Below, piece after piece: positions 1 through 64,000 of a stretch of 64,000 nucleotides of DNA (its first letter is position 1; each line of letters starts with the position of its first letter). The notes below the pieces were generated by a model. That model made no database searches. It was not told the origin of the DNA and saw only the letters and a program-made list of their open reading frames with translations. The position numbers were made by a program, and so were the translations under genes. Source of the stretch: Pseudomonadota bacterium (GTDB lineage: Bacteria > Pseudomonadota > Alphaproteobacteria > Rhizobiales > Aestuariivirgaceae); assembly GCA_963205315.1 (NCBI GenBank), contig CAUJIO010000008.1, positions 1-64,000 on the forward strand, given 5' to 3'.

Positions 1-89
1 ACGAAGATCGACTGACCGCCTTTGCCGCCGCTCTTCTCAAGCACGATGTCGGTAAAGGTTCCTCCGACGTCCACGCCAACTCGGATCAT
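1..89 (-). CDS. Hydantoinase A / 5-oxoprolinase family protein, N-terminal fragment
   Basis: Only the first 29 codons lie in the window; the gene continues past position 1. The start ATG is at 89-87, with a good AGGAGG Shine-Dalgarno at about 95-100. The peptide begins MIRVGVDVGGTFTDIVLEKS, the phosphate-binding opening of the Hydant_A_N domain shared by ATP-dependent N-methylhydantoinase A, acetone carboxylase beta and 5-oxoprolinase. The family opens amide rings or carboxylates with ATP in the cytoplasm. A neighbouring N-carbamoylsarcosine amidase-like gene fits hydantoin or creatinine-type breakdown, but the exact substrate cannot be read from 29 residues. Confidence 0.8.
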   Translation of the reverse strand, partial: MIRVGVDVGGTFTDIVLEKSGGKGGQSIF

Positions 90-107
90 CACGGCCTCCT
101 CGCAAAT

Positions 108-120
108 GTATGTTGCATAC
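108..120. promoter_or_regulatory. Palindrome GTATG-TTG-CATAC upstream of the hydantoinase-type gene
   Basis: A perfect 5-bp inverted repeat with a 3-bp spacer sits about 20 bp before the hydantoinase start codon. Size and place fit a regulator operator, GntR-like in shape. The LysR gene immediately upstream is a candidate regulator, but no protein is assigned. Confidence 0.35.
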
Positions 121-155
121 TCTGCCGCGAGTTCGAGGCAAGTCAAGTCATCAGC

Positions 156-1073
156 TTATGCAATTCTTGCCTGATTGCCCGGGAGCCTATGGCGTCTGCG
201 CATATGTGCCACAAAATTCCGCAGCGCCGGGCTTTGGTTGGCGCGGTTCCAGCACAGGATGATTTGCAGTTCCGTGGCACAGTCTGCAATCGGCCGGAAC
301 ACCACGCCTTGCGGACGGAAGCGGGCGATGCTGTCGGCAAAGATCGAGACGCCAAGGCCGTTGGCGACGAGGCCGATGATGCCGAGCGAGTTCGACGGTT
401 CGTAGGCAACATCGAGCTCGAGGCCTGCCGCGCTGAACAGGTCGCCCACCAGCATGCGGAAGAAATCCCACTGGTCATGGCTCCCGAGAATGAGTTTTTG
501 GGCGGCAAGGTCCGCCAGCGTGACGGACTCCTGTGCGGCCAGCGGATGATCCTCCGGGACGAGTGCGAGAAGCTGTTCAGAAGCCACCGCAATCTGGTCG
601 AACTGCGGGTTCTGGAATGGCCCCAGCATGAAGCCCGCGTCGATTTCGCCGCGCGAGATCGCCAGCTTTTGCGCCTGGGTGCGGAGGTAGCGCAGTTCCA
701 GCGCGACATCCGGAAAATCCGCGGCAAATCCACGAATGGCAGACGGCAATACATCCGTCGCGGCGAATGACATGTAAGAGAGCCGCAGCCGCCCGGTCTT
801 GCCCTGGGCCGCGACGCGCGCCACATCGGCAGCGCGTGCCAGGCTCTGCATGGCGGGAGCGATCTCTTCATAGAAGACGCGGCCCGCCTCTGTGAGCACC
901 ACCTCACGCGTGGTGCGGAAGAGAAGCGGGTAGCCAAGGCTTTCTTCGAGGTTCTGGACGCGGCGGCTCAAGGCCGACTGGTCGATCAGCACCCGCTCGG
1001 CGGCGCGCCGGAAACTCAACTCCTCGGCAATGGCCATGAAGGCCTGCAAGTCACGCGAGTTCATCGGGGTCAT
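156..1073 (-). CDS. LysR-family transcriptional regulator
   Basis: A 305-aa LysR-type regulator, the usual length. The N-terminal winged helix-turn-helix (about residues 5-60) carries the typical AERVLIDQSALSRRVQNLEE segment, and the rest is a periplasmic-binding-protein-like effector domain. The ATG at 1073 is preferred; a TTG four codons upstream or an ATG three codons downstream (1064) are possible. It is divergent from the amidase-like gene at 1204 and upstream, on the same strand, of the hydantoinase-type gene at 89. It therefore probably controls one or both, through the palindrome at 1117-1131 in the divergent promoter. The effector is unknown. Confidence 0.9.
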   Translation of the reverse strand: MTPMNSRDLQAFMAIAEELSFRRAAERVLIDQSALSRRVQNLEESLGYPLLFRTTREVVLTEAGRVFYEEIAPAMQSLARAADVARVAAQGKTGRLRLSYMSFAATDVLPSAIRGFAADFPDVALELRYLRTQAQKLAISRGEIDAGFMLGPFQNPQFDQIAVASEQLLALVPEDHPLAAQESVTLADLAAQKLILGSHDQWDFFRMLVGDLFSAAGLELDVAYEPSNSLGIIGLVANGLGVSIFADSIARFRPQGVVFRPIADCATELQIILCWNRANQSPALRNFVAHMRRRHRLPGNQARIA

Positions 1074-1116
1074 GGCCAATTCCAATTCCGGTTTGGAAAC
1101 AGCAGCATAGACATTA

Positions 1117-1131
1117 ATGCAAATTCCGCAT
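1117..1131. promoter_or_regulatory. Candidate LysR box in the divergent promoter
   Basis: ATGC-N7-GCAT forms a dyad of the T-N11-A type that LysR regulators use. It lies between the LysR start (1073) and the amidase-like gene start (1204), the classical place for autoregulation plus activation. Confidence 0.4.
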
Positions 1132-1203
1132 CAACTTTCTTCCAGTCAACAATGGCGTTTGTACACACTTCTGCATTCTATAGAGACAGAAGGAGTGACC
1201 GCC

Positions 1204-1899
1204 ATGACCCTCAATCCCGCCGACCTCGACAAGATCCTGCAGCAGGCATTCGACGCGAGCACCGCGATTTACAAGGAGCGCGGCTTCCAGCGCCGCATCG
1301 GCTTCGGCAAGCGCCCGGCGCTGATCAGCGTCGACCTCGCCAATGCCTGGACCAGGCCCGGCAATCCTTTCACCTGCGAGAAGGTGGACGAGGAAATCAT
1401 CCCCTCAATGCAGCGCTTGCTGCGCGCCTGCCGCGACAATGGCCACGTGGTCGTGCACATCACCACCGCCTACCAGTCGCCCAACCGCCAGGATCCGCAC
1501 ACCGATATGGGCATGTGGCATCACAAGATCCCGATCGAGGCCGTTGACCTCAAGGACACCGAACTCTGGGCCATCGATTCGCGCATTGCCCCTATCGAGG
1601 GCGAATATGTGTTGATGAAAAAGCGGGCCAGCGCCTTCAGCGGCACGCCGCTCGCCGGCTATCTGCGTTCCTGCGGTGTCGACACCATTCTGGTGACGGG
1701 TGTCACCGCGACGGCATGTGTTCGCACCACGATCTGCGACGGCCTTGCCGAAGGTTTCCGCACCATCGCCGTGCGGGAAGCGATTGGCGATCGCGTACCG
1801 GGTGCCGTGGCCTGGAACCTCTTCGATATCGACGCCAAATTCGCCGATGTGGAATCGACCGACACCTGCGTCGAGTATCTGAACTCGGTGAAGGGCTGA
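1204..1899 (+). CDS. N-carbamoylsarcosine amidase-like cysteine hydrolase (isochorismatase superfamily)
   Basis: A 231-aa cysteine hydrolase. The isochorismatase-superfamily triad is visible: Asp44 (ISVDLANAW), Lys139 (VLMKKRA) and nucleophile Cys172 (GVTATACVRTT), with the cis-peptide region GVTAT just before the Cys. Length and spacing resemble N-carbamoylsarcosine amidohydrolase, which removes an N-carbamoyl group as CO2 and NH3. ATG 1204 is chosen because AAGGAGTG lies just upstream; the frame stays open further back without a good ribosome site. The nearby hydantoinase-type gene supports an N-carbamoyl substrate. A maleamate or related amidase cannot be excluded. Confidence 0.75.
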   Translation: MTLNPADLDKILQQAFDASTAIYKERGFQRRIGFGKRPALISVDLANAWTRPGNPFTCEKVDEEIIPSMQRLLRACRDNGHVVVHITTAYQSPNRQDPHTDMGMWHHKIPIEAVDLKDTELWAIDSRIAPIEGEYVLMKKRASAFSGTPLAGYLRSCGVDTILVTGVTATACVRTTICDGLAEGFRTIAVREAIGDRVPGAVAWNLFDIDAKFADVESTDTCVEYLNSVKG

Positions 1900-1912
1900 T
1901 TTCCCTCTTGCT

Positions 1913-1985
1913 CGTCATGGCCGGGCTTGTCCCGGCCAACTCTCGCAGATGAACAAAGATGGCCGGGACAAGCCCGGCCATGACG
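1913..1985. repeat. Perfect 26-bp inverted repeat between convergent genes
   Basis: Arms at 1913-1938 and 1960-1985 are exact reverse complements around a 21-nt spacer. Each arm is itself nearly palindromic, with core ATGGCCGGG-N5-CCCGGCCA. The amidase-like gene and mmsA converge on it, so it may act as a bidirectional terminator. Related cores occur at 26375-26398 and 37039-37059, suggesting a dispersed REP-like palindromic element. Confidence 0.75.
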
Positions 1986-2007
1986 AAACTGTGTGAAGAG
2001 GCTTTGC

Positions 2008-3504
2008 TTACTTCATCGTCGGCATGACGAAGTCGGCACCGCTGCGGATGCCGGTCGGCCAGCGCGAGGTGATGGTCTTCAGCTTCGTATAGAAGCGGAT
2101 GCCTTCCGGCCCGTGCATGTGGTGATCGCCGAACAGCGAGGACTTCCAGCCGCCGAAGGAGTGGAAGGCCATCGGCACCGGGATCGGCACGTTGATGCCG
2201 ACCATGCCGACCTGGATCTGGTGCGCGAATTCGCGTGCTGCATCACCGTCACGCGTGAAGATCGCCGTGCCGTTGCCGAATTCATGCTCGTTGATCATGC
2301 GTGCGGCGGTGTCATAGGAGTCAGCGCGCGCCACGGCCAGCACCGGCCCGAAGATCTCTTCCTTGTAGATCTTCATGTCGGTGGTGACGTTGTCGAACAG
2401 CGTGCCGCCGAGGAAGTAGCCGTTCTCGTAGCCCTGCAGCTTGAGGCCGCGGCCATCGACCACCAGCTTCGCACCTTCCGCGACACCGGCATCGATATAG
2501 CCCTTGACCTTGTCGTAGTGCTGCTTGGTCACCAGCGGACCCATCTCGGCCTCCGGGTCGGTTCCCGGCGCGACCTTCAGTGCACGGACTTTCGGCTCGA
2601 GCTTGGCCATCAGCGCGTCAGCCGTCTTCTCGCCGATCGGCACGGCAACCGAGATCGCCATGCAGCGCTCGCCGGCCGATCCATAGGCTGCACCCATGAG
2701 GGCATCGACAGCCTGATCGAGATCGGCGTCCGGCATGATGATCATGTGGTTCTTGGCACCCCCCAGCGCCTGGCAGCGCTTGCCGGTGCGGGCCGCCGTC
2801 TCATAGATGTAGCGCGCGATCGGCGTCGAGCCGACGAAGCTCACCGCCGAAATGTCGGGCGAATGCAGGATCGCATCGACGGCCTCCTTGTCGCCCTGCA
2901 CGACATTGAAGACGCCGGGCGGCAGGCCCGCCTCTTCCAGCCACGCCGCCAGCAGCAGCGAAGCGGAGGGATCGCGCTCCGAGGGCTTCAGGATGAAGCA
3001 GTTGCCGGCGGCGAGCGCCACGGGGAACATCCACATCGGCACCATGGTGGGGAAGTTGAACGGCGTGATGCCGGCGACAACACCCAGCGGCTGGCGCAGT
3101 GAATGGCTGTCGACGCGGGTGCCGACGTTCTCGGTCACTTCGCCCTTCAGCAGTTGCGGAGCGGCGGTGGCGAACTCGACGACTTCCATGCCGCGCTGGA
3201 TCTCGCCCTTGGCATCCGACAGAACCTTGCCGTGTTCGGCGGTGATGATGGCGGCGAGCTCGTCGGTGCGCTCTTCGAGTATGCGCAAGAACTTGTTGAG
3301 GATGCGGGCGCGGCGCAGCGGCGTGGTCATGCCCCAGGCCGGGAAGGCCTTCTTGGCAACGCTGATGGCAGCATTCACGTCCGCCGTCGATGCGAGGCAG
3401 ACCGACCCCGACTGTTCGCCGGTGGCGGGATTGTAGACGGCACCGCGGCGGCCCTGGGTTTCCACCTGGGCGCCGTTGATGTGATGCGGAATGAGCTTGG
3501 GCAT
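2008..3504 (-). CDS. mmsA: CoA-acylating methylmalonate-semialdehyde dehydrogenase
   Basis: A 498-aa cytoplasmic aldehyde dehydrogenase, full length for MmsA/IolA. It converts (methyl)malonate semialdehyde, CoA and NAD+ to propionyl- or acetyl-CoA plus CO2, in valine, beta-alanine or inositol breakdown. The catalytic Cys is in AGERCMAIS. The motif [11 protein letters not shown] stands where hydrolytic ALDHs carry the general-base Glu, which is diagnostic of the CoA-dependent class. Start ATG 3504 has an AGGAGG ribosome site eight bases upstream. It is divergent from a LysR gene (3601) that probably controls it. Confidence 0.92.
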
Positions 3505-3565
3505 GGGATCCTCCTGAATGGTGGCCCTCTATGCCTGTTTGAAATTCGCACAACAAGATCAAGAA

Positions 3566-3584
3566 TTGCGCTTTAAATGTGCAA
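3566..3584. promoter_or_regulatory. Candidate LysR box between mmsA and its regulator
   Basis: TTGC-N11-GCAA, a 19-bp imperfect palindrome of the T-N11-A type, lies in the 96-bp divergent region just before the LysR start. It would let the regulator control mmsA and itself. Confidence 0.4.
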
Positions 3585-3600
3585 ATATTATAGTGCGTCG

Positions 3601-4488
3601 ATGGACTGGGATCGTATCCGCATTTTTCTTGCCGTCGCCCGTTCCGGCCAAATCCTTGGTGCGGCGCGGAATTTGGGTCTCAATCACGCCACCGTCGGGC
3701 GCCAGCTGACGGCTTTGGAGGAAGACCTCGGCAGTCAACTGGTGGAGCGCCAGACCAGCGGTTGCATGCTGACGCCTGCCGGCGAGATGCTGCTGGCGAG
3801 TGCCGAGAAGGTCGAATCCGAATTGCTGCAGGTGGGAAACCGCCTCACCGGCACCACCGAGAGCCTGAACGGCACGGTGCGCGTCGGAGCACCGGATGGC
3901 CTTGGCAACTACTTCCTGTCGCGAACGCTGGGCGCGCTGGCCACGCAGCACCCGGATCTGACAATCCAGCTGGTGCCCTTGCCGCGTACCTTCTCGCTGT
4001 CCCGCCGCGAGGCCGATATTGTCGTCACACTCGACCGGCCGAAGCAAGGCAAGCTGATCGTCCGTAAGCTGACGGATTACTCACTGAGCGTCTACGCTTC
4101 CGGCTCCTATCTGGCCCGGCATGGCGCGATACAGGGTCCGGACGATCTCGACGGCCATCTCTTCGTCACCCACGTCGAGGACTTCGTCTATTCGCGCGCC
4201 CTCGACTACGCCGCTGAACTGGGCAAGCGCATGCGGCGGCACTATGAGTGCGGCAGCGTGGTGGCGCAGATGGAGGCGGTGCGCGCCGGCCACGGCATCG
4301 GCATCCTGCATGACTATGCAGCGCTGCAATATCCAGAACTCTGCAGGTTGCTGCCGGAGTTGCGTTTCACCCGCACCTATTGGTTGATGTCGCATCCCGA
4401 TACGCATGACACGCGCCGCGTCGGCGAGGTCTATGCCCACATCACCGACGCCGTGCGGCAGGCGAAATCGAATTTCGTCCTGGCCTGA
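3601..4488 (+). CDS. LysR-family transcriptional regulator, probable mmsA regulator
   Basis: A 295-aa LysR-type regulator starting [16 protein letters not shown], with the helix-turn-helix [20 protein letters not shown] in the first 60 residues and an effector-binding domain after about residue 90. The frame is open eight codons further upstream, but ATG 3601 matches the usual N-terminus of this subgroup. It is transcribed away from mmsA across a 96-bp promoter region with a LysR-like dyad, so control of mmsA is the simple inference. Its stop is one base from the stop of the convergent aldolase-like gene. Confidence 0.9.
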
Positions 4489-4489
4489 C

Positions 4490-5587
4490 CTACTGCACCG
4501 TTCCGCGCGCATCGACCTTGACGGCTCCCAGGACCTCTTCGCCGCGTACGAAGATCACCTTGTCGAACAGGTTGGTAACCGGGCACACATGGTTCGGCGT
4601 GATGCGGACGAGATCCCCCACCTTCGGTTTGTCGTTGTGTTTCGACACATCGAGGAAGCCATGTTCCTCGGACATGTTGTAGACGCGCGCGCCGCCCAAG
4701 GATCGAACTTCGCCATACCCCTCCATGCCGAGCAGATCGCTGGTCAGTGCTTTCGAGCCGGCATCGATCATGGCGCGATCCGTCGTCGGCGTGCTGACGA
4801 CGGTGGTCAAAACGCTCAACGCGCAATCATCGTAAGCCGCCGCACCCGCCGCAACCTGCGAGCGGTCGTAGTAGATGTAGGTGCCGGCGCGATACTCGTT
4901 GATATGGGCGAGTCCCTCGTCCTTCCACATATCGGGAGAACCGCCCGTCGAGATGGTTGCGGCATCCAGTCCGGCGCGGCTCAGCCTAGCTGCCGCGTCG
5001 TCGAGGAAGGCTGCCATCTGGCCACGCGCGCCGTTCTTCGGCAGCGTCATCAACCCGCCGAACACAAGTCCTGGTGCGGCATCGATGGCCTTGGCGAGAA
5101 CCGCGGCCGCCTCTGGTGCCTGCACGCCGTTGCGGCCCGCACCGGTATCGCATTCGACGAGAACGGTAAGGTCACGCCCGGCCTGTGCGGCCGCATGGGA
5201 GAGACCATCGAGCACGTCAGCGTTGTCGGCCACAACCTTGATCTCGGTTCGGCGCATCAGATCTGCCAGGCGCTGGAGCTTGTGGCCGCCAACGACATTG
5301 AACGTCAGCAGCATGTCGGTGATGCCACCGGCCGCCATCACTTCGGCTTCGCCGAGCTTCTGCACCGTGATGCCTTTGGCCCCGAGCTCGATCTGCGCCA
5401 GAGCCAGCGGCACCAGCTTGTGGGTTTTGATATGAGGGCGGTTGGCAAAGCCCTTGGCATCGCAGCGCGCCTGCCATCGCGTGAGATTGCGCAAGACCAC
5501 GTCGATGTCGATCACCGGCACCGGCGTTTCCAGATCCTCAAGGCGTTTGCCCACGTCTTCGAACTTGAAATATTTCAGGATATCCAT
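4490..5587 (-). CDS. D-threonine aldolase / 3-hydroxy-D-aspartate aldolase-like PLP enzyme (DSD1 family)
   Basis: A 365-aa fold-type III PLP enzyme. The N-terminal alanine-racemase-like barrel holds the PLP lysine in RPHIKTHK (residues 50-57), and the C-terminal D-serine-dehydratase-like domain has the metal-binding His-x-Cys in PNHVCPVTN. Family members cleave D-threonine or D-3-hydroxyaspartate to glycine plus an aldehyde, or dehydrate D-serine. The full length (usual 360-385 aa) and both motifs indicate an active enzyme. It is divergent from an SDR gene 79 bp away; together they could process a D-3-hydroxy amino acid and its carbonyl product. Substrate is not resolved. Confidence 0.82.
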   Translation of the reverse strand: MDILKYFKFEDVGKRLEDLETPVPVIDIDVVLRNLTRWQARCDAKGFANRPHIKTHKLVPLALAQIELGAKGITVQKLGEAEVMAAGGITDMLLTFNVVGGHKLQRLADLMRRTEIKVVADNADVLDGLSHAAAQAGRDLTVLVECDTGAGRNGVQAPEAAAVLAKAIDAAPGLVFGGLMTLPKNGARGQMAAFLDDAAARLSRAGLDAATISTGGSPDMWKDEGLAHINEYRAGTYIYYDRSQVAAGAAAYDDCALSVLTTVVSTPTTDRAMIDAGSKALTSDLLGMEGYGEVRSLGGARVYNMSEEHGFLDVSKHNDKPKVGDLVRITPNHVCPVTNLFDKVIFVRGEEVLGAVKVDARGTVQ

Positions 5588-5666
5588 GTTTCATCTCTTG
5601 CAAGCTGGTTCGGAACATCTAGCATTCCTGAACCGATTTCCGCTTCATATTTCTGGGAGTTTCGTC

Positions 5667-6443
5667 ATGTATCTTGAAAAGCTGCGGCTCGATGGCCGGG
5701 TTGCCGTGGTGACCGGCGCGGGCCAAGGCATTGGTGCCGCCAGCGCCCGCGCCCTGGGTGAGGCAGGAGCCACCGTCATCGTCGCCGATGTGGTTCCGGA
5801 GCGTGTCACCAAGACCGTCTCCGAGTTGAAGGCTTTGGGCATCAAGGCATCCGGTATCGAACTCAACGTCGTCAAATCCGCCGATGTCGACCGCGTCGCG
5901 GCGGAGATTGAAAAGGCCCACGGGCCCGCCAGCATCCTTGTCAACAATGCCGGCATCGTGAAGTCCGACATCAAAGCCGAGGACATGAGTGACGAGCTCT
6001 GGAAGTCGCACATCGATGTCAATCTCGACGGCGTCTTCTGGTGCTGCCGCGCCTTTGGCCGCCAGATGCTCAAGGCCGGCAAGGGATCGATCGTCAATAT
6101 CGGTTCGATCTCGGGTTTCATTTCCATGAACCCGCAGCCGCAGGCGCATTACAACGCATCGAAGGCCGCCGTGCATCATTTGACCAAGTCACTTGCCGCC
6201 GAATGGGCCAAGCGGGGCGTGCGGGTCAATGCCGTTGCGCCAACCTATATCGAAACCCCGCTCACCGCCTTCGGCATCCGCGAAAATCCGGCGATGTACA
6301 AGATGTGGCTCGACATGACGCCCATGGCGCGCGTGGGCCAGCCCGACGAGATCGCCTCGGTCGTGCATTTCCTTGCGTCGGATGCGTCGAGCCTCATGAC
6401 GGGTTCGATTGTCGTCGCCGACGCTGGCTATCTGTGCTGGTGA
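5667..6443 (+). CDS. Short-chain dehydrogenase/reductase (SDR)
   Basis: A 258-aa classical SDR. The NAD(P)-binding TGAGQGIG is near the N-terminus, followed by NNAG and the catalytic Ser...YxxxK set (SIS and YNASK). An acidic residue after the second strand (VIVADVV) suggests preference for NAD. ATG 5667, preceded by GGGAG, is the likely start; the frame is open further back but that part overlaps the divergent aldolase gene. Substrate is unknown; a polyol or hydroxy acid is plausible from the surroundings. It converges with the class II aldolase gene, with no spacer. Confidence 0.88.
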   Translation: MYLEKLRLDGRVAVVTGAGQGIGAASARALGEAGATVIVADVVPERVTKTVSELKALGIKASGIELNVVKSADVDRVAAEIEKAHGPASILVNNAGIVKSDIKAEDMSDELWKSHIDVNLDGVFWCCRAFGRQMLKAGKGSIVNIGSISGFISMNPQPQAHYNASKAAVHHLTKSLAAEWAKRGVRVNAVAPTYIETPLTAFGIRENPAMYKMWLDMTPMARVGQPDEIASVVHFLASDASSLMTGSIVVADAGYLCW

Positions 6444-7082
6444 TCAGCCGGGCGGCGGAAAGCGCTTGTTCAGATCGGCGATCTGCTCAGGCGTGAGATA
6501 ACGCGTTGGGCGGCCGTGCAGCAGCAGGTAGAGGCGCGCCGTCTCTTCCAGCTCTTCCATGGCATCGACCGCCGCTGACAGGGACGTGCCGGCAACGACG
6601 GGCCCGTGATTGGCGAGCAGCACGGCATTGTGCTGTGCTGCCAGTCTGCCGACCGCTTCGCCCAGTGCCTTGTCGCCAGGTGCGTAGTAGGGAATGAGCG
6701 GCAGCTTGCCGACACGCATGACATAATACGCCGTGATCGGCGGAAGCACGTCGTCGTGGTTGATGCAGTCGAGGCATGAGACCGCGACAGAATGCGTGGA
6801 GTGCAGATGCACCACAGCGCCGGCTTTTGCCCGCTCGCGATACATGGCGAGGTGTAGGAAACTCTCCTTGGTCGGGTCGTCGCCGCCGACGAGCTTGCCC
6901 GTGTCGTCCAGTTTCGACAACCGAGCCGGATCCAGGCGGCCAAGCGATGAGCCCGTTGGCGTCATCAGCCAGCCGTCACTGATCCGCATGCTGATGTTTC
7001 CGGAGCTGCCGAATGTCAGGCGGCGCTCGAACATCGAGCGGCCTATCTCGGCAATGAATTCGCGCGCTTGGGTTTCGTTCAT
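6444..7082 (-). CDS. otnC: Class II aldolase/adducin family protein, probable 3-oxo-acid-sugar 4-phosphate decarboxylase (OtnC type)
   Basis: A 212-aa protein with the class II aldolase zinc site: His92 and His94 (VVHLHSTHS), His159 (LANHGPV) and Glu73 (TKESFLH), plus the SSGNIS phosphate loop at 26-31. Size matches OtnC, which decarboxylates 3-oxo-tetronate 4-phosphate to dihydroxyacetone phosphate. It overlaps the preceding kinase gene by four bases (ATGA), so the two are translationally coupled. In this operon, beside lactonase and oxidoisomerase homologues, it may instead decarboxylate the similar beta-keto acid 3-oxo-isoapionate 4-phosphate. The frame stays open into otnK, but that extension is a shadow. 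It is the last gene of the leftward operon. Confidence 0.8.
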   Translation of the reverse strand: MNETQAREFIAEIGRSMFERRLTFGSSGNISMRISDGWLMTPTGSSLGRLDPARLSKLDDTGKLVGGDDPTKESFLHLAMYRERAKAGAVVHLHSTHSVAVSCLDCINHDDVLPPITAYYVMRVGKLPLIPYYAPGDKALGEAVGRLAAQHNAVLLANHGPVVAGTSLSAAVDAMEELEETARLYLLLHGRPTRYLTPEQIADLNKRFPPPG

Positions 7083-8338
7083 TGCAGGGCATCCAGGGCT
7101 TGCGAGAAGAAATCCGGTCCGCCGAAATTGCCGGACTTCAGCGCCAGCGCCTGGCGCGGGAAGCCATAGGACAGGGTGGCCGGAACGCCGGGCGCGATTT
7201 GCGGACCGATCTCCAGCGCTTCGACCTTGAGGGCCGAGACCACGGCGCCCGACGTTTCGCCACCGGCGATCACGAAGCGGCGGACACCGGCCTGCGCCAG
7301 ACCGGCGGCAATGCTGGCAATCGCATGCTCGATCATGCTGCCGGCCTGTTCGCGGCCGAACTTTGCCTGCACGGCCGCGACCTTCTCGGGCGCCGCACTG
7401 GCATAGATCAGGGCAGGGCCGGATGTCAGTTGCTCCTTCGCCCAGGTCAGCAGGCTGGCAATCGTCGCCTCGGGCGCGGTGGCCAAGGCTTCCGGATCGA
7501 TGGAACGTGCCGGATGCGCTGCAGCGAAGCGCTCCACCTGTGCCAGCGTCGCAGCCGAACAACTGCCGGACAGGACAATCCCGGGGCCGCCGACCTTGGT
7601 CAGTGCCGCAATGCCCTCGCGCTTCGGGATCAATCGCGCCACGCGATAGTTTGCCGGCAATCCGATGGCGATGCCCGAACCTCCCGTAATCAGCGGCAGC
7701 CCGGAGGAGGCGGCTCCGATGTTTTCCAGGTCCTTGTCTTCCAGCGCATCGACAATGGCGTGACGGACGCCCTGTTGCTCGAGCATTGCGAATGCCTCGG
7801 CAATGGCGGGAGCTCCGGCCTTGACGGTCTTGTAGGGCACGAGTCCGGTCTTGTGCTTCGATTGCCGCGCCAGCACACGCACCAGATTGGCATCCGTCAT
7901 CGGCGTCAGCGGATGATGGCGCATGGACGAGTCGGACAGCAGGTCACCGCCGACAAACAGGTGGCCCAGGTAGATCGTGCGGCCATTCTCGGGGAAGGCG
8001 GGGCAGGCGATGGTGAAATTCGTCTTCAGCTCATCCAGCAAGGCATCCGCCACCGGGCCGATGTTGCCGTCATCCGTTGAATCGAAGGTAGAGCAATATT
8101 TGAAGAAGATCTGCTTCGCACCATGCGCCTTCAGCCAGCGGCAGGCGTCGAGCGATTGCGCCACTGCCTCTGCCGCCGGGATCGTGCGTGACTTCAGGGC
8201 CACCACGATGGCATCGGCTTCGGGTGCAGCACCTTTCGGAATGCCGATCGTCTGCACCGTGTGCATGCCGCGGCGCGTCAGCGTGTTGGCAAGATCGGTG
8301 GCGCCGGTAAAATCATCCGCAATGCAGCCAAGAATCAT
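7079..8338 (-). CDS. otnK: Four-carbon acid sugar kinase family protein (OtnK / OiaK type, DUF1537)
   Basis: A 419-aa kinase of the DUF1537 family, normal length. The N-terminal signature CIADDFTGATDLAN and the C-terminal nucleotide-binding GGETSGAVVSAL are both present. Characterised relatives phosphorylate 3-oxo-tetronate (OtnK) or 3-oxo-isoapionate (OiaK) with ATP. It starts three bases after the lactonase gene and overlaps otnC by four bases. The otnC partner argues for OtnK; the apnL and apnO neighbours argue for OiaK-like use. The sequence alone does not decide, and the symbol reflects the kinase-decarboxylase pairing. Confidence 0.8.
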   Translation of the reverse strand: MILGCIADDFTGATDLANTLTRRGMHTVQTIGIPKGAAPEADAIVVALKSRTIPAAEAVAQSLDACRWLKAHGAKQIFFKYCSTFDSTDDGNIGPVADALLDELKTNFTIACPAFPENGRTIYLGHLFVGGDLLSDSSMRHHPLTPMTDANLVRVLARQSKHKTGLVPYKTVKAGAPAIAEAFAMLEQQGVRHAIVDALEDKDLENIGAASSGLPLITGGSGIAIGLPANYRVARLIPKREGIAALTKVGGPGIVLSGSCSAATLAQVERFAAAHPARSIDPEALATAPEATIASLLTWAKEQLTSGPALIYASAAPEKVAAVQAKFGREQAGSMIEHAIASIAAGLAQAGVRRFVIAGGETSGAVVSALKVEALEIGPQIAPGVPATLSYGFPRQALALKSGNFGGPDFFSQALDALQ

Positions 8339-8341
8339 GAC

Positions 8342-10306
8342 TCAGGCCGACCTTATGCGGACAATGCCATAAGGTCCGAGGGCAAGGGCCGGGACTTTCT
8401 TCACCGCTTCGCCGGGCGATGACAGATAATCGGGCTTCATCGCAAGCGTCTGGAAATTGCCGTCGCTGAGGCGATGCAGCCGCGCTGGTCCATCGAAGCC
8501 CGTCACCTTCACCTTTTGCGGTTCGGAGGTGAGATTGGCGAGCCACAGTTCTTTCCCGGCCCGCGACTGGTGGCCGATGACAGCGACCGTCGACGGCGCG
8601 CTGGACGTGGAGTCGAGACGTTTGTTGCCGCTCGCCGCCGACAATCCGGCGAGGACATGATAGGCGGGATAGACTGCGGCCTTCGCGGCATCGAACCATG
8701 GCTGCTTGTAGTCCGCCTTGCGATAGATGACGCCTTGCGGACCGGTGACGGCGCCAAGCACCACGCTGTCGAGACCGCCCTTTGCCATCGCGGCAATGAG
8801 CCCGAGGTTCCAGGCGGCGGCGAACAAGCCGCGCTGGCGCGGGTCCATGTTCGACAGGCAGACGCGGCCATTGCCGGGGTTGGGAGCAACGGCGGCACCA
8901 TAGGGATTGTCGCGGCAGGGGATGGAGGAGGGGCCAAGCGCATAGGGCGTCTTGCCCATCATGTTGCGGGTCGAGGCGATGATCGAGGGCAGCGACTCCA
9001 GCGTTTCCATGACCGAGAGATCATCCGCGGCATGAACGATCGGGCACACGGTGTGCGTGACGAAATCGAACACGCCTTGCGGAGCAGGCTTGCGGTTCAA
9101 TTCGGTGAAATAGGACAGCATGCCGCCGCCCAAAGGCACGTCGGGAAAATCGGCACGCACGGCGGCGGCCATTTCCTCGTAGGTCGGCCCCCACGGCCGC
9201 GGCGTGTTGGGCTGGAAGGATTTGAGATCATGCGCCTGCGTGATGATGATGGTGTCGGGACGGAAATCCGCGGCGCGCAGTTCACTGGCGATGGCGTTGA
9301 ATTCATCGGTTGCCGGTGCCTTGGCTGGCAATATGACTTCCAGTGCCATCGGAATGCCGGTCTTCTCGCGCAGTGCCCGGTAGGCTGCCGCGGCCTCAGC
9401 CTGTCCGCTCTCGCGGCCATCGATCTGGCAGATCAGATGCGCCGGACCCATGGCCTCGATGAGATCGGCCTTGTCGAGCGCGGCTTTCGCTTCGGCCATC
9501 GGAATGCCGGCGCCGACATAGGGAATCTGGCCCTTGGGTTTGCCGGCATCGACGGAAATCGCACTGCCCGCCTTCGCCGCCTTCTTCGCCGCCGGCTTGC
9601 CCTCGATCGTCAGCGTGATGGACTGCGTGAAGCTTTCGCCCTTGGGGAGCGTATAGGGCCAGGGATCGAGCAGCGAGCAGACATAGGTCTTGTAGGAGGC
9701 ATCCATCCAGTTGCGATGGTCCTCCATCTCGAACTTGTTGCCCTCCATCAGCACGGTGGCGGTCACGCCCGGCATCACCGTGTGCTTGAGCGAGCGGATT
9801 TCGAACACCGGCTGGCCGGGACTGATGAACTTCGGGAACCGCGACTTCTGTTTCTTTCCGTCGGTGTGGACGATCTCCACCTTCTCGCCGACCACGCCCA
9901 CCAGCGGATGCAGCACGACGAAGCCGGAGCGGTTGGTGAGGAAGTCGGTGAGCGGTGTCGCCGTCACCTGAAACAGCACCGTACCGTCGGACTTGGCCTC
10001 GATGCGGGCCGCATAGCGCATGCCCTGTTCCTTGTCCTTCGCGGTGGCCGTATAGCTGACCGAGAAACCGTCCTTGCCCTGGCGGACCTTGAGGTCTTCG
10101 ATCGCCGGTCCATAGGTGCCCCAGTTCTTGTCACGCAGCAAATATGAGATGCCGCGCAGGACTTCTGTGCCGCGATAGCGGATGTAGCGCAGCGCGCCAT
10201 TGTCCAACATGGCGGTGATCGATCCCGCCGTCAGCGTGCGGCGCTTGCCGTCCGGAACATCTGTTCCGTAGAGCTTGATGGCGCGGCTCAATGCAGGTTT
10301 TGCCAT
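8342..10306 (-). CDS. apnL: Probable D-apionate lactonase
   Basis: A 654-aa protein with no signal peptide. It appears to have three parts: an N-terminal beta-rich region (about 1-270), a central barrel-like region (about 280-540) with PYVGAGIPMAE and THTVCPIVHAADD, and a C-terminal beta domain with LWLANLTSEPQKVKV. This architecture and length match my recollection of D-apionate lactonase, which opens D-apionolactone to D-apionate. The divergent operon carries a probable D-apionate oxidoisomerase, supporting the call. AGGAGT precedes ATG 10306, and the start is 20 bp after the ABC ATPase gene. A glycoside-hydrolase-like role is the main alternative. Confidence 0.6.
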   Translation of the reverse strand: MAKPALSRAIKLYGTDVPDGKRRTLTAGSITAMLDNGALRYIRYRGTEVLRGISYLLRDKNWGTYGPAIEDLKVRQGKDGFSVSYTATAKDKEQGMRYAARIEAKSDGTVLFQVTATPLTDFLTNRSGFVVLHPLVGVVGEKVEIVHTDGKKQKSRFPKFISPGQPVFEIRSLKHTVMPGVTATVLMEGNKFEMEDHRNWMDASYKTYVCSLLDPWPYTLPKGESFTQSITLTIEGKPAAKKAAKAGSAISVDAGKPKGQIPYVGAGIPMAEAKAALDKADLIEAMGPAHLICQIDGRESGQAEAAAAYRALREKTGIPMALEVILPAKAPATDEFNAIASELRAADFRPDTIIITQAHDLKSFQPNTPRPWGPTYEEMAAAVRADFPDVPLGGGMLSYFTELNRKPAPQGVFDFVTHTVCPIVHAADDLSVMETLESLPSIIASTRNMMGKTPYALGPSSIPCRDNPYGAAVAPNPGNGRVCLSNMDPRQRGLFAAAWNLGLIAAMAKGGLDSVVLGAVTGPQGVIYRKADYKQPWFDAAKAAVYPAYHVLAGLSAASGNKRLDSTSSAPSTVAVIGHQSRAGKELWLANLTSEPQKVKVTGFDGPARLHRLSDGNFQTLAMKPDYLSSPGEAVKKVPALALGPYGIVRIRSA

Positions 10307-10326
10307 GGGGAACTCCTAAAAAGCGA

Positions 10327-11400
10327 TCAGATGATCTTGTCGCTGGTGGTGTCGATGAGGACGGCGCGTGTCATGTCGATGTCGATCTCGGCCTTCTCAC
10401 CCGGGCGGCTCACGTCATGGGCGCCCAGTTCGGCGATGATGCTGGTGCCGCCAAGCGGCATGGTGGCCTGAACGCGCGAACCCGTTGGCTGCACCAGTTC
10501 TATGACGACCGGCACACGCACATGGCCCTTGGCGAGATGCGTGCCCGCCATGGCGATGTGCTGCGGCCGAAGGCCAAGCATCACGGCCTGGCCAGCTTTC
10601 AATCCGGACCGGCCGGGAAGTTCGAGTGCTGTGCCATCGGCCAGCTTCACGCCCGCGGCGGTGAGCGTGGCAGGCACGAAGTTCATTTTCGGACTGCCGA
10701 GGAAACCTGCAACGAAGCGGGTCTTTGGCCGCTCGAACAGGTCGAGTGGTGTGCCCTGTTGTTCGATCAATCCATCACGGAGCAGCACGATGCGGTCAGC
10801 GAGTGTCATCGCCTCGATCTGGTCATGCGTCACGTAGATCATCGTGCGCTTGAGTTCCTTGTGCAGCCGCTTGATCTCGACGCGCATGTCGTCGCGCAAT
10901 TGCGCATCGAGATTGGAGAGCGGCTCGTCAAAGAGATACAGAATGGCATCGCGGACGATGGCGCGGCCGATGGCGACGCGCTGCCGCTGGCCGCCCGAGA
11001 GTTCGCGGGGGAAACGCGTGAGCAGATGTCCGATGCCCAGCATTTCGGCCGCACGCGCCACGCGTTTCTCGACTTCGGCTTCCGCAAACTTCCGCGCCCT
11101 GAGCCCGAAGGCGATGTTGTCCTTCACATTGAGATATGGATAGAGCGCGTAGTTCTGGAACACCATGGCGATGTCGCGGTCCCGTGGCCTCGCCCAGGTC
11201 ACATCCTTGCCGCCGATTTCAATCGAGCCGCTGCTTGTCTCCTCCAGGCCGGCGATCGTCCGCAGCAGCGTGGACTTGCCGCAGCCGGATGGGCCGACGA
11301 GCACCGTGAATTCGCCGGACGGCACATCGAGGTCGATGCCCTTCACCGCGTGGAAGGCGCCGTAGTGTTTGTGGAGATTGGTGATCTTGAGATCGGACAT
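10327..11400 (-). CDS. ABC sugar importer ATPase (UgpC/MalK type)
   Basis: A 357-aa ATPase of the CUT1 group. Walker A GPSGCGKST is near residues 36-44, the Q-loop is VFQNYALYP, the signature is LSGGQRQR, Walker B runs into LFDEPLSNLDA, and the switch His is in VTHDQIEAMTLADR. A C-terminal MalK-like TOBE region follows. It energises the two permeases encoded just upstream (gaps of about 2 bp and a 4-bp overlap) and the binding protein at 13271. From the operon, the cargo is probably D-apionate, its lactone or a related sugar acid. Confidence 0.93.
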   Translation of the reverse strand: MSDLKITNLHKHYGAFHAVKGIDLDVPSGEFTVLVGPSGCGKSTLLRTIAGLEETSSGSIEIGGKDVTWARPRDRDIAMVFQNYALYPYLNVKDNIAFGLRARKFAEAEVEKRVARAAEMLGIGHLLTRFPRELSGGQRQRVAIGRAIVRDAILYLFDEPLSNLDAQLRDDMRVEIKRLHKELKRTMIYVTHDQIEAMTLADRIVLLRDGLIEQQGTPLDLFERPKTRFVAGFLGSPKMNFVPATLTAAGVKLADGTALELPGRSGLKAGQAVMLGLRPQHIAMAGTHLAKGHVRVPVVIELVQPTGSRVQATMPLGGTSIIAELGAHDVSRPGEKAEIDIDMTRAVLIDTTSDKII

Positions 11401-11402
11401 GA

Positions 11403-12242
11403 CTAACCCTTGACTGCGCCCATCGAGATGCCGCGCACCAGATAGCGCTGCATGACTGCGACGGTGAAAAATACGGGAATGGTTCCGAGCACGCTCATTG
11501 CGGCGATCTTCGCCCAGAAATTGGATTGGCCGCCGAAATAATGCGTGACCTGCACCGTGTATGTGGTCACTTCGGTGCGCGTCAGCACCAGCGCGAAGAG
11601 GAAATCATTCCACGCGAAGATGAAGGTGAAGACCGCAGTTGCGAACAGGCCGGAGCGCGCCATCGGCAGCACGACCTTCCACAACACCTCCCAGCGGGTA
11701 CATCCGTCCACCAGCGCACTCTCTTCAAGCTCCAATGGAATGTCCTCGATATAGCCGCGCATCATCCAGATGACGTAGGGCAGCGAGAAGGCGGTGTAGA
11801 GGATGATGAGTCCGAAATAGCTGTCGACCCAGCCGAGCCACACATAGAGCAGGAAGATCGGGAAGACGATGGCGACGGGGGGCATCATGCGCTGCGAGAT
11901 GATCCAGACGGCAAGATTTTCGCCACCGGTCTTGAATCGCACCAGGCTGTAGGCGGCAATGGTGCCGAAGATCATCGCGAAGAAGGTGGAGACTGACGCG
12001 AGAATGAGGCTGTTGCCAACGGTCGCAGCGTCGCCGTCCTTGAACAGCACCTTGTAGTTCGAGAACTGGATGCTCTCTGGATACCACACTGGCGGGAAGG
12101 CGAAGATTTCATCGGGCGTCTTGAACGAGATGATGAACAGCCAATAGACCGGGAAGCAGAAGATGACGACCAGCAGCGCCGCGATCAGATAGCGGAACGA
12201 CAGGCGGACGCCGTGGCGGCGATGCAATGGAAGCGCGCTCAT
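11403..12242 (-). CDS. ABC sugar importer permease (MalG type)
   Basis: A 279-aa inner-membrane permease with about six hydrophobic segments and the cytoplasmic EAA loop ELEESALVDGCTRWEVL that contacts the ATPase. It ends in the family-typical GISMGAVKG. It overlaps the partner permease by four bases and is followed closely by the ATPase, so the importer parts are made together. Confidence 0.92.
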   Translation of the reverse strand: MSALPLHRRHGVRLSFRYLIAALLVVIFCFPVYWLFIISFKTPDEIFAFPPVWYPESIQFSNYKVLFKDGDAATVGNSLILASVSTFFAMIFGTIAAYSLVRFKTGGENLAVWIISQRMMPPVAIVFPIFLLYVWLGWVDSYFGLIILYTAFSLPYVIWMMRGYIEDIPLELEESALVDGCTRWEVLWKVVLPMARSGLFATAVFTFIFAWNDFLFALVLTRTEVTTYTVQVTHYFGGQSNFWAKIAAMSVLGTIPVFFTVAVMQRYLVRGISMGAVKG

Positions 12243-13120
12243 TTCGCCAATCCCATGCGGCGGATGGCCCAGGTGCAGATCACGGTGAGAATGAACACGA
12301 CGAGGAATGCGATTGCCGCCGTGTAGCTGGTCTCGAATTGCTTGAACCCTTGCGTGTAGGCATAGATCGAGATCGTCTCCGTCTTGGTGCCGGGACCGCC
12401 CTGCGTCAGCGCCCAGATGATGTCGAAGATGCGGAACAGGTCAAGCCCGCGGATGAGGATGGCAATCGCCATCACCGGCCAGATGGCTGGCAGCACGATG
12501 TATCGGAAGGTGCGGAGGAAGCGCGCGCCGTCGATCTCGGCCGCTTCCGTCTGCGACTTGTCGACGTTGGAGAGGGCGGCGAGCAGGATCAGGAACATGA
12601 ACGGCGTCCACTGCCAGATCTCGCAGAAGATGATGGCCGGATAGACCAGCGTCGGATTGATCGTCCACAATGCATTGACGCGCTCGCCTGCAAACCAGCT
12701 GAGGATCTGGTTGATCGGACCGTACTTGTTGTCGAACAGCAACCGCCATGTGGCACCGGCAACGATCGGCGAGATGATGGTGGGCAGCACCAGAAGCGAT
12801 ATGAAGATCTGGCGGCCCGGCATCTTCTCGAGAAACAGATAGGCCATGGCCAGTCCGAGCAGCAGCTCGAGAGGAAGGGCAATGGCGGTGATCAGCAGTG
12901 TATGTGCCAGCGACCACCACAGGCGGCCGTCCTTGAACAGGTTCTTGTAATTGTAGAACCACGCAAACGACGTGTCGGTATCCATCATGTCGATACGCAT
13001 GAAGCTGACGACGAGCGAGTAGATCAGCGGGAACAGGCCGATGAGCAGCAGCAGGAAGATGGCGGGCGCCAGCAGCCAGTACTTGAAATTGCGGTCGGGA
13101 TGAACGGCAGTGGCGGGCAT
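12239..13120 (-). CDS. ABC sugar importer permease (MalF type)
   Basis: A 293-aa inner-membrane permease with six predicted helices and the EAA loop TEAAEIDGARFLRTF. ATG 13120 (MPATAVHPDRNF) is chosen. The frame is open further upstream, but that stretch is the palindromic repeat at 13137-13261 and looks non-coding. It pairs with the MalG-type permease, overlapping it by four bases. The hairpin upstream would lower expression relative to the binding-protein gene. Confidence 0.9.
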   Translation of the reverse strand: MPATAVHPDRNFKYWLLAPAIFLLLLIGLFPLIYSLVVSFMRIDMMDTDTSFAWFYNYKNLFKDGRLWWSLAHTLLITAIALPLELLLGLAMAYLFLEKMPGRQIFISLLVLPTIISPIVAGATWRLLFDNKYGPINQILSWFAGERVNALWTINPTLVYPAIIFCEIWQWTPFMFLILLAALSNVDKSQTEAAEIDGARFLRTFRYIVLPAIWPVMAIAILIRGLDLFRIFDIIWALTQGGPGTKTETISIYAYTQGFKQFETSYTAAIAFLVVFILTVICTWAIRRMGLAK

Positions 13121-13136
13121 GGTCTGCTCGTGGTAG

Positions 13137-13261
13137 GCCCTCATCCGCCCTGTCGGGCACCTTCTCCCACCCTTTGGGCGGGAGAAGGCGACAACCAATT
13201 AGAGCCTTCTCCCGTTGAGCTATGCGAAATGGGAGAAGGTGGCCGAAGGCCGGATGAGGGC
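13137..13261. repeat. REP-like palindromic element between binding-protein and permease genes
   Basis: Outer arms GCCCTCATCCG and CGGATGAGGGC pair perfectly, with inner complementary parts CACCTTCTCCCA and GGGAGAAGGTG and smaller internal hairpins. Such elements are common between genes in Hyphomicrobiales. Its place right after the SBP stop codon suggests mRNA stabilisation or partial termination within the operon. Confidence 0.75.
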
Positions 13262-13270
13262 TCTCTTGCT

Positions 13271-14719
13271 TTACATCTTCGGATAGGCGCCGGACTTCGA
13301 CGCCCAGTCGGCATAGACGGCCTTCTGCTTGTCGACGCCAATCTTCTCGGTGATCGCATCCCACTCGGCGGCAGCCGCGTCGAGGATCGACTTCGGGTCC
13401 TCGCCCGCCCACAGCTTCGACACCGACTGGCGCAGCACTTCCTCATACTTGTCGGTCTGCAGCAGCGACAGGTCGAGCAGGCCGTTGTTGGCGCCATCCT
13501 GCAGGGCCTTGAGGTAGTCCTTGGCATCCGGCCACAGCGCCGCATAGCCCGGATCGGTGAAGTGCGAGTCACGGAAGGGATCGCGCAGCGCGTAGGGCAG
13601 CTTGACGCGCTCGAGGCTGGTGGCCTCGCTGTTCAGCCACTGGATGAAAAGATAGGCGGCTTCCTTGTTCTTCGACGCCGACGATACCGACAGGCAGAAA
13701 CCGGCGGCGAGTTCAGGGTGTCCACCCGGCGTCATCGCATAGCCGACCTTGCCGGCGATTGTCGACTTGGGCACCCAACTCATGACTTCCTGGTCCGTGC
13801 CGTAGCTGGCGGCCCAGCGGCCATAGGGCGGCCACGAGATCGTCATTGCCGTCTGGCCTTGCAGGAAGGCGGCGAGGTTCTCGACGAAGCCCCACTGTTC
13901 CACGCCCGGAGGCGCGACCTTGTTTTCGGCCAGCCATTCGGTGAATACCTTGACGCCGGCATCCGAGTTGATCGTCGCCTTCATCGTGTCGGCATCGAAG
14001 AACTTGCCGCCTTCGTTGCGGAAGCGCTCCTGGAACATGAAGTTGCCGTAGCCCGATTCACGGAAGAAGGCTGCGCCATAGATCTTGCCCGCCGACACTT
14101 CTGTGATGAGGGCAGCGACCTGGTCGAAGTCCTTCCAGTTGGTCGGCGGCATCGGCAGATCGGCGCCGTACTTGTCCTTGTAGGCCTTCTGGATGGCCGG
14201 ATCGCCGAGCACGTCCTTGCGGAAATACATGACGAACACGTCGCCATCATCCGGCAGGCCATAGATCTTGTCATTGACCTTCATCTGGTTGTCGCGATAG
14301 GTCGGCGCGATCTTCATCAATTCGTCGCGATAACCGTACTTGTCCACGAACGGATCGAGCACTTCGAGAGCGCCGGCGTTGGCGAGATCGGGCATCCACG
14401 ACGGGATGACGTTCAGGGCGTCATAGGCACCTGCACCCGACTTGAAGTCCTGCATGATCTTGGTGAACATCTCGGCCACCGGAACCTCGACGACCTTGAC
14501 GTCGATGCCGGTGAGTTCCTTCCACTTGGGGCCCGAGAAATTCAGCGGATCGAGCGCCTGAAGGCCGGCTTCCCAGACGATGGTGATCGTCTGACCCGAA
14601 AATTGCTTGGCGGCCTCGACTGCTGCGGAGGCGCCGTCTGCCGCCCATGCGGGCCGCGAAAGCCCCCCGGCCAGACCGGCAGCGATGCCGATCTTGCCTA
14701 CGTCACGTCTTGTAACCAT
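13271..14719 (-). CDS. ABC sugar importer substrate-binding protein
   Basis: A 482-aa periplasmic binding protein of the MalE-like family. The N-terminus MVTRRDVGKIGIAAGLAGG is a twin-arginine-like signal peptide with cleavage likely after PAWA (about residue 26). The mature part contains family stretches such as IYGLPDDGDVFVMYFRKD and a late aromatic-rich ligand lobe. It lies between the 2-hydroxyacid dehydrogenase (81 bp upstream) and the permeases, with the palindromic element after its stop. It gives the importer its specificity, presumably a sugar acid or lactone. Confidence 0.9.
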   Translation of the reverse strand: MVTRRDVGKIGIAAGLAGGLSRPAWAADGASAAVEAAKQFSGQTITIVWEAGLQALDPLNFSGPKWKELTGIDVKVVEVPVAEMFTKIMQDFKSGAGAYDALNVIPSWMPDLANAGALEVLDPFVDKYGYRDELMKIAPTYRDNQMKVNDKIYGLPDDGDVFVMYFRKDVLGDPAIQKAYKDKYGADLPMPPTNWKDFDQVAALITEVSAGKIYGAAFFRESGYGNFMFQERFRNEGGKFFDADTMKATINSDAGVKVFTEWLAENKVAPPGVEQWGFVENLAAFLQGQTAMTISWPPYGRWAASYGTDQEVMSWVPKSTIAGKVGYAMTPGGHPELAAGFCLSVSSASKNKEAAYLFIQWLNSEATSLERVKLPYALRDPFRDSHFTDPGYAALWPDAKDYLKALQDGANNGLLDLSLLQTDKYEEVLRQSVSKLWAGEDPKSILDAAAAEWDAITEKIGVDKQKAVYADWASKSGAYPKM

Positions 14720-14800
14720 CGTTCTTCTCCCAGTTGTGAATGGCAGCCAGTGGCGGCCCTTCGTTGCTCCCCGTTGTTTCCTCCGCGGGGAATTTCCGGA

Positions 14801-15844
14801 TCAGCCAAACCGTGCGGCGAAAGCCGCGAGCTTGGCCTTGAAATTCGGCTGCTGCAGAACACTTGTGTTGACCACACCGCGCGGCACCAGACCCTTTTGC
14901 ACATCCAGCACCGCCTTGACGTCCGCTGCTCCGTTTCCGGCGAAGCACTGGTCGGTCCAGCACAGCGCGTGCGGCGCGGCGATGATGTTGTCGAGCTTGA
15001 GGATCGGATCGTTCGCGTCAGGCGGCTCGGTCTCGAACACGTCGAGGCCTGCACCGGCGATGCGGCCCTCCTGCAGCACCTTCGTCAGCGCCGCCTGATC
15101 GACGATCGGTCCGCGCGCCGTGTTGATGAAGAAGGCTGATGGCTTCATCAGCGCCAGCCTTTCGGCATTGACGATGTGACGCGTGTCCTTCGTGAGCGGG
15201 CAGTTGACGCTGAGAATGTCTGCCCGGCGGAACAGGTCTTCGAGTGAAACCAGCTCGATGCCGAGCTCGGCCGCAACGGACTTGTCCGCATACGGATCAT
15301 GAGCGATGAAGCGCATGTCGAAGGGCTTCGCCAGCCGGAACATCTCCGCACCGATGTTGCCGACACCGAGCGAGCCAAGCGTCTTGCCGACCAGGCCCAC
15401 ACCCATGTGCTCGCCACGCGCCGCGAATCCGACCGCACCCTGGCGCGCCAGCCTGTCCTTCACCATCATCTTGCCGGTGAGCGCCAGCATGAAGGTGAGG
15501 ATCGACACCGCCACCGGCCGTCGCACACCATCCGGCGTGATGACGAGTGCGATGTCATTGGCGGTGCAGGCCGCGACGTCGACTGTGTCATAGCCCACGC
15601 CAAAGCGGGCCACGACCGAAAGCCGCCCACTCTTCGGCACGCTCGATGCATCGAACCGATGGGCGAGCAGGATGAGAGCGTCGAAATCCTCGAGCTGATC
15701 GCCGCGCAGCGGATTGGCGTTATCGAGGAAGACCATCTCGACTTGGCGTGCCGACTTCAGCGGCGCGAGATCGAAATCGGGAAACGTCGGGGAGCCATCG
15801 GCCTTTTTGAAGTCGCCGGACAGCGCGACGCGATAAGGAGTCAT
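14801..15844 (-). CDS. D-isomer-specific 2-hydroxyacid dehydrogenase
   Basis: A 347-aa NAD-dependent dehydrogenase. The Rossmann motif is LGVGNIGAEMF. The catalytic Arg is probably in NTARGPIVD, the Glu lies around FETEPPD, and the His is in AAPHALCW, which is the D-2-HADH triad order. It reduces a 2-oxo acid or oxidises a 2-hydroxy acid. The upstream aldolase gene overlaps its start by four bases. In this operon it may process glycolate/glyoxylate- or tartronate-type fragments released from the sugar acid, but the substrate is not shown. Confidence 0.88.
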   Translation of the reverse strand: MTPYRVALSGDFKKADGSPTFPDFDLAPLKSARQVEMVFLDNANPLRGDQLEDFDALILLAHRFDASSVPKSGRLSVVARFGVGYDTVDVAACTANDIALVITPDGVRRPVAVSILTFMLALTGKMMVKDRLARQGAVGFAARGEHMGVGLVGKTLGSLGVGNIGAEMFRLAKPFDMRFIAHDPYADKSVAAELGIELVSLEDLFRRADILSVNCPLTKDTRHIVNAERLALMKPSAFFINTARGPIVDQAALTKVLQEGRIAGAGLDVFETEPPDANDPILKLDNIIAAPHALCWTDQCFAGNGAADVKAVLDVQKGLVPRGVVNTSVLQQPNFKAKLAAFAARFG

Positions 15845-16611
15845 GCCTTCACTCCATCGCGAATGGTTTTGGCCGCCGCGGCGAGCCCGTCCCGCAAGAT
15901 CCAGATGTCGCCCGAGTAGCAGATGAAATCAAAGCCCAGCTTGTTGAAGGCGATGCCTTGTTCGGTATTCGCGACCAGCCGCCCCATCGACTTGCCGTGC
16001 TTTTTTGCGGCACCAATGATCTTGTCCATCGCCGCCTGGAATTTCGGATGATTGAATTCGCCCGGGATGCCGAGCGACACCGACAAATCGAAATGCCCGA
16101 CCCACAGGCAGTCGACGCCATCGATGGCGGCAATGGCATCGGCATTCTCGGCCCCGTCCGCCGTCTCGATCAGGCAGATCACCGAGGTCTTTCGGTTGGC
16201 ATTGGCGAGAGCTTCGGCGACAGGTGCCGCACGATAATTGTCATGCGCCATCTGCAGGCCGACGCCGCGTTTGCCTTGCGGGAAATACTTGACCGAGTCG
16301 ACCATGGCCTGGGCTTGCGCCGCGGTCGAGATCATCGGCGCGATGAGGCCCTCGGCCCCCATGTCACAGGCTCTTGCCAGCATGTCGTTCTCCTGGCCCG
16401 GAACCCGCACGATAACAGCCAAGCCCGCCGCCTCGAAGTAGCGGATGGCACTTTTCAGGGTCTCGAAAGAGAAGCCCGAGTGTTCCATGTCGAAGAAGGC
16501 GAAGTCGCAACCTGCGGCCTTGAGAATGTGGCCAATGCCGGGCGTGGCAAATTCAACAATAAAATTGCCCACCTTCAGCTCTTTCGAGCTCATCAAGTCC
16601 CGCAGTCCCAT
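15841..16611 (-). CDS. HpcH/HpaI aldolase family protein
   Basis: A 256-aa TIM-barrel, metal-dependent pyruvate-type aldolase. Family landmarks are FFDMEHSGFSF, EGLIAPMIST, LIETADGAENADAI (metal Glu) and LWVGHFDLSVSLG (metal Asp). Relatives cleave 4-hydroxy-2-oxo acids to pyruvate plus an aldehyde, or 2-keto-3-deoxy sugar acids. It is the first gene of the leftward operon, divergent from the oxidoisomerase gene across 103 bp, and coupled by ATGA to the 2-hydroxyacid dehydrogenase. Its substrate in an apionate route is not obvious. Confidence 0.87.
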   Translation of the reverse strand: MGLRDLMSSKELKVGNFIVEFATPGIGHILKAAGCDFAFFDMEHSGFSFETLKSAIRYFEAAGLAVIVRVPGQENDMLARACDMGAEGLIAPMISTAAQAQAMVDSVKYFPQGKRGVGLQMAHDNYRAAPVAEALANANRKTSVICLIETADGAENADAIAAIDGVDCLWVGHFDLSVSLGIPGEFNHPKFQAAMDKIIGAAKKHGKSMGRLVANTEQGIAFNKLGFDFICYSGDIWILRDGLAAAAKTIRDGVKA

Positions 16612-16714
16612 TGAAGCTTCCTCTTTGGCATAGACCGGTTGATTCCGGCCTCACTGATTGACTCATCATACCAGCAGCATGTAAGCAGCCCTCAACGCTA
16701 TCCGAGGTTTCAGC

Positions 16715-17542
16715 ATGACGTCAATCGCTCTCTTGGGTGCCGGTGGCAAAATGGGCCATCGTCTCGCCCGCAATTTGCGCAACACCCGCTTCGATGTCCG
16801 TCATGTAGAGGTGAGCGATGCCGGACGCGCGCGGCTGCGCGATGATTTCGGCATTGAATGTGTCCCTGCGGAAGCCGCACTTGCGGGAGCTGACGTGGCG
16901 ATTCTTGCAGTTCCCGATACTGCCATTGGCAAGGTGGCGCAGTCGGTCCTGCACCTGCTGAAACCCGGAATGATCGTCATCATTCTCGATGCCGCAGCAC
17001 CCTTCGCCGGCCATCTGCCGGACCGTCCGGACCTCACCTATTTCGTCACCCATCCCTGCCATCCGCCCATCTTCAATGATGAGACCAGCATGGACGCAAA
17101 GCTCGACCGCTTCGGAGGGATTGCGGCGAAGCAACATATCGTTTGCGCGCTCATGCAAGGGCCAGAGGCCCACTATGCACTGGGCGAGGAAATCTCGCGC
17201 ACCATCTGGGCCCCCGTGATGCGCTCGCACCGGGTAACGGTTGAACAGATGGCGCTTCTCGAGCCCGGCCTCTCCGAAACCGTTGTCGCATCGCTGCTCG
17301 ACGTCATGCGCGAGGCCATGGATGAGGTCGTCTCACGCGGCGTTCCCGCGGAGGCCGCCCGCGACTTCCTTTTGGGCCACATGAATATTCTGGGCGCGGT
17401 CATCTTCAAGGAGCAGCCAGGTGTCTTCTCCGATGCCTGCAACAAGGCCATCCAGTTCGGCAAGCCCATGCTCATGCGCGACGATTGGAAAAAGGTCTTC
17501 GAGCCGGATGAAATCGCCGCCTCGATCCGCCGCATTACCTGA
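16715..17542 (+). CDS. apnO: Probable D-apionate oxidoisomerase
   Basis: A 275-aa NAD-binding protein with the N-terminal Rossmann motif LLGAGGKMGHRLARN and a helical C-terminal domain of the phosphogluconate-dehydrogenase-like (PGDH_C) type. The conserved THPCHPPIFNDE block lies in mid-protein. This matches my recollection of ApnO, which oxidises D-apionate with NAD+ and moves a carbon substituent to give 3-oxo-isoapionate. It opens the rightward operon, divergent from the HpcH/2-HADH/ABC/ApnL/OtnK/OtnC operon. A simple hydroxyacid dehydrogenase is the alternative. Confidence 0.62.
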   Translation: MTSIALLGAGGKMGHRLARNLRNTRFDVRHVEVSDAGRARLRDDFGIECVPAEAALAGADVAILAVPDTAIGKVAQSVLHLLKPGMIVIILDAAAPFAGHLPDRPDLTYFVTHPCHPPIFNDETSMDAKLDRFGGIAAKQHIVCALMQGPEAHYALGEEISRTIWAPVMRSHRVTVEQMALLEPGLSETVVASLLDVMREAMDEVVSRGVPAEAARDFLLGHMNILGAVIFKEQPGVFSDACNKAIQFGKPMLMRDDWKKVFEPDEIAASIRRIT

Positions 17543-17622
17543 CCCCGAACCGCCGCCCCGCAACGAAGGTCTTGCGCTTGCCGCTGCAATGGTGCTGAAA
17601 GCCCGCAGACCGGGAGTTCAGT

Positions 17623-18282
17623 ATGTTTGAATCGCTACAATCGCTATTGTCCGGAGATGCCCTTTGGGCCCTTGGCCAGGTCGTGATGATCGATCTGGTC
17701 CTGGCCGGAGATAATGCCGTTGTGATCGGGCTTGCCGCTGCAGGCCTTCCGAAGGACCAGCGCAACAAGGCCATTCTTGTCGGCATCATCGCCGCAACGG
17801 TCCTGCGTATCGGCTTTGCCAGCATCACCACGCACCTGCTGCAGCTGCTCGGGCTATTGCTCGTCGGTGGCATCCTGCTTCTCTGGGTCTGCTGGAAGAT
17901 GTGGCGTGAACTGCGTAACGGCCATAGCGAGGACGACGCCGTCGAGGCCGTGACGGGCGAAGACATCGACGCCGATGGAACGGTGGGCGGCAAGACGACG
18001 CGAAAGACCTTTGCCCAGGCCGCCTGGCAGATCGTCATCGCTGACGTCTCGATGTCGCTCGATAATGTTCTGGCGGTGGCCGGCGCGGCACGCGAGCACC
18101 CGACGGTTCTGATCATCGGCCTCATGCTGTCGATTGCGCTGATGGGTCTGGCCGCCAGCTTCATCGCCCGGCTGCTGCAGAAGCATCGCTGGATCGCGTA
18201 CGTCGGCCTCGCCATCATCCTCTATGTCGCGTTGGAGATGATCTATCGCGGAATCCTCGAAGTCTGGCCAGTGGTGGTGTGA
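17623..18282 (+). CDS. TerC-family integral membrane protein (YjbE type)
   Basis: A 219-aa inner-membrane protein with about six to seven hydrophobic segments. It has the duplicated acidic membrane motifs of TerC proteins: DLVLAGDNAVVIGLA near residue 25 and ADVSMSLDNVLAVAG near residue 140. Characterised relatives export manganese or load metal into secreted enzymes. It sits between the oxidoisomerase gene (80 bp away) and the SIS gene, whose start touches its stop, so it is co-transcribed with sugar enzymes. Its role there is unexplained; metal homeostasis for the metal-dependent enzymes is one possibility. Confidence 0.85.
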   Translation: MFESLQSLLSGDALWALGQVVMIDLVLAGDNAVVIGLAAAGLPKDQRNKAILVGIIAATVLRIGFASITTHLLQLLGLLLVGGILLLWVCWKMWRELRNGHSEDDAVEAVTGEDIDADGTVGGKTTRKTFAQAAWQIVIADVSMSLDNVLAVAGAAREHPTVLIIGLMLSIALMGLAASFIARLLQKHRWIAYVGLAIILYVALEMIYRGILEVWPVVV

Positions 18283-19295
18283 TGCTGAATTTTGACCAAG
18301 ACCGTTTCCTCAGGATCGAAGGCGGGGCCGTTTCGCTGGCACCGGCGATCCATGCCTGCATTGGCGCCTTGCTCCAGAAGGGCGCGAAGAACCTCTTCTT
18401 CCTCGGCACCGGCGGTGCGGCCATCCTGATGCAGCCCGCGGCCCTCTTGTTGCAGCGGCGTTCATCCTTCCCGACTTACATGGAGATCGCCGCCGAGTTC
18501 GTCGCTGCCGGTCATCAGGGGTTGGGACGCGACTCCATTGTGGTCCTCCCATCCCTCTCCGGCACCACGAAGGAATCGGTCGAGACGCTGGAATTCTGCA
18601 AGGCAAAGGGCGCCACCATCATCTCGCTGGTCGGCCACAAGGATACGCCGCTCGGCCAAAGGGCCGATCATGTCTTTGTCAATTTTGCCGAGGATGACAC
18701 ATCATCCGAGTCCTTCTATCTGCAGTCGCTGTTCGTCGCTCTGTCCATCATGGCCCATCGCGGTGAATACCCGGACTATTACAGGACCATTGCCGAACTC
18801 GCCGGATTGCCAAGGCACCTGCTGGCCGCCAAGCAATCCTTCGAGCCGGTTGCCGAACGGTTGGCGACCGCCTTCAAAAATGAACCGTATCATATCATCA
18901 CGGCCGCTGGCGGAAGCTGGGCCCAGGCCTGGTACTACGGCATGTGCATTCTCGAAGAGATGCAATGGATCAGGACGAGGCCCGTTCATGCCGCCGACTT
19001 CTTTCACGGTACGCTGGAACTTGTCGAGAAGGGTGTCAGCGTCATCATCTTCAAGTCCGAGGATGCCTATCGTCCTCTGACCGAGCGTGTGGAAAATTTC
19101 GCCCGTCAGTACACGGACAAGGTCACGGTACTCGACCCCGCAAGCTTTGACATGCCGGGTTTGTCGCCCGGGACACGCGCCCTGATCTCGCCCGTCATTC
19201 TGGCCACAATTCTCGAGCGGCTCTCGGCCCATCTCGAGGGCAAGCGCAATCATCCGCTGACCACACGGCGGTACTACAAGAAAGTCGCGTATTGA
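18282..19295 (+). CDS. SIS-domain sugar (phosphate) isomerase or deglycase, FrlB/GlmS-isomerase-like
   Basis: A 337-aa protein with two SIS domains (about 35-165 and 200-330). It has FLGTGGAAILMQP, the phosphosugar-type loop SLSGTTKES, and the C-terminal HAADFFHGTLELV typical of fructoselysine-6-phosphate deglycase (FrlB) and the GlmS isomerase half. ATG 18282 shares its A with the TerC stop codon; a GTG one codon earlier is equally readable. It probably interconverts a keto- and aldo- or amino-sugar phosphate formed in this operon. The actual substrate is unknown. Confidence 0.82.
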   Translation: MLNFDQDRFLRIEGGAVSLAPAIHACIGALLQKGAKNLFFLGTGGAAILMQPAALLLQRRSSFPTYMEIAAEFVAAGHQGLGRDSIVVLPSLSGTTKESVETLEFCKAKGATIISLVGHKDTPLGQRADHVFVNFAEDDTSSESFYLQSLFVALSIMAHRGEYPDYYRTIAELAGLPRHLLAAKQSFEPVAERLATAFKNEPYHIITAAGGSWAQAWYYGMCILEEMQWIRTRPVHAADFFHGTLELVEKGVSVIIFKSEDAYRPLTERVENFARQYTDKVTVLDPASFDMPGLSPGTRALISPVILATILERLSAHLEGKRNHPLTTRRYYKKVAY

Positions 19296-19329
19296 ATCCC
19301 GGCCGCAGGCCCATCCCCACGGATCCGTC

Positions 19330-20655
19330 ATGACCATCAGTTTCTATGACCTCTCCAAGATGACCAGCGATCAGCGTGGCCGCCTGCTGAAGCGTACCGA
19401 AGCCGATCTTGCGGTCTACGAAGACAAGGTGAAGCCGATCATCGAGGCTGTGCGGACCGAAGGTGACGCGGCCCTTTCGCGCTTTGCCAGGCAGTTCGAC
19501 AAGGCGCCGGTCGGGCCCGATGAGATCGCCGCCACCGAGGCTGATTTCGATCGGGCCGAGAAGACGCTCGATCCGAAGGTGCGGGAAGCTCTCGACTTCA
19601 TGGCGGTGTCGATCCGTCGCTTCCATGAAGACCAGAAGCCGGAGGAGATGTGGTTCCACGAAATCCGTCCCGGTGTTTTCGCCGGCGACCGCACCACGCC
19701 CATTCCGTCGGTTGCTTGCTATGTGCCGCGCGGCAAGGGTGCGTTTCCATCCGCCGTGATGATGACGACGATTCCGGCCAATGTCGCGGGCGTCAAGGAG
19801 ATCGCCATCGTCACGCCGCCGGGGCCTGATGGCAAGATCGATGACGCGACCCTCGTGGCGGCGCGCATGTCTGGCGTCGGGAAGGTTTACAAGGCCGGCG
19901 GTGCGCAGGCCATTGCTGCAGTTGCCTACGGCACAGAGACGGTGCCGAAATGCGCCAAGGTGGTGGGGCCGGGAAGTCCCTGGGTCGGGGCCGCCAAGAA
20001 GCTGCTGTCGCATGTTCTCGATACGGGAACACCGGCAGGCCCCAGCGAACTGATCGTGCTGGCCGACGAAACGGCCGATGGCCGCCTGGCCGGCCTCGAT
20101 CTCATTATCGAGTCGGAGCACGGCGCTGACAGTTCGGCATTCCTGGTAACCTGGAGCCGCAAGGTTGCGGACGACGCCATGGCCGCCATACCCGAGTTCT
20201 GGAAGCAGATGGGTGAGCAACGCGTCGCCTATTCCTCCGCCGTGCTTGGCGGGCCGATGGGCGGCATCGTGCTGGCGCGTGACGAGGAGGAAGCGATTGC
20301 CTTCTGCAATGACTATGCGCCCGAACACCTTGGCGTTCACTCCGACGAGCCCTTTCAGTATCTCGGCCGTCTGCAGAACGCCGGCGAGATCCTGTTGGGC
20401 AGGCACACGCCGCCGACGCTCGGCAATTTCGTCATCGGCGTGAACCATGTGCTGCCCACCAGCGGCTGGGCCAAGACCGGCTCGCCGCTCACCGTGTATG
20501 ATTTCATGAAGCGCACGTCGGTGGCCTATGTCACGGGGAAGGGCTATCCTGAGCTGGCGAGGCACGCTCAGGTGATCGCCACCTATGAAGGCTTCGACGG
20601 CCACGCCAACGCCGTGTCCGAAACCCGAAGCCGCCTGTTGAGGACCAATCGATGA
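19330..20655 (+). CDS. Histidinol dehydrogenase-family oxidoreductase, probably not HisD
   Basis: A 441-aa NAD-dependent dehydrogenase of the HisD family, full length. It keeps NHVLPTSGWAK and GGAQAIAAVAYG. However, the segment matching the E. coli zinc ligand Gln259 reads ESEH instead of QAEH, and the GDY holding Asp360 reads GNF. These changes, and an operon without his genes, argue for a sugar-alcohol or diol substrate, as in sulfopropanediol dehydrogenase-type relatives. It probably oxidises a terminal hydroxyl to the acid in two NAD+ steps. Its stop overlaps the next gene by four bases. Confidence 0.82.
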   Translation: MTISFYDLSKMTSDQRGRLLKRTEADLAVYEDKVKPIIEAVRTEGDAALSRFARQFDKAPVGPDEIAATEADFDRAEKTLDPKVREALDFMAVSIRRFHEDQKPEEMWFHEIRPGVFAGDRTTPIPSVACYVPRGKGAFPSAVMMTTIPANVAGVKEIAIVTPPGPDGKIDDATLVAARMSGVGKVYKAGGAQAIAAVAYGTETVPKCAKVVGPGSPWVGAAKKLLSHVLDTGTPAGPSELIVLADETADGRLAGLDLIIESEHGADSSAFLVTWSRKVADDAMAAIPEFWKQMGEQRVAYSSAVLGGPMGGIVLARDEEEAIAFCNDYAPEHLGVHSDEPFQYLGRLQNAGEILLGRHTPPTLGNFVIGVNHVLPTSGWAKTGSPLTVYDFMKRTSVAYVTGKGYPELARHAQVIATYEGFDGHANAVSETRSRLLRTNR

Positions 20656-22319
20656 GCATGCGCACCGGCGGCCAGATCCTTGTCGACCAGTTGAAGGTGC
20701 ATGGCACCAGCCATGTCTTCTGCGTGCCCGGCGAAAGCTATCTCGCGGTGCTCGACGCGCTGCATGATGCGGCGATCAACACCATCGTCTGCCGTCAGGA
20801 GGGCGGTGCCGCCTTCATGGCGGAGGCGCAGGGCAAGATGACCGGCAAGCCCGGTATCGTCATGGTCACCAGAGGCCCCGGCGCCACCAATGCCTCGCCC
20901 GGCATTCATGTCGCCTCGCAGGATTCAACGCCGCTGATCATGTTCGTGGGGCAGGTGGCGCGCGACATGAAGGAGCGCGAGGCCTTTCAGGAACTCGACT
21001 ACAAGGCCGTCTTCGGCAGCATGGCGAAATGGGTCGTCGAGATCGACCGTGCCGAACGCATTCCGGAGATCCTGTCGCGCGCCTTCCATGTGGCGACACA
21101 GGGCCGCCCCGGCCCGGTGGTCATCGCCCTGCCGGAAGACATGCTGACGGACCTGGCAGACGTTGCGGATGCCAAAGCCTTCTCGCCGGCCGTCACAAGC
21201 CCTGGTGCGGCCGACATCAACGCGTTCCAACGCCGCTTGCTGGCCGCCGAACGGCCCATTGTGTTGGTTGGCGGATCGGGATGGAGCGGCGATGGCGTGA
21301 ATGATCTTGTATCGTTCGCCGAGAATTTTGACCTGCCGGTGGCTGTCACCTTCCGCCGCCAGATGCTGTTTCCGGCCGATCACCCGAATTTCGCGGGCGA
21401 TCTCGGCATCGGACCGAACCCCAAGCTGCTGGCCCGCGTGAAGGATTCCGATCTCGTCATCCTGATTGGCGGCAGGATGTCCGAAATGCCGTCTCAGAGC
21501 TACACGCTCTTCGATATTCCGGGAGACGGCGAGCGGCTCGTTCATATTCATCCGGGTGCGGAGGAGTTGAACCGGGTCTATCGCGCCGGGCTTGGTATCG
21601 TTGCGACACCACATGCCTTTGCCGGCGCCGCAGCTGCACTGGCGAAACCCAATGCCGTGACGTGGGCTGGCACGGCAGCAACCGCTCACAAGGACTACCT
21701 CGCATGGAGCGATCCGCGGCCCATCCGCACCGCGGGCGAACTGCAGATGAGCGGCGTCATGCAGCATCTGGCCGATGTGATGCCCGGCGACACCGTGTAT
21801 TGCAACGGGGCCGGAAACTATGCGACCTGGGTGCATCGCTTCTGGGCGTTCCGGGCCTTTGCCTCGCAACTGGCGCCGACCTGCGGCTCGATGGGTTATG
21901 GCGTTCCGGCTGCGGTCGGGGCCAAGGCGCTGCAGCCTGAGCGAGACATCGTCGCCTTTGCCGGTGACGGCTGCTTCATGATGAACGGCCAGGAATTCGC
22001 CACTGCCGTGCAATACGATCTGCCGGTGATCATCGTGGTCGTCGACAACGGCATGTACGGCACCATCCGCATGCATCAGGAGCGCGAATACCCGGGTCGA
22101 ATATCGGCAACGCAATTGCGCAATCCGGATTTTGCCGACCTGGCGCGCGCCTATGGCGGCCACGGCGAGACGGTGCGCAAGACCGATGAATTCGCCGGAG
22201 CCTTGCAGCGTGCGCGGAGCAGCGGCAAGCCTGCCATCATCCACTGTCTCATTGATCCGGAAGCAATTACCCCGGCACGCAGCCTGACTGACATTCGCAA
22301 CGCCGCTCTCAAAAAGTAA
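20652..22319 (+). CDS. Thiamine diphosphate-dependent enzyme, acetolactate synthase-like
   Basis: A 555-aa ThDP enzyme with the three-domain layout of AHAS, benzoylformate decarboxylase and glyoxylate carboligase. The catalytic Glu is in CRQEGGAAFMAEA near residue 50, and the ThDP/Mg motif GDGCFMMNGQEF...DNGMYG is in the last third. No regulatory subunit gene is present, so branched-chain amino-acid synthesis is unlikely. As the last gene of the rightward operon it could decarboxylate or carboligate a C2-C4 2-oxo acid from sugar-acid breakdown. ATGA overlap couples it to the HisD-like gene. Confidence 0.85.
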   Translation: MSMRTGGQILVDQLKVHGTSHVFCVPGESYLAVLDALHDAAINTIVCRQEGGAAFMAEAQGKMTGKPGIVMVTRGPGATNASPGIHVASQDSTPLIMFVGQVARDMKEREAFQELDYKAVFGSMAKWVVEIDRAERIPEILSRAFHVATQGRPGPVVIALPEDMLTDLADVADAKAFSPAVTSPGAADINAFQRRLLAAERPIVLVGGSGWSGDGVNDLVSFAENFDLPVAVTFRRQMLFPADHPNFAGDLGIGPNPKLLARVKDSDLVILIGGRMSEMPSQSYTLFDIPGDGERLVHIHPGAEELNRVYRAGLGIVATPHAFAGAAAALAKPNAVTWAGTAATAHKDYLAWSDPRPIRTAGELQMSGVMQHLADVMPGDTVYCNGAGNYATWVHRFWAFRAFASQLAPTCGSMGYGVPAAVGAKALQPERDIVAFAGDGCFMMNGQEFATAVQYDLPVIIVVVDNGMYGTIRMHQEREYPGRISATQLRNPDFADLARAYGGHGETVRKTDEFAGALQRARSSGKPAIIHCLIDPEAITPARSLTDIRNAALKK

Positions 22320-22344
22320 AAGGCCGCCCTTCGCGAGGCGGCCT
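22311..22344 (-). terminator. Intrinsic terminator, probably bidirectional
   Basis: An 8-bp perfect stem AGGCCGCC / GGCGGCCT (22321-22328 with 22337-22344) is followed on the minus strand by TTTACTTTTT. It fits termination of the VPLPA-CTERM gene and may also stop the convergent ThDP operon. Confidence 0.75.
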
Positions 22345-22367
22345 GAAGAAGACGTCAGCGCAGGATT

Positions 22368-23150
22368 TCAGGCCTTTGCCTTCATCTTGCGGCGGCCGAA
22401 CCAGCCGCCAGCCACCAGGGCCGAACCGAGCAGCGGCAGGGCGCCCGGCAGCGGCACCGGCGGGATTTCTTCACCTGGTACCTCGACCGTGACCGACTTC
22501 AGCTTGAAGCTATCGAAGTAGGTAACGGTTTTCGACTGTGTACAGTTGCGCCGCCTGTCGTATTTCACGCAGATCTGTGCAGTCTGTTCCCACAGTGCGC
22601 CGAATCCAAACACTTTGCTGAGAATGCTTCCCGTGCCAAAACTGAATGTTCCGACATTGTTGCCGTTGGTGGAGAAAGTCTGGTGCTGGAACACCAGGTC
22701 ACCTGCCAGACTGCTATCGGCATCCCCGTCGTCGGCGAAGAACGCGAAAGCGGCCAGGCTGTTGGTCAGCACGCCGGCATAGGAGAATGTCGCCGAGAGA
22801 ATTTTCACATCGCTCGTGAAGGTCAACTGCAGCAGATCATTGATGCCGGACGAGTCGACCGTATGGCTGTTATCGCTGAGGTTATTGAGCTCGCCAAGAC
22901 CGTTTCCGGCCCACTGACCGACACCGACGCCCGATCCCGAAACCGCTGAAACACTCGAACCGTCGTCGGACGACGTCATTGCCTTGACCGTGACGTCCGG
23001 TCCACCCGCCGGATTGGATGTAAACGGTCCCTTCGTCAGGGTGTAACCCGTCGTTGAACCATCGAAATTGTACGTATGAACAGTTGCGGCAGACGCGGCG
23101 CTCGACATTGCGAGCAACATCACCCCGGCTGCCAGGTGTCTACCTGACAT
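22368..23150 (-). CDS. Secreted VPLPA-CTERM sorting-domain protein of unknown function
   Basis: A 260-aa exported protein. It has a signal peptide (hydrophobic stretch then SSAASAA, about residues 1-21), then a Ser/Gly/Thr/Asp-rich beta-type domain of about 200 residues (TYNFDGSTTGYTL at the start). The C-terminus carries a sorting tail: VPLPGALPLLGSALVAGG, one membrane helix and the basic end GRRKMKAKA. Such tails mark proteins handled by the exosortase-type system of exopolysaccharide producers. Two Cys flank a basic segment (CVKYDRRRNC) and may form a disulfide loop. No sorting enzyme or polysaccharide gene is in the window. Confidence 0.8.
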   Translation of the reverse strand: MSGRHLAAGVMLLAMSSAASAATVHTYNFDGSTTGYTLTKGPFTSNPAGGPDVTVKAMTSSDDGSSVSAVSGSGVGVGQWAGNGLGELNNLSDNSHTVDSSGINDLLQLTFTSDVKILSATFSYAGVLTNSLAAFAFFADDGDADSSLAGDLVFQHQTFSTNGNNVGTFSFGTGSILSKVFGFGALWEQTAQICVKYDRRRNCTQSKTVTYFDSFKLKSVTVEVPGEEIPPVPLPGALPLLGSALVAGGWFGRRKMKAKA

Positions 23151-23312
23151 TGAACTCTCCAGAATTGCCCCGCATCTCGGGTTGATTCAACACCCATAGG
23201 TGGAAGAGTCAAATCAAAGTTAAACTTCTGAAAGTTATTTGCCAATTTTTAACGCTAGAAGCGTCAAGTCGTCTTGCCTGATCAGATGCGCGCGACACGG
23301 GCTGGATCGGCA

Positions 23313-24305
23313 CTATGCCTTCCGGATCAACAGCTCCCGCGCCGTTGCCTCGTTGGTGATCAGCACATTGCAGTCGATCAGCTTGATGGCGCCAAGCAGG
23401 CACTCGACCTTTTCGTTGCCGCCTGATGCAATGACCCGGGTCGGCACGTCGCGTAGCTGCGCGATGGGCAGCGACATGATCCGCTGGTTTACCGGATGAT
23501 CGACCAGTTGCCCGTCGCGGTCGTAGAAGTTGAAAAGCAGATCGCCGACCGCGCCCATCTTCATCAGGGCCGCGCGTTCGTCGTCGCTGATGAGATTGAA
23601 GCGGAAGGCCGTGGAGGACGGCGCCATCGTGCCGACGCTGAGCAGGGCGAGGTCCAGCCGCTCGGCCCGCCTGAAAATATCGCGGAGCCCGCAGCGCTCG
23701 ATCAGCGCCTCGCGGGTCTCGGGTGAATCGACCACGGCTGGCGCCTGGAACAGATAGCAGTCGGCAGCCATGATGCGCGCGAACTGCCAGGCGAACTCCG
23801 CCGGATTGAACTTGCGGGCCTGCACGATGCCGCCCAGCAGCGAGATGACCTGCACGTTTTCCAGTTCACGCGGTGCCAGCGTTTGCAGCGATTCATACAG
23901 CGTGGCACCCCAGCCCACGCCGACCGTCATGTCGTCCTGCATGGTGTCGGACACGAACATGCCGGCGGCGGTTCCAATCGACTTGGTAATGTTCTCCTGC
24001 ACCACCGGTTCGGGGACAACGACGGCGTCCTTGAATCCGAACGCTTGCTTCAGTTCGGACTCGAGCTCGAAGCATTCGGAGACTTCGCCCTCGATCCAGA
24101 TCTTCACTTCGCGCTGTTTGATCGCTTCATTGATATTGCGCACCACGGTCACCCGGCCAATACCGAGCCGGTCGGCGATCTCGTTCTGGGTCAAGCCTTC
24201 CACATAATACATCCAGGCGATGCGCATGCGGTTGCGGGCGATACGGCCGGCACCCCGTTCGGGTGCGGCCGGTCGAGACTTGCGTGCTGAAGGTTTTTCC
24301 AACAT
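23313..24305 (-). CDS. SorC-family sugar-binding transcriptional regulator
   Basis: A 330-aa regulator with an N-terminal helix-turn-helix (LTQNEIADRLGIGRVTVVRNINE, about residues 40-62, following an Arg-rich tail) and a large SorC effector domain resembling sugar-phosphate isomerases. SorC proteins sense phosphorylated sugars or polyols; EryD of the erythritol operon belongs to this family. It is divergent from the ABC importer operon beginning at 24780 and most likely represses it until a phosphorylated intermediate appears. Confidence 0.9.
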   Translation of the reverse strand: MLEKPSARKSRPAAPERGAGRIARNRMRIAWMYYVEGLTQNEIADRLGIGRVTVVRNINEAIKQREVKIWIEGEVSECFELESELKQAFGFKDAVVVPEPVVQENITKSIGTAAGMFVSDTMQDDMTVGVGWGATLYESLQTLAPRELENVQVISLLGGIVQARKFNPAEFAWQFARIMAADCYLFQAPAVVDSPETREALIERCGLRDIFRRAERLDLALLSVGTMAPSSTAFRFNLISDDERAALMKMGAVGDLLFNFYDRDGQLVDHPVNQRIMSLPIAQLRDVPTRVIASGGNEKVECLLGAIKLIDCNVLITNEATARELLIRKA

Positions 24306-24779
24306 TCTGTCTATCGCTACATTTCTAAATCTAGTTTGACCTAAGATACATTGATATGCAAGTGGGCACTTATGTAGCAGAAACTATACAAGATATTGAA
24401 AGTGCTTAGGATCTTAGAATGACAACAGATCCTGCATTGTGCCGGAGTAGCATTTTTGCAAGTGCTTTGTGAGATTGATGCAGTGCAAAACGTTGCTGCA
24501 GTGCCGCAATACGAAACATTTGCATTCGTCTAAGCAATTTAGTACGCTAATTAGACGTTGATGCCATGCGGGCCGCAAAATACAAAAATGGCCCGCGTGC
24601 TGGGAGGTTGGTTTTGACGGACGCCACGACATCGGTTGCGCATGTCTCGCACGCCCCGCATCGGCTGAACCCTTTCCTGTTTTCTGACGTAAATCGGAGT
24701 GCACGGAAAACCTTGCCCGTCTCTGGCCTGAGATGGCGCCCAGGCACGACAACACAGGCCGCTTCAATGGAGGAAAGTA
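24306..24779. promoter_or_regulatory. 474-bp divergent control region between SorC gene and ABC operon
   Basis: No convincing gene is seen here. The first 250 bp are clearly more AT-rich than the flanks. Visible elements are TTTTGCA (24454-24460) paired with TGCAAAA (24484-24490), two copies of TGCAGTGC (24479-24486 and 24497-24504), and a GCGGGCC / GGCCCGC hairpin (24568-24574 with 24590-24596). They could be SorC sites and a leader hairpin. An AGGA ribosome site lies just before 24780. Confidence 0.5.
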
Positions 24780-26357
24780 ATGCTGAACTCTAAAACCGGT
24801 AAGCTAAGCCGCCGGTCCCTGCTCAAGTCCACGGCCGCTGCCGGTGCGGCACTCGCAACCGGCACAGGCGGCGTCTCGCTGTTCAACGTGCGCAGCGCCT
24901 ATTCGCAGAACCTGCCGAATCCCGCTGACGTGCTGGCAACGCTCAACGTCGGCAAATTCGTCAAGAAGGAATACCGCGACCAGTACAAGCTCGGTGACAA
25001 CGACGAGCTGTGGGATCCCAAGATCGACTGGATCCGCACTGCGGACTGGGAAGCGATCCGCAAGGAGCACGCCGGCAAGACGGTGCGTTTCGCGGTGGGC
25101 GCGGCTGACCGTGAATCGGCCCAGGAGCAGACCCAGCCTTTCGCTGACCTTTCCGGCATCAAGATCGACGTCGTGTCGATCCCTGACGATGCCATGTATG
25201 ACAAGGTCGTGGCCGAATTCCTGTCCGGCAATGCCGGCTTCGACGCCATCCAGTTCTTCTCGCCATGGCTCGGTGACTTCGCCGCGCAGGGCTTCCTGAA
25301 GCCGCTGGACGAATATGTCGCCAAGTGGAAGCTGCCCTTTGATGACTGGTATGAAACCTATCAGGCCAACTATGGCCGTTGGGGCGACAAGGGTATCCTC
25401 GGCATTCCGTTCGACTGCGACATCCAGCAGGTGCATGTGCGCCCGTCGATCTTCAAGAAGATCGGCATCAACGAGATCGACCGCGTCAACACCATTCCGT
25501 CCTATGACGAAATGCTGCGCCTCGCGCCCGAACTCAACAAGGCGGAGCCAGGCGTTGCCGGCATGGGCCTGATGGCCGGCCGCGGCTTCTGGGCCACCTA
25601 TGCCTGGGAACACATCGCCGCCCAGTACGGCATGACGCTGTTCAACGACAAGTGGGAACCGATCTTCAACGGCGATGCCGGTGTGAAGGGCCTCGAAATG
25701 CTTGCTGCCCTTTCCAAGCATGCCATTGAAGGTGTTGCTGCTGCCGACTGGCCGACCAACCGCGCTGCCATGCTCGGCGGCCAGATCGCCTGCAACATCT
25801 CGTGGCAGGACACCGGCACGCAGGCGACCCGCGCTGACCAGTCCAAGCTCGGCAATGATATCGTCACGCTCTATGAACCACGCGTTGCCGGTGGCACATA
25901 TGCGCCGCCGAACATCGCCGGTTCCACATCGGTTGTCGCCTCCACCTCGCCGGAGCCGGAAGCAGCGTTCCTCATGCTCGCCTTCCTCACCACCTCCTCG
26001 ATCATGGCCATGAACGAAGCCAACGCCAACGGCGTGGCTCCGGGCACCAAGTCGGTCCTGAACAACGAGAAGCTCCGCAGCGTCTCGCAGCCGGCCAAGG
26101 TCTGGGCTGAAAGCCTCGACTACGCCTGGTGCGCCCCGCGCATCCCGTCGGGCTTCCAGGTCGAGCAGGAAATCGGCTTCCTCGTCAACGAAGTGATCGT
26201 TGGCACCAAGAAGCCGAAGGAAGCGCTGGACGAAGCCGCTGGCAAGGTGAAGGCCATCATGGAAAAGAATGGCTTCTACAAGGGCGCCGACCCCATGAAC
26301 TTCGCCGCCACCGAACCCGGCCTCTGGATCGGCAAGGGCAAGCCGCTGCCGTTCTGA
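24780..26357 (+). CDS. ABC importer substrate-binding protein, Tat-exported
   Basis: A 525-aa extracellular solute-binding protein. The N-terminus carries a canonical twin-arginine signal, SRRSLLKSTAAAGAA, so it is folded before export. The mature domain resembles large CUT1 polyol/sugar binding proteins (PFADLSGIKIDVVSIPDD; MYDKVVAEFLSGN). It is the first gene after the SorC promoter region and is followed by a terminator-like hairpin before the permeases. No ATPase is encoded in this operon. Ligand unknown; a polyol or branched sugar is suggested by the downstream enzymes. Confidence 0.88.
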   Translation: MLNSKTGKLSRRSLLKSTAAAGAALATGTGGVSLFNVRSAYSQNLPNPADVLATLNVGKFVKKEYRDQYKLGDNDELWDPKIDWIRTADWEAIRKEHAGKTVRFAVGAADRESAQEQTQPFADLSGIKIDVVSIPDDAMYDKVVAEFLSGNAGFDAIQFFSPWLGDFAAQGFLKPLDEYVAKWKLPFDDWYETYQANYGRWGDKGILGIPFDCDIQQVHVRPSIFKKIGINEIDRVNTIPSYDEMLRLAPELNKAEPGVAGMGLMAGRGFWATYAWEHIAAQYGMTLFNDKWEPIFNGDAGVKGLEMLAALSKHAIEGVAAADWPTNRAAMLGGQIACNISWQDTGTQATRADQSKLGNDIVTLYEPRVAGGTYAPPNIAGSTSVVASTSPEPEAAFLMLAFLTTSSIMAMNEANANGVAPGTKSVLNNEKLRSVSQPAKVWAESLDYAWCAPRIPSGFQVEQEIGFLVNEVIVGTKKPKEALDEAAGKVKAIMEKNGFYKGADPMNFAATEPGLWIGKGKPLPF

Positions 26358-26374
26358 TCGCTGCTGCAAAATCG

Positions 26375-26402
26375 ATGGCCGGGGACAACCCCGGCCATTT
26401 TT
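26375..26402 (+). terminator. Hairpin with U-tract between SBP and permease genes
   Basis: A 10-bp stem ATGGCCGGGG / CCCCGGCCAT with loop ACAA runs straight into a five-T tract. It should end most transcripts after the binding-protein gene while allowing read-through to the permeases. It belongs to the same palindrome family as 1913-1985. Confidence 0.75.
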
Positions 26403-26500
26403 CTGAAGGTCCGGCTCAAGGACAATTTTCACAACTTCAGCCTTCGCGAAGATGCCGGAAGGTGTCGCCATGCTGGGAAAGAACGCAGAGTAAAATCACT

Positions 26501-27397
26501 ATGACTTCCAACACCCTGTCGTTCCGCCGCCGCTCGCCCTTCATGCGCAAGGCCTTGCCGTATTTCATGGTGGGGCCAGCCGTCATTTATCTCCTGGGCA
26601 TCACGCTGTGGCCAGGCGCGTTTGCGCTCTACCGCTCCTTCTACACCGGCAAATTCAAATGGGACTATGCGGGCTTTGATAACTACACGACGCTTCTTGC
26701 CGACAAGCATTTTTGGGAAGCGGTGTGGAACACCCTGCTGTTGGGCTCCATCACGCTCGCCATTGAATTCGTCATCGCTCTTTTGCTGGCAGTGCTCGTC
26801 TATCGATCGCCCTGGGTGAAGAGCTGGCGCATCCTGTTCATGCTGCCGATGCTGTTCATGCCATCGGCGGTGGGTTACCTTTGGAAACTCCTGTTCAATG
26901 ACGGCCGTGTCATGGCCGACCTGCTTGCACGGCTTGGCCTTGTCGATGGCGGCGTCGACTGGATGGCCTATACGTTGAACGCCCGCTTTGTGCTGGTGCT
27001 GGTCGATGTTTGGGAATGGACGCCGTTCCTGTTCATCATTCTCGTTGCCGGCCTTCAGGGCCAAGACAAGGAAATTGAAGAAGCCGCACGTCTTGATGGC
27101 GCGTCCTTCGCACAAATGTTCTGGAACATTTCGCTGCCCCTGCTGCGCCCGATCATCGCTATCGCACTGGTGCTGCGCGGTATCGACCTTCTCAACAACA
27201 TGTCGGCCGTGAACATCATTACCCAGGGCTCGCCGGCGGGCGCCACCGAAACGCTGAGTTATTTCATCTACCGCACGGCCTTCCGCAGCTTCGACCACGG
27301 CTATGCCTCGGCAGCCTCCGTACTGCTTCTGATTGCAACCATTATTCTCGCACAAGTCCTCGTCCGCAAGTTCTTCAAGTCAGGAACGGAATCATGA
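26501..27397 (+). CDS. ABC importer permease (MalF type)
   Basis: A 298-aa inner-membrane permease with six hydrophobic segments and the EAA loop IEEAARLDGASFAQMFWNI. ATG 26501 (MTSNTLSFRRRSPF) is taken as start; the open frame continues far upstream but runs over the binding-protein gene and hairpin. A second ATG at 26543 (MRKALPYF) is possible. It overlaps the next permease by four bases. Confidence 0.9.
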   Translation: MTSNTLSFRRRSPFMRKALPYFMVGPAVIYLLGITLWPGAFALYRSFYTGKFKWDYAGFDNYTTLLADKHFWEAVWNTLLLGSITLAIEFVIALLLAVLVYRSPWVKSWRILFMLPMLFMPSAVGYLWKLLFNDGRVMADLLARLGLVDGGVDWMAYTLNARFVLVLVDVWEWTPFLFIILVAGLQGQDKEIEEAARLDGASFAQMFWNISLPLLRPIIAIALVLRGIDLLNNMSAVNIITQGSPAGATETLSYFIYRTAFRSFDHGYASAASVLLLIATIILAQVLVRKFFKSGTES

Positions 27398-28221
27398 GCA
27401 AGCGTATTGAAGGCCCGCGCTGGGGCTGGATCGTCCTCACCGCCTGGGGCCTTTTCGCGATTCTTCCCATCATCTATTTCGCTTCGATTGCACTTCGCCC
27501 GCGCAATGAAATCATCGCGCCAGTGCCGATCTACTTCCCGACGCTGACGACTGAGACCTGGACCAAGATCTGGGCCGAATGGCCAATTGGCCTGTATTTC
27601 TACAATTCCATCGTCGCCATTTCTGGCAGCGTGTTCATCTGCCTGGTCCTGGGTGTCCCCGCCGCCTATGCTCTGGCGCGCTACAAGTTCAAGGGGAATG
27701 CCGATATCGGCAACTACATCCTCTCAACCAAGATGATGGCGCCCGCCGCCGTGGTTGTTCCGATGTTCTTCCTGTTCGGCAAGTTGAAGCTCATCGATTC
27801 GGTTTGGGCCCTGATGCTGATGTATGCGGCCATGAATCTTTCGATCGTGGTATGGATCGTGCGCAGCTACATGATCGACATCCATCCCGAGATCGAAGAC
27901 GCGGCGCGCACCGACGGCGCCTCCGACCTCCGCATCCTGTGGGAGATCATCATTCCCATGTGCCTTCCGGGCATTATCACCGCCGCGGTCATCGCCGCGA
28001 TATTCGCAATGAACGAGTACCTCTTCACCCTGATCATCGCGTCGAAGAACGCCTATCCGCTGTCGGTGGCGCTTGCCAATTTCTCCGGCGGCTCCGATGG
28101 CATCATCTACAATGCCATTGCGCTTGTCGGCTTCCTCGCCTTCTTCCCAGCGCTCCTTCTGGTGATTCTCATTCAGAACCATCTCTCACGCGGCTTGACG
28201 ATGGGGGCCGTAAAGGGCTGA
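27394..28221 (+). CDS. ABC importer permease (MalG type)
   Basis: A 275-aa inner-membrane permease with six hydrophobic segments, the EAA loop EIEDAARTDGASDLRILWE and the usual C-terminal GLTMGAVKG. It pairs with the MalF-type permease. The next gene is not an ATPase but the unrecognised 260-aa protein, so the importer probably borrows an ATPase such as that at 35965. Confidence 0.92.
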   Translation: MSKRIEGPRWGWIVLTAWGLFAILPIIYFASIALRPRNEIIAPVPIYFPTLTTETWTKIWAEWPIGLYFYNSIVAISGSVFICLVLGVPAAYALARYKFKGNADIGNYILSTKMMAPAAVVVPMFFLFGKLKLIDSVWALMLMYAAMNLSIVVWIVRSYMIDIHPEIEDAARTDGASDLRILWEIIIPMCLPGIITAAVIAAIFAMNEYLFTLIIASKNAYPLSVALANFSGGSDGIIYNAIALVGFLAFFPALLLVILIQNHLSRGLTMGAVKG

Positions 28222-28231
28222 TATAGCCAGC

Positions 28232-29014
28232 ATGACCAGCATTTCGCGTACCGCCACATTCCCGCTCGCCGCCCATGCCGTCTGCGCTGCAGCCGGCGTG
28301 CGCGATGGGTTGCGGGCTGCCCAGTTCTATATTCGCGATCTCGCCAATGCCGACCGCTTCGGCAAGGGCGAGCCGAAGCGCGTCCCCTTCCTGTCGCGTG
28401 TCGTGGCGCAGGTGGCTCGCATCGCAGACCGCTTCATGAACTGGGGAGCCAATGTTTCGATTGCATTGTTTCTTCCCAGCTGGCGCAAGCTCCCCTCGCC
28501 ATTCACGCCAGGTCTGATGCATGCCGTCGCCAAGGCGATCCGCGAAAACAGCCTCGTTCACAATCTGCTGTTCAATGCCTATTTCTTCCGCGCCGCCATC
28601 CACATCGCCAAACGCTATTCGGCTCCTCCGTATTTGATTCTTGAACACCGGGTGGATGCCGCACGCCGCAATCTTGCCCCGCGCTTCGATGAAGCGGCCT
28701 CCGACGACGTCATTCTGGCGCGCACTCTCATTGCATTGGTGGAGCAGGGCCCGGTGGCCCGCATCGGTGCCGTTGCCGAGCGCAACCGCTTCTTTTCGTC
28801 TGTCGAACCGAATATCGCGGTCAACGCCATCGCCTGCGTGGCCCTGATGTTTGCCGAAGAGGGAAAACCTTCGGAGGCGATCGAGGAGGACGAATTCTTC
28901 TCATTGACCGGAGCCCTCATTGGCCCGCGTCTCTCGACCATCGCCGACCTGGTCGCAGCGAGGGACGAGGCGGGGCTGGCACAGGAACTGGCCGATATAA
29001 AGTCGATGTACTGA
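28232..29014 (+). CDS. Unrecognised 260-aa protein in polyol ABC operon
   Basis: I do not recognise this family. It begins 10 bp after the permease stop and ends 16 bp before the dehydrogenase start, so it is a true operon member. It is probably cytoplasmic, since there is no clear signal peptide. It is Ala-rich and mostly helical in appearance, with conserved-looking stretches FMNWGANVSIALFLPSWRK, NAYFFRAAIHIAKRY and an acidic tail segment (EAIEEDEFF). No nucleotide-binding or catalytic motif is visible. Position suggests a sugar-processing or accessory role, for example an isomerase-like or sensing protein; no function is claimed. Confidence 0.75.
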   Translation: MTSISRTATFPLAAHAVCAAAGVRDGLRAAQFYIRDLANADRFGKGEPKRVPFLSRVVAQVARIADRFMNWGANVSIALFLPSWRKLPSPFTPGLMHAVAKAIRENSLVHNLLFNAYFFRAAIHIAKRYSAPPYLILEHRVDAARRNLAPRFDEAASDDVILARTLIALVEQGPVARIGAVAERNRFFSSVEPNIAVNAIACVALMFAEEGKPSEAIEEDEFFSLTGALIGPRLSTIADLVAARDEAGLAQELADIKSMY

Positions 29015-29030
29015 AACCAAGAGCGAAGAC

Positions 29031-30035
29031 GTGAAGGCAGCTCTATTCCGCAAGCCAGGTGACATGGCACTCGAGACGGTGAGCGATCCGCGTCTTGAGC
29101 CAGGTGACATGTTGCTCAGGCTTTCAGCAGCAGCCATCTGCGGCACCGACATCCGCATCTACCGGGGCCGCAAGACCCGCGGTGTGCGATTGCCCTCGAT
29201 CCTCGGCCACGAGTTCACCGGCGCGATCGTCGACACCGGGGGGCATGCCGGGTGGAAGACCGGCGATCACGCGGCCGTCTGCCCCGCCTTGCCCTGCGGC
29301 ACCTGCCGCGAATGCCGGGCGGGATTCGAGAATATCTGCGCCAACCTGACCGCATTCGGTTATGAGCGGGATGGCGGCTTCGCCGAATTGATCCGTGTGC
29401 CGAAGGCTTTCATCGAGGCCGGAAACTTGTTCCGATTGGATCGGGGCGTCTCACAGCTTGCCGCAGCACTGGCTGAACCGCTGTCCTGCGTCATCAACGG
29501 CCAGGATATCGCAGGCGTCACGGGCGGCGACACAGTCGCGGTGCTTGGCGCGGGTCCGATTGGCCTCTTGCACGTCATGCTGGCGCGGCAACGGGGCGCC
29601 AAACGTATCATCGTCGTGCAGCGCAGCGCCCACCGCCGCGCCGCGGCCCTCGACCTTGGCGCAGATGTCGCTGTCACACCTGACGAGGCGGAGGGGCTGG
29701 AAGCCGACGTGTCGATCGTCGCCGTTGGCTCGCCTGATCTTGCCAATCTCGCGACCCGGATCACCAGGCCGCGCGGCCGCATCAGCCTGTTCGCCGGATT
29801 TCCAGTGGGTGAAGCGACGGCCTTCGATCTCAATGCCGTGCATTATGGCGAACACACAGTCACCGGCGCTTTCGGCCTGACCAAGACGCAATTTGCCGAG
29901 GCACTCGATCTCATTGCCAGCGGCAGCCTGGCTGTCGACAAGCTGATCTCGCATCGCCTGCCGTTGGAGCAGGTGATGGACGCCTTCGCGCTGGCGGAGC
30001 AGGGCAGCGCCCTGAAGGTGGTCGTGACGAATTGA
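29031..30035 (+). CDS. Zinc-dependent medium-chain alcohol/polyol dehydrogenase
   Basis: A 334-aa MDR dehydrogenase of the sorbitol/galactitol-1-phosphate/threonine dehydrogenase branch. The catalytic zinc site includes the Cys of AAICGTDIRIYRG and the GHEFTG block. The structural zinc cysteines lie in CGTCRECRAGFENIC. The Rossmann motif is VLGAGPIGLLHVML. The start is GTG 29031. It is last in the SorC-controlled operon and ends six bases before the convergent kinase stop. It probably oxidises the imported polyol or its phosphate with NAD(P)+. Confidence 0.9.
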   Translation: MKAALFRKPGDMALETVSDPRLEPGDMLLRLSAAAICGTDIRIYRGRKTRGVRLPSILGHEFTGAIVDTGGHAGWKTGDHAAVCPALPCGTCRECRAGFENICANLTAFGYERDGGFAELIRVPKAFIEAGNLFRLDRGVSQLAAALAEPLSCVINGQDIAGVTGGDTVAVLGAGPIGLLHVMLARQRGAKRIIVVQRSAHRRAAALDLGADVAVTPDEAEGLEADVSIVAVGSPDLANLATRITRPRGRISLFAGFPVGEATAFDLNAVHYGEHTVTGAFGLTKTQFAEALDLIASGSLAVDKLISHRLPLEQVMDAFALAEQGSALKVVVTN

Positions 30036-30041
30036 AGACCG

Positions 30042-30986
30042 CTACTTGGCCTTCGTCGTCTTCATGAAGTTGAGCGTGTGTTCGAAATCCTTGACACCGG
30101 CCTGTGAGCCCAGACCTGTGGCGTTGAGGGCCGACGTGGCCTGAGCAAAGCGCACGGCAGTCTCGGGATCGAAACCCTGGACCAGCGCGACGGCATAACC
30201 GGCATCGAAGGCGTCGCCGCAGCCGCAGGTGCACTTGACCTTGATATCAAAGGCCGGGATCCGGAACTTCACGCCGGCATTGTCGTGATAATAGGCGCCG
30301 TCGCCGCCGAGTGTCAGCACGCAGGCCTTGACGCCCATGTCGAGGAAGAACTTCGCGGTATCGCCATGATCGCTGCGGCCGCAGAGCGCCTGGGCTTCCT
30401 CGATCGACGGCATGAAATAATCCGTATACGGCAGAACCTGCGCAACGGCCGGCAAGTCCTTCGGGCTGCCGGCAAAGATGTCGACGGTGGTGATGGCTCC
30501 AGCTGCCTTGGCGGCCTTCATGACCACCGCGGTCTGGCCCTTGTCCATGGCATCCATCAGGCCGATGCCACCGGCGTGGAAAACCTTGGTGTCGGTGGCG
30601 CGCGGGATCATCGCGTCGTCGACGAAGAAATTGCCCGTGGCGCCTTTCATGTGCAGTGCCGGGCGTGAACCGTCGGCCCGTGTCGTCACGATGGAGGATG
30701 ATGTCTTCCAGCCCGGCTGGCGCTGGACGCCCCAGGTGTCGACACCGAAGTGCTTGAGGCGCTGCATCACCCAGTCGCCCATCAGGTCTTCGCCGAGTCC
30801 GGTGAGTGCCAGCGTGTTGAGTCCCATCTTGGCGGCTGCAATGGCCGCCACACCGGCCGCACCCGAGACGGCGATTGTCAGTTCGTCGATGAACACCGTG
30901 CCGCCGCCAGGGGGCACTTCCGTGAAGGGCCAGCCGAGGCAGTCAAAAGTGTAGAAGCCCATGGACACATAGTCATAACGCGGCAT
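30042..30986 (-). CDS. PfkB-family carbohydrate kinase
   Basis: A 314-aa ribokinase-fold kinase. The N-terminal substrate-side glycine pair region (VSGAAGVAAIAAAKMG) and the C-terminal ATP/anion-hole motif are present. The latter reads CTCGCGDAFDAGY rather than the usual DTTGAGDAF, but the catalytic Asp in GCGDAF is kept. It lies 29 bp after the E2 gene on the same strand, so it is the last gene of the DRL/E1/E2 operon. It probably phosphorylates a sugar or polyol before the reductoisomerase and ThDP steps. Confidence 0.88.
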   Translation of the reverse strand: MPRYDYVSMGFYTFDCLGWPFTEVPPGGGTVFIDELTIAVSGAAGVAAIAAAKMGLNTLALTGLGEDLMGDWVMQRLKHFGVDTWGVQRQPGWKTSSSIVTTRADGSRPALHMKGATGNFFVDDAMIPRATDTKVFHAGGIGLMDAMDKGQTAVVMKAAKAAGAITTVDIFAGSPKDLPAVAQVLPYTDYFMPSIEEAQALCGRSDHGDTAKFFLDMGVKACVLTLGGDGAYYHDNAGVKFRIPAFDIKVKCTCGCGDAFDAGYAVALVQGFDPETAVRFAQATSALNATGLGSQAGVKDFEHTLNFMKTTKAK

Positions 30987-31015
30987 TCAACGTCCTCCCG
31001 GAAAACGTGCTGGTT

Positions 31016-32266
31016 CTAGGCCAGCATCAGCATGGGGTTCTCAATATACGAGCGGAAGGCCTGCAGCAATTCGGCGCCAACCGCACCATCCACCGCCCGG
31101 TGATCGCATGAGAGCGTGCAGGTCATCTGGGTGGCCAAAGAGGGCTGGCCATTGACCGGAACAAATCGCTGGACGCCCGCACCCACCGCCAGGATCGAGG
31201 CATGCGGAGGATTGATGATGGCGGTGAATTCCTCGATCCCGAACATGCCGAGATTTGAGATGGCGCTGGTGCCGCCCTGATACTCGGATGGAACAAGCTT
31301 GCGGGCGCGCGCCTTGGCAGCAAGCTGCTTCATCTCCAGCGAGATGGCGCTCAGCGTTTTCGCTTCGATATTGCGCACGACCGGCGTGAACAAGCCGCCT
31401 TCAACGGCCACGGCAACGCCAACGTCGCTGACCCGGTGTTGCAGAATCGAGTCACCGGCCCACGTGACATTGGCGGCAGGCACTTTCTGCAGCGCCAGCC
31501 CAAGCGCCTTGATGATGAAGTCGTTGATCGACAGCCGCCACAGCGGCGCCTTCGAAGCATCGCGGGGTGCTGCGGCGTTGAGCGATTCGCGCGCCGCCAT
31601 CAGTGCATCGAGCGTCGCCGTAACCGAGAGATAGAAATGCGGCACAGTCTGCTTCGACTGGGTGAGACGTGCGGCGATGGTGCGGCGCATGCCGTCCATC
31701 GGCTGCACGGCGAACGAGCCTGGCTGATAAAGTTTCTGGATGCTGTCGTCGGACAAGGTTGCCGGCGCCGCCGCCGCTACCGATGGCTTGGAGTCGAGAG
31801 CCTTGCGGACATCATCGGCAAGGATGCGGCCACGAGGGCCCGAGCCAGATACGCCTCCCAATGCCAACGCGGCCTGCTTCGCCAGTCGCCTCGCAAGCGG
31901 CGTGGCACGTGGCGTCTCGCCGCTTGCGACAGGGGGAGTCACAGTGGGGACGGATGAGACGGGTGCTGCGGCAGTCGCAGAAGCCGGCGCTTGGGCAGCG
32001 GCTGGCGAAGCGCTCTGCACGGCTTCGCCTTCGGCATAGATGAAGGCGACGGCTGAGCCCACAGCGGCCGTTTCGCCTTCGCCTACGAGAATGTTGCGCA
32101 GGATACCGTCAGAAGGGGCATCGATCTCCATCGCCGCCTTGTCGGTTTCGATCTCGAACAGCGCTGCGCCCTTCGTGACCTTCTCGCCGTCCTTGGCGTG
32201 CCACTTGGAAATCTTGCCAGTGGCCATGTCCATGTCGACGCGCGGCAGGATGACTTCAACCGCCAT
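31016..32266 (-). CDS. Dihydrolipoamide acyltransferase (E2) of a 2-oxoacid/acetoin dehydrogenase complex
   Basis: A 416-aa E2. It has one N-terminal lipoyl domain with Lys43 in EIETDKAAMEI, an Ala/Pro/Ser linker (about 80-125), an E3-binding domain (ATPLARRLAKQAAL and GSGPRGRILADD), and a C-terminal trimeric catalytic domain ending with the active-site CDHRAVDG (His about 389, Asp about 393). It transfers an acyl group from E1 to CoA. ATG 32266 (MAVEVILPRVDMDMATG) is the start; the open frame upstream is a shadow over E1 beta. No E3 gene is nearby, so the housekeeping lipoamide dehydrogenase presumably serves. Confidence 0.92.
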   Translation of the reverse strand: MAVEVILPRVDMDMATGKISKWHAKDGEKVTKGAALFEIETDKAAMEIDAPSDGILRNILVGEGETAAVGSAVAFIYAEGEAVQSASPAAAQAPASATAAAPVSSVPTVTPPVASGETPRATPLARRLAKQAALALGGVSGSGPRGRILADDVRKALDSKPSVAAAAPATLSDDSIQKLYQPGSFAVQPMDGMRRTIAARLTQSKQTVPHFYLSVTATLDALMAARESLNAAAPRDASKAPLWRLSINDFIIKALGLALQKVPAANVTWAGDSILQHRVSDVGVAVAVEGGLFTPVVRNIEAKTLSAISLEMKQLAAKARARKLVPSEYQGGTSAISNLGMFGIEEFTAIINPPHASILAVGAGVQRFVPVNGQPSLATQMTCTLSCDHRAVDGAVGAELLQAFRSYIENPMLMLA

Positions 32267-32270
32267 GATC

Positions 32271-33260
32271 TTATGTCCTGCCGGTGACGAGATTGCGCAG
32301 ACCCTCGATGATGCCGGGCACTTGCGGCACGGCGGCCTTCTCGAGTTGCGGATTGTAGGGAATGGGCGATTCTGCACCACCCAGGCGGAGGATCGGTGCA
32401 TCGAGATAGTCGAATGCCTCGCTCTCGGCGATGCGCGCGCTGATTTCAGCGCCGATGCCGAGTGTCTTCACGCCTTCGTAGACGCAGGCCAGCCGGCTCG
32501 TCTTCTTGACGCTCTCGATGATCGTCGCGGTGTCCATCGGGCGCAACGTGCGCAGGTCGATCACTTCGACATCGATGCCCTCGGCGGCGAGCGTCTCGGC
32601 AGCCTCCAGCGACTTGTGTACCATGATCGACGTCGCAACCACGGTGACGTGCTTTCCGTTCCGCGCCACATGCGCCTTGCCGATGGGCACGCGATAGGCC
32701 TCTTCCGGCACCTCGCCCTTGGTCTTGTAGAGAAGCTTGTGTTCGAACACCATGACGGGATCGGGATCGTCGATGGCGGCCAGCAGCATGCCTTTCATGT
32801 CATGCGGTGTCGACGGCTGGATGACCTTGAGCCCCGGCACGTGCGCCAGCCAGGCATCGATCGATTGAGAATGCTGGGCCGCGGCACCCGTGCCGGAACC
32901 GGCCGGAAAGCGCATGACCAGCGGCACATTCACCTTGCCGCCGAGCATGAAGCGCAGTTTCGCCGCCTGATTGACGATCTGCTCCATCGCCAGCGTGGCG
33001 AAATCCGAGAACTGGAATTCCAGCACCGGCTTGCATCCGGCAAGGGCTGCGCCGACTGCGACGCCCGCCTGACCCAGTTCAGAGATCGGCGCGTCCATGA
33101 CGCGGTCCTCGCCGAAGCGATGCACCAGATCGCCGGTCACCTGAAAGGCGCCGCCGTAGACACCGATGTCCTCGCCCATCAGAAACACATTGGGATCGGC
33201 TTCCATCGCCTGGGCGAGGGCTTCCTGGATCGCTTGCGCGTAAGTCAGTTCACGGCTCAT
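32271..33260 (-). CDS. ThDP-dependent dehydrogenase E1 beta subunit (acetoin dehydrogenase AcoB-like)
   Basis: A 329-aa E1 beta with the transketolase pyrimidine-binding half ([20 protein letters not shown]), the central [17 protein letters not shown] block and the C-terminal half with [16 protein letters not shown]. It forms the active site with E1 alpha. The A of its ATG overlaps the E1 alpha stop. I judge the style closer to acetoin dehydrogenase than to pyruvate dehydrogenase, and the operon (reductoisomerase and PfkB kinase) also speaks against a housekeeping pyruvate complex. Confidence 0.9.
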
Positions 33261-34276
33261 CAGGCGGCCTCTGGGCTATAGACGTCACGCGTCACTTCGG
33301 TGGGGTCCGGATCGGTGCCGAGCCGGGCGAATTCGATACCGGCGGCGATTTCGGCTTCCGCCGCAACGCGGATGGCCGTCACCTCGTCCGCACTGGCAAG
33401 GCCGTGCGCGATGAGTTCGGCCTCAAAATGCGGAATGGGGTCGCGCGCCTTCCAGTCCTCGATCTCTTCCTTCGTGCGGTAGCGGTTGCGGTCGGAGCGC
33501 GAGTGTCCGCGCGTGCGATAGGTCTTGCATTCGACCAGGGTCGGACCACCGCCCTTGCGGGCGTGTTCGGTCGCGGCTTCGATGGCCTCCGCCACATCGG
33601 CAATCGAGTTGCCGTCGACGATGACGGCCGGCATGCCATAGGCCGGGGCACGGTCGGCAACGTTCTTCACCGACATCGAGCGCTCGGTCGACACCGACAT
33701 GCCATACTTGTTGTTCTCGCAGACGAAGACGACGGGCAGCTTCCACACCGAGGCCATGTTGAGGGCTTCGTGGAAAGCGCCTTCGTTCGAGGCGCCGTCG
33801 CCGAAGAAGCACATGGCGACGTCATCACGCTTCTGCTTCTTGATGGCGAGGGCGGCACCCACAGCGATCGGCAGTCCGCCGCCGACGATGCCATTGGCAC
33901 CGAGATTTCCGGTGGCCACATCGGCAATATGCATCGAGCCGCCGCGGCCGCGGCAATAGCCTTCTTCCTTGCCGAAGAACTCGGCGAACATCAGTTTGGG
34001 ATCGGCGCCCTTGCCGATGCAATGACCGTGGCCGCGATGCGTCGACGTGATGTAGTCCGTATTGCGCAGCGCCATCGTGCTGCCGACAGCCGAAGCCTCC
34101 TGTCCGATCGACAGATGCATGGTGCCGTGAATGAGGCCGCGCATATAGGCCTCTTCCGCTCCCTCTTCGAAGCGGCGGATGAGATACATCTTGCGCAACG
34201 CTTCCTTGAGTTCCGCAGCACTGTGCTTCTGATAGAAGGGCCGGGCGTTCGCCTTTGCTGTCTTGGGCGTCTTCAT
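33260..34276 (-). CDS. ThDP-dependent dehydrogenase E1 alpha subunit (acetoin dehydrogenase AcoA-like)
   Basis: A 338-aa E1 alpha. The ThDP/Mg motif [12 protein letters not shown] is at about residues 159-170, with CENNKYGMS at about 186-194. [14 protein letters not shown] and [13 protein letters not shown] shape the cofactor channel. The phosphorylation-loop-like segment [14 protein letters not shown] is typical of this family. ATG 34276 overlaps the upstream reductoisomerase stop by four bases, so stoichiometric translation with that unusual partner is expected. It would decarboxylate a 2-oxo acid or cleave an acetoin-type alpha-hydroxyketone and pass the acyl unit to E2. Confidence 0.9.
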
Positions 34277-35628
34277 GCGGAAAGCCCCTTCAGCATGTCG
34301 TCCTGGCGCTTCCTGAGCTTGACGATGCCGGACGTGGCGTCGACGGCGCAATTGTCATAGGTCAGCAACTCGCCCTTCTTGATCGGCTTCGTCACTTTGC
34401 CGCCCTCCAGCAGGCCGCAGGGAACGGCCTTGGTCTTCACCGCATCGCCAACCGTCATGATCCAGGCGCGATAGGTATACTCGCCGATGGCGTCGATGCG
34501 CTCGCCCGGCACCAGATCCTTCTTCGCCACGGCGCAGACTTCAGATGTGGGAACATCCAGCGGCTGCATGTCCGCAGTCTTGTAAAGGACGGCGCGCGCG
34601 CAGGAGAGCGGCACTTCAAGACTTGTGAGGTGATAGGGCCGGTAGAACGTATAGTAGGGACCGGCACCCAGCTTCAGGTCGTGCATGCGTTCGCGCACGC
34701 GGGGATGCGCCATCTCGGCGATGACGAAGACGCCCGGCGCCACGCCCTTGCCAATCGAATAGTCGACCACGCCCTTGCGCGACAGCACGCCGCCGTCCTC
34801 CTTCGGGCACAGGACTTTCTCAAGCTGGTCGAGTGTTGCGGCGGGCCCATGCATGCCGGGGCAATCCGGAATGAGGCCGGTGGCATTGGCGATCGCTGCC
34901 ATCTCGACCATGGTCTTGGAGCCGTCGACGAACTCGACAAGCATGCGCGGGTTCATGTTGCGGCGCTTGGCTTCATCCATGTATTCGGCTGGCGTCGCGT
35001 CGATGTTCAGCGGATTGTTCTTGCCTTTGCCTGCCGCCACGATTGGATAACCGAGGCCGGTGACGAAGTTGACGAGTTCCATGGTGGAGGAGGGCTCGTC
35101 GCCCGCGCCCAGCGTGTAGACGACGCCGAGGCGCTTTGCCTGCCCCTGCAGATAGGCGCCGATGGTGACGTCGGCTTCAACGTTCATCATCACCAGGTGC
35201 TTGCCATGTTCCATGGCTGTGAGGCCGATCTCGGCACCCACGGCGGGCTTGCCGGTGGCATCGATCACCACGTCGATCTGGTCTGACGTGCAAACCAACT
35301 GTGCGTCCTGGGTGATCGCCGTCTTGCCCATGTCGAGCGCGGCGCTGAAGGCGCTGGCGGTCGAGGCCACCATGTTCCCGTCCTCAGGGCGGCCGGCGAT
35401 GCGCAGCGCCTTCTTGGCGGCATCGACATTGATCTCGGCGATGGCGGCGACAGTGATGCCGGTCATCTGCTGGCACTGGGTGACGATGTCGGTCCCCATT
35501 TCGCCGGAACCGATCAGCCCCACCCGGATCGGCCGGCCGGTGCTTTCGAGGCGGCGGGCCAGGTCGGTGGCGAGTCCGGTGGTGGGTCCGATTTTGCGAG
35601 GTGTTTGCGAAGTGCTTGAAGCGGTCAT
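34273..35628 (-). CDS. DRL/DXR-II-like NAD(P)-dependent reductoisomerase family protein with SAF domain
   Basis: A 451-aa protein. The N-terminal homoserine-dehydrogenase-like Rossmann domain has GLIGSGEMGTDIVTQ (about 37-51). A central catalytic region carries VVIDATGKPAVGAEIGL and LGAGDEPSSTMELVNF, and a C-terminal SAF-type domain follows (about 350-420). This layout matches the DRL family; Brucella DRL makes methylerythritol phosphate from deoxyxylulose phosphate, though most members are uncharacterised and are often mislabelled FlgA-like. It leads the operon DRL-E1 alpha-E1 beta-E2-PfkB and is divergent from an orphan ABC ATPase. A simple sugar dehydrogenase role is possible. Confidence 0.7.
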   Translation of the reverse strand: MTASSTSQTPRKIGPTTGLATDLARRLESTGRPIRVGLIGSGEMGTDIVTQCQQMTGITVAAIAEINVDAAKKALRIAGRPEDGNMVASTASAFSAALDMGKTAITQDAQLVCTSDQIDVVIDATGKPAVGAEIGLTAMEHGKHLVMMNVEADVTIGAYLQGQAKRLGVVYTLGAGDEPSSTMELVNFVTGLGYPIVAAGKGKNNPLNIDATPAEYMDEAKRRNMNPRMLVEFVDGSKTMVEMAAIANATGLIPDCPGMHGPAATLDQLEKVLCPKEDGGVLSRKGVVDYSIGKGVAPGVFVIAEMAHPRVRERMHDLKLGAGPYYTFYRPYHLTSLEVPLSCARAVLYKTADMQPLDVPTSEVCAVAKKDLVPGERIDAIGEYTYRAWIMTVGDAVKTKAVPCGLLEGGKVTKPIKKGELLTYDNCAVDATSGIVKLRKRQDDMLKGLSA

Positions 35629-35964
35629 GCCGATCCCCTGACTATTCTGGACAATAAGATACTTTTGTTCACTGTCATGTCAATAAGTAATATTTAGTCC
35701 GAGGTGCGCGTTTTGTGCATATGCGAAGGCTTTTTGGCGGGTGCGAGATGGACTTGGAGGGCCAGGATTCCGCTCATTGTGCCTTCATCTGGTGTATTAT
35801 AGCCCATAAATACGAAACAAATGAATTCAATTCTTGCAATTGTTTCAGTTTTGTGAAACTCATAGGGCATTGCCAGTGGCAGGCCGCAAGAGCTGTGCCG
35901 CAGGTTGGGAGGAACTGTGCCGCAGCTCGATCCGCGGCACAAACACAAGCATACAGGATACGTC
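35629..35964. promoter_or_regulatory. 336-bp divergent control region between DRL-like operon and orphan ABC ATPase
   Basis: No gene is seen. The region contains GAAACAA (35814-35820) paired with TTGTTTC (35840-35846), and the hairpin GTTTCA-N6-TGAAAC (35842-35859). Two direct copies of CTGTGCCGCAG lie 22 bp apart (35893-35903 and 35915-35925), and the second also pairs with GCGGCACA at 35934-35941. The 22-bp period is two helical turns, as expected for cooperative operator sites. An AT-rich stretch before 35700 is a candidate promoter for the DRL-like operon. Confidence 0.55.
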
Positions 35965-37014
35965 ATGGCATCGATCAGTTTGCGCAAGATCAGCAAGGCC
36001 TGGGGAGCAATCGTCGGTGTCGACGCAATCGACCTTGAGATCAAGGACAAGGAATTCATGGTGTTCCTCGGCCCCTCCGGCTGCGGAAAGACCACCACCA
36101 TGCGCATGATCGCCGGCCTCGAGGATCCGACTGGCGGCGAGATCCTGATCGACGGCCACACGGTGAATGACGTCGATGCGCGCGATCGCGACGTCGCCAT
36201 GGTGTTCCAGAGCTATGCGCTCTATCCCAACATGTCGATCTACGAAAACATCCGCTTCCCATTGCGTATGCGCGATGTTCCCAAGGAGAAGCACGACAAG
36301 CTGGTGCGCGAGGCGGCGGCCATCGTCGAACTGGGCGACTTGCTGGACCGCAAACCGCGCGCCCTCTCAGGGGGCCAGCGTCAGCGCGCGGCCTTGGCCC
36401 GCGCCGTGGTGCGCCATCCGCGCGTGTTCCTCATGGATGAGCCACTCTCAAATCTCGATGCCAAATTGCGCCTCACCATGCGCGCTCAACTGAAACACAT
36501 TCAGCGCCGCCTCGAGACGACGACGGTTTATGTGACCCATGACCAGATCGAGGCGATGACGCTTGCCGATCGCATTGCCATCATGAACAAGGGCAAGATC
36601 CAGCAGCTTGGAACGCCCGACGAAGTCTACAACAATCCTGCCAACGTCTTCGTTGCCGGCTTCATCGGTTCGCCGCCGATGAACCTCATCCGGGGCGATC
36701 TCGACAACGGCACCTTCATCGGCGCCAACACGCGGGTCGAGGGTGTATCGAAGGCCAGCCGAAAGGGTGTGATCCTCGGTATCAGGCCGGAGGACATCAC
36801 GGTCGCCGAGACTGGCAAGGGCGACCTCAACTCGAAGCTCTATTCGTTAGAGCCGACCGGCGACCAGACGCTGGTGGCCGCGTTTGCGGGTGAACAGATG
36901 GTGGTGGCGAAGGGCCATCGCAGTTTCCGTCAGGCGCTGGATACGGATATCAGCCTGATTTTCGACCGCCAGCGCTGTTATCTCTTCGATGCCGCGAGCG
37001 GCGAAAGATTGTAG
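35965..37014 (+). CDS. Orphan ABC sugar importer ATPase (UgpC/MsmK type)
   Basis: A 349-aa CUT1 ATPase with Walker A GPSGCGKTTT, Q-loop VFQSYALYP, signature LSGGQRQR, Walker B running into LMDEPLSNLDA, switch VTHDQIEAMTLADR and a C-terminal TOBE region. ATG 35965 (MASISLRKISKAWG) fits family starts; an open extension upstream runs through the operator region. No permease or binding-protein gene adjoins it. The nearby ATPase-less importer (24780-28221), on the far side of the kinase and dehydrogenase genes, is its most likely partner. A terminator-like hairpin follows. Confidence 0.92.
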   Translation: MASISLRKISKAWGAIVGVDAIDLEIKDKEFMVFLGPSGCGKTTTMRMIAGLEDPTGGEILIDGHTVNDVDARDRDVAMVFQSYALYPNMSIYENIRFPLRMRDVPKEKHDKLVREAAAIVELGDLLDRKPRALSGGQRQRAALARAVVRHPRVFLMDEPLSNLDAKLRLTMRAQLKHIQRRLETTTVYVTHDQIEAMTLADRIAIMNKGKIQQLGTPDEVYNNPANVFVAGFIGSPPMNLIRGDLDNGTFIGANTRVEGVSKASRKGVILGIRPEDITVAETGKGDLNSKLYSLEPTGDQTLVAAFAGEQMVVAKGHRSFRQALDTDISLIFDRQRCYLFDAASGERL

Positions 37015-37038
37015 CCTCTCCCTTTCCTCCGAGCGTTG

Positions 37039-37062
37039 ATGGCGGGGAGACCCGGCCATTTT
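37039..37062 (+). terminator. Terminator-like hairpin after the orphan ATPase gene
   Basis: Arms ATGGCGGG and CCCGGCCAT with a GAGA loop (one bulge) are followed by TTTT. It is a degenerate copy of the palindrome family seen at 1913-1985 and 26375-26398. Confidence 0.55.
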
Positions 37063-37194
37063 CCTGGTGGCGTGCCTGCCGGGCGGGCGTTGGCCGTGTG
37101 CAGCGGGTTCTCGTCCCGATGGCCGATCACGACTTGCCGTGTCCGGAGACATGCGGATTGCCTTTGGCTTTCAAGCCCGTTCCGCCGCCCCTTG

Positions 37195-37214
37195 AAATAA
37201 CCATCCAGTTATTT
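37195..37214. promoter_or_regulatory. Operator-like palindrome before the GMC operon
   Basis: AAATAAC-CATCCA-GTTATTT is a perfect 7-bp inverted repeat centred about 55 bp before the GMC oxidoreductase start. No regulator gene adjoins, so the binding protein is unassigned. Confidence 0.4.
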
Positions 37215-37258
37215 ATAACAACGCTGAGGGCGCCATTCGAGACGCCTGGAGTGGGCTG

Positions 37259-38845
37259 ATGTATGACTATGTGATTGTTGGCGCCGGGTCTGCCGGCTGC
37301 GTTCTGGCTGCACGGCTTTCAGAAATTCCAGATGCCAGGGTGCTTGTCGTCGAAGCTGGCCCGACTGATCGCGATCCCTTTATCCACATGCCGGTCGGAT
37401 TCTTCAAGATGACGGCTGGACCGCTGACATGGGGCTATCATACCGCACCTCTTCGCCACGCCAACAACCGCACCGCCGTCTATCCGCAGGCAAAAGTGCT
37501 GGGCGGCGGAAGTTCGATCAACGCCGAGATCTACACCCGCGGCTGTCCGGAGGACTACGACAACTGGGCCAACGTGCATGGCTGCGATGGCTGGGCCGCC
37601 AAGGATCTGCAGCCGTATTTCATCAAGTCGGAAGGCAACACCAGATTGGGCGGTGCGGCTCATGGCATCGACGGGCCCCTCGGTGTGTCGGACCTTCGCA
37701 GTCCCAACCGCGTATCGATGGCCTATGTCCAGGGCTGCATGGACATCGGCATGCCGTTCAATCCGGATTTCAATTCCGGCAAACAGGAAGGTACAGGCCT
37801 GTACCAGACGACAACGCTGAACGGCCGCCGCTGCAGCGCCGCTGTCGGTTATCTGAGGCCCGCCCTGAAGCGCCCCAACCTGACGCTCCGCACCGACCTC
37901 TTTGTCACGCGCATCATCCTCGAGAATGGCCGCGCCGCAGGGATCGAGATTGTCGAGAACGGTGCAGTAAAGCGCATCGATGCCTCGACCGAAGTCATCG
38001 TCACCGCCGGTGCCATCGGTTCGCCGAAGCTGCTCATGCTGTCTGGCATTGGACCGGCGGCCCACCTGAAGGACGTGGGCGTTCCGGTGCTGCATGACCT
38101 GCCCGGGGTTGGCCAGAATTTCCACGATCATTTTTCGACCGACGTCACCTGGGTGCTCAACGGCGCGCATTCCTACGACAAGTACAAGAAGAAGCATTGG
38201 CAGCTCTGGGCCGGACTTGAATACATGATGTTCAAGTCGGGCCCGGTGTCGTCGAACATTGTGGAAGCCGGCGCCTTCTGGTGGGGCGACCGCAACGAGA
38301 AGACGCCGGACTTGCAGTTTCATTTCCTCGCGGGAGCGGGCGTTGAGGAAGGCGTTGGCACCGTGCCGGGCGGCAACGGGGCCACTTGCAATTCCTATCA
38401 CGTGCGGCCGCGCTCGCGGGGTTTTGTGAAACTCAATTCGTCGAACCCGCATGATGCTCCGGTCATCGATCCCAATTCCTTCGCCGATCCCTACGATCTC
38501 GACCGGCATATTGACGGCATCAAGATCACCCAGGAGGTCGGCCGTTCGCGTTCAATGCAGAAATTTGTTGCAGCCGAGCATTTCCCCGGACCCGGTGTCA
38601 GGACGCGAAAGGATTACGAGGAGACAGCGCGCGCCAATGCCCGCTCGTCCTATCATCCCGTCGGGACCTGCAAGATGGGCCGTGACGCCATGTCGGTGGT
38701 CGATCCGGCACTGCGCGTGCACGGCATCCAGTCCTTGCGCGTCTGCGACAGCTCCATCATGCCGGAAGTTGTCTCCTCGAACACCAACGCGCCCACCATT
38801 GCCATTGCAGAAAAGGCCGCGGACATCATCCGCGGCAACAGGTGA
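37259..38845 (+). CDS. GMC-family FAD oxidoreductase (choline dehydrogenase-like)
   Basis: A 528-aa flavoprotein. The FAD dinucleotide-binding motif VIVGAGSAGCVLAARL lies at residues 5-20, and GGGSSINAEIYTRG matches the GMC signature. The C-terminal active-site His is in SSYHPVGTCKMG, with the Asn of SSNTNAPT near the end. No signal peptide is seen, so it is cytoplasmic or peripheral. It oxidises a primary alcohol to the aldehyde. It starts a three-gene operon with a CoA-transferase (4-bp gap) and an enoyl-CoA hydratase, which suggests an alcohol to acid to CoA-ester route. Confidence 0.9.
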   Translation: MYDYVIVGAGSAGCVLAARLSEIPDARVLVVEAGPTDRDPFIHMPVGFFKMTAGPLTWGYHTAPLRHANNRTAVYPQAKVLGGGSSINAEIYTRGCPEDYDNWANVHGCDGWAAKDLQPYFIKSEGNTRLGGAAHGIDGPLGVSDLRSPNRVSMAYVQGCMDIGMPFNPDFNSGKQEGTGLYQTTTLNGRRCSAAVGYLRPALKRPNLTLRTDLFVTRIILENGRAAGIEIVENGAVKRIDASTEVIVTAGAIGSPKLLMLSGIGPAAHLKDVGVPVLHDLPGVGQNFHDHFSTDVTWVLNGAHSYDKYKKKHWQLWAGLEYMMFKSGPVSSNIVEAGAFWWGDRNEKTPDLQFHFLAGAGVEEGVGTVPGGNGATCNSYHVRPRSRGFVKLNSSNPHDAPVIDPNSFADPYDLDRHIDGIKITQEVGRSRSMQKFVAAEHFPGPGVRTRKDYEETARANARSSYHPVGTCKMGRDAMSVVDPALRVHGIQSLRVCDSSIMPEVVSSNTNAPTIAIAEKAADIIRGNR

Positions 38846-38849
38846 AGTC

Positions 38850-40427
38850 ATGCCGAAGATCGTAACTGCCGCCGAGGCCGTGAAGGCCATTCCCGACGGT
38901 GCCGTCGTGGCCGTCAATTCGTCTTCCGGTCTCAATTGCCCGGATGCGGTGCTGAAAGCCCTGGGCGACCGCTTCGATGCGGAAGCCCACCCGCGCAACC
39001 TGACAATGCTGCACCCGATTGCCGCCGGCGACATGTTCGGCATCAAGGGTGTCGAGCGCATCGCCAAGTCCGGCCTCATCGGGCGCATCATCGGCGGATC
39101 ATATCCGTCAGGCCCCTCGACGTCGGAGCCGCCGAAGATCTGGCAGATGCTGGGCGCCAACGAAATGCCCGCATACAACGTACCCTCCGGCATCATGTTC
39201 GACATGATGCGCGAAGCCGCGGCCAAGCGGCCCGGCGTCATCACCAAGGTCGGCCTCGATACCTTCGTCGATCCGGACCGCGAAGGCTGTGCCATGAACG
39301 CCATGGCGGCTGCCGCTCCCATCGTCCACAAGATTGAATTCGATGGCGAGGAGTGGCTCTATTTTCCGGCCATCGTGCCGAAGGTCGCCATCATCCGCGG
39401 CAGCGCCTGTGACGAGCGCGGAAACATGAGCTTCGAGCAGGAGGGCGCTTATCTCGGTGCGATGGAAGTGGCGCTCGCCGCACATAACAATGGCGGGATT
39501 GTCATCGCCCAGGTGCGCACCATCGCCGAAAACGAGACCATCAAGCCGCATCAGGTGAGGGTGCCGGGCATTCTCGTCGACTATATCGTCGAAGTGCCCG
39601 ACCAGTGGCAGACCACACAGACGCCCTATGATCCCACCATTTCCGGCGAAGTCTTCAAGCCGATCTCCAGCTTCTCGCTCATGGAGTTCGGCACCGGCAA
39701 GGCGATAGCCCGCCGTGTCGCGCAGGAATTGAGGAAAGGCTGGGCGGTAAACCTGGGCTTCGGCGTGTCCGCCAATGTGCCGCGCATCTTCATCGAGGAA
39801 GGGCTGCACGGACAAGCAACCTGGGTGATCGAGCAGGGCGCCGTGGGAGGCGTTCCGCTGCTGGAGTTCCAGTTCGGCTGTTCCTCCAATGCCGAGGCCT
39901 TTGTGCCCTCGGCCCATCAGTTCACTTACTTTCAGGCGGCAGGCTTTGATTGTTCGCTGCTGTCATTCCTGCAGATCGACAGCCACGGTTCGGTCAACGT
40001 CTCCAAGCTCGGTGTCCGCCCTCATGTAACGGCAGGTGCTGGGGGCTTTGTCGACATCACCGCGCGTGCCCGCAAGATCGTCTATTCAGGCTTCTACAAT
40101 GCCGGCGCGAAGATGGATGTCGTCGACGGCAAGCTGAAAATCGAGCGGGAAGGCAAGGTCAAGAAGCTGGTGAAGGACGTGGAGCAGGTTTCCTTCTCCG
40201 GCCGCCGCGGCGTGATGCAGGGCCAGGACGTTACTTACGTCACCGAGCGTTGCGTGCTGAAGCTGACGCCCGAGGGTATTGTCGTGACCGAAATTGCCCC
40301 AGGCGTCGAGTTGCAAGCAAATATTCTCGATCAGGCGGAATTCCCGCTCATCGTTTCGCCGGCGCTCAAGGAAATGGACAAGCGCCTCTTCACGCCGGAA
40401 ATCATGGGGCTGAAGCTCGATGGCTGA
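38850..40427 (+). CDS. Acyl-CoA:carboxylate CoA-transferase (YdiF / propionate CoA-transferase type)
   Basis: A 525-aa family I CoA-transferase with alpha and beta halves fused. The catalytic Glu328 sits in VIEQGAVGGVP, matching the EXGXXGG motif of YdiF and Pct. ATG 38850 follows the GMC stop by four bases; the open frame upstream is a shadow. It moves CoA from acetyl- or propionyl-CoA onto a carboxylic acid. In this operon it would activate the acid made after the GMC step, for the adjoining hydratase. Confidence 0.9.
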   Translation: MPKIVTAAEAVKAIPDGAVVAVNSSSGLNCPDAVLKALGDRFDAEAHPRNLTMLHPIAAGDMFGIKGVERIAKSGLIGRIIGGSYPSGPSTSEPPKIWQMLGANEMPAYNVPSGIMFDMMREAAAKRPGVITKVGLDTFVDPDREGCAMNAMAAAAPIVHKIEFDGEEWLYFPAIVPKVAIIRGSACDERGNMSFEQEGAYLGAMEVALAAHNNGGIVIAQVRTIAENETIKPHQVRVPGILVDYIVEVPDQWQTTQTPYDPTISGEVFKPISSFSLMEFGTGKAIARRVAQELRKGWAVNLGFGVSANVPRIFIEEGLHGQATWVIEQGAVGGVPLLEFQFGCSSNAEAFVPSAHQFTYFQAAGFDCSLLSFLQIDSHGSVNVSKLGVRPHVTAGAGGFVDITARARKIVYSGFYNAGAKMDVVDGKLKIEREGKVKKLVKDVEQVSFSGRRGVMQGQDVTYVTERCVLKLTPEGIVVTEIAPGVELQANILDQAEFPLIVSPALKEMDKRLFTPEIMGLKLDG

Positions 40428-41199
40428 TACCGGCGACGCCCGCATCAGGCTCACGATCGAGGGACACCTTGCCACCATCACGCTGGCGCGGCCTGAAAAA
40501 CTGAATGCGCTCGACTACGAGATGGTCCTGGCGCTCGAATGCGCCGCTCATGTTGTCGATGCCGAGAAGAATGTGCGTGCAGTCATCATCACGGGCGAGG
40601 GCGACAAGTCGTTTTGTGCCGGCGGCGATATCGCGGCGTGGTCGGCCTGGAGCCCGACGGATTTCGGCATGGCCTGGGTGCGCCACGGCCACCGCGCTTT
40701 TGATGCGCTCGCCCGCCTGCGCCAGCCGCTTATCGCGGCCCTCAATGGTCATACGCTTGGCGGCGGTCTTGAACTCGCAGCCACCGCCGATTTCCGTATT
40801 GCCGCAAATCATGTGAAACTTGGTTCGCCCGAAACCGGACTTGGTGTGATTCCCGGCTGGTCCGGCACGCAGCGCACTGTGCGGAGATTCGGTTCGCAGC
40901 TTGTAAGGCGCATGGCGCTGCTGGGCGAAATCTTTACCGCCGATCAGGGATTGCAGGTTGGACTCGTCGATGCAGTCGTCCCGCGCGGCGATCTGGATGT
41001 TGCAGCGCAAGACATGGCCGAGCGGTTGATGTCGCGCGGGCCGGTCGCGACGCAGGCAACTAAGATGCTGATCAATGCCATCGAGGGTGAGGAAGCGGAG
41101 CGGGTTCTTGAGGCATTGGCGGGAGCCGTCGCCTCTGCGAGTGACGATCTGAAGGTTGGCGTCGCAGCATTCCGCAACAAAGCGAAGCCTAAATTCTGA
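40420..41199 (+). CDS. Enoyl-CoA hydratase/isomerase family protein
   Basis: A 259-aa crotonase-fold protein. Oxyanion-hole residues lie in FCAGGDIAAW and LGGGLELA. Both hydratase glutamates are present: Glu118 (GGGLELA) and Glu138 (GSPETGLG), 20 residues apart as in the rat enzyme. True hydratase activity on a 2-enoyl-CoA is therefore expected. It overlaps the CoA-transferase gene by eight bases and closes the operon. Confidence 0.9.
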   Translation: MADTGDARIRLTIEGHLATITLARPEKLNALDYEMVLALECAAHVVDAEKNVRAVIITGEGDKSFCAGGDIAAWSAWSPTDFGMAWVRHGHRAFDALARLRQPLIAALNGHTLGGGLELAATADFRIAANHVKLGSPETGLGVIPGWSGTQRTVRRFGSQLVRRMALLGEIFTADQGLQVGLVDAVVPRGDLDVAAQDMAERLMSRGPVATQATKMLINAIEGEEAERVLEALAGAVASASDDLKVGVAAFRNKAKPKF

Positions 41200-41262
41200 G
41201 CACAAACTTATACTGCGTTGCACCATGAGAAAAATCATTAGGTAATTGTTCTATAACGATTG

Positions 41263-41290
41263 TTGACAAGCGAGAGTAACAGAATAGTGT
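41263..41290 (+). promoter_or_regulatory. Candidate sigma-70 type promoter for the third ABC operon
   Basis: A consensus -35 TTGACA at 41263-41268 is followed after 16 bp by a weak -10 (TAGTGT), about 58 bp before the binding-protein start. The surrounding 148-bp gap is AT-rich and holds no gene. Confidence 0.4.
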
Positions 41291-41347
41291 GCCGGTCGAT
41301 GCGGTTCCGATACAGAGAACTGCGCGAATTTGGGAGGACCCGAGACC

Positions 41348-42832
41348 ATGACTTTTCGTAAATTGATGGCTGGCGCAGTGATGGCTGGAGTCGCGTTCTG
41401 CGGCCTCGCCGCCACATCGAACGCCGGCGAATATGATGGCATCACTCTCAACCTGTTGACCCGTCCGGGTCCGGTCATCGCCGGCCGCCTGGCCGAGCGC
41501 GGCAAGGAATTCGAAGCCGCAACGGGTGCCAAGGTTGTTGTGACCGAAGTGCCGGTCGCCGAAATCTTCCAGAAGGTACAGACCGACTGGACGACTGGCA
41601 CCAACTCGATCGACATCGGTGTCTTCGCCGCCGGCTGGGGCGTTGAGCTCGACGCCGCAGGTCTGATCGCCGACCTCGATCCGTACGTTCAGGCCGACAC
41701 CAAGATCGATCTTGCCGATATCGCGCCATACTTCCGCGAATTCGGTCAGAAGATCGGCGGCAAGACCAAGTTGCTGATGATCGATGGCGACTTCCAGATG
41801 GTTTATTACCGCAAGGACGTGTTTGACAAAGCCGGCTTGCAGCCGCCGAAGACCTGGGATGATTATCTCACGCTTGCCAAGACCTTGCACGGCCAGGACT
41901 TTAACGGTGATGGCACGCCCGACTACGGCTCCTGCATCTTCAAGAAGCGCAACGCCCAGTCCTACATGGCGATCCAGACGGTGGCCGCGGCTTTCGTGCA
42001 GACCCAGGGCACGGCGCAGGGTATCCATTTCGACAAGGAAACGATGAAGCCGGTCATCAATAACGAAGCCTGGAAAAAAGCGTTCGAGCTCTACAAGGAA
42101 ACCGGCAAGTACGGCCCGCCGGAAGAACTCAACATGGACATCGGCGATACGCGCGGATTGTTCAAGGCCGGCCGTTGCGCCCTGCTTATCGAATGGGGTG
42201 ACCCGCCGCCGCTGACGCTCGAGCCCGATGCCGCTGCCATCAAGAACCAGCTGTTCTCGGTTGCCGGCCTCGGCACCACGCAAGTTCTCGACCGTGCCAC
42301 CGGCAAGCTCGTTCCGGTGACCAAGGAAAGCGCGCCTTATGCGGTCGATGGCATCAACTACGCGCCGTTCGCGGCGTGGGGTGGTTGGGTCGGCGCTGTC
42401 AACGCCAAGATCACCGATGCGAAGAAGCAGAAAGCCGCCTATGAATTCCTCTCCTACATGAACCAGGCGGCCCAGTCGAACGTCGACGTGACCCTTGGAT
42501 GGACCGGCTACAATCCTTATCGCCTGTCGCAGCTCAAGGACACCGCCCTTTGGGAGAAGGCCGGCTTCACCAAGGAAGCGGCTGCCAGCTACATCGGCGC
42601 TATCAATTCGGCTCTGAACAATCCGAACATGGCTGCCGACATGAAGATCCCGGGTGCTGCCAAGTATACTGGCGTTGTCCTCGACACTGAACTTGCCCGT
42701 TATCTGGCCGGTGAAATCACGGTGGACGAAGCCCTGGCCAACATCGAAGCTGGCTGGGAAGAAATCACCGAAGACTTCGGCCGTGACGAGCAGATCAAGG
42801 CGCTCGGCCTGGCGCTTGGTACGACGAAGTAA
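41348..42832 (+). CDS. ABC importer substrate-binding protein
   Basis: A 494-aa periplasmic binding protein. It has a Sec signal peptide (MTFRKLMAGAVMAGVAFCG, cleavage probably near SNAGEY at about residue 25). The mature N-lobe LLTRPGPVIAGRLAERGKEF and VVVTEVPVAEIFQKV resembles the binding protein at 13271 (EVPVAEMF), so the two are related CUT1 proteins. ATG 41348 is chosen over a GTG-type start 18 bp upstream because the signal peptide then begins properly. A strong terminator-like hairpin follows, before the two permeases and ATPase. Confidence 0.9.
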   Translation: MTFRKLMAGAVMAGVAFCGLAATSNAGEYDGITLNLLTRPGPVIAGRLAERGKEFEAATGAKVVVTEVPVAEIFQKVQTDWTTGTNSIDIGVFAAGWGVELDAAGLIADLDPYVQADTKIDLADIAPYFREFGQKIGGKTKLLMIDGDFQMVYYRKDVFDKAGLQPPKTWDDYLTLAKTLHGQDFNGDGTPDYGSCIFKKRNAQSYMAIQTVAAAFVQTQGTAQGIHFDKETMKPVINNEAWKKAFELYKETGKYGPPEELNMDIGDTRGLFKAGRCALLIEWGDPPPLTLEPDAAAIKNQLFSVAGLGTTQVLDRATGKLVPVTKESAPYAVDGINYAPFAAWGGWVGAVNAKITDAKKQKAAYEFLSYMNQAAQSNVDVTLGWTGYNPYRLSQLKDTALWEKAGFTKEAAASYIGAINSALNNPNMAADMKIPGAAKYTGVVLDTELARYLAGEITVDEALANIEAGWEEITEDFGRDEQIKALGLALGTTK

Positions 42833-42840
42833 GTAACATG

Positions 42841-42873
42841 CCGCCGCCCGGTTCATGCCCGGGCGGCGGTTTT
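42841..42873 (+). terminator. Strong hairpin after the SBP gene
   Basis: An 11-bp GC-rich stem CCGCCGCCCGG / CCGGGCGGCGG (42841-42851 with 42859-42869) is followed by TTTTATGTTTTT. It should stop most transcripts after the binding-protein gene. Confidence 0.8.
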
Positions 42874-42978
42874 ATGTTTTTGGGGATTGCAGGGCCAGTC
42901 CTGCGGCAGCGTATGCAGGCGCCTTTGCGGGCATAATCTCATGACCAATCAATCGAACGCGTTAGCGGAGGCGGGCCA

Positions 42979-44115
42979 ATGAACCGTACCGGTATGATAG
43001 CCACCGGTGGCGCCCAGCGCGAAAGCTGGTCGGAATACTTCGACCGCCATGCGCGCACCTTCTTCATTGCGCCGGCGGTAACGCTGATTCTCATCTTCGC
43101 GATCTTGCCGACCTTCTATTCGATCGTCTTCGCGCTCAGCCGCGTGCGCTTCACACCGCAGGGACTGTCGTTCCGCTTTGTCGGGCTGCAGAATTTCTAC
43201 AAGCAATTCCTCGGCAACGAACAGGTCCATTTCCTCGGCCGCATTGGCAGTATGAGCGTGGCGGGCTGGATCTTCAGTCTCGTCGTCATTGCAGCCATTC
43301 TGTGGTGGTTTTACAAGTCGATTGGCAAAACCTCGTGGATCGGCATGGTCGGCCGCTTTATTTCGGCCTCCGCCGCCATCGGTATCGCACTGCTGCTGAG
43401 CGCCACAGTCCTTTCCGGCAATCAATGGGGTACGTTGCTTACCACCCTCTACTATGTCGTGCTTGGTTGCGGACTGCAGTTTATCATCGGCACTGGACTT
43501 GCCTTCCTGTGCTCTCAGCCGATATCGGGCAAGAACTTCTTCCGGGTCATCTTCTTCATTCCGCTGATGATTACGCCCATGGGCGCCGGTTATGCGTTCA
43601 AGATGCTGTTCGACGTGACGCGCGGCCCCTTCCGTCCCTTCCTCGAATGGATCGGTCTGAGGGACTGGGTCTGGTCGACGGATGCCTGGACGGCACGCAC
43701 CTTCATCGTCATCGCCGATTCCTGGCAGTGGATACCCTTCATCTTCATCTGCATGCTGGCGGCCCTCGAAAATGTCCCGAAAGACCATGTCGAGGCGGCC
43801 CAGGTCGACGGTGCCTCGAGCATCGAAATCTTCCGTGAAATCATCTGGCCGCAAATTGTGCCTGTCGCTGCCACTGTAATTCTCATTCGCATGATCGAGG
43901 CCTTCAAGATCGTCGACCTTCCGGCCATCATGACAGCAGGCGGACCCGGTATCGCCACGGAGTCCATGTCGCTGCACTCCTATTTCATCTGGCGCGCCAA
44001 CGACAACGGCTCATCGGCGGCAATTGCTTACTTGCTGCTGATTCTGACGGTGATCGTCTGCTCGTCATTCTTTAATTACGTGGTGCTGAAACAGATGAAG
44101 CGGGCCAAGGCATGA
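42979..44115 (+). CDS. ABC importer permease (MalF type), enlarged
   Basis: A 378-aa permease, about 70-80 residues longer than the usual 290-310. The core and the EAA loop (HVEAAQVDGASSIEIFREI) are normal. An insertion at about residues 90-150 adds two more hydrophobic segments (SVAGWIFSLVVIAAILWWF and FISASAAIGIALLLSATV). ATG 42979 has AGGCGGG in front. It overlaps the partner permease by four bases. Confidence 0.9.
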   Translation: MNRTGMIATGGAQRESWSEYFDRHARTFFIAPAVTLILIFAILPTFYSIVFALSRVRFTPQGLSFRFVGLQNFYKQFLGNEQVHFLGRIGSMSVAGWIFSLVVIAAILWWFYKSIGKTSWIGMVGRFISASAAIGIALLLSATVLSGNQWGTLLTTLYYVVLGCGLQFIIGTGLAFLCSQPISGKNFFRVIFFIPLMITPMGAGYAFKMLFDVTRGPFRPFLEWIGLRDWVWSTDAWTARTFIVIADSWQWIPFIFICMLAALENVPKDHVEAAQVDGASSIEIFREIIWPQIVPVAATVILIRMIEAFKIVDLPAIMTAGGPGIATESMSLHSYFIWRANDNGSSAAIAYLLLILTVIVCSSFFNYVVLKQMKRAKA

Positions 44116-45302
44116 GCGACGCCACATTCAAGTTCGAGAAGCACAACCGCTCGCTGATGGAGCGTCTGTTCGAGCCACCGGCGGTCGGCAGGATGTCTCC
44201 GGTCGCCAAGCTTGTCGCCAGCGTGATCCTGATCGTGTGGTCGGCCTATGTGTTGTTCCCGATCTATTGGGTGGTCATTACATCCTTCAAGGATGCGCCG
44301 TTGGTTGACGGCGGCCCCTACTATGTTCCCTTCATTGACTTTCAGCCCAAAACCGATGGCTGGAAGTATGCGTTTAACATTTCAACCGACCCATTCTGCG
44401 ATGTTGCGTCCCTCGCGCGCCATCTCTGGCTGAATGTACATAACGCCTTCGCTTTCATCGTTTCGCCTGTCGTCACCATCCCGCCGATGCAGCCCCAGAT
44501 CTGCAAGATCTATCTCGCCTTTACAAACTCGATCGTCATCGGTGTGTCTTCAACTGTACTGTGCGTGGCCTTTGGCAGCATGGCGGCCTACGCGCTTGCG
44601 CGTTTCGAGTATAAGCCGAGGTTTGGAAACGTCCTGATGTTTGCCCTGCTGGCGCTCGCAGCCATTCTCGCCAGTTCATACGTGAACCTGCATTGGACAA
44701 TCATCACGGCTGTCGCACTCGCCCTGTTCGTTCTTCTCGCGCGGACCGTTGGCAGGAGGTTCAAAGGCAGGCTCGGCAACGGCGACATCCTGTTCTGGAT
44801 CATTTCGCAGCGTATCCTTCCGCCTGTCGTGGTGATCATTCCCATCTACATGATGTTCCAGGCTGTGGGACTTCTCGACACGCAGCTGGCGCTGATCCTC
44901 GTCTATGCCGTCGCCAACCTCCCGATCGTCGTTTGGCTGATGCACGACTTCTTCGCGGGTCTTCCCATTGAACTGGAGGAATCGGCCCAGCTTGATGGTG
45001 CCAGCAAGTTCGCCATCTTCTGGGATATCGTCCTGCCGCTGACCAAGCCGGGCCTCGCCGCGACGACCCTTCTGACTCTCATTCTGAACTGGAACGAGTA
45101 TCTGTTCGCTGTCTTTCTTTCCACCGCCAAGGCTTCCACCATGCCGATCATGATCGCATCGAAGAATTCCGGCGAGCGTGGCATCCTCTGGTGGGAGATG
45201 TCGGCGATCATCGTCGTGATGATCGTTCCGGTCATCATCATGGCAATCGTCCTGCAACGCTTCATCGCCAAGGGTGTCCTGCTTGGCGCGGTCAAAGGTT
45301 AA
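44112..45302 (+). CDS. ABC importer permease (MalG type), enlarged
   Basis: A 396-aa permease, more than 100 residues longer than usual. The EAA loop ELEESAQLDGASKFAIFWD and the C-terminal GVLLGAVKG are standard. Extra material lies in a periplasmic loop (about 55-140) and in two additional hydrophobic segments (VLMFALLALAAILASSYV and IITAVALALFVLLARTV) between the first and second halves. Its partner permease is also enlarged, so the two inserts may have co-evolved. The ATPase gene begins 10 bp downstream. Confidence 0.9.
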   Translation: MSDATFKFEKHNRSLMERLFEPPAVGRMSPVAKLVASVILIVWSAYVLFPIYWVVITSFKDAPLVDGGPYYVPFIDFQPKTDGWKYAFNISTDPFCDVASLARHLWLNVHNAFAFIVSPVVTIPPMQPQICKIYLAFTNSIVIGVSSTVLCVAFGSMAAYALARFEYKPRFGNVLMFALLALAAILASSYVNLHWTIITAVALALFVLLARTVGRRFKGRLGNGDILFWIISQRILPPVVVIIPIYMMFQAVGLLDTQLALILVYAVANLPIVVWLMHDFFAGLPIELEESAQLDGASKFAIFWDIVLPLTKPGLAATTLLTLILNWNEYLFAVFLSTAKASTMPIMIASKNSGERGILWWEMSAIIVVMIVPVIIMAIVLQRFIAKGVLLGAVKG

Positions 45303-45312
45303 GAGAAGAGCA

Positions 45313-46380
45313 ATGGCAAGCAACCCCGGCGTACCGGTTTCATTCGACAAGATCCAAAAGTCCTTCGGCCCGGTGCGGGTTCTGGAGGAGCTGAATCTGC
45401 AGGTCGCGCCGGGTGAATTCCTCGTGCTGCTTGGTGCCTCGGGCTCCGGCAAGACAACGGCGTTGCGCATTCTTTCCGGCCTCGAGACGGCGACGTCCGG
45501 AACGATCCGGATTGGCGACCGCGATGTCACCAACATCCTGCCCAAGTATCGTGACATCTCGATGGTGTTCCAGTCCTATGCGCTCTATCCGCACAAGACG
45601 GTGGCCGAGAACATCGGCTTTCCGCTCAAGGTGCGCAAGGTGCCGCAAGACGCGCTGGAGACCGCAGTCAAGGATGCCGCAGCCCAGGTACAGATCGACC
45701 AGCTCTTGCATCGTTATCCGCGCGAGCTTTCCGGCGGCCAGCGCCAGCGTGTGGCGCTCGCCCGCGCCATGGTGCGGCGCCCATCCGTCTTCCTCATGGA
45801 CGAGCCGCTATCCAATCTCGATGCCAAGCTTCGCGGCCACATGCGCGCCGAACTCAAGCACATGCAATCGGCGCTCGGGACTACAACCATCTACGTGACT
45901 CATGATCAGATCGAGGCGATGACATTGGCCCACCGCGTGGCCATTCTCGAGAAGGGTGTGTTGCAGCAACTCGACACGCCGGCGAAGATATACAATGATC
46001 CGGCCAATCTTTTTGTGGCGCAGTTCATCGGCTCGCCGCCGATGAACGTGATCCATGGAAGCCTGGAAGGGTCGAGCTTCAAGACGCGCGGTACCGCTGT
46101 CGATGTGTCAGTCTCGGGCCGTATCCCGTCCGCCATCCTCGGTGTGCGCCCCGAGGATTGTTCGGTCGTAGCCCCGGGCAAGGGCAATATCGAGGCAGAG
46201 ATCTACACCGTCGAACTGATCGGTGATCATACTCTGGTGACGGTGAAAACCGGTTCCGACATGTTGACCGTCAAGGCCCCCAAGGATTTCATTGGAAGCA
46301 TGGGGGAGAACATCGGCGTCTCGGTCAGCAAGGAACATCTTTTCGTCTTTAACGCCGAGACCGGCGCGCGGATGCGTTGA
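45313..46380 (+). CDS. ABC sugar importer ATPase (UgpC/MalK type)
   Basis: A 355-aa CUT1 ATPase: Walker A GASGSGKTTA, Q-loop VFQSYALYP, signature LSGGQRQR, Walker B running into LMDEPLSNLDA, switch VTHDQIEAMTLAHR, then a TOBE-type C-terminus. ATG 45313 with AAGAGAAGAG upstream is the start. It completes the importer formed by the genes at 41348, 42979 and 44112. Its stop is 12 bp from the convergent amidohydrolase stop. Confidence 0.92.
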   Translation: MASNPGVPVSFDKIQKSFGPVRVLEELNLQVAPGEFLVLLGASGSGKTTALRILSGLETATSGTIRIGDRDVTNILPKYRDISMVFQSYALYPHKTVAENIGFPLKVRKVPQDALETAVKDAAAQVQIDQLLHRYPRELSGGQRQRVALARAMVRRPSVFLMDEPLSNLDAKLRGHMRAELKHMQSALGTTTIYVTHDQIEAMTLAHRVAILEKGVLQQLDTPAKIYNDPANLFVAQFIGSPPMNVIHGSLEGSSFKTRGTAVDVSVSGRIPSAILGVRPEDCSVVAPGKGNIEAEIYTVELIGDHTLVTVKTGSDMLTVKAPKDFIGSMGENIGVSVSKEHLFVFNAETGARMR

Positions 46381-46392
46381 AAGCTGTCCGGC

Positions 46393-47694
46393 TCACGCCG
46401 CCTTGCGGCGTGGGTTACGGGCCTGTGACAGTGCCGACCCACGCTTGGCAAAGCGTCCGCCCTTCATGACGCCGACGATCCGCTGTTGATCCTGGAGGAG
46501 GCGGATGTCGTCCAGCGGATTGCCGTCAAGCAAGACGAGGTCGGCGAGAAAGCCTGTTTTGATTTGCCCCGTCTCGCCTTCCATCCGCATCAACTCCGCG
46601 CCCTGGCGCGTTGCGGCGATGATCGCGTCCATCGGTGAAAACCCGAAGAGATTGACGAAGTGCTCGAGGTCGCGGGCGTTCTCGCCCATCGGGTTAGTAA
46701 TGAAGGCGCCGTAATCGCCGCCCGGCAGAACCCGCACGCCGCGCTTGTGCAAATCGCTCATGCAGCGCGTCACGGTTTCCACTTCGCTTTCCATCGATGC
46801 GATCTTCGCCGCACTCCACTTGAGATCGAACTCCCTGTGGCGCTTCAGCATGCTGATCGGCAATCCTGCCGCAGGTGCCACGAACACCCGGTCCTTCGCT
46901 TCTTCCAGCATGTCCCGCGCCTCTGTGTCGGCATGTGGCGCGTGGTAGATGACCTGCACGCCCTGGCGAACGCACATCTTCACGCCCGAGGAACTCGTGC
47001 AATGCGTGGCGACCATCAGTCGGCGGGCATTGGCGACTTCCATGACGGCGGCAAGCTCGCGCTCGCTGATGACGGTCACCGTGTCATCGGCGTGCATATG
47101 GCCCCAGTCGCGATCGCCCGAGACATTCACCTTGATCGTATCAACGCCATCGCGTGCCGCGAGACGCGCCGCCTTGGTGAATTCATCGGCGCCATCGCAT
47201 GTGACGGTGAACCGGACATTGCGCGGGAACGTGAGATAGTTGTTGTCGAGATCACCAAGGTTGCCGGATGGAGAAATCTCCTGCCCCGCGGCGCGCATTC
47301 GCGGCCCCGCGAACAGTCCTCTGTTGATGGCATCGCGCACCGCAACGTCGACGCGCGGCTTGGCGGAAGCCGCCGAGAACAGGCTGGTGAAACCGCACCC
47401 CAGCAGCATTTGCGCGTTTGACAGCGCGACGAGCGAATGATCCTCCGGCTGAATCTCGACCGCCTGATACATGGATGTCAGATTGTTGAAAGAGATGTGG
47501 CAATGCGCTTCCGTCAGGCCGGGCATGATCGTCAGGCCTTCGCAATCGATCGTCTCGTCGTCAGGCGAAACAGGAATGCTCCCGCCGGCGCCCACCACGG
47601 CGGCGATGCGTTCGCCATCGACGCTGACTGTGCCCTTGAACGCCGCGGCCCCGCTGGCATCGATGATTGTGGCGTTGCTGAAATGCGTCCGCAT
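46393..47694 (-). CDS. Amidohydrolase family protein (imidazolonepropionase/prolidase-like)
   Basis: A 433-aa metal-dependent hydrolase. The metal set is visible: His64 and His66 in EAHCHIS, a probable carboxylated Lys in DTIKVNVSG, His in MVATHCTSS and VIYHAPHAD, and the catalytic Asp in LPGGDYGAF. No signal peptide is seen, so it is cytoplasmic. The start is ATG 47694. It lies 117 bp downstream of the GlpD-like gene on the same strand and may share its transcript. It probably cleaves an amide, imide or cyclic substrate; no closer call is justified. Confidence 0.87.
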   Translation of the reverse strand: MRTHFSNATIIDASGAAAFKGTVSVDGERIAAVVGAGGSIPVSPDDETIDCEGLTIMPGLTEAHCHISFNNLTSMYQAVEIQPEDHSLVALSNAQMLLGCGFTSLFSAASAKPRVDVAVRDAINRGLFAGPRMRAAGQEISPSGNLGDLDNNYLTFPRNVRFTVTCDGADEFTKAARLAARDGVDTIKVNVSGDRDWGHMHADDTVTVISERELAAVMEVANARRLMVATHCTSSSGVKMCVRQGVQVIYHAPHADTEARDMLEEAKDRVFVAPAAGLPISMLKRHREFDLKWSAAKIASMESEVETVTRCMSDLHKRGVRVLPGGDYGAFITNPMGENARDLEHFVNLFGFSPMDAIIAATRQGAELMRMEGETGQIKTGFLADLVLLDGNPLDDIRLLQDQQRIVGVMKGGRFAKRGSALSQARNPRRKAA

Positions 47695-47811
47695 GCAAGG
47701 TCCTCCACGATTGGCCCAATTGCAGCATGGCATGTCGTGCGGCATCTGCAAAGCCGGGGCTGGCAGGTAGTTCCTTGCCGCCAGCCGCTTCGAACGCGTC
47801 GCACGGCTGGT

Positions 47812-49494
47812 TCAGCCGCCGGCGGATGGCTGCGGCACGCGCCGTCTCGCGAGCTCGGCTTCGGCATTCTCGATTTCAGCGGTCTTGCGCAATTCGTCCC
47901 ACTTGAGGATCGGTGCGGCGATCGCCGCAGTCTCATGGATCACCGCCGGTGACAACAGCCCCTCCATGGCGATAGCGGTGCGTCGCAGCAGCAGATCGGC
48001 GAGCCGCCTCACGTTCTCATGCGTGCAGATATACGCGATCTCAGCCGAACTGTAGCCGGGAAGCGAAGCAAGCGGCCTGTCGTCTGTCCTTGCCATGAAC
48101 GATTGCAACGCCCTGGCCTGTGTACCGTACCGTTCGAGCAGAAAACGCGCCCTGTCGCGGCTCAACGGCTGCAATGTCTCGGCGAATGCGTCCCGGGCCA
48201 TGTCATCCCGGGGATAGTCACGGCCACCGCCAATCGGCAGATCTTCCGTGCTGATCTTGCGGGTCTTGCCCAGCATCGACAGGACTGCGTCGCAAGTCTG
48301 TTCGGAGAAGGCCCGGAAGGTCGTCCACTTGCCGCCGATGAGCGAAAGAACAGGGATATCGCTGCCCGGAACGATGTCGCGTGCGATGGCGTGATCGCGG
48401 GATACGGACCCCATGTCCACACCGTCTGAACGCGGCAGCGGCCTGACACCGCAATAGGTCAGGATCACATCACGTCGGGACAGTTTGATGCCGGGGAAGA
48501 TCTCGCTCACGGAAGCGAGCATATAGTCGGTTTCCTCCACACTGCAGATCGCCTGGTCCGGGTCCTTGATGGCAATATCGGTTGCGCCGATCAGCGCATT
48601 GCCGAAGAACGGATAGGCCAGATTGAAACGGCCGTCCGATGTGCCGAAATACATCATGCGGTCTTTGAGTGCCGCGATCAGATCCTTGTTGTCGACGATG
48701 ACATGCGAACCCTTCGAACCGCCCATGTGAGCCGAAGAAATGCCCAATCCGGCATTCACCTTGTCGATCCAGGCGCCGCCGGCGTTGATGATGACGTCGG
48801 CCGAGACCTTGTAGGTCGTTCCGCTGATCGTATCTTCCAAAGTCAACATCTGTCCGTCGGCCCGTCCGGCCACGCGGGTATATGTCGAGGCCCTGCTGGT
48901 GGAGCAAGCCGCGAGTCCATCCTGCACCAGCTCAAGGCCGAGCCGTTCGGCGTGTGTGACTCGCCCCTCGTAATAGACGCCGGCGGCAATGATGTCGGAA
49001 GCCAGAGCCGGGTGCTCTCGCCGCAATGTGGCCGTGTTGAAAAAGCGGTGGTCCGGCAGGGCCTGAACCTTGCGGCTATAGGCATCGTAGATCCGCAGGC
49101 CGATCTCGATGAGCAGGGCGCCGCGCTCCTTCAACTTGGCTTTGAAGCCAAGAAAATTCAGGACCGCCGGCGTCAGGCCTGCAAGCCAAGACCTTGCGGG
49201 CAGCACTGTTTCCAGCGCCTTCACGAAATGCGGCGCGTTGCGCAGCAGGCGGTTGCGCTCCATCGCCGATTCTCGCACGAGCCTGAACTCGTTCGTTTCA
49301 AGATACTTGATTCCGCCGTGGATGAGGCGGGAGGGGGCAGCACTGGCTCCGCAGCAGATGTCTCCACGGTCGATCAGCAGGCAGTCCACACCCTGCAGGC
49401 AGAGGTCGCGGAATGTGCCGCAGCCATTGATGCCGGCGCCGATGATGAGAACGGAATAGTGGGCGTGTGCGGACATCTTCGCCTGTTCCGGCAT
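47812..49494 (-). CDS. FAD-dependent glycerol-3-phosphate dehydrogenase family protein (GlpD/EryB-like)
   Basis: A 560-aa membrane-associated flavoprotein. The FAD motif is VLIIGAGINGCGTFRD near the N-terminus, with the GlpD-type block SAAPSRLIHGGIKYLE and the C-terminal DAO_C domain (SAEIAYICTHENVRRLADLL with catalytic-side Arg). GlpD passes electrons from glycerol 3-phosphate to quinone; EryB, a close homologue, oxidises erythritol phosphate. ATG 49494 is taken as start, with AGGAGG 12 nt upstream; ATG 49476 is an alternative. Given the polyol-rich surroundings, a polyol phosphate substrate is quite possible. Confidence 0.85.
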   Translation of the reverse strand: MPEQAKMSAHAHYSVLIIGAGINGCGTFRDLCLQGVDCLLIDRGDICCGASAAPSRLIHGGIKYLETNEFRLVRESAMERNRLLRNAPHFVKALETVLPARSWLAGLTPAVLNFLGFKAKLKERGALLIEIGLRIYDAYSRKVQALPDHRFFNTATLRREHPALASDIIAAGVYYEGRVTHAERLGLELVQDGLAACSTSRASTYTRVAGRADGQMLTLEDTISGTTYKVSADVIINAGGAWIDKVNAGLGISSAHMGGSKGSHVIVDNKDLIAALKDRMMYFGTSDGRFNLAYPFFGNALIGATDIAIKDPDQAICSVEETDYMLASVSEIFPGIKLSRRDVILTYCGVRPLPRSDGVDMGSVSRDHAIARDIVPGSDIPVLSLIGGKWTTFRAFSEQTCDAVLSMLGKTRKISTEDLPIGGGRDYPRDDMARDAFAETLQPLSRDRARFLLERYGTQARALQSFMARTDDRPLASLPGYSSAEIAYICTHENVRRLADLLLRRTAIAMEGLLSPAVIHETAAIAAPILKWDELRKTAEIENAEAELARRRVPQPSAGG

Positions 49495-49649
49495 TGTTTG
49501 ACATCGCCTCCTGTCACGTTGCACCCGTTGGGCGTCATTCGTCTGACGGCACCACGATTATCAGACGCACTCTCTCAAAGGAACGATCGACAGACCCGCC
49601 CCCCTGCACGACTCCGGGGATTGACAAGCAACGGCCATCGCGGCACGTT

Positions 49650-49668
49650 GACCAAAGTGGTCCGACCA
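49650..49668. promoter_or_regulatory. FadR/GntR-type operator before the sugar-acid operon
   Basis: TGGTC-C-GACCA (49658-49668) is the classical dyad bound by FadR-subfamily (FCD) GntR proteins. It overlaps a second dyad, GACCA-AAG-TGGTC (49650-49662). It lies in the divergent region between the GlpD-like gene and the dehydratase gene, about 60 bp before the GTG at 49729. The operon encodes an FCD-type GntR protein at 53522, the natural candidate to bind here. Confidence 0.6.
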
Positions 49669-49728
49669 ATATGATAAACCAGTCGGCGCATCGGATTTGC
49701 TAACCCGGTCCATTGCAGAGGTTGCGGC

Positions 49729-50865
49729 GTGAAAATCAGAGACATCAAAGCCTACGCCATCTCCGTCCGGGTCGAGAACGGCGCAACGCTCGCGATCGGG
49801 CGCGCCGTCAAGCGGGACTCGGTCGTGGTGAAAGTGACAACCGAAAGCGGACTGGTGGGCTATGGGGAATCCCACCATGGCCGGTCGGCCAACATCATTG
49901 CCGAGATCGTCAACACCACGCTGAAGGACATCGTGCTGCCTGCCTCTGCCGATGACGTTGTCGGAGTCTGGTCGAAGATCTACGAATGGCAACTGCGCAG
50001 CCATGGCATGGGCGCCGCCACCGCGATGGCCATGAGCGGCCTCGACATGGCCCTGTGGGACATCCGTGCCAAGGCCGCAGGCTGGCCACTGTGGAAGCTT
50101 CTGGGCGGCAGCAACGCCAGGAAGATCAAGGCCTATGCCGGCGGGGTGGCGCTTGGCTGGCAGGAGCCGCAGGCGCTCATCGATGAAATCGCGCCGCATG
50201 TCGCCCTTGGTTACAAGGCCGTCAAGCTGCGGGTCGGCGACCGCACCGACCGTGACATTGCGCGGGTCGCGGCCGTGCGCAAGGCCTATGGCGACGGCCT
50301 GACGATTCTCGTCGATGCCAACACGGGCTACAGTGTCGAGGATGTGCGCCGCGTCATGCCGGTCTATGAGGAACTCGGTGTCGGCTGGCTCGAGGAGCCG
50401 TTCTCGCCCAGCGATCACTCAAGTTATGCGCGCGCGGCAGCACTGGGCAAAGTGCCTCTCGCCGCCGGCGAAAATCACTACACACGGTTCGAGTTCGCGC
50501 GCGTGCTGGATGATGGTTTCATCACCATTCTCCAGCCTGATCTGTCGAAGGCGGGCGGAATCACCGAGGTCATGCGCATCGCTCACACGGCCTCGACATG
50601 GCGGCTGCCGGTCTGCCCCCATTCCTCCATCACGGCGCTCAACATGGCCAGCACCATCCATTTGCTGAAGTCCATCGACAATGCGGGTTACTTCGAGGCT
50701 GACGTGTCGCATGGCAACCCGTTCCGCGAGAAGATGTCCTCGCCTCCCTACACAGTGATGCCGGACGGAACGGTGGAATTGCCCGATGGTCCGGGGATCG
50801 GCATCGAAATCGATGATGCCTTCCTTGAAGCGCATGCCTTCATTCCCGGCCGGAATTTCGTCTGA
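49729..50865 (+). CDS. Mandelate racemase / muconate lactonizing enzyme family sugar-acid dehydratase
   Basis: A 378-aa enolase-superfamily enzyme. The capping domain is about 1-125 and the barrel follows. Metal ligands Asp196, Glu222 and Glu248 (LVDANTGY, WLEEPF, AAGENHY) line up with mandelate racemase Asp195, Glu221 and Glu247. The Asp271-His298 dyad is present (QPDLSKAGG; CPHSS). The first base motif reads Lys166-x-Arg168 instead of KxK. This points to abstraction of a proton from a sugar acid and dehydration to a 2-keto-3-deoxy acid. The start is GTG 49729 with AGAGG upstream. The ALDH gene begins one base inside its stop. Confidence 0.88.
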   Translation: MKIRDIKAYAISVRVENGATLAIGRAVKRDSVVVKVTTESGLVGYGESHHGRSANIIAEIVNTTLKDIVLPASADDVVGVWSKIYEWQLRSHGMGAATAMAMSGLDMALWDIRAKAAGWPLWKLLGGSNARKIKAYAGGVALGWQEPQALIDEIAPHVALGYKAVKLRVGDRTDRDIARVAAVRKAYGDGLTILVDANTGYSVEDVRRVMPVYEELGVGWLEEPFSPSDHSSYARAAALGKVPLAAGENHYTRFEFARVLDDGFITILQPDLSKAGGITEVMRIAHTASTWRLPVCPHSSITALNMASTIHLLKSIDNAGYFEADVSHGNPFREKMSSPPYTVMPDGTVELPDGPGIGIEIDDAFLEAHAFIPGRNFV

Positions 50866-52307
50866 TGGAAAGCGGAGCCATGTATACGGAACTTGATCTC
50901 TTCATCGGCGGAGAGCGCATTGGCAGTGCACTCCGCAGCGGCGAGCCGGTTCTCAACCCGGCCACCGGCGATGTCATCGGAACATTGCCGCATGCCACGC
51001 GCGCCGATCTCGACCGGGCGCTGGAGACCTCCGCGCGGGCATTCAAGGTCTGGAAACGCACGCTGGCCGTGGATCGCGCCAAGATCATGCGGCGCGCTGC
51101 CGATATCCTGCGCGACAGGCAGGAACGGATCGCGCAGATCCTGACGCTCGAAGAGGGCAAGCCGCTGCGCGAGTCCCGGGCCGAGCTGACGTTGTCGATC
51201 GAAACGCTCGACTGGATGGCGGATGAAGGACGCCGGTCTTACGGCCGCGTCATTCCCGGCCACACGCCGGACGCCCGGGTATTGGCGGTGCGTGAGCCGG
51301 TAGGCCCCGTTGCTGCGTTCACGCCCTGGAATTTTCCGGCCCTCACGACGCTGCGCAAGATATCGGGCGCGTTAGGGGCAGGGTGCTCGATCATCCTCAA
51401 GGCGGCGGAAGAGACCCCCGGAACGGCCGTGGAAATCGCGCGCGCCTTCGAGGACGCCGGCCTGCCAGACGGTGTCCTGCAACTGGTCTTCGGCGTTCCC
51501 GCCGACGTGTCGGAATATCTCCTGGCGTCCGATGTCATCCGCAAGATTTCCTTCACTGGCTCGACCCGGGTTGGCCAGAACCTCGCGGCGATGGCGGCCA
51601 GCCGCAGCATTCGCTTCACCATGGAACTTGGTGGACATGCGCCGGTCCTGGTCTTCCCGGACGCCGATATCGACAAGGCCGTCGAACTGATGGGCGGCTT
51701 CAAGTATCGCAATGCCGGTCAGGTCTGCGTCGCACCGACGCGTTTCTTCGTACACGAGGATGTTCACGATCGCTTCGCGTCCGCTCTGACGGCTTTCGCC
51801 GCCAATCTCAAGGTGGGCGATGGTCTTGACAAAGCCAGCACGATGGGTCCGATGGCCAATCTCCGGCGGGTCGATGCCATGCAAGCCATGGTCGACGACG
51901 CGAAGCGCACAGGCGCAACGATTACCACCGGTGGCGAACGCATCGGCAATGCCGGTTATTTCTTCGCGCCGACGGTAATGACCGGGGTGCAGGACGCCGC
52001 CCGCATTCTTCGCGAAGAGCCCTTCGGTCCGATTGCGCCGATCATGCGTTTCTCCGGCATGGACGAAGTCATCGCCAGAGCGAACAGTCTGCCCTTCGGC
52101 CTGTCATCCTATGTGTTCACCGCCTCGGAGCGCACAGCCCGCATCATGTCGCAGGAACTCGAAGCTGGAATGGTGGCCGTCAACTCGGCAACAGTCTCTC
52201 TGCCGCAGGCTCCGTTCGGCGGAATCAAGTCCAGCGGCGAAGGCTCGGAAGGCGGTATCGAAGGTCTTCAGGCCTACACCCAAACCAAGCTCGTCGTTCA
52301 ACAATAG
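50865..52307 (+). CDS. NAD(P)-dependent aldehyde dehydrogenase (succinate/ketoglutarate semialdehyde type)
   Basis: A 480-aa hydrolytic aldehyde dehydrogenase. The general-base Glu is in TMELGGHAP and the catalytic Cys in NAGQVCVAPT, with PWNFPALTTLRK and GSTRVGQNL at the cofactor site. ATG 50865 shares a base with the upstream stop; ATG 50880 is an alternative. In the operon it probably converts a semialdehyde, for example 2-ketoglutarate semialdehyde, formed after the dehydratase step. Substrate remains inferred. Confidence 0.9.
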   Translation: MESGAMYTELDLFIGGERIGSALRSGEPVLNPATGDVIGTLPHATRADLDRALETSARAFKVWKRTLAVDRAKIMRRAADILRDRQERIAQILTLEEGKPLRESRAELTLSIETLDWMADEGRRSYGRVIPGHTPDARVLAVREPVGPVAAFTPWNFPALTTLRKISGALGAGCSIILKAAEETPGTAVEIARAFEDAGLPDGVLQLVFGVPADVSEYLLASDVIRKISFTGSTRVGQNLAAMAASRSIRFTMELGGHAPVLVFPDADIDKAVELMGGFKYRNAGQVCVAPTRFFVHEDVHDRFASALTAFAANLKVGDGLDKASTMGPMANLRRVDAMQAMVDDAKRTGATITTGGERIGNAGYFFAPTVMTGVQDAARILREEPFGPIAPIMRFSGMDEVIARANSLPFGLSSYVFTASERTARIMSQELEAGMVAVNSATVSLPQAPFGGIKSSGEGSEGGIEGLQAYTQTKLVVQQ

Positions 52308-52338
52308 CGGTTTCGCCGCGCGCCACAGGGAGGTTTGA

Positions 52339-53436
52339 ATGGAACTCGGAATTTTCATGATGCCGCTGCATCCGCCGCATCGGAACGTGACGGAGACGTT
52401 CGAGGAAGACCTCGACAAGATCGTCATGGCGGACAGGCTGGGATATTCCGAAGCCTGGGTGGGTCAGCACTTCACCGCATCGACAGAACCTGTTGCCAAC
52501 CCGTTCTCGTTCATGGCGGCAGCCATTCCGCAAACAAAGCAGATCAAGCTCTGTACCGGCGTGATCAATCTGCCCTGCCATCATCCGGCGACCGTTGCTG
52601 CGGAAGCCGCGCAGTTCGACCACATGACGCGGGGACGCTTCATATTTGGTATCGGTCCCGGCGCGCTGGCCACCGACTTCCAGCTCTACGGCAACGAAGA
52701 GGGCTGGGCACGCTTGCGCAAATGCATGGAATCGATCGATGTCATCACCAGGATCTGGGCCGGCGGGCCTCCCTATGATATCAAGGGCGAATTCTATGCG
52801 ATCACTGTCGACAAGAATATCGTCCCCGAACTCGGCACCGGTTACATGCCGAAGCCTTACCAGCAGCCGCATCCGCCGATTGCCTGTTCGCTGATGAGCC
52901 CGTCGCCAGGGCTCGGCAAGATAACCGGCGAGCGCGGCTGGCTTCCGGTCTCCGCCAACTTCATCCCGGCTTACAGTGTGGCTTCGCACTGGACCAAATA
53001 TGCCGAAGGCTGCGATGCCGCCAACCGCAAGGCCGAACCCGCTGATTGGCGTGTCTCCCGCAATATCATCGTCGCCGATACGGACGAGGAGGCGCGCGCC
53101 ATCGTCTTCGATCCCAAAGGCAGCCTGAATTACTATTTCAGCTATTTGTGGAAGGCGCTCAGCCTCGCCAACTACACGCTTGTCCTCAAGGCCAATCCAA
53201 ACCAGCCGGATGCCGAAGTGACGCTCGACATGCTGCTTGAGGACCTGGTGATCTACGGCAGCCCGAAAACGGTCGCCGAGAAGATTGCCGCCTTCCGCGC
53301 GACAACCGGACCCTTCGGCCGCCTCATTCTGGCGATGCCTGACTGGGAGTACAATCGCGCTGCGCATGAGAAGTCGATGACGCTTCTCGCCACCGAGGTG
53401 CTGCCGAAATTGCGCAAGGCGAAGGCCGCTGCATGA
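52339..53436 (+). CDS. LLM-class flavin-dependent monooxygenase (luciferase-like)
   Basis: A 365-aa bacterial-luciferase-like protein: ELGIFMMPLHPPHRN at the N-terminus, SEAWVGQHF, GVINLPCHHPATVAAE and MTRGRFIFGIGPG are family marks. It uses reduced FMN from a separate reductase to oxygenate a substrate. AGGGAGG precedes ATG 52339. Its presence inside a sugar-acid operon is unexpected. It could open an organic or sulfonated side branch, or act on an aldehyde. Confidence 0.88.
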   Translation: MELGIFMMPLHPPHRNVTETFEEDLDKIVMADRLGYSEAWVGQHFTASTEPVANPFSFMAAAIPQTKQIKLCTGVINLPCHHPATVAAEAAQFDHMTRGRFIFGIGPGALATDFQLYGNEEGWARLRKCMESIDVITRIWAGGPPYDIKGEFYAITVDKNIVPELGTGYMPKPYQQPHPPIACSLMSPSPGLGKITGERGWLPVSANFIPAYSVASHWTKYAEGCDAANRKAEPADWRVSRNIIVADTDEEARAIVFDPKGSLNYYFSYLWKALSLANYTLVLKANPNQPDAEVTLDMLLEDLVIYGSPKTVAEKIAAFRATTGPFGRLILAMPDWEYNRAAHEKSMTLLATEVLPKLRKAKAAA

Positions 53437-53521
53437 TACCCGATTGTGCAGTTGATCAAAATGGGTGCCGGGATTTTTCTGGCCCTTCAACGGCGGTAGG
53501 GCGGAAGCGGCGCCAGATGAC

Positions 53522-54235
53522 ATGACAGATGCGGTGCCCGTCGATAGGGACAAAGTTGAGCAGAGTTCGCGGGTCGTCGCCGAAATTCTGACCTTGATCG
53601 AGCAACGCCGATATCTCCCCGGCGAACGGCTGCCGTCGGAGCGCGATCTCGCCGAGCGGTTCGCGGTTGGCCGTGCCACGATCCGCGAGGCGGTGACGAC
53701 CCTGGAATCCATGCGCTATCTGGAGCGGCGTCCCGGTTCCGGCATCTTCCGGTGTCAGGAGCCTGAATCAGCCAGCCTCGAAACGCTGGTCCTGTTTTCG
53801 GATCTTGGACTTCCCGTCGATCCGAAGACCAATGCGCAGGCGCTCGAAGTCCGCCGCATCATCGAGGTGCAGGCGATCGGGCTGGCGTGTGAACGCCGCG
53901 AGGATATCGATCTGGAGCGGCTGCGAAAGACCTTGGCGCGCTTCCGCGACGACGACAGCTTCGCCAAAGATGCGCCCCAATATGATCATGACTTCCACAT
54001 GGACATCTTTCGCGCCACGCATAACGATATTCTCGTGCGCCTTGTGGCGCCCTTCTACATCATGTCCAAGGCGCGCCGGATCGTCTATTTCAAGGATCGT
54101 GACCGCCGCCGCGTCTCTCATGAACAGCATCTGCAAATGCTGGGATCGATTGAGATGCGGGACAAGAAGGCAGCGATGGAGCAGATGTCCGCGCACATTG
54201 GGCGGGTCGAGCAGTATTTTTTCCTGACGGAATAG
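53522..54235 (+). CDS. GntR-family transcriptional regulator, FadR/FCD subfamily
   Basis: A 237-aa regulator. The winged helix-turn-helix (LPSERDLAERFAVGRATIRE and RRPGSGIF) is followed by a helical FCD domain with the metal-binding DHDFHMDIFRATHN. Such regulators sense organic or sugar acids. ATG 53522 is preferred over a GTG 57 bp upstream. The dyad TGGTC-C-GACCA at 49658 before the operon matches the subfamily's operator style, so autoregulated repression is the likely model. Confidence 0.9.
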   Translation: MTDAVPVDRDKVEQSSRVVAEILTLIEQRRYLPGERLPSERDLAERFAVGRATIREAVTTLESMRYLERRPGSGIFRCQEPESASLETLVLFSDLGLPVDPKTNAQALEVRRIIEVQAIGLACERREDIDLERLRKTLARFRDDDSFAKDAPQYDHDFHMDIFRATHNDILVRLVAPFYIMSKARRIVYFKDRDRRRVSHEQHLQMLGSIEMRDKKAAMEQMSAHIGRVEQYFFLTE

Positions 54236-54289
54236 AGACCAACACAACCGCAGCCGGACAAGGACGCGGCTCGAACGGGAGGACTCACG

Positions 54290-55327
54290 ATGACTTCATC
54301 CATGATGCGTGCTGCGGTGCTGGTTGCTCCAGGCAAGTTCGAAATCAAGCAGGTACCCATTCCCATTTGTGGCCCCAGCGATGTTCTGGTGAAGGTGAAG
54401 CGCGCGGGTATCTGCGGCACCGACATTCACATTTACAAGGGCCACTTCGCGGCGGAAAGCATCCCGCTTATTCCAGGCCACGAATTTTCGGGCGTTGTCG
54501 CCGCGGTCGGCTCCGAAGCCTCGAGCGTCAAGGTCGGAACGGCGGTTGTCGCTGACATCAATGTCGGCTGCGGGCGCTGCTTCCACTGCCGCAAGAACGA
54601 AGTTTTACTGTGTCCGCAGATCAGCCAGATCGGCATTCATCGCAATGGCGCCTTCGCCGAATATGTCCTCGTGCCCGAACGCCTCATCATCCCGATCCCG
54701 GAGGACATGCCGTTTGAAATCGCCGCGCTGACCGAGCCACTCTCGTGTTGTGTGAGGTCGTTCATGCGCAGCAATGTGCGGGCGGGGGAAAGCGTCCTCG
54801 TGCTCGGCACCGGGCCCATTGGAAATCTTCATGTGCAGATGGCACGATTGGTTGGGGCAGCGCCGATCATTGCAGTCGATCTCAATCCGGCCCGCGCCGA
54901 GGCCGCGAAAGCCGCCGGTGCCGACGTCATCATCTCCGATCCGGATGATGTCGACCGCGTGGTGCGTCAATATACAGATGGGCGCGGCGCTGACGTGGGC
55001 ATTGAAAGCGTCGGCAATGCGAAACTCTATGAGCAGGCGTTGCAGCTTGTCCGTCCCGGCGGCCGGGTGGCAGCCTTCGGTGTGGCGGGTGCGGATGCCC
55101 GCTCGCAGTTTGCTCCGTTGCAGATCGTCATGAAGGAGATCGGCATGAAAGGCACCGTCGCAAGCTCAGGCGACGATTTCCATCAGGCATTGACCCTTCT
55201 GAAATACGGCCGGATCAAGACCGGCCGCTTCACCACAGTCGTCCGCAGGCTCGAAGAGACGCAGAGTGCGATCGAGGAATTCATGACCGATCCGAAGATC
55301 TTCAAGATTCAGATCGCGCTCGAATAG
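54290..55327 (+). CDS. Zinc-dependent medium-chain alcohol dehydrogenase
   Basis: A 345-aa MDR dehydrogenase of the sorbitol/threonine dehydrogenase branch: catalytic zinc Cys in AGICGTDIHIYKG, GHEFSG, structural zinc cysteines in CGRCFHCRKNEVLLC, Rossmann motif VLGTGPIGNLHVQM. GGGAGG precedes ATG 54290. As last gene of the dehydratase operon it probably oxidises the incoming polyol or sugar to the acid. Confidence 0.9.
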   Translation: MTSSMMRAAVLVAPGKFEIKQVPIPICGPSDVLVKVKRAGICGTDIHIYKGHFAAESIPLIPGHEFSGVVAAVGSEASSVKVGTAVVADINVGCGRCFHCRKNEVLLCPQISQIGIHRNGAFAEYVLVPERLIIPIPEDMPFEIAALTEPLSCCVRSFMRSNVRAGESVLVLGTGPIGNLHVQMARLVGAAPIIAVDLNPARAEAAKAAGADVIISDPDDVDRVVRQYTDGRGADVGIESVGNAKLYEQALQLVRPGGRVAAFGVAGADARSQFAPLQIVMKEIGMKGTVASSGDDFHQALTLLKYGRIKTGRFTTVVRRLEETQSAIEEFMTDPKIFKIQIALE

Positions 55328-55335
55328 CCGGGCCA

Positions 55336-56403
55336 TCAGGGGCTGTCGCCGCCATCGTGGGCTTGGGTCCGCGACGCCGTGAAAATCTGCCAGACGGCGA
55401 TGAAAATCGCCGCAACAACCGGTCCGATGACAAAACCGTTGAGGCCGAACATCTCGAGCCCGCCGAGGGTTGAAATCAGCACCACATAGTCTGGCAACTT
55501 GGTATCCTTTCCGACCAGTGCAGGGCGCAGGAGATTATCCACCAGCCCGATGACGAGGGCGCCGAAGGCGATCAGCACCATGCCCTTCCACACCGCTCCC
55601 GTCGCCAAGAGATAGACCGCGACAGGCAGCCAGACGAGTGCTGCGCCGACGGCGGGCAGGAGGGACAGGAATGCCATCAGGACGGCCCAGAGCAGCGGCG
55701 CGCTAATCTCCAGAAACCAGAAGATCAGGCCCCCGAGCGCACCTTGCACCATCGAAACAAGGATATCGCCCTTGACGGTCGCGCGGACCACGGCAGTGAA
55801 TTTGCTGAAAAGTGCGGTCTGCTGTTCGGCGCGCAATGGAATGGCTGTCTTGATGCGATCAAACAGGCGGTCGCCGTCGCGCAGCAGGAAGAACAGGAGA
55901 TAGACCATGACGCCGAGATCGATGAAGAACTGAACCGTTGATTGTCCGATGGTGAGAACTTGCGCCGCGAGAAACTGGCTGCCCTGTTGCAGACCATAGG
56001 CCAGCTTTTGCTGGACTGCCGCCAGATTGGCGACGCCGAAGCGGGTCAGCAGTTGTTTCGCCCAATGCGGCAGCGCGTCCGCCACCTGCTGGAAGTAGTG
56101 TCCGAAATCCAGTTGGCCGGATTTTATCATGTCAAACAGTCCGGTCGCCTCCTGCACCAGCGCCGCGGCGAGTGCGGCCAGCGGCAGCATCACGATGACG
56201 ATGACGATCAAGACAGTGGCGAAGGCCGCGAGACTGGGACGCTGCCCCAGCAATCCAAGCAGCCGCCGGTACACCGGTGCAAACAGGATGGCCGTCACCG
56301 TGCCCCAGAGAATGGCCCCGCTGAATGGCCAGAGAATCCAGCAGAACGCCAGCGATGCCGCGATGAGAAGAAGACGGAATGCTTTCTCTTCAAGGCTGCG
56401 CAA
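55336..56403 (-). CDS. AI-2E transporter family membrane protein
   Basis: A 355-aa integral membrane protein of the AI-2E/YdiK family. There is a hydrophobic pair at the N-terminus, a long amphipathic mid-region (FGHYFQQVADALPHWAKQLL), then about five helices including VLISTLGGLEMFGLNGFVIGP, the family's best-conserved stretch (here within 325-350). No ATG fits; TTG 56403 with GGAAGG eight bases upstream gives a normal length and start MRSLEEKAF. The frame is open further upstream, but that is a shadow of the permease gene. Cargo unknown; many members are Na+/H+ antiporters rather than AI-2 exporters. Confidence 0.82.
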   Translation of the reverse strand: MRSLEEKAFRLLLIAASLAFCWILWPFSGAILWGTVTAILFAPVYRRLLGLLGQRPSLAAFATVLIVIVIVMLPLAALAAALVQEATGLFDMIKSGQLDFGHYFQQVADALPHWAKQLLTRFGVANLAAVQQKLAYGLQQGSQFLAAQVLTIGQSTVQFFIDLGVMVYLLFFLLRDGDRLFDRIKTAIPLRAEQQTALFSKFTAVVRATVKGDILVSMVQGALGGLIFWFLEISAPLLWAVLMAFLSLLPAVGAALVWLPVAVYLLATGAVWKGMVLIAFGALVIGLVDNLLRPALVGKDTKLPDYVVLISTLGGLEMFGLNGFVIGPVVAAIFIAVWQIFTASRTQAHDGGDSP

Positions 56404-56464
56404 GTGATCGACCTTCCAATGGACGGAACCCGTCCTGCCAGTTGGACCCCTTATGTGCTTGCGG

Positions 56465-57277
56465 TCAAGCCGTCCGGGAACTGCGGCGGCGGAGTGCGGC
56501 AGCCGCAGTGACGAGCAGAAGGCCGGGCACGAATACAACCGTTGCCATGGCGGGATAGAGCGGCGACGAGCCGACCGCAATGCCGCTGAAGATGAATGTG
56601 GGGATTGTGCGCGTCGAGCCCGCAAGGCTGTAAGTGATGTAGAAGTTACCCCAGCTGAGCAGAAACGCGAAGATCGCCGCCGAGAAGATTCCCGGCCAAA
56701 GCAGGGGGATCGTGACGTAGCGGTATACCTCCCACGTGTTGGCGCCGCAGTCGCGTGCGGCATCCTCCAGTTGCGGGTCGAAACTGTAGACCTGCACGGC
56801 GACGATCACCATCACAAAGGGCGTGATGTAGACGATGTGGCCGATGATGGCGGTAACGACGCCCGTGTTGAATCCGAGCCAGCGGCCAAGCACGGAGAAC
56901 CACAGCAGGAGAACAATTCCCAGCAGCAGTTGCGGAAAAGCCAATGGTGCCCCTGCGAGTGCCTGAAACGCTGACTTGCCCCGGAACCGGTATCGCACCA
57001 CCGCAATCGCGGCCATCGTACCGATCACCGTCGAAACAATCGTGGCGAAGAAAGCGATCAGCGTCGAGTTGCGAAGGGCGGAGAGCGCCGGGCCGCTGTT
57101 GAAAAGCTCGCCATACCATTTGAGCGAAATTCCCTCGAACGGCAATGTGAGGTAGCGCCCCTCCTGGAGCGAAAAAGCCATCAGCGTGAAGATCGGAATG
57201 TAGAAGAACAGCAGCATCACCGCCATCACGCTATAAAGCGAAATGTCGATCAACCGGTCCTGGCCGCGGGCCGTCAC
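56465..57277 (-). CDS. Polyamine-type ABC importer permease (PotC/YdcV type)
   Basis: A 270-aa inner-membrane permease with six hydrophobic segments and the EAA loop QLEDAARDCGANTWEVYRYV. The GTG at 57277 overlaps the preceding permease stop by four bases (GTGA) and gives the normal length; the longer open frame is a shadow. It pairs with the PotB-type permease and the ATPase at 58146. Confidence 0.9.
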   Translation of the reverse strand: MTARGQDRLIDISLYSVMAVMLLFFYIPIFTLMAFSLQEGRYLTLPFEGISLKWYGELFNSGPALSALRNSTLIAFFATIVSTVIGTMAAIAVVRYRFRGKSAFQALAGAPLAFPQLLLGIVLLLWFSVLGRWLGFNTGVVTAIIGHIVYITPFVMVIVAVQVYSFDPQLEDAARDCGANTWEVYRYVTIPLLWPGIFSAAIFAFLLSWGNFYITYSLAGSTRTIPTFIFSGIAVGSSPLYPAMATVVFVPGLLLVTAAAALRRRSSRTA

Positions 57278-58146
57278 GTGCCGAACCCCGCCCGCTTCAT
57301 GTTCAGTATGCGGCTGAAGAGCAGCACCACGAAGACCGAGACAACCATCAGCACCAATGTGAGGGCAGCACCCAGCGGCCAGTTCACGCGCGTCTCGAAT
57401 GTTTGGCGAATGAGTTCGGCCGACATCGGTGAAACGCCACCGCCCAGAACCTTGGGCTCGAGAAACACGCCGACGCCAAGCAGGAAGATCAGCACGCTGC
57501 CAGCCCAGATGCCGGGTTTGCACAGCGGCAACGTCACCTCCCAATGCGCCCGCCATTTGCTGGCACCCGCATCATAGGCGGCGAGGATGAGAGAGCGGTC
57601 GATGGTGTCGATCGAGAGGTAAAGTGTGAAAATCGCAAAGGGCAGGAGATTGTACACCATGCCCAGCAGCGTTGCCCAATCCGTGAAGAGGAAGGCAACG
57701 GACTCGGGCGGCAGGCCAAGTCCCGACAGAAGGAAGTTGGCCGCACCCTTCTTGTCGAGGAAGAGGACCCAGCCAAATGTCTTCAGTGTCGCGTCGGTGA
57801 TGAATGCAAACGTAATCAGGATTTTGATTTCGTTCTCAAATCGCTTGAAGCGCGTTGCCAGCCCATAGGCAATGGGAAAGGCCAGGACCATGCAGATTGC
57901 CACGCATGCGGCCGCCATGACCAGAGTGTGGCCGAGGATGGTCCAGTAATGCGGCTTGCTGAACACGTCGGTCCATGTGGCGAGGTCCCAGGTCCAGCGC
58001 AGCTGGAAATCCCGCGTACGCTGGAACGTGAGAATGAATGTCATCAGCAGCGGCGCGATGAAACAGGTCGTCTGCAGCAGCACGCTCGGCAGCGCCTTTA
58101 CCAGCAGTCCCGGATCGTGCCAGCTTCGGGTGGCGGTCTGCTCCAT
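57274..58146 (-). CDS. Polyamine-type ABC importer permease (PotB/YdcU type)
   Basis: A 290-aa inner-membrane permease with six hydrophobic segments and the EAA-like loop SLILAAYDAGASKWRAHWE. Its ATG shares one base with the ATPase stop, and its own stop overlaps the PotC-type start, so the three genes are translationally coupled. Confidence 0.9.
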   Translation of the reverse strand: MEQTATRSWHDPGLLVKALPSVLLQTTCFIAPLLMTFILTFQRTRDFQLRWTWDLATWTDVFSKPHYWTILGHTLVMAAACVAICMVLAFPIAYGLATRFKRFENEIKILITFAFITDATLKTFGWVLFLDKKGAANFLLSGLGLPPESVAFLFTDWATLLGMVYNLLPFAIFTLYLSIDTIDRSLILAAYDAGASKWRAHWEVTLPLCKPGIWAGSVLIFLLGVGVFLEPKVLGGGVSPMSAELIRQTFETRVNWPLGAALTLVLMVVSVFVVLLFSRILNMKRAGFGT

Positions 58147-59249
58147 CAGGCCTCCCCCGGTGCAAGCACCCAGATGTCCTTCTTCGCCCAGCCAAGCCGC
58201 ACGTTCTCACCCACCTGCATGGGCAGCGCCGAAGTCCCCTGGATTTCGATGGCGAGATCGTGGCCTTCAGGCATGCGGGCGCGATATTGCACCGTGCCGC
58301 CCTTGGAAAAGATCTCGGTCACCGTGGCATTCACAGCGCAATCGGCGTTTTCGTGTGTTCCGATGCGGCGGATGAGTTCAGGGCGGACATTCATCAGCGC
58401 TTGCCCCGGGCTCACGCTGTCCGCAACGAGCGGCGCGGGTATCGTGCCGGTTGGATCGGCAATGCCTTCGCTGCGATAGGTGATGCCGGCTGCATTGCGC
58501 GAGACAACGTCGATCGGCAGCAGATTGGTTTCGCCGATGAACCCCGCGACGAAGGCATCCGCCGGGCGATAGTAGATATCAGTCGGGTCGCCCAGCTGCA
58601 GGATGCGGCCCGCGCGCATCACGCAAATGCGGTCGGCGAGCATCATCGCTTCTTCGAGGTCATGCGTGACGTGCACAAAGGTGACGCCGACCGAGCGGTG
58701 AAGGCGCTTCAACTCGGACTGCAGAACTTTCTTGAGCTTCACATCCAGCGCTGACAATGGCTCGTCCAGCAACAGAAGCTTCGGCGATGAGATCATCGAG
58801 CGTGCCAGCGCCACGCGCTGCTGCTCGCCGCCCGACAAGGCGCGCGGAAAGCGATCGAGATAGATGGGCTTCAGTTCCATCAGCGCGATCATCTCGTTGA
58901 CGCGCTGGGCAATCTGGGCCGCTGGAACCTTGCGAAGCTTCAGGGGAAAGCCGATGTTTTCGGCAACCGTCATGTGCGGAAACAGTGCCAGCTTCTGGAA
59001 CACCATGCTGGTGGGGCGCTGAGCGGCGGGAACCCCTGCCATGTCGCGGCCATCGATGCTGATGGTACCCGACGTCGCGTCCTCAAATCCGGCGATCTGT
59101 TTGAGCAATGTGGTCTTGCCACACCCCGAAGGCCCGACAAGAGCAATGAACTCGCCGCGCCGCACCTTGAGCGAAACACCCTTCAGCGCCTGATAGGTGT
59201 TGTAGTCCTTGTGGACGTCTTGAATGTCGAGGATCGGCGCCGTGGTCAT
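58146..59249 (-). CDS. Polyamine-type ABC importer ATPase (PotA type)
   Basis: A 367-aa ATPase with Walker A GPSGCGKTTL, Q-loop VFQKLALFP, signature ALSGGEQQR, Walker B running into LLDEPLSALDV and switch VTHDLEEAMMLADR, then a TOBE_2 domain. The LSGGEQQR and LSALD forms are typical of the spermidine/putrescine and iron groups rather than the sugar group. It lies 66 bp after the binding-protein gene, across a terminator-like hairpin. Confidence 0.92.
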   Translation of the reverse strand: MTTAPILDIQDVHKDYNTYQALKGVSLKVRRGEFIALVGPSGCGKTTLLKQIAGFEDATSGTISIDGRDMAGVPAAQRPTSMVFQKLALFPHMTVAENIGFPLKLRKVPAAQIAQRVNEMIALMELKPIYLDRFPRALSGGEQQRVALARSMISSPKLLLLDEPLSALDVKLKKVLQSELKRLHRSVGVTFVHVTHDLEEAMMLADRICVMRAGRILQLGDPTDIYYRPADAFVAGFIGETNLLPIDVVSRNAAGITYRSEGIADPTGTIPAPLVADSVSPGQALMNVRPELIRRIGTHENADCAVNATVTEIFSKGGTVQYRARMPEGHDLAIEIQGTSALPMQVGENVRLGWAKKDIWVLAPGEA

Positions 59250-59277
59250 CGTGCTCGCATATTGGTTCTGGAAAGTG

Positions 59278-59303
59278 AAAAGGGCGGCAGCGCACTGCCG
59301 CCC
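59278..59303 (-). terminator. Hairpin after the polyamine-type SBP gene
   Basis: On the minus strand a 9-bp stem GGGCGGCAG / CTGCCGCCC (59295-59303 with 59282-59290) with loop TGCG ends in TTTT. It lies directly after the SBP stop and before the ATPase gene, so it should attenuate downstream expression. Confidence 0.75.
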
Positions 59304-59315
59304 TGCATTCTGGAC

Positions 59316-60497
59316 TTACTTGGCAGCCGCCAACTCTTCCTGCCAGATCGAGAGCATGTCGTCGATATTCGGCGCGATGCGGTGCATCTGCGAATTGTCC
59401 CAGGCGTGCCACATGTAGTCGACCTGCAGGATGTCCTTTTCTTCAGGCGTGTACAGTTCTTCCACCGCCTTGTTGGTGACCACGTTGCAGGTGGAATCAA
59501 GCAGCGACAGGACCTTGCCCGAGTCTTTCGAGACTACGTGCTTCAACAGCTTCTGGGCCAGCTCCGGTTGATCCGTTTCCTTGAGGATGGCCGTGGCTTC
59601 CACCCAGATGATGCCTTGATTCAGGCCATTCTTGGGGTCGGGAACGACAGCCATGATATTCTTGTGGCCTTGCTTGCGCACGGCCGAGGTCAGGTATGAA
59701 CCCGCTCCGATGCAGCCGAGGAGAGAGCCGTCGAGCAGGCCCTTCTGCGCTTGCGTCAGGTCGCCGACAATGGTGCGCGTGTTCTTGAACATGGCGCGCA
59801 GAACCTTGCGCACTTCTTCGAGCGCAGCCTGATCCAGTTCCTCGTAGGGATTGATTCCGGCGTGAAGGGCCATCGGCAGGATGGGCCAGTCGCCCCAGTC
59901 CATCACGCAGATCTTGTCCTTGTTGGCCGGATCGAACACCGGATCGTAAGTCTTCCAGACTTCCGGTTTCGTGACGTCGGTATTGACGCACGGGCCCACC
60001 CAGCCCCAGCGCGTGGCGACGCCGATGGTCTTGCCGTCCGAAATCAGCGGCTCGAAGGGCGGCTTGAACTGGTCATAGAAGGATGCGTAAACGTCGGCGT
60101 AGTCGTCCGGGTTCAGTTCCATTGCGAGCCCGGCCGGACCCATGCGGGTAATCCACGGCATGTCGCTCGATACGAGGTCGACTTCGCGCGAGGCGCCGGC
60201 CTGCAGCTTGGCAAAGCCGCCGGGGCTGTCGACGATCAGGTCAAAGCCGACTTCGGTGTCATTGGCCTTGTTGAAGGGATCGATGATGCGCGGGTCGTTG
60301 TAGCCTTCCCAGCACATATAAGTCATCTGGGTGGCAGCGCGAGCCTGTTGCGAGTTGGCGCCGAGCATTGCCACGCCTGCGGCTGCGGCGGCTCCTTTCA
60401 TGAAGCGGCGGCGCTGAAGTCCCGCCTCGTCAAGGCCCATGGCCCTGATCTGCTTTTGGTAGTACTGCGGCAGGTCGCTGTACCAGGTCTTGCTCAT
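59316..60497 (-). CDS. Polyamine-type ABC importer substrate-binding protein, Tat-exported
   Basis: A 393-aa periplasmic protein of the PotD/PotF group. It has an unusually long N-region, a twin-arginine signal (QRRRFMKGAAAAAGVAM, about 28-45) and a cleavage site near QARAATQ. The mature start TYMCWEGYNDPRIIDPFNK is typical of spermidine/putrescine-like binders. Its ATG overlaps the upstream LuxR stop (ATGA), so it is translated together with that regulator. Ligand may be a polyamine, quaternary amine or similar cation. Confidence 0.9.
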   Translation of the reverse strand: MSKTWYSDLPQYYQKQIRAMGLDEAGLQRRRFMKGAAAAAGVAMLGANSQQARAATQMTYMCWEGYNDPRIIDPFNKANDTEVGFDLIVDSPGGFAKLQAGASREVDLVSSDMPWITRMGPAGLAMELNPDDYADVYASFYDQFKPPFEPLISDGKTIGVATRWGWVGPCVNTDVTKPEVWKTYDPVFDPANKDKICVMDWGDWPILPMALHAGINPYEELDQAALEEVRKVLRAMFKNTRTIVGDLTQAQKGLLDGSLLGCIGAGSYLTSAVRKQGHKNIMAVVPDPKNGLNQGIIWVEATAILKETDQPELAQKLLKHVVSKDSGKVLSLLDSTCNVVTNKAVEELYTPEEKDILQVDYMWHAWDNSQMHRIAPNIDDMLSIWQEELAAAK

Positions 60498-61363
60498 GAT
60501 TTTCCTCCACGTATTGTGATTTTGTGCTGAGATTGCGGGATATCACCGGCGGCAGGAATACCCCCTAGGGAATAGCCCGGGAGCCCGCCGGCAAATCCCA
60601 TGAACGCAGCGAACAGCTCTGCTTGAGAAGAAACCTTCAGCTTCCGGTAGATGTTCTTGCGGTGGATCTTCACGGTTCCTGGGCTGATGTCGAGGCGGAG
60701 CGCGATCGATTCTGTTGAGTGGCCCTGCAGCACCATCGTTACGATCTCGCGCTCGCGGGCAGACAGCGCCTGGAAGCCGAGATGCCGCACCAGCGACGGT
60801 GCAGTTGCAGCAGGCTGCTCCAGTTGCAAGCCCGCCTTGCGCCAGTGCAGCGCGGAAAACGCACTGATGGAAGGCGCCAGGGCGTTGAGAATGGCCATCT
60901 CGCTGCGCGTCACCGGGGCAGACTCGGTCCAGCGCGCAAAGGACGTGACACCTGTAAAATTAGCATCCATCGCAAACGCCACGCCGATTTCCTCGCCTAT
61001 TCCCGTTCGGCCATAGTGCATGCGGTAGTATTCGCTGCGGCGGAAGTGATCGGGCGCGATGTCGTGCAGGCGGTAGCAGCCTTCATGCTTGTCCCTTGCC
61101 ACCTGTTGATAGAACGGATCGAGGAGGAATGGGCCTGCCGCATAGTCCACGGCGATCACCTTGTGCCGCGCGGCATCGAGCGTGTCGGCCAGCAGAAGTG
61201 GGCGTTCGCGCCCGCGGTAGGCAAAGGCCATGATGAAATCGAAATCGACGATGCGGCGCACGGCATCAAGCAGCGTCACGCTGAAATCTGGCGTGCCCAC
61301 GGCGCCCGCAAGGCTGGCGATGCCCTTGCTCCATTGTTCCAGCAGCAGATGGCGGGTTGTCAT
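60494..61363 (-). CDS. LuxR-family transcriptional regulator
   Basis: A 289-aa regulator with an N-terminal sensory domain of about 200 residues (autoinducer/GAF-like in appearance) and a C-terminal LuxR helix-turn-helix (LSAREREIVTMVLQGHSTE and SPGTVKIHRKNIYRKL, about 205-260). A short Gly/Pro-rich tail follows. Its stop overlaps the SBP start codon, so it heads the transporter operon and is probably its regulator, perhaps sensing the transported compound. It is divergent from the alcohol dehydrogenase gene across 82 bp. There is no LuxI gene nearby. Confidence 0.88.
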   Translation of the reverse strand: MTTRHLLLEQWSKGIASLAGAVGTPDFSVTLLDAVRRIVDFDFIMAFAYRGRERPLLLADTLDAARHKVIAVDYAAGPFLLDPFYQQVARDKHEGCYRLHDIAPDHFRRSEYYRMHYGRTGIGEEIGVAFAMDANFTGVTSFARWTESAPVTRSEMAILNALAPSISAFSALHWRKAGLQLEQPAATAPSLVRHLGFQALSAREREIVTMVLQGHSTESIALRLDISPGTVKIHRKNIYRKLKVSSQAELFAAFMGFAGGLPGYSLGGIPAAGDIPQSQHKITIRGGKS

Positions 61364-61445
61364 GGCGGGACATTATCGCTTTGGAGGTATGGCGGCAAAC
61401 AATCCCTGCATCTAAGACGTCAGCCATCAACCGGAGACGAATTCC

Positions 61446-62483
61446 ATGGCCGCCATGATGAAAGCCGCAGTTCTGCACGCACTCAAAACACCGCTGAAGA
61501 TCGAGCAGGTTCCAATTCCGCAACCGGGTCATGGCGACCTGCTGATCAAGGTCACGGCTTGCGGCGTCTGTCACAGCGACCTTCACGCGATCGACGGCGA
61601 CTGGACTCCGCCTCCGGTCATTCCGCTGATTCCGGGTCATGAGGTGGCGGGCCGCGTTACCAAAGTGGGCGCGGGCGTCACCGGCTTCGCGGTCGGTGAA
61701 CATGTCGGCGTACCGTGGATGTATTCCTCGTGCGGCACCTGTGAGTTTTGCCTTGCCGGCATGGAGACGATTTGCAAGTCGGCGGAGGCCACGGGCTATA
61801 CCAAGCCCGGCGGCTATGCCGAATATCTGGTAGCGCCGGCCGCCTTCGTCGGGCGCCTGCCGGACGATGCGGACCCTTATGCGCTGGCCCCCATCCTGTG
61901 CGCCGGCGTCACCACCTATCGCGGCCTCAAGCGCACGGGTGCGAGGCCCGGCCAGTGGGTGACGATCCTCGGGATCGGCGGCCTCGGGCATATTGCCATT
62001 CAATACGCGAAAGCCATGGGCCTGCGCGTCGCCGCCGTCGACGTTTCGGACGAGAAGCTGTCGTTGGCGAAGTCGCTTGGCGCCGAAGTGACCGTCAATG
62101 GCGCCGAGACCGATGCCGTTGCGGCTGTGCAGGAAAAGATTGGTGGCTCTCACGCCGCCGTCGTCACGGCCGTTGCCAGCAAGGCCTTTGAACAGGCAAT
62201 CCTGATGCTGCGTCCCGGCGGCACCGTCGCCTATATCGGACTGCCCGGCGGCAAGGCGGATGAGATCCGTACATCCATTTCCGCCATCACCAACTGGGAA
62301 TTGTCGGTGCGCGGGTCCAACGTCGGCACGCGCCAGGATCTGAACGAGGCTATCGCCTTCGCCACCAACGGCCTTGTGAAAGCAACCATCCGCACCGTGA
62401 AACTGGATGAGATCAACACCGTGCTCGATGACATGCGCAAGGGCAAGATCGTTGGCCGCGTCGTGATTGACATGAAGGACTGA
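61446..62483 (+). CDS. Zinc-dependent alcohol dehydrogenase (AdhP-like)
   Basis: A 345-aa MDR alcohol dehydrogenase of the propanol-preferring/cinnamyl group: CGVCHSDLHAIDGDW, GHEVAGRV, structural zinc cysteines CGTCEFCLAGMETIC and Rossmann motif GIGGLGHIAIQYAK. ATG 61446 with GGAG upstream is the start; ATGs at 61455 and 61458 are alternatives. It oxidises short-chain alcohols or reduces aldehydes with NAD(H). It is divergent from the LuxR gene. Confidence 0.92.
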   Translation: MAAMMKAAVLHALKTPLKIEQVPIPQPGHGDLLIKVTACGVCHSDLHAIDGDWTPPPVIPLIPGHEVAGRVTKVGAGVTGFAVGEHVGVPWMYSSCGTCEFCLAGMETICKSAEATGYTKPGGYAEYLVAPAAFVGRLPDDADPYALAPILCAGVTTYRGLKRTGARPGQWVTILGIGGLGHIAIQYAKAMGLRVAAVDVSDEKLSLAKSLGAEVTVNGAETDAVAAVQEKIGGSHAAVVTAVASKAFEQAILMLRPGGTVAYIGLPGGKADEIRTSISAITNWELSVRGSNVGTRQDLNEAIAFATNGLVKATIRTVKLDEINTVLDDMRKGKIVGRVVIDMKD

Positions 62484-62521
62484 GCGTATCGGCCTGCAAG
62501 GCCGGGGTCCCCACTCTGACA

Positions 62522-64000
62522 TCAATTCCGCAGTCTCACGCCCTCCGGATCGAAAGGAGGAGCGGAGAGTACGCGCGCAGTGTGGGCCCTGCCGAGAATG
62601 GCAACCTGCAGTTCCGTTCCGGCGGCAGCAAGTCCCGCCTTGAGGTAGGCGATGGCCAGTGACTTGCCGACGAAGTAGCCGTAGGCGCCGGAACTCACCT
62701 GACCTGCCGGAGTGCCATCGGTCAGGAAGACCGGTTCTCCGCCCGTGGCATCGGCTTCACGCGCATCGATCTCGAGCATCACCATGACATCGCGTGGCGG
62801 CTTGCCGGCGATGGCTTGCCAGGCCGTCTTGTTGAGAAAATCCTTGTCGGCCTTGACGAGTTTGCCAAGCCCGCATTCCTGCGGCCAGTATTCGGGGCTG
62901 TAGTCGCGACCCCAGCTGCCATAGCCTTTCTCGACTCGCAGGCTCATCAGCGCGCGTGAGCCGACGGGACCCGCGCCCAGTTCGCGGCCCTGGTTGAGTA
63001 AGGCCGTGTAGAGCTTCACCTGATCGGCTTCAGCGCAGTGAAGTTCCCAGCCGAGATCGCCAGTGAAGGACACGCGGATGGCAACGACATCGACGCCCGC
63101 CACGGTGATGCGCTGCGATCGCATGAACGGGAAAGATGTGTTTGAAAGATCGGTGTTGGTTAGGCGTTGCAGGATCTCGCGCGATTTCGGACCCGCCACG
63201 TTGAAGCCGCACATTGACTCCGTCAGCGAACGGAACACGGTTGAGGCAGGCAGGGGAACGGCGCGGAAAAAGCGCTGATGAAAGCGCTCGGCCATGCCGG
63301 AGCCGACGATCATGAACTCGTCCGGCCCGAGCCGCGTCACGGTGAAATCACCGGCAATGCCGCCGCGTTTGCCGATGAGCGGCGTGAGGCAGGAACGGCC
63401 AACTTCGCGCGGCATGCGATTGGCAAAGACGGCGTTGAGCCAGTCTTCCGCGCCGGGGCCTTTCGCTTCGTATTTCGCAAAGTTCGAAATGTCGATGATG
63501 CCGGCGTGCTCGCGCAGCATCAGCGCCTCGCGGCCCACCGGCGCCCACCAGTTCTGCCGGGTGAAGCCAACGGTCTCTTCCCTGGGTTCGCCGTCGGCCG
63601 AGAACCACAGCGGATGTTCCCATCCAAAATTCAGGCCGAAGATGGCGCCCATCTGCCTCTGCAGGTCATAGGCGGGACGGGTGCGCACCGGCCGGCCGGC
63701 CGCGCGTTCTTCAGTCGGAAAATGGATCTTGAACCGGTTCGCATATTGGTCGCGCACCCGCGCCTTGGTGAAGTCGCGGGTGGCCCAATGGCCGAAACGC
63801 GCGAGGTCCCAGCCGAACATGTCGAGCGACGGCTCGCCCTCGATCATCCATTCCGCCGCGAGCTTTCCAAGTCCGCCTGATTGCGAGAAGCCGGGGATGA
63901 TGCCGCAGCAGCAGAAGTAGTTCTTCAGTTCCGGCACTGGCCCGAAGAGCGCCGCACTGTCAGGTGACCAGATCATCGGGCCATTGATGACGCGCTTGAT
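62522..64000 (-). CDS. Dimethylglycine/sarcosine dehydrogenase-like protein, C-terminal part (truncated by window edge)
   Basis: The reading frame runs off the window: 492 C-terminal residues are visible and the N-terminal FAD-binding part lies beyond 64000. The visible start IKRVINGPMIWSPDSAALFG is the end of the DAO flavin domain. After about residue 110 comes a GcvT-like folate-binding aminomethyltransferase domain (AGIIDISNFAKYEAKG; SFTGDLGWELH; ALMSLRVEKGYGSWGRD) with its C-terminal barrel. The layout matches enzymes that demethylate N-methylglycines and pass the C1 unit to tetrahydrofolate. The polyamine/amine-type importer nearby would fit a methylated amine substrate. Confidence 0.88.
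   Translation of the reverse strand: MKRVINGPMIWSPDSAALFGPVPELKNYFCCCGIIPGFSQSGGLGKLAAEWMIEGEPSLDMFGWDLARFGHWATRDFTKARVRDQYANRFKIHFPTEERAAGRPVRTRPAYDLQRQMGAIFGLNFGWEHPLWFSADGEPREETVGFTRQNWWAPVGREALMLREHAGIIDISNFAKYEAKGPGAEDWLNAVFANRMPREVGRSCLTPLIGKRGGIAGDFTVTRLGPDEFMIVGSGMAERFHQRFFRAVPLPASTVFRSLTESMCGFNVAGPKSREILQRLTNTDLSNTSFPFMRSQRITVAGVDVVAIRVSFTGDLGWELHCAEADQVKLYTALLNQGRELGAGPVGSRALMSLRVEKGYGSWGRDYSPEYWPQECGLGKLVKADKDFLNKTAWQAIAGKPPRDVMVMLEIDAREADATGGEPVFLTDGTPAGQVSSGAYGYFVGKSLAIAYLKAGLAAAGTELQVAILGRAHTARVLSAPPFDPEGVRLRN

Follow-up and report, generated by a model that had tools for sequence, protein, structure and literature searches.

The window, as we call the whole 64-kb stretch of DNA analysed here, carries an operon in which an enolase-superfamily enzyme with a KxR motif is paired with a luciferase-like flavin monooxygenase (LLM). 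We think it somewhat probable that the operon is inducible and serves to break down a carboxylic acid of the carbohydrate type, with a step that uses FMNH2 and O2. What is read directly from the DNA and its predicted products is the order of the genes, the enolase's intact catalytic residues, Arg included, the fold of the LLM and the predicted FadR-type operator at the promoter.

Five same-strand (+) genes separated by short gaps (-1, 31, 28 and 54 nt, in order) span 49729-55327 and encode the enolase, an aldehyde dehydrogenase (ALDH), the LLM, a GntR regulator and a zinc-dependent dehydrogenase. The preliminary description had proposed a sugar-acid operon over this interval, with the LLM between ALDH and regulator, and every gene was confirmed at its coordinates (Table 1). 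Their Pfam domains (MR_MLE_N/C, Aldedh, Bac_luciferase, GntR plus FCD, and ADH_N/ADH_zinc_N, respectively) all exceed the curated cut-offs, and terminator-like sites within the interval are not above chance (4 versus 4.4 expected).

Table 1. Features of the operon and its surroundings in the window.
Feature	Position	Strand	Basis or remark
ABC transporter: binding protein, two permeases, ATPase	41330..46380	+	candidate importer
Amidohydrolase, downstream of GlpD-like gene	46393..47694	-	Pfam, curated models
GlpD-like FAD oxidoreductase, divergent from operon	47812..49476	-	start picked within longer ORF
Promoter-like site TTGACC-16-TATGAT, upstream of enolase	49648..49675	+	overlaps predicted operator
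Predicted FadR-type GntR operator TGGTCCGACCA	49658..49668		60 nt upstream of enolase start
Enolase-superfamily (MR/MLE) enzyme, K166-L-R168, 378 aa	49729..50865	+	probable acid-sugar dehydratase or isomerase
ALDH, succinate-semialdehyde-dehydrogenase-like	50865..52307	+	best model TIGR01780, 483 bits, under cut-off 646
LLM, 365 aa	52339..53436	+	Pfam, sequence, predicted fold
FadR-subfamily GntR regulator (GntR + FCD domains)	53465..54235	+	Pfam
Zinc-dependent medium-chain dehydrogenase, threonine/inosose dehydrogenase-like	54290..55327	+	Pfam, curated models

Both MR/MLE domains place the window enolase in its superfamily (N-terminal, 64 bits against a cut-off of 22; C-terminal, 199.8 bits against 29.4). 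It does not carry KxK on the second barrel strand, the defining motif of the mandelate racemase subgroup, but K-L-R (numbering of the preliminary description), in which Arg replaces the second Lys of what we take to be the KxK of mandelate racemase itself. D196, E222 and E248, presumably the metal ligands, and D271 and H298, presumably the Asp-His dyad, are invariant in 20 of 20 aligned enolases. KLR occurs in 45 of the 46 enolases compared (that of the window and those of 45 loci), the exception being a 30% identical outlier (L058). The replacement of KxK and the retention of ligands and dyad, both noted beforehand, were thus borne out by motif scan and alignment. The accompanying proposal, that KxR marks a specific dehydratase subgroup, was not: K-x-R is also found in a second enolase subfamily (~32% identical), and KxR enolases have diverse neighbours, which in Roseomonas and in one betaproteobacterium include TctC-type binding proteins. 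KxR was therefore rejected as the unique signature of one enzyme; by these comparisons, it marks a broad uncharacterised enolase group that includes the 3bjs family, not one specific dehydratase.

Acid-sugar dehydratases (arabinonate, galactonate, talarate/galactarate) share the fold and catalytic residues of the window enolase and supply its nearest curated models, but the enolase falls far under their cut-offs (for example, 199 of 650 bits) and has Arg at the second position of KxK. Sixteen NCBIfam models match, none at its curated cut-off, so no known dehydratase specificity is assigned; a known specificity was what the preliminary description had named as one argument against an added oxygenation step. 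The solved structure 3bjs, of a Polaromonas sp. JS666 protein named simply as an MR/MLE enzyme, belongs to the same KxR family and shares both KLR and the catalytic residues with the window enolase. It is probably the product of a plasmid gene that is ~50% identical to the window enolase over its full length. Around this gene, a 19-kb stretch encodes TctC-type binding proteins, hydroxyacid dehydrogenases and a semialdehyde dehydrogenase, with no annotated LLM.

Most FadR-subfamily sites have, according to PMC4494728, TKGT/ACMA boxes whose GT and AC are 3 nt apart. The operon's regulator combines GntR and FCD domains with a predicted operator of the TKGT-N3-ACMA type at its own operon, which would assign it to this subfamily. 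In its domains and its TGGTNNNACCA operator it resembles regulators of the DgoR, ExuR and LldR type, but it reaches no curated equivalog. The site at 49658 is the sole perfect TGGTNNNACCA match within the window, and the promoter-like site is the sole sigma-70-like match in 49300-55600, where 1.8 are expected by chance. Exact copies of the operator motif lie upstream of operons in L015, L043 and L108, in the latter two preceding a transporter-enolase operon, and a copy with one mismatch is found in L019. Estimated from motif density in other loci, the chance of an operator in at least four of five related loci is ~8 × 10−10. Regulators with 46-49% identity adjoin the enolase or its LLM in the same four loci.

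Of 45 loci from named genomes, two have an LLM beside a window-type enolase, and none was found in the stretch around the KxR enolase in the other 43, some of whose contigs are short. Together with the window, the two linked loci make up half of a supported enolase clade of six, the remaining members (L015, L108 and L014) being without an LLM. The window and L019 group as sisters in the enolase tree (99/91) as well as in the LLM tree (98/95), the pattern that co-inheritance would give. Of 31 loci with the second KxR enolase, six also have an LLM relative next to it, one of which (L167) has the pair divergent from a sugar-type ABC transporter, and wide stretches around LLM relatives (n=20) contain a window-type or second-type enolase in three cases (L092, L095 and L101). 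Over 385 genomes of the class, searched with strict cut-offs, LLM and window-type enolase co-occur in two (P=0.08, not significant). LLM and the second enolase co-occur in 12 of the 385, versus 1.3 expected (P=3 × 10−11), an overlap given little weight because of relatedness among the genomes, several of which have many members of both superfamilies. A search of 69 genomes within the family (E 1e-60 for the LLM, 1e-100 for the enolase) matched only the window's own genome, so the immediate family offers no comparison. Calls for 276 neighbouring ORFs were noisy in GC-rich DNA and only helped to select ten proteins. On present comparisons, we judge LLM linkage to be uncommon, not accidental.

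The LLM might nevertheless be a passenger in an ordinary acid-sugar dehydratase operon whose core is transporter, KxR enolase and GntR regulator, acting itself on a side product or an unrelated compound. The unlinked members of the clade and most KxR loci are in keeping with this, as are eight plasmid stretches where LLM relatives have mainly flavin reductases and other oxidoreductases as neighbours and an MR-family gene is annotated in two. Moreover, L015 and L108 have an LVIVD-repeat protein in place of the LLM but retain the enolase, the regulator and the operator, so the LLM is not essential to every version of the operon. Apparent co-inheritance of LLM and enolase in the window and L019, together with the recurrence of the LLM beside the second KxR enolase, argues in the opposite direction, and we consider a passenger role doubtful. 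An unlinked monooxygenase in relatives had been named beforehand as evidence against the pairing; the outcome is mixed, since most KxR enolases (43 of 45 loci, some on short contigs) show no LLM in the surrounding stretch and many LLM relatives lack a nearby enolase, but half of the window's clade is linked.

The LLM belongs to PF00296 (167.6 bits; cut-off 27.9), and its predicted structure (pLDDT 93.5) has a barrel fold that matches luciferase-like proteins. The closest solved structure by both sequence (28% identity) and fold is 3,6-diketocamphane 1,6-monooxygenase (DKCMO; type II Baeyer-Villiger, 4uwm/5aec), at Z 43.0 and 2.7 Å over 355 residues, the next protein scoring Z 36.6. This likeness to a camphor-pathway enzyme would suit an alicyclic or terpenoid-like acid as substrate, on which the enolase would act as racemase or isomerase and the LLM would catalyse hydroxylation or a Baeyer-Villiger reaction. 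The neighbours of two LLM clade relatives, L110 and L111, point the same way: genes for CoA transferase, thiolase and acyl-CoA dehydrogenase. So do the SAR202 bacteria, for which such chemistry has been proposed and whose expansions of enolase-superfamily enzymes and FMN/F420 monooxygenases are proposed to act on resistant organic matter (PMC6946804 and PMC5395668). However, the DKCMO isoalloxazine contacts His10 and Ser44 are not kept in the window's LLM family (Met8 in 19/20, Gly42 in 20/20), the operons of L043 and L108 include carbohydrate-type ABC transporters, which are also found nearby in L019 and L167, and the enolase comes closest, still under cut-off, to models of sugar-acid dehydratases. 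Altogether an alicyclic or terpenoid-like substrate seems unlikely. The SAR202 expansions involve the same two superfamilies as the operon, but they are genome-wide and partly of different subclades, and the portions of the two papers available describe no enolase-monooxygenase operon.

It is highly improbable that the LLM shares only its fold with monooxygenases and works as a flavin-dependent dehydrogenase or reductase: F420-dependent dehydrogenases do match the model (Z 28-30), but monooxygenases top the structural ranking, a close LLM relative is accompanied by a flavin reductase, and CofH is absent from the window's own genome (99.86% complete). F420-dependence was likewise considered unlikely, and the cofactor would more probably be FMN because the genome encodes four flavin reductases and lacks CofH; on the window's contig, no such reductase was detected. 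In L043 (Litoreibacter), a flavin reductase and DHBP synthase adjoin the LLM. The oxygenation step that the preliminary description had drawn from the LLM gene is plausible, given LLM relatives beside KxR enolases in several distant genomes, the operator in five related loci and the Litoreibacter reductase.

In the inducible acid-catabolic operon that we favour, an ABC transporter would import the acid, and the FadR-type regulator would be released from its operator on binding the substrate or an intermediate. The enolase would take the alpha-proton from the Mg-bound carboxylate, with the Asp271-His298 dyad as probable base because Arg168 is a poor one, and would yield a 2-keto-3-deoxy acid by elimination of water, or an isomer. 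The Zn-dehydrogenase may form a further ketone, and the LLM would insert one oxygen atom, possibly by Baeyer-Villiger insertion, using FMNH2 supplied by a reductase encoded elsewhere. The ALDH may oxidise the resulting semialdehyde to a central metabolite, although the steps need not come in this order.

More tentatively, KxR enolases and the LLM family could constitute a conserved module of two enzymes that degrades sugar-type acids in an O2-dependent way: the enolase would form a 2-keto-3-deoxy acid, from which the Zn-dehydrogenase would make a beta-diketo acid, to be cleaved by the FMNH2-dependent LLM through oxygen insertion. To our knowledge, acid-sugar dehydratase pathways are described without an oxygenase, and a title and abstract search of open-licence papers returned no LLM-enolase operon. 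If enolase and monooxygenase are a recurrent pair, these pathways would gain an O2-dependent branch, and there would be a first functional handle on the KxR group, including the crystal structure 3bjs. That the pairing is seen again in a small number of distant bacteria hints at a degradation route not yet characterised. Litoreibacter roseus, in which a flavin reductase is encoded beside the LLM, could serve as a small model for enolase-plus-monooxygenase chemistry like that proposed for SAR202 bacteria.

As to the flanking genes, a motif scan of the window found no FadR-type operator at the ABC transporter. The GlpD-like gene and the operon may have one regulated intergenic region in common, and the amidohydrolase may be a member of the same pathway.

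Five genes occupy 49729–55327, all on the plus strand with intergenic gaps of −1, 31, 28 and 54 nt, and each has a Pfam match exceeding the cut-off. The preliminary description was correct in every sequence detail that could be tested: the genes, the K166-L-R168 motif of the enolase-superfamily enzyme and its catalytic residues. In an alignment of 20 relatives, D196, E222, E248, D271 and H298 are conserved without exception. The description's proposal that K-x-R (KxR) marks a specific dehydratase subgroup was not supported. In a comparison set of 45 loci from one scan of named genomes, plus the window, 45 of the 46 enolases carry KLR, the exception (L058) being 30% identical. The nearest solved structure (3bjs, Polaromonas sp. 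JS666), which has a generic name only, is also KLR, and K-x-R occurs in all three aligned members of a second subfamily (ENO2), ∼32% identical to the window enzyme. The motif is thus family-wide and marks a broad, functionally unassigned group of enolases. Neither the window-type enolase nor ENO2 reached any NCBIfam specificity model.

The neighbours of KxR enolases vary between loci, with TctC-type binding proteins in a betaproteobacterial locus (L023) and a Roseomonas locus (L037), and a tandem ENO2–window-type pair in 12 Roseomonas-type loci. In these 12 (L030, L031, L033–L035, L037–L039, L041, L042, L044 and L045), three enolases stand in a row: a GntR gene and another enolase, then ENO2, then the window-type enolase directly downstream. 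Their second KxR-type enolase is 58–59% identical to that of L101.

The linkage of the luciferase-like flavin monooxygenase (LLM) to the enolase was upheld in part. An LLM homologue adjoins the window-type enolase, or lies one gene off, in 2 of the 45 loci, L019 (a Rhodospirillales MAG, 62% identical) and L043 (Litoreibacter roseus, 54%), a lower bound because several other loci are on short contigs. The window and L019 are sisters both in the enolase tree (n=56; support 99/91) and in the LLM tree (n=39; 98/95). The enolases of the window, L019, L043, L014, L015 and L108 group together in a single clade (98/94), of which the first three have the LLM; in L015 and L108 the enolase and regulator are followed instead by an LVIVD-repeat protein or homologue, and L014 has neither. 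The two LVIVD-repeat proteins are 82% identical to each other. The LLM clade (99/97) also has six members, the window, L019, L043, L059, L110 and L111, the last three with no enolase within the stretches examined. LLM relatives 40–42% identical to the window LLM directly adjoin ENO2 in 6 of 31 ENO2 loci (flank covered, at most 1.5 kb), five from a single genus and the sixth (L153/L167) from a different family. The association is thus genuine, but not obligatory.

At L167 an ABC transporter with an SBP_bac_1 protein is oriented divergently to the ENO2–LLM pair. Of the two-gene ENO2–LLM units (L101 and L167), those in genome G349 are surrounded by housekeeping genes, and those in G149 lie beside a sugar-type ABC transporter and homogentisate-dioxygenase-like and FAA-hydrolase genes. 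At L173:1546–3184, on a 12 kb contig with no LLM match, the immediate neighbour of ENO2 is a homologue of the L043 flavin reductase (30% identity).

A predicted FadR-type operator, TGGTCCGACCA, is the sole match to TGGTNNNACCA in the 64 kb window (0.46 expected). It lies inside a promoter-like pair, although such promoter matches are no better than chance. The same motif precedes the operon in all four other loci keeping the regulator (L043, L108, L015 and L019). The probability of meeting at least four exact sites by chance within 150-nt segments of the five loci is ∼8 × 10−10, given a background of 36 exact sites in 1.53 Mb of other loci. As its form also agrees with FadR-subfamily operators in the published portion consulted (PMC4494728), it is very likely that the GntR regulator acts on its own operon, and that in L043 and L108 its control extends to the carbohydrate-type transporter.

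Coordinates of the operon, predicted operators and other genes
Feature	Locus	Position	Remark
Enolase-superfamily enzyme, aldehyde dehydrogenase, LLM, GntR regulator, zinc dehydrogenase	window	49729–55327 (+)	in this order
Predicted FadR-type operator TGGTCCGACCA	window	49658–49668	60 nt upstream of enolase start
Operator motif	L043	6049	upstream of binding-protein gene
Operator motif	L108	4686	upstream of binding-protein gene
Operator motif	L015	7385	upstream of transporter genes
Operator motif	L019	9862	one mismatch; upstream of enolase
LVIVD-repeat protein	L015 (Kaistia)	12040–13317	in LLM's place behind enolase and GntR
LVIVD-repeat protein	L108 (Shinella)	10937–12184	in LLM's place behind enolase and GntR
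Two-gene ENO2–LLM unit	L101	9202–11531	
Two-gene ENO2–LLM unit	L167	7274–9835	
GMC oxidoreductase, CoA-transferase-like and enoyl-CoA hydratase genes	window	37259–41199	upstream of ABC transporter
ABC transporter	window	41330–46380	
Polyamine-type ABC transporter (two permeases, ATPase, binding protein)	window	56465–60497 (−)	close to operon

The AlphaFold model of the LLM (pLDDT 93.5) has its best structural match in 3,6-diketocamphane monooxygenase, with a Z score of 43.0 across 355 residues against 36.6 for the next protein, and Foldseek agrees. In the excerpt consulted of that enzyme's structural report, His10 and Ser44 are named as flavin contacts (PMC4631483), but the window's LLM family has Met8 (19/20) and Gly42 (20/20) in their places, so Baeyer–Villiger chemistry is a lead only. 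His44 is invariant in the family. Four flavin reductases are encoded in the source genome, all of them outside the contig that carries the window (C8), and no CofH was found in that genome, which favours FMNH2 as cofactor. In L043 the LLM is followed by a flavin reductase and the regulator by a riboflavin-synthesis gene. Of 8 plasmid stretches inspected, out of 29 records with a match, seven have an annotated flavin reductase in the vicinity of the LLM relative.

The analysis shows the order of the genes, the catalytic residues, the fold, the conservation of the operator and the recurrence of the enolase–LLM pair, and a pathway can be proposed around these findings. A carbohydrate-type acid would be imported; the Asp-His dyad of the enolase would abstract the alpha-proton with elimination of water, although the reaction could be an isomerisation. 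The dehydrogenase would produce a ketone, the LLM would add oxygen using free FMNH2, and the aldehyde dehydrogenase would perform the last step. Any role of the ABC transporter at 41330–46380 is a guess, since two reverse genes separate it from the operon and no operator was found there. In the portions of the open-licence literature consulted, we found no description of an enolase–LLM operon. The SAR202 papers, in the sections seen, propose that the two superfamilies act on resistant organic matter, but show no shared operon (PMC5395668, PMC6946804). Under strict cut-offs, the enolase and LLM (49729–53436) had no match in 68 other genomes of the family, which suggests that the cluster was acquired.

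LLM relatives also occur on plasmids of Agrobacterium, Phaeobacter, Mesorhizobium and Ancylobacter (L110–L116 and L166), within flavin-rich catabolic islands containing flavin reductases, ribB, riboflavin kinase, GMC and FAD oxidoreductases and sigma-54 regulators. Homologues of the window GMC enzyme (52–55%) accompany them in L112–L114, and polyamine-type ABC transporters similar to the window's in L113–L116.
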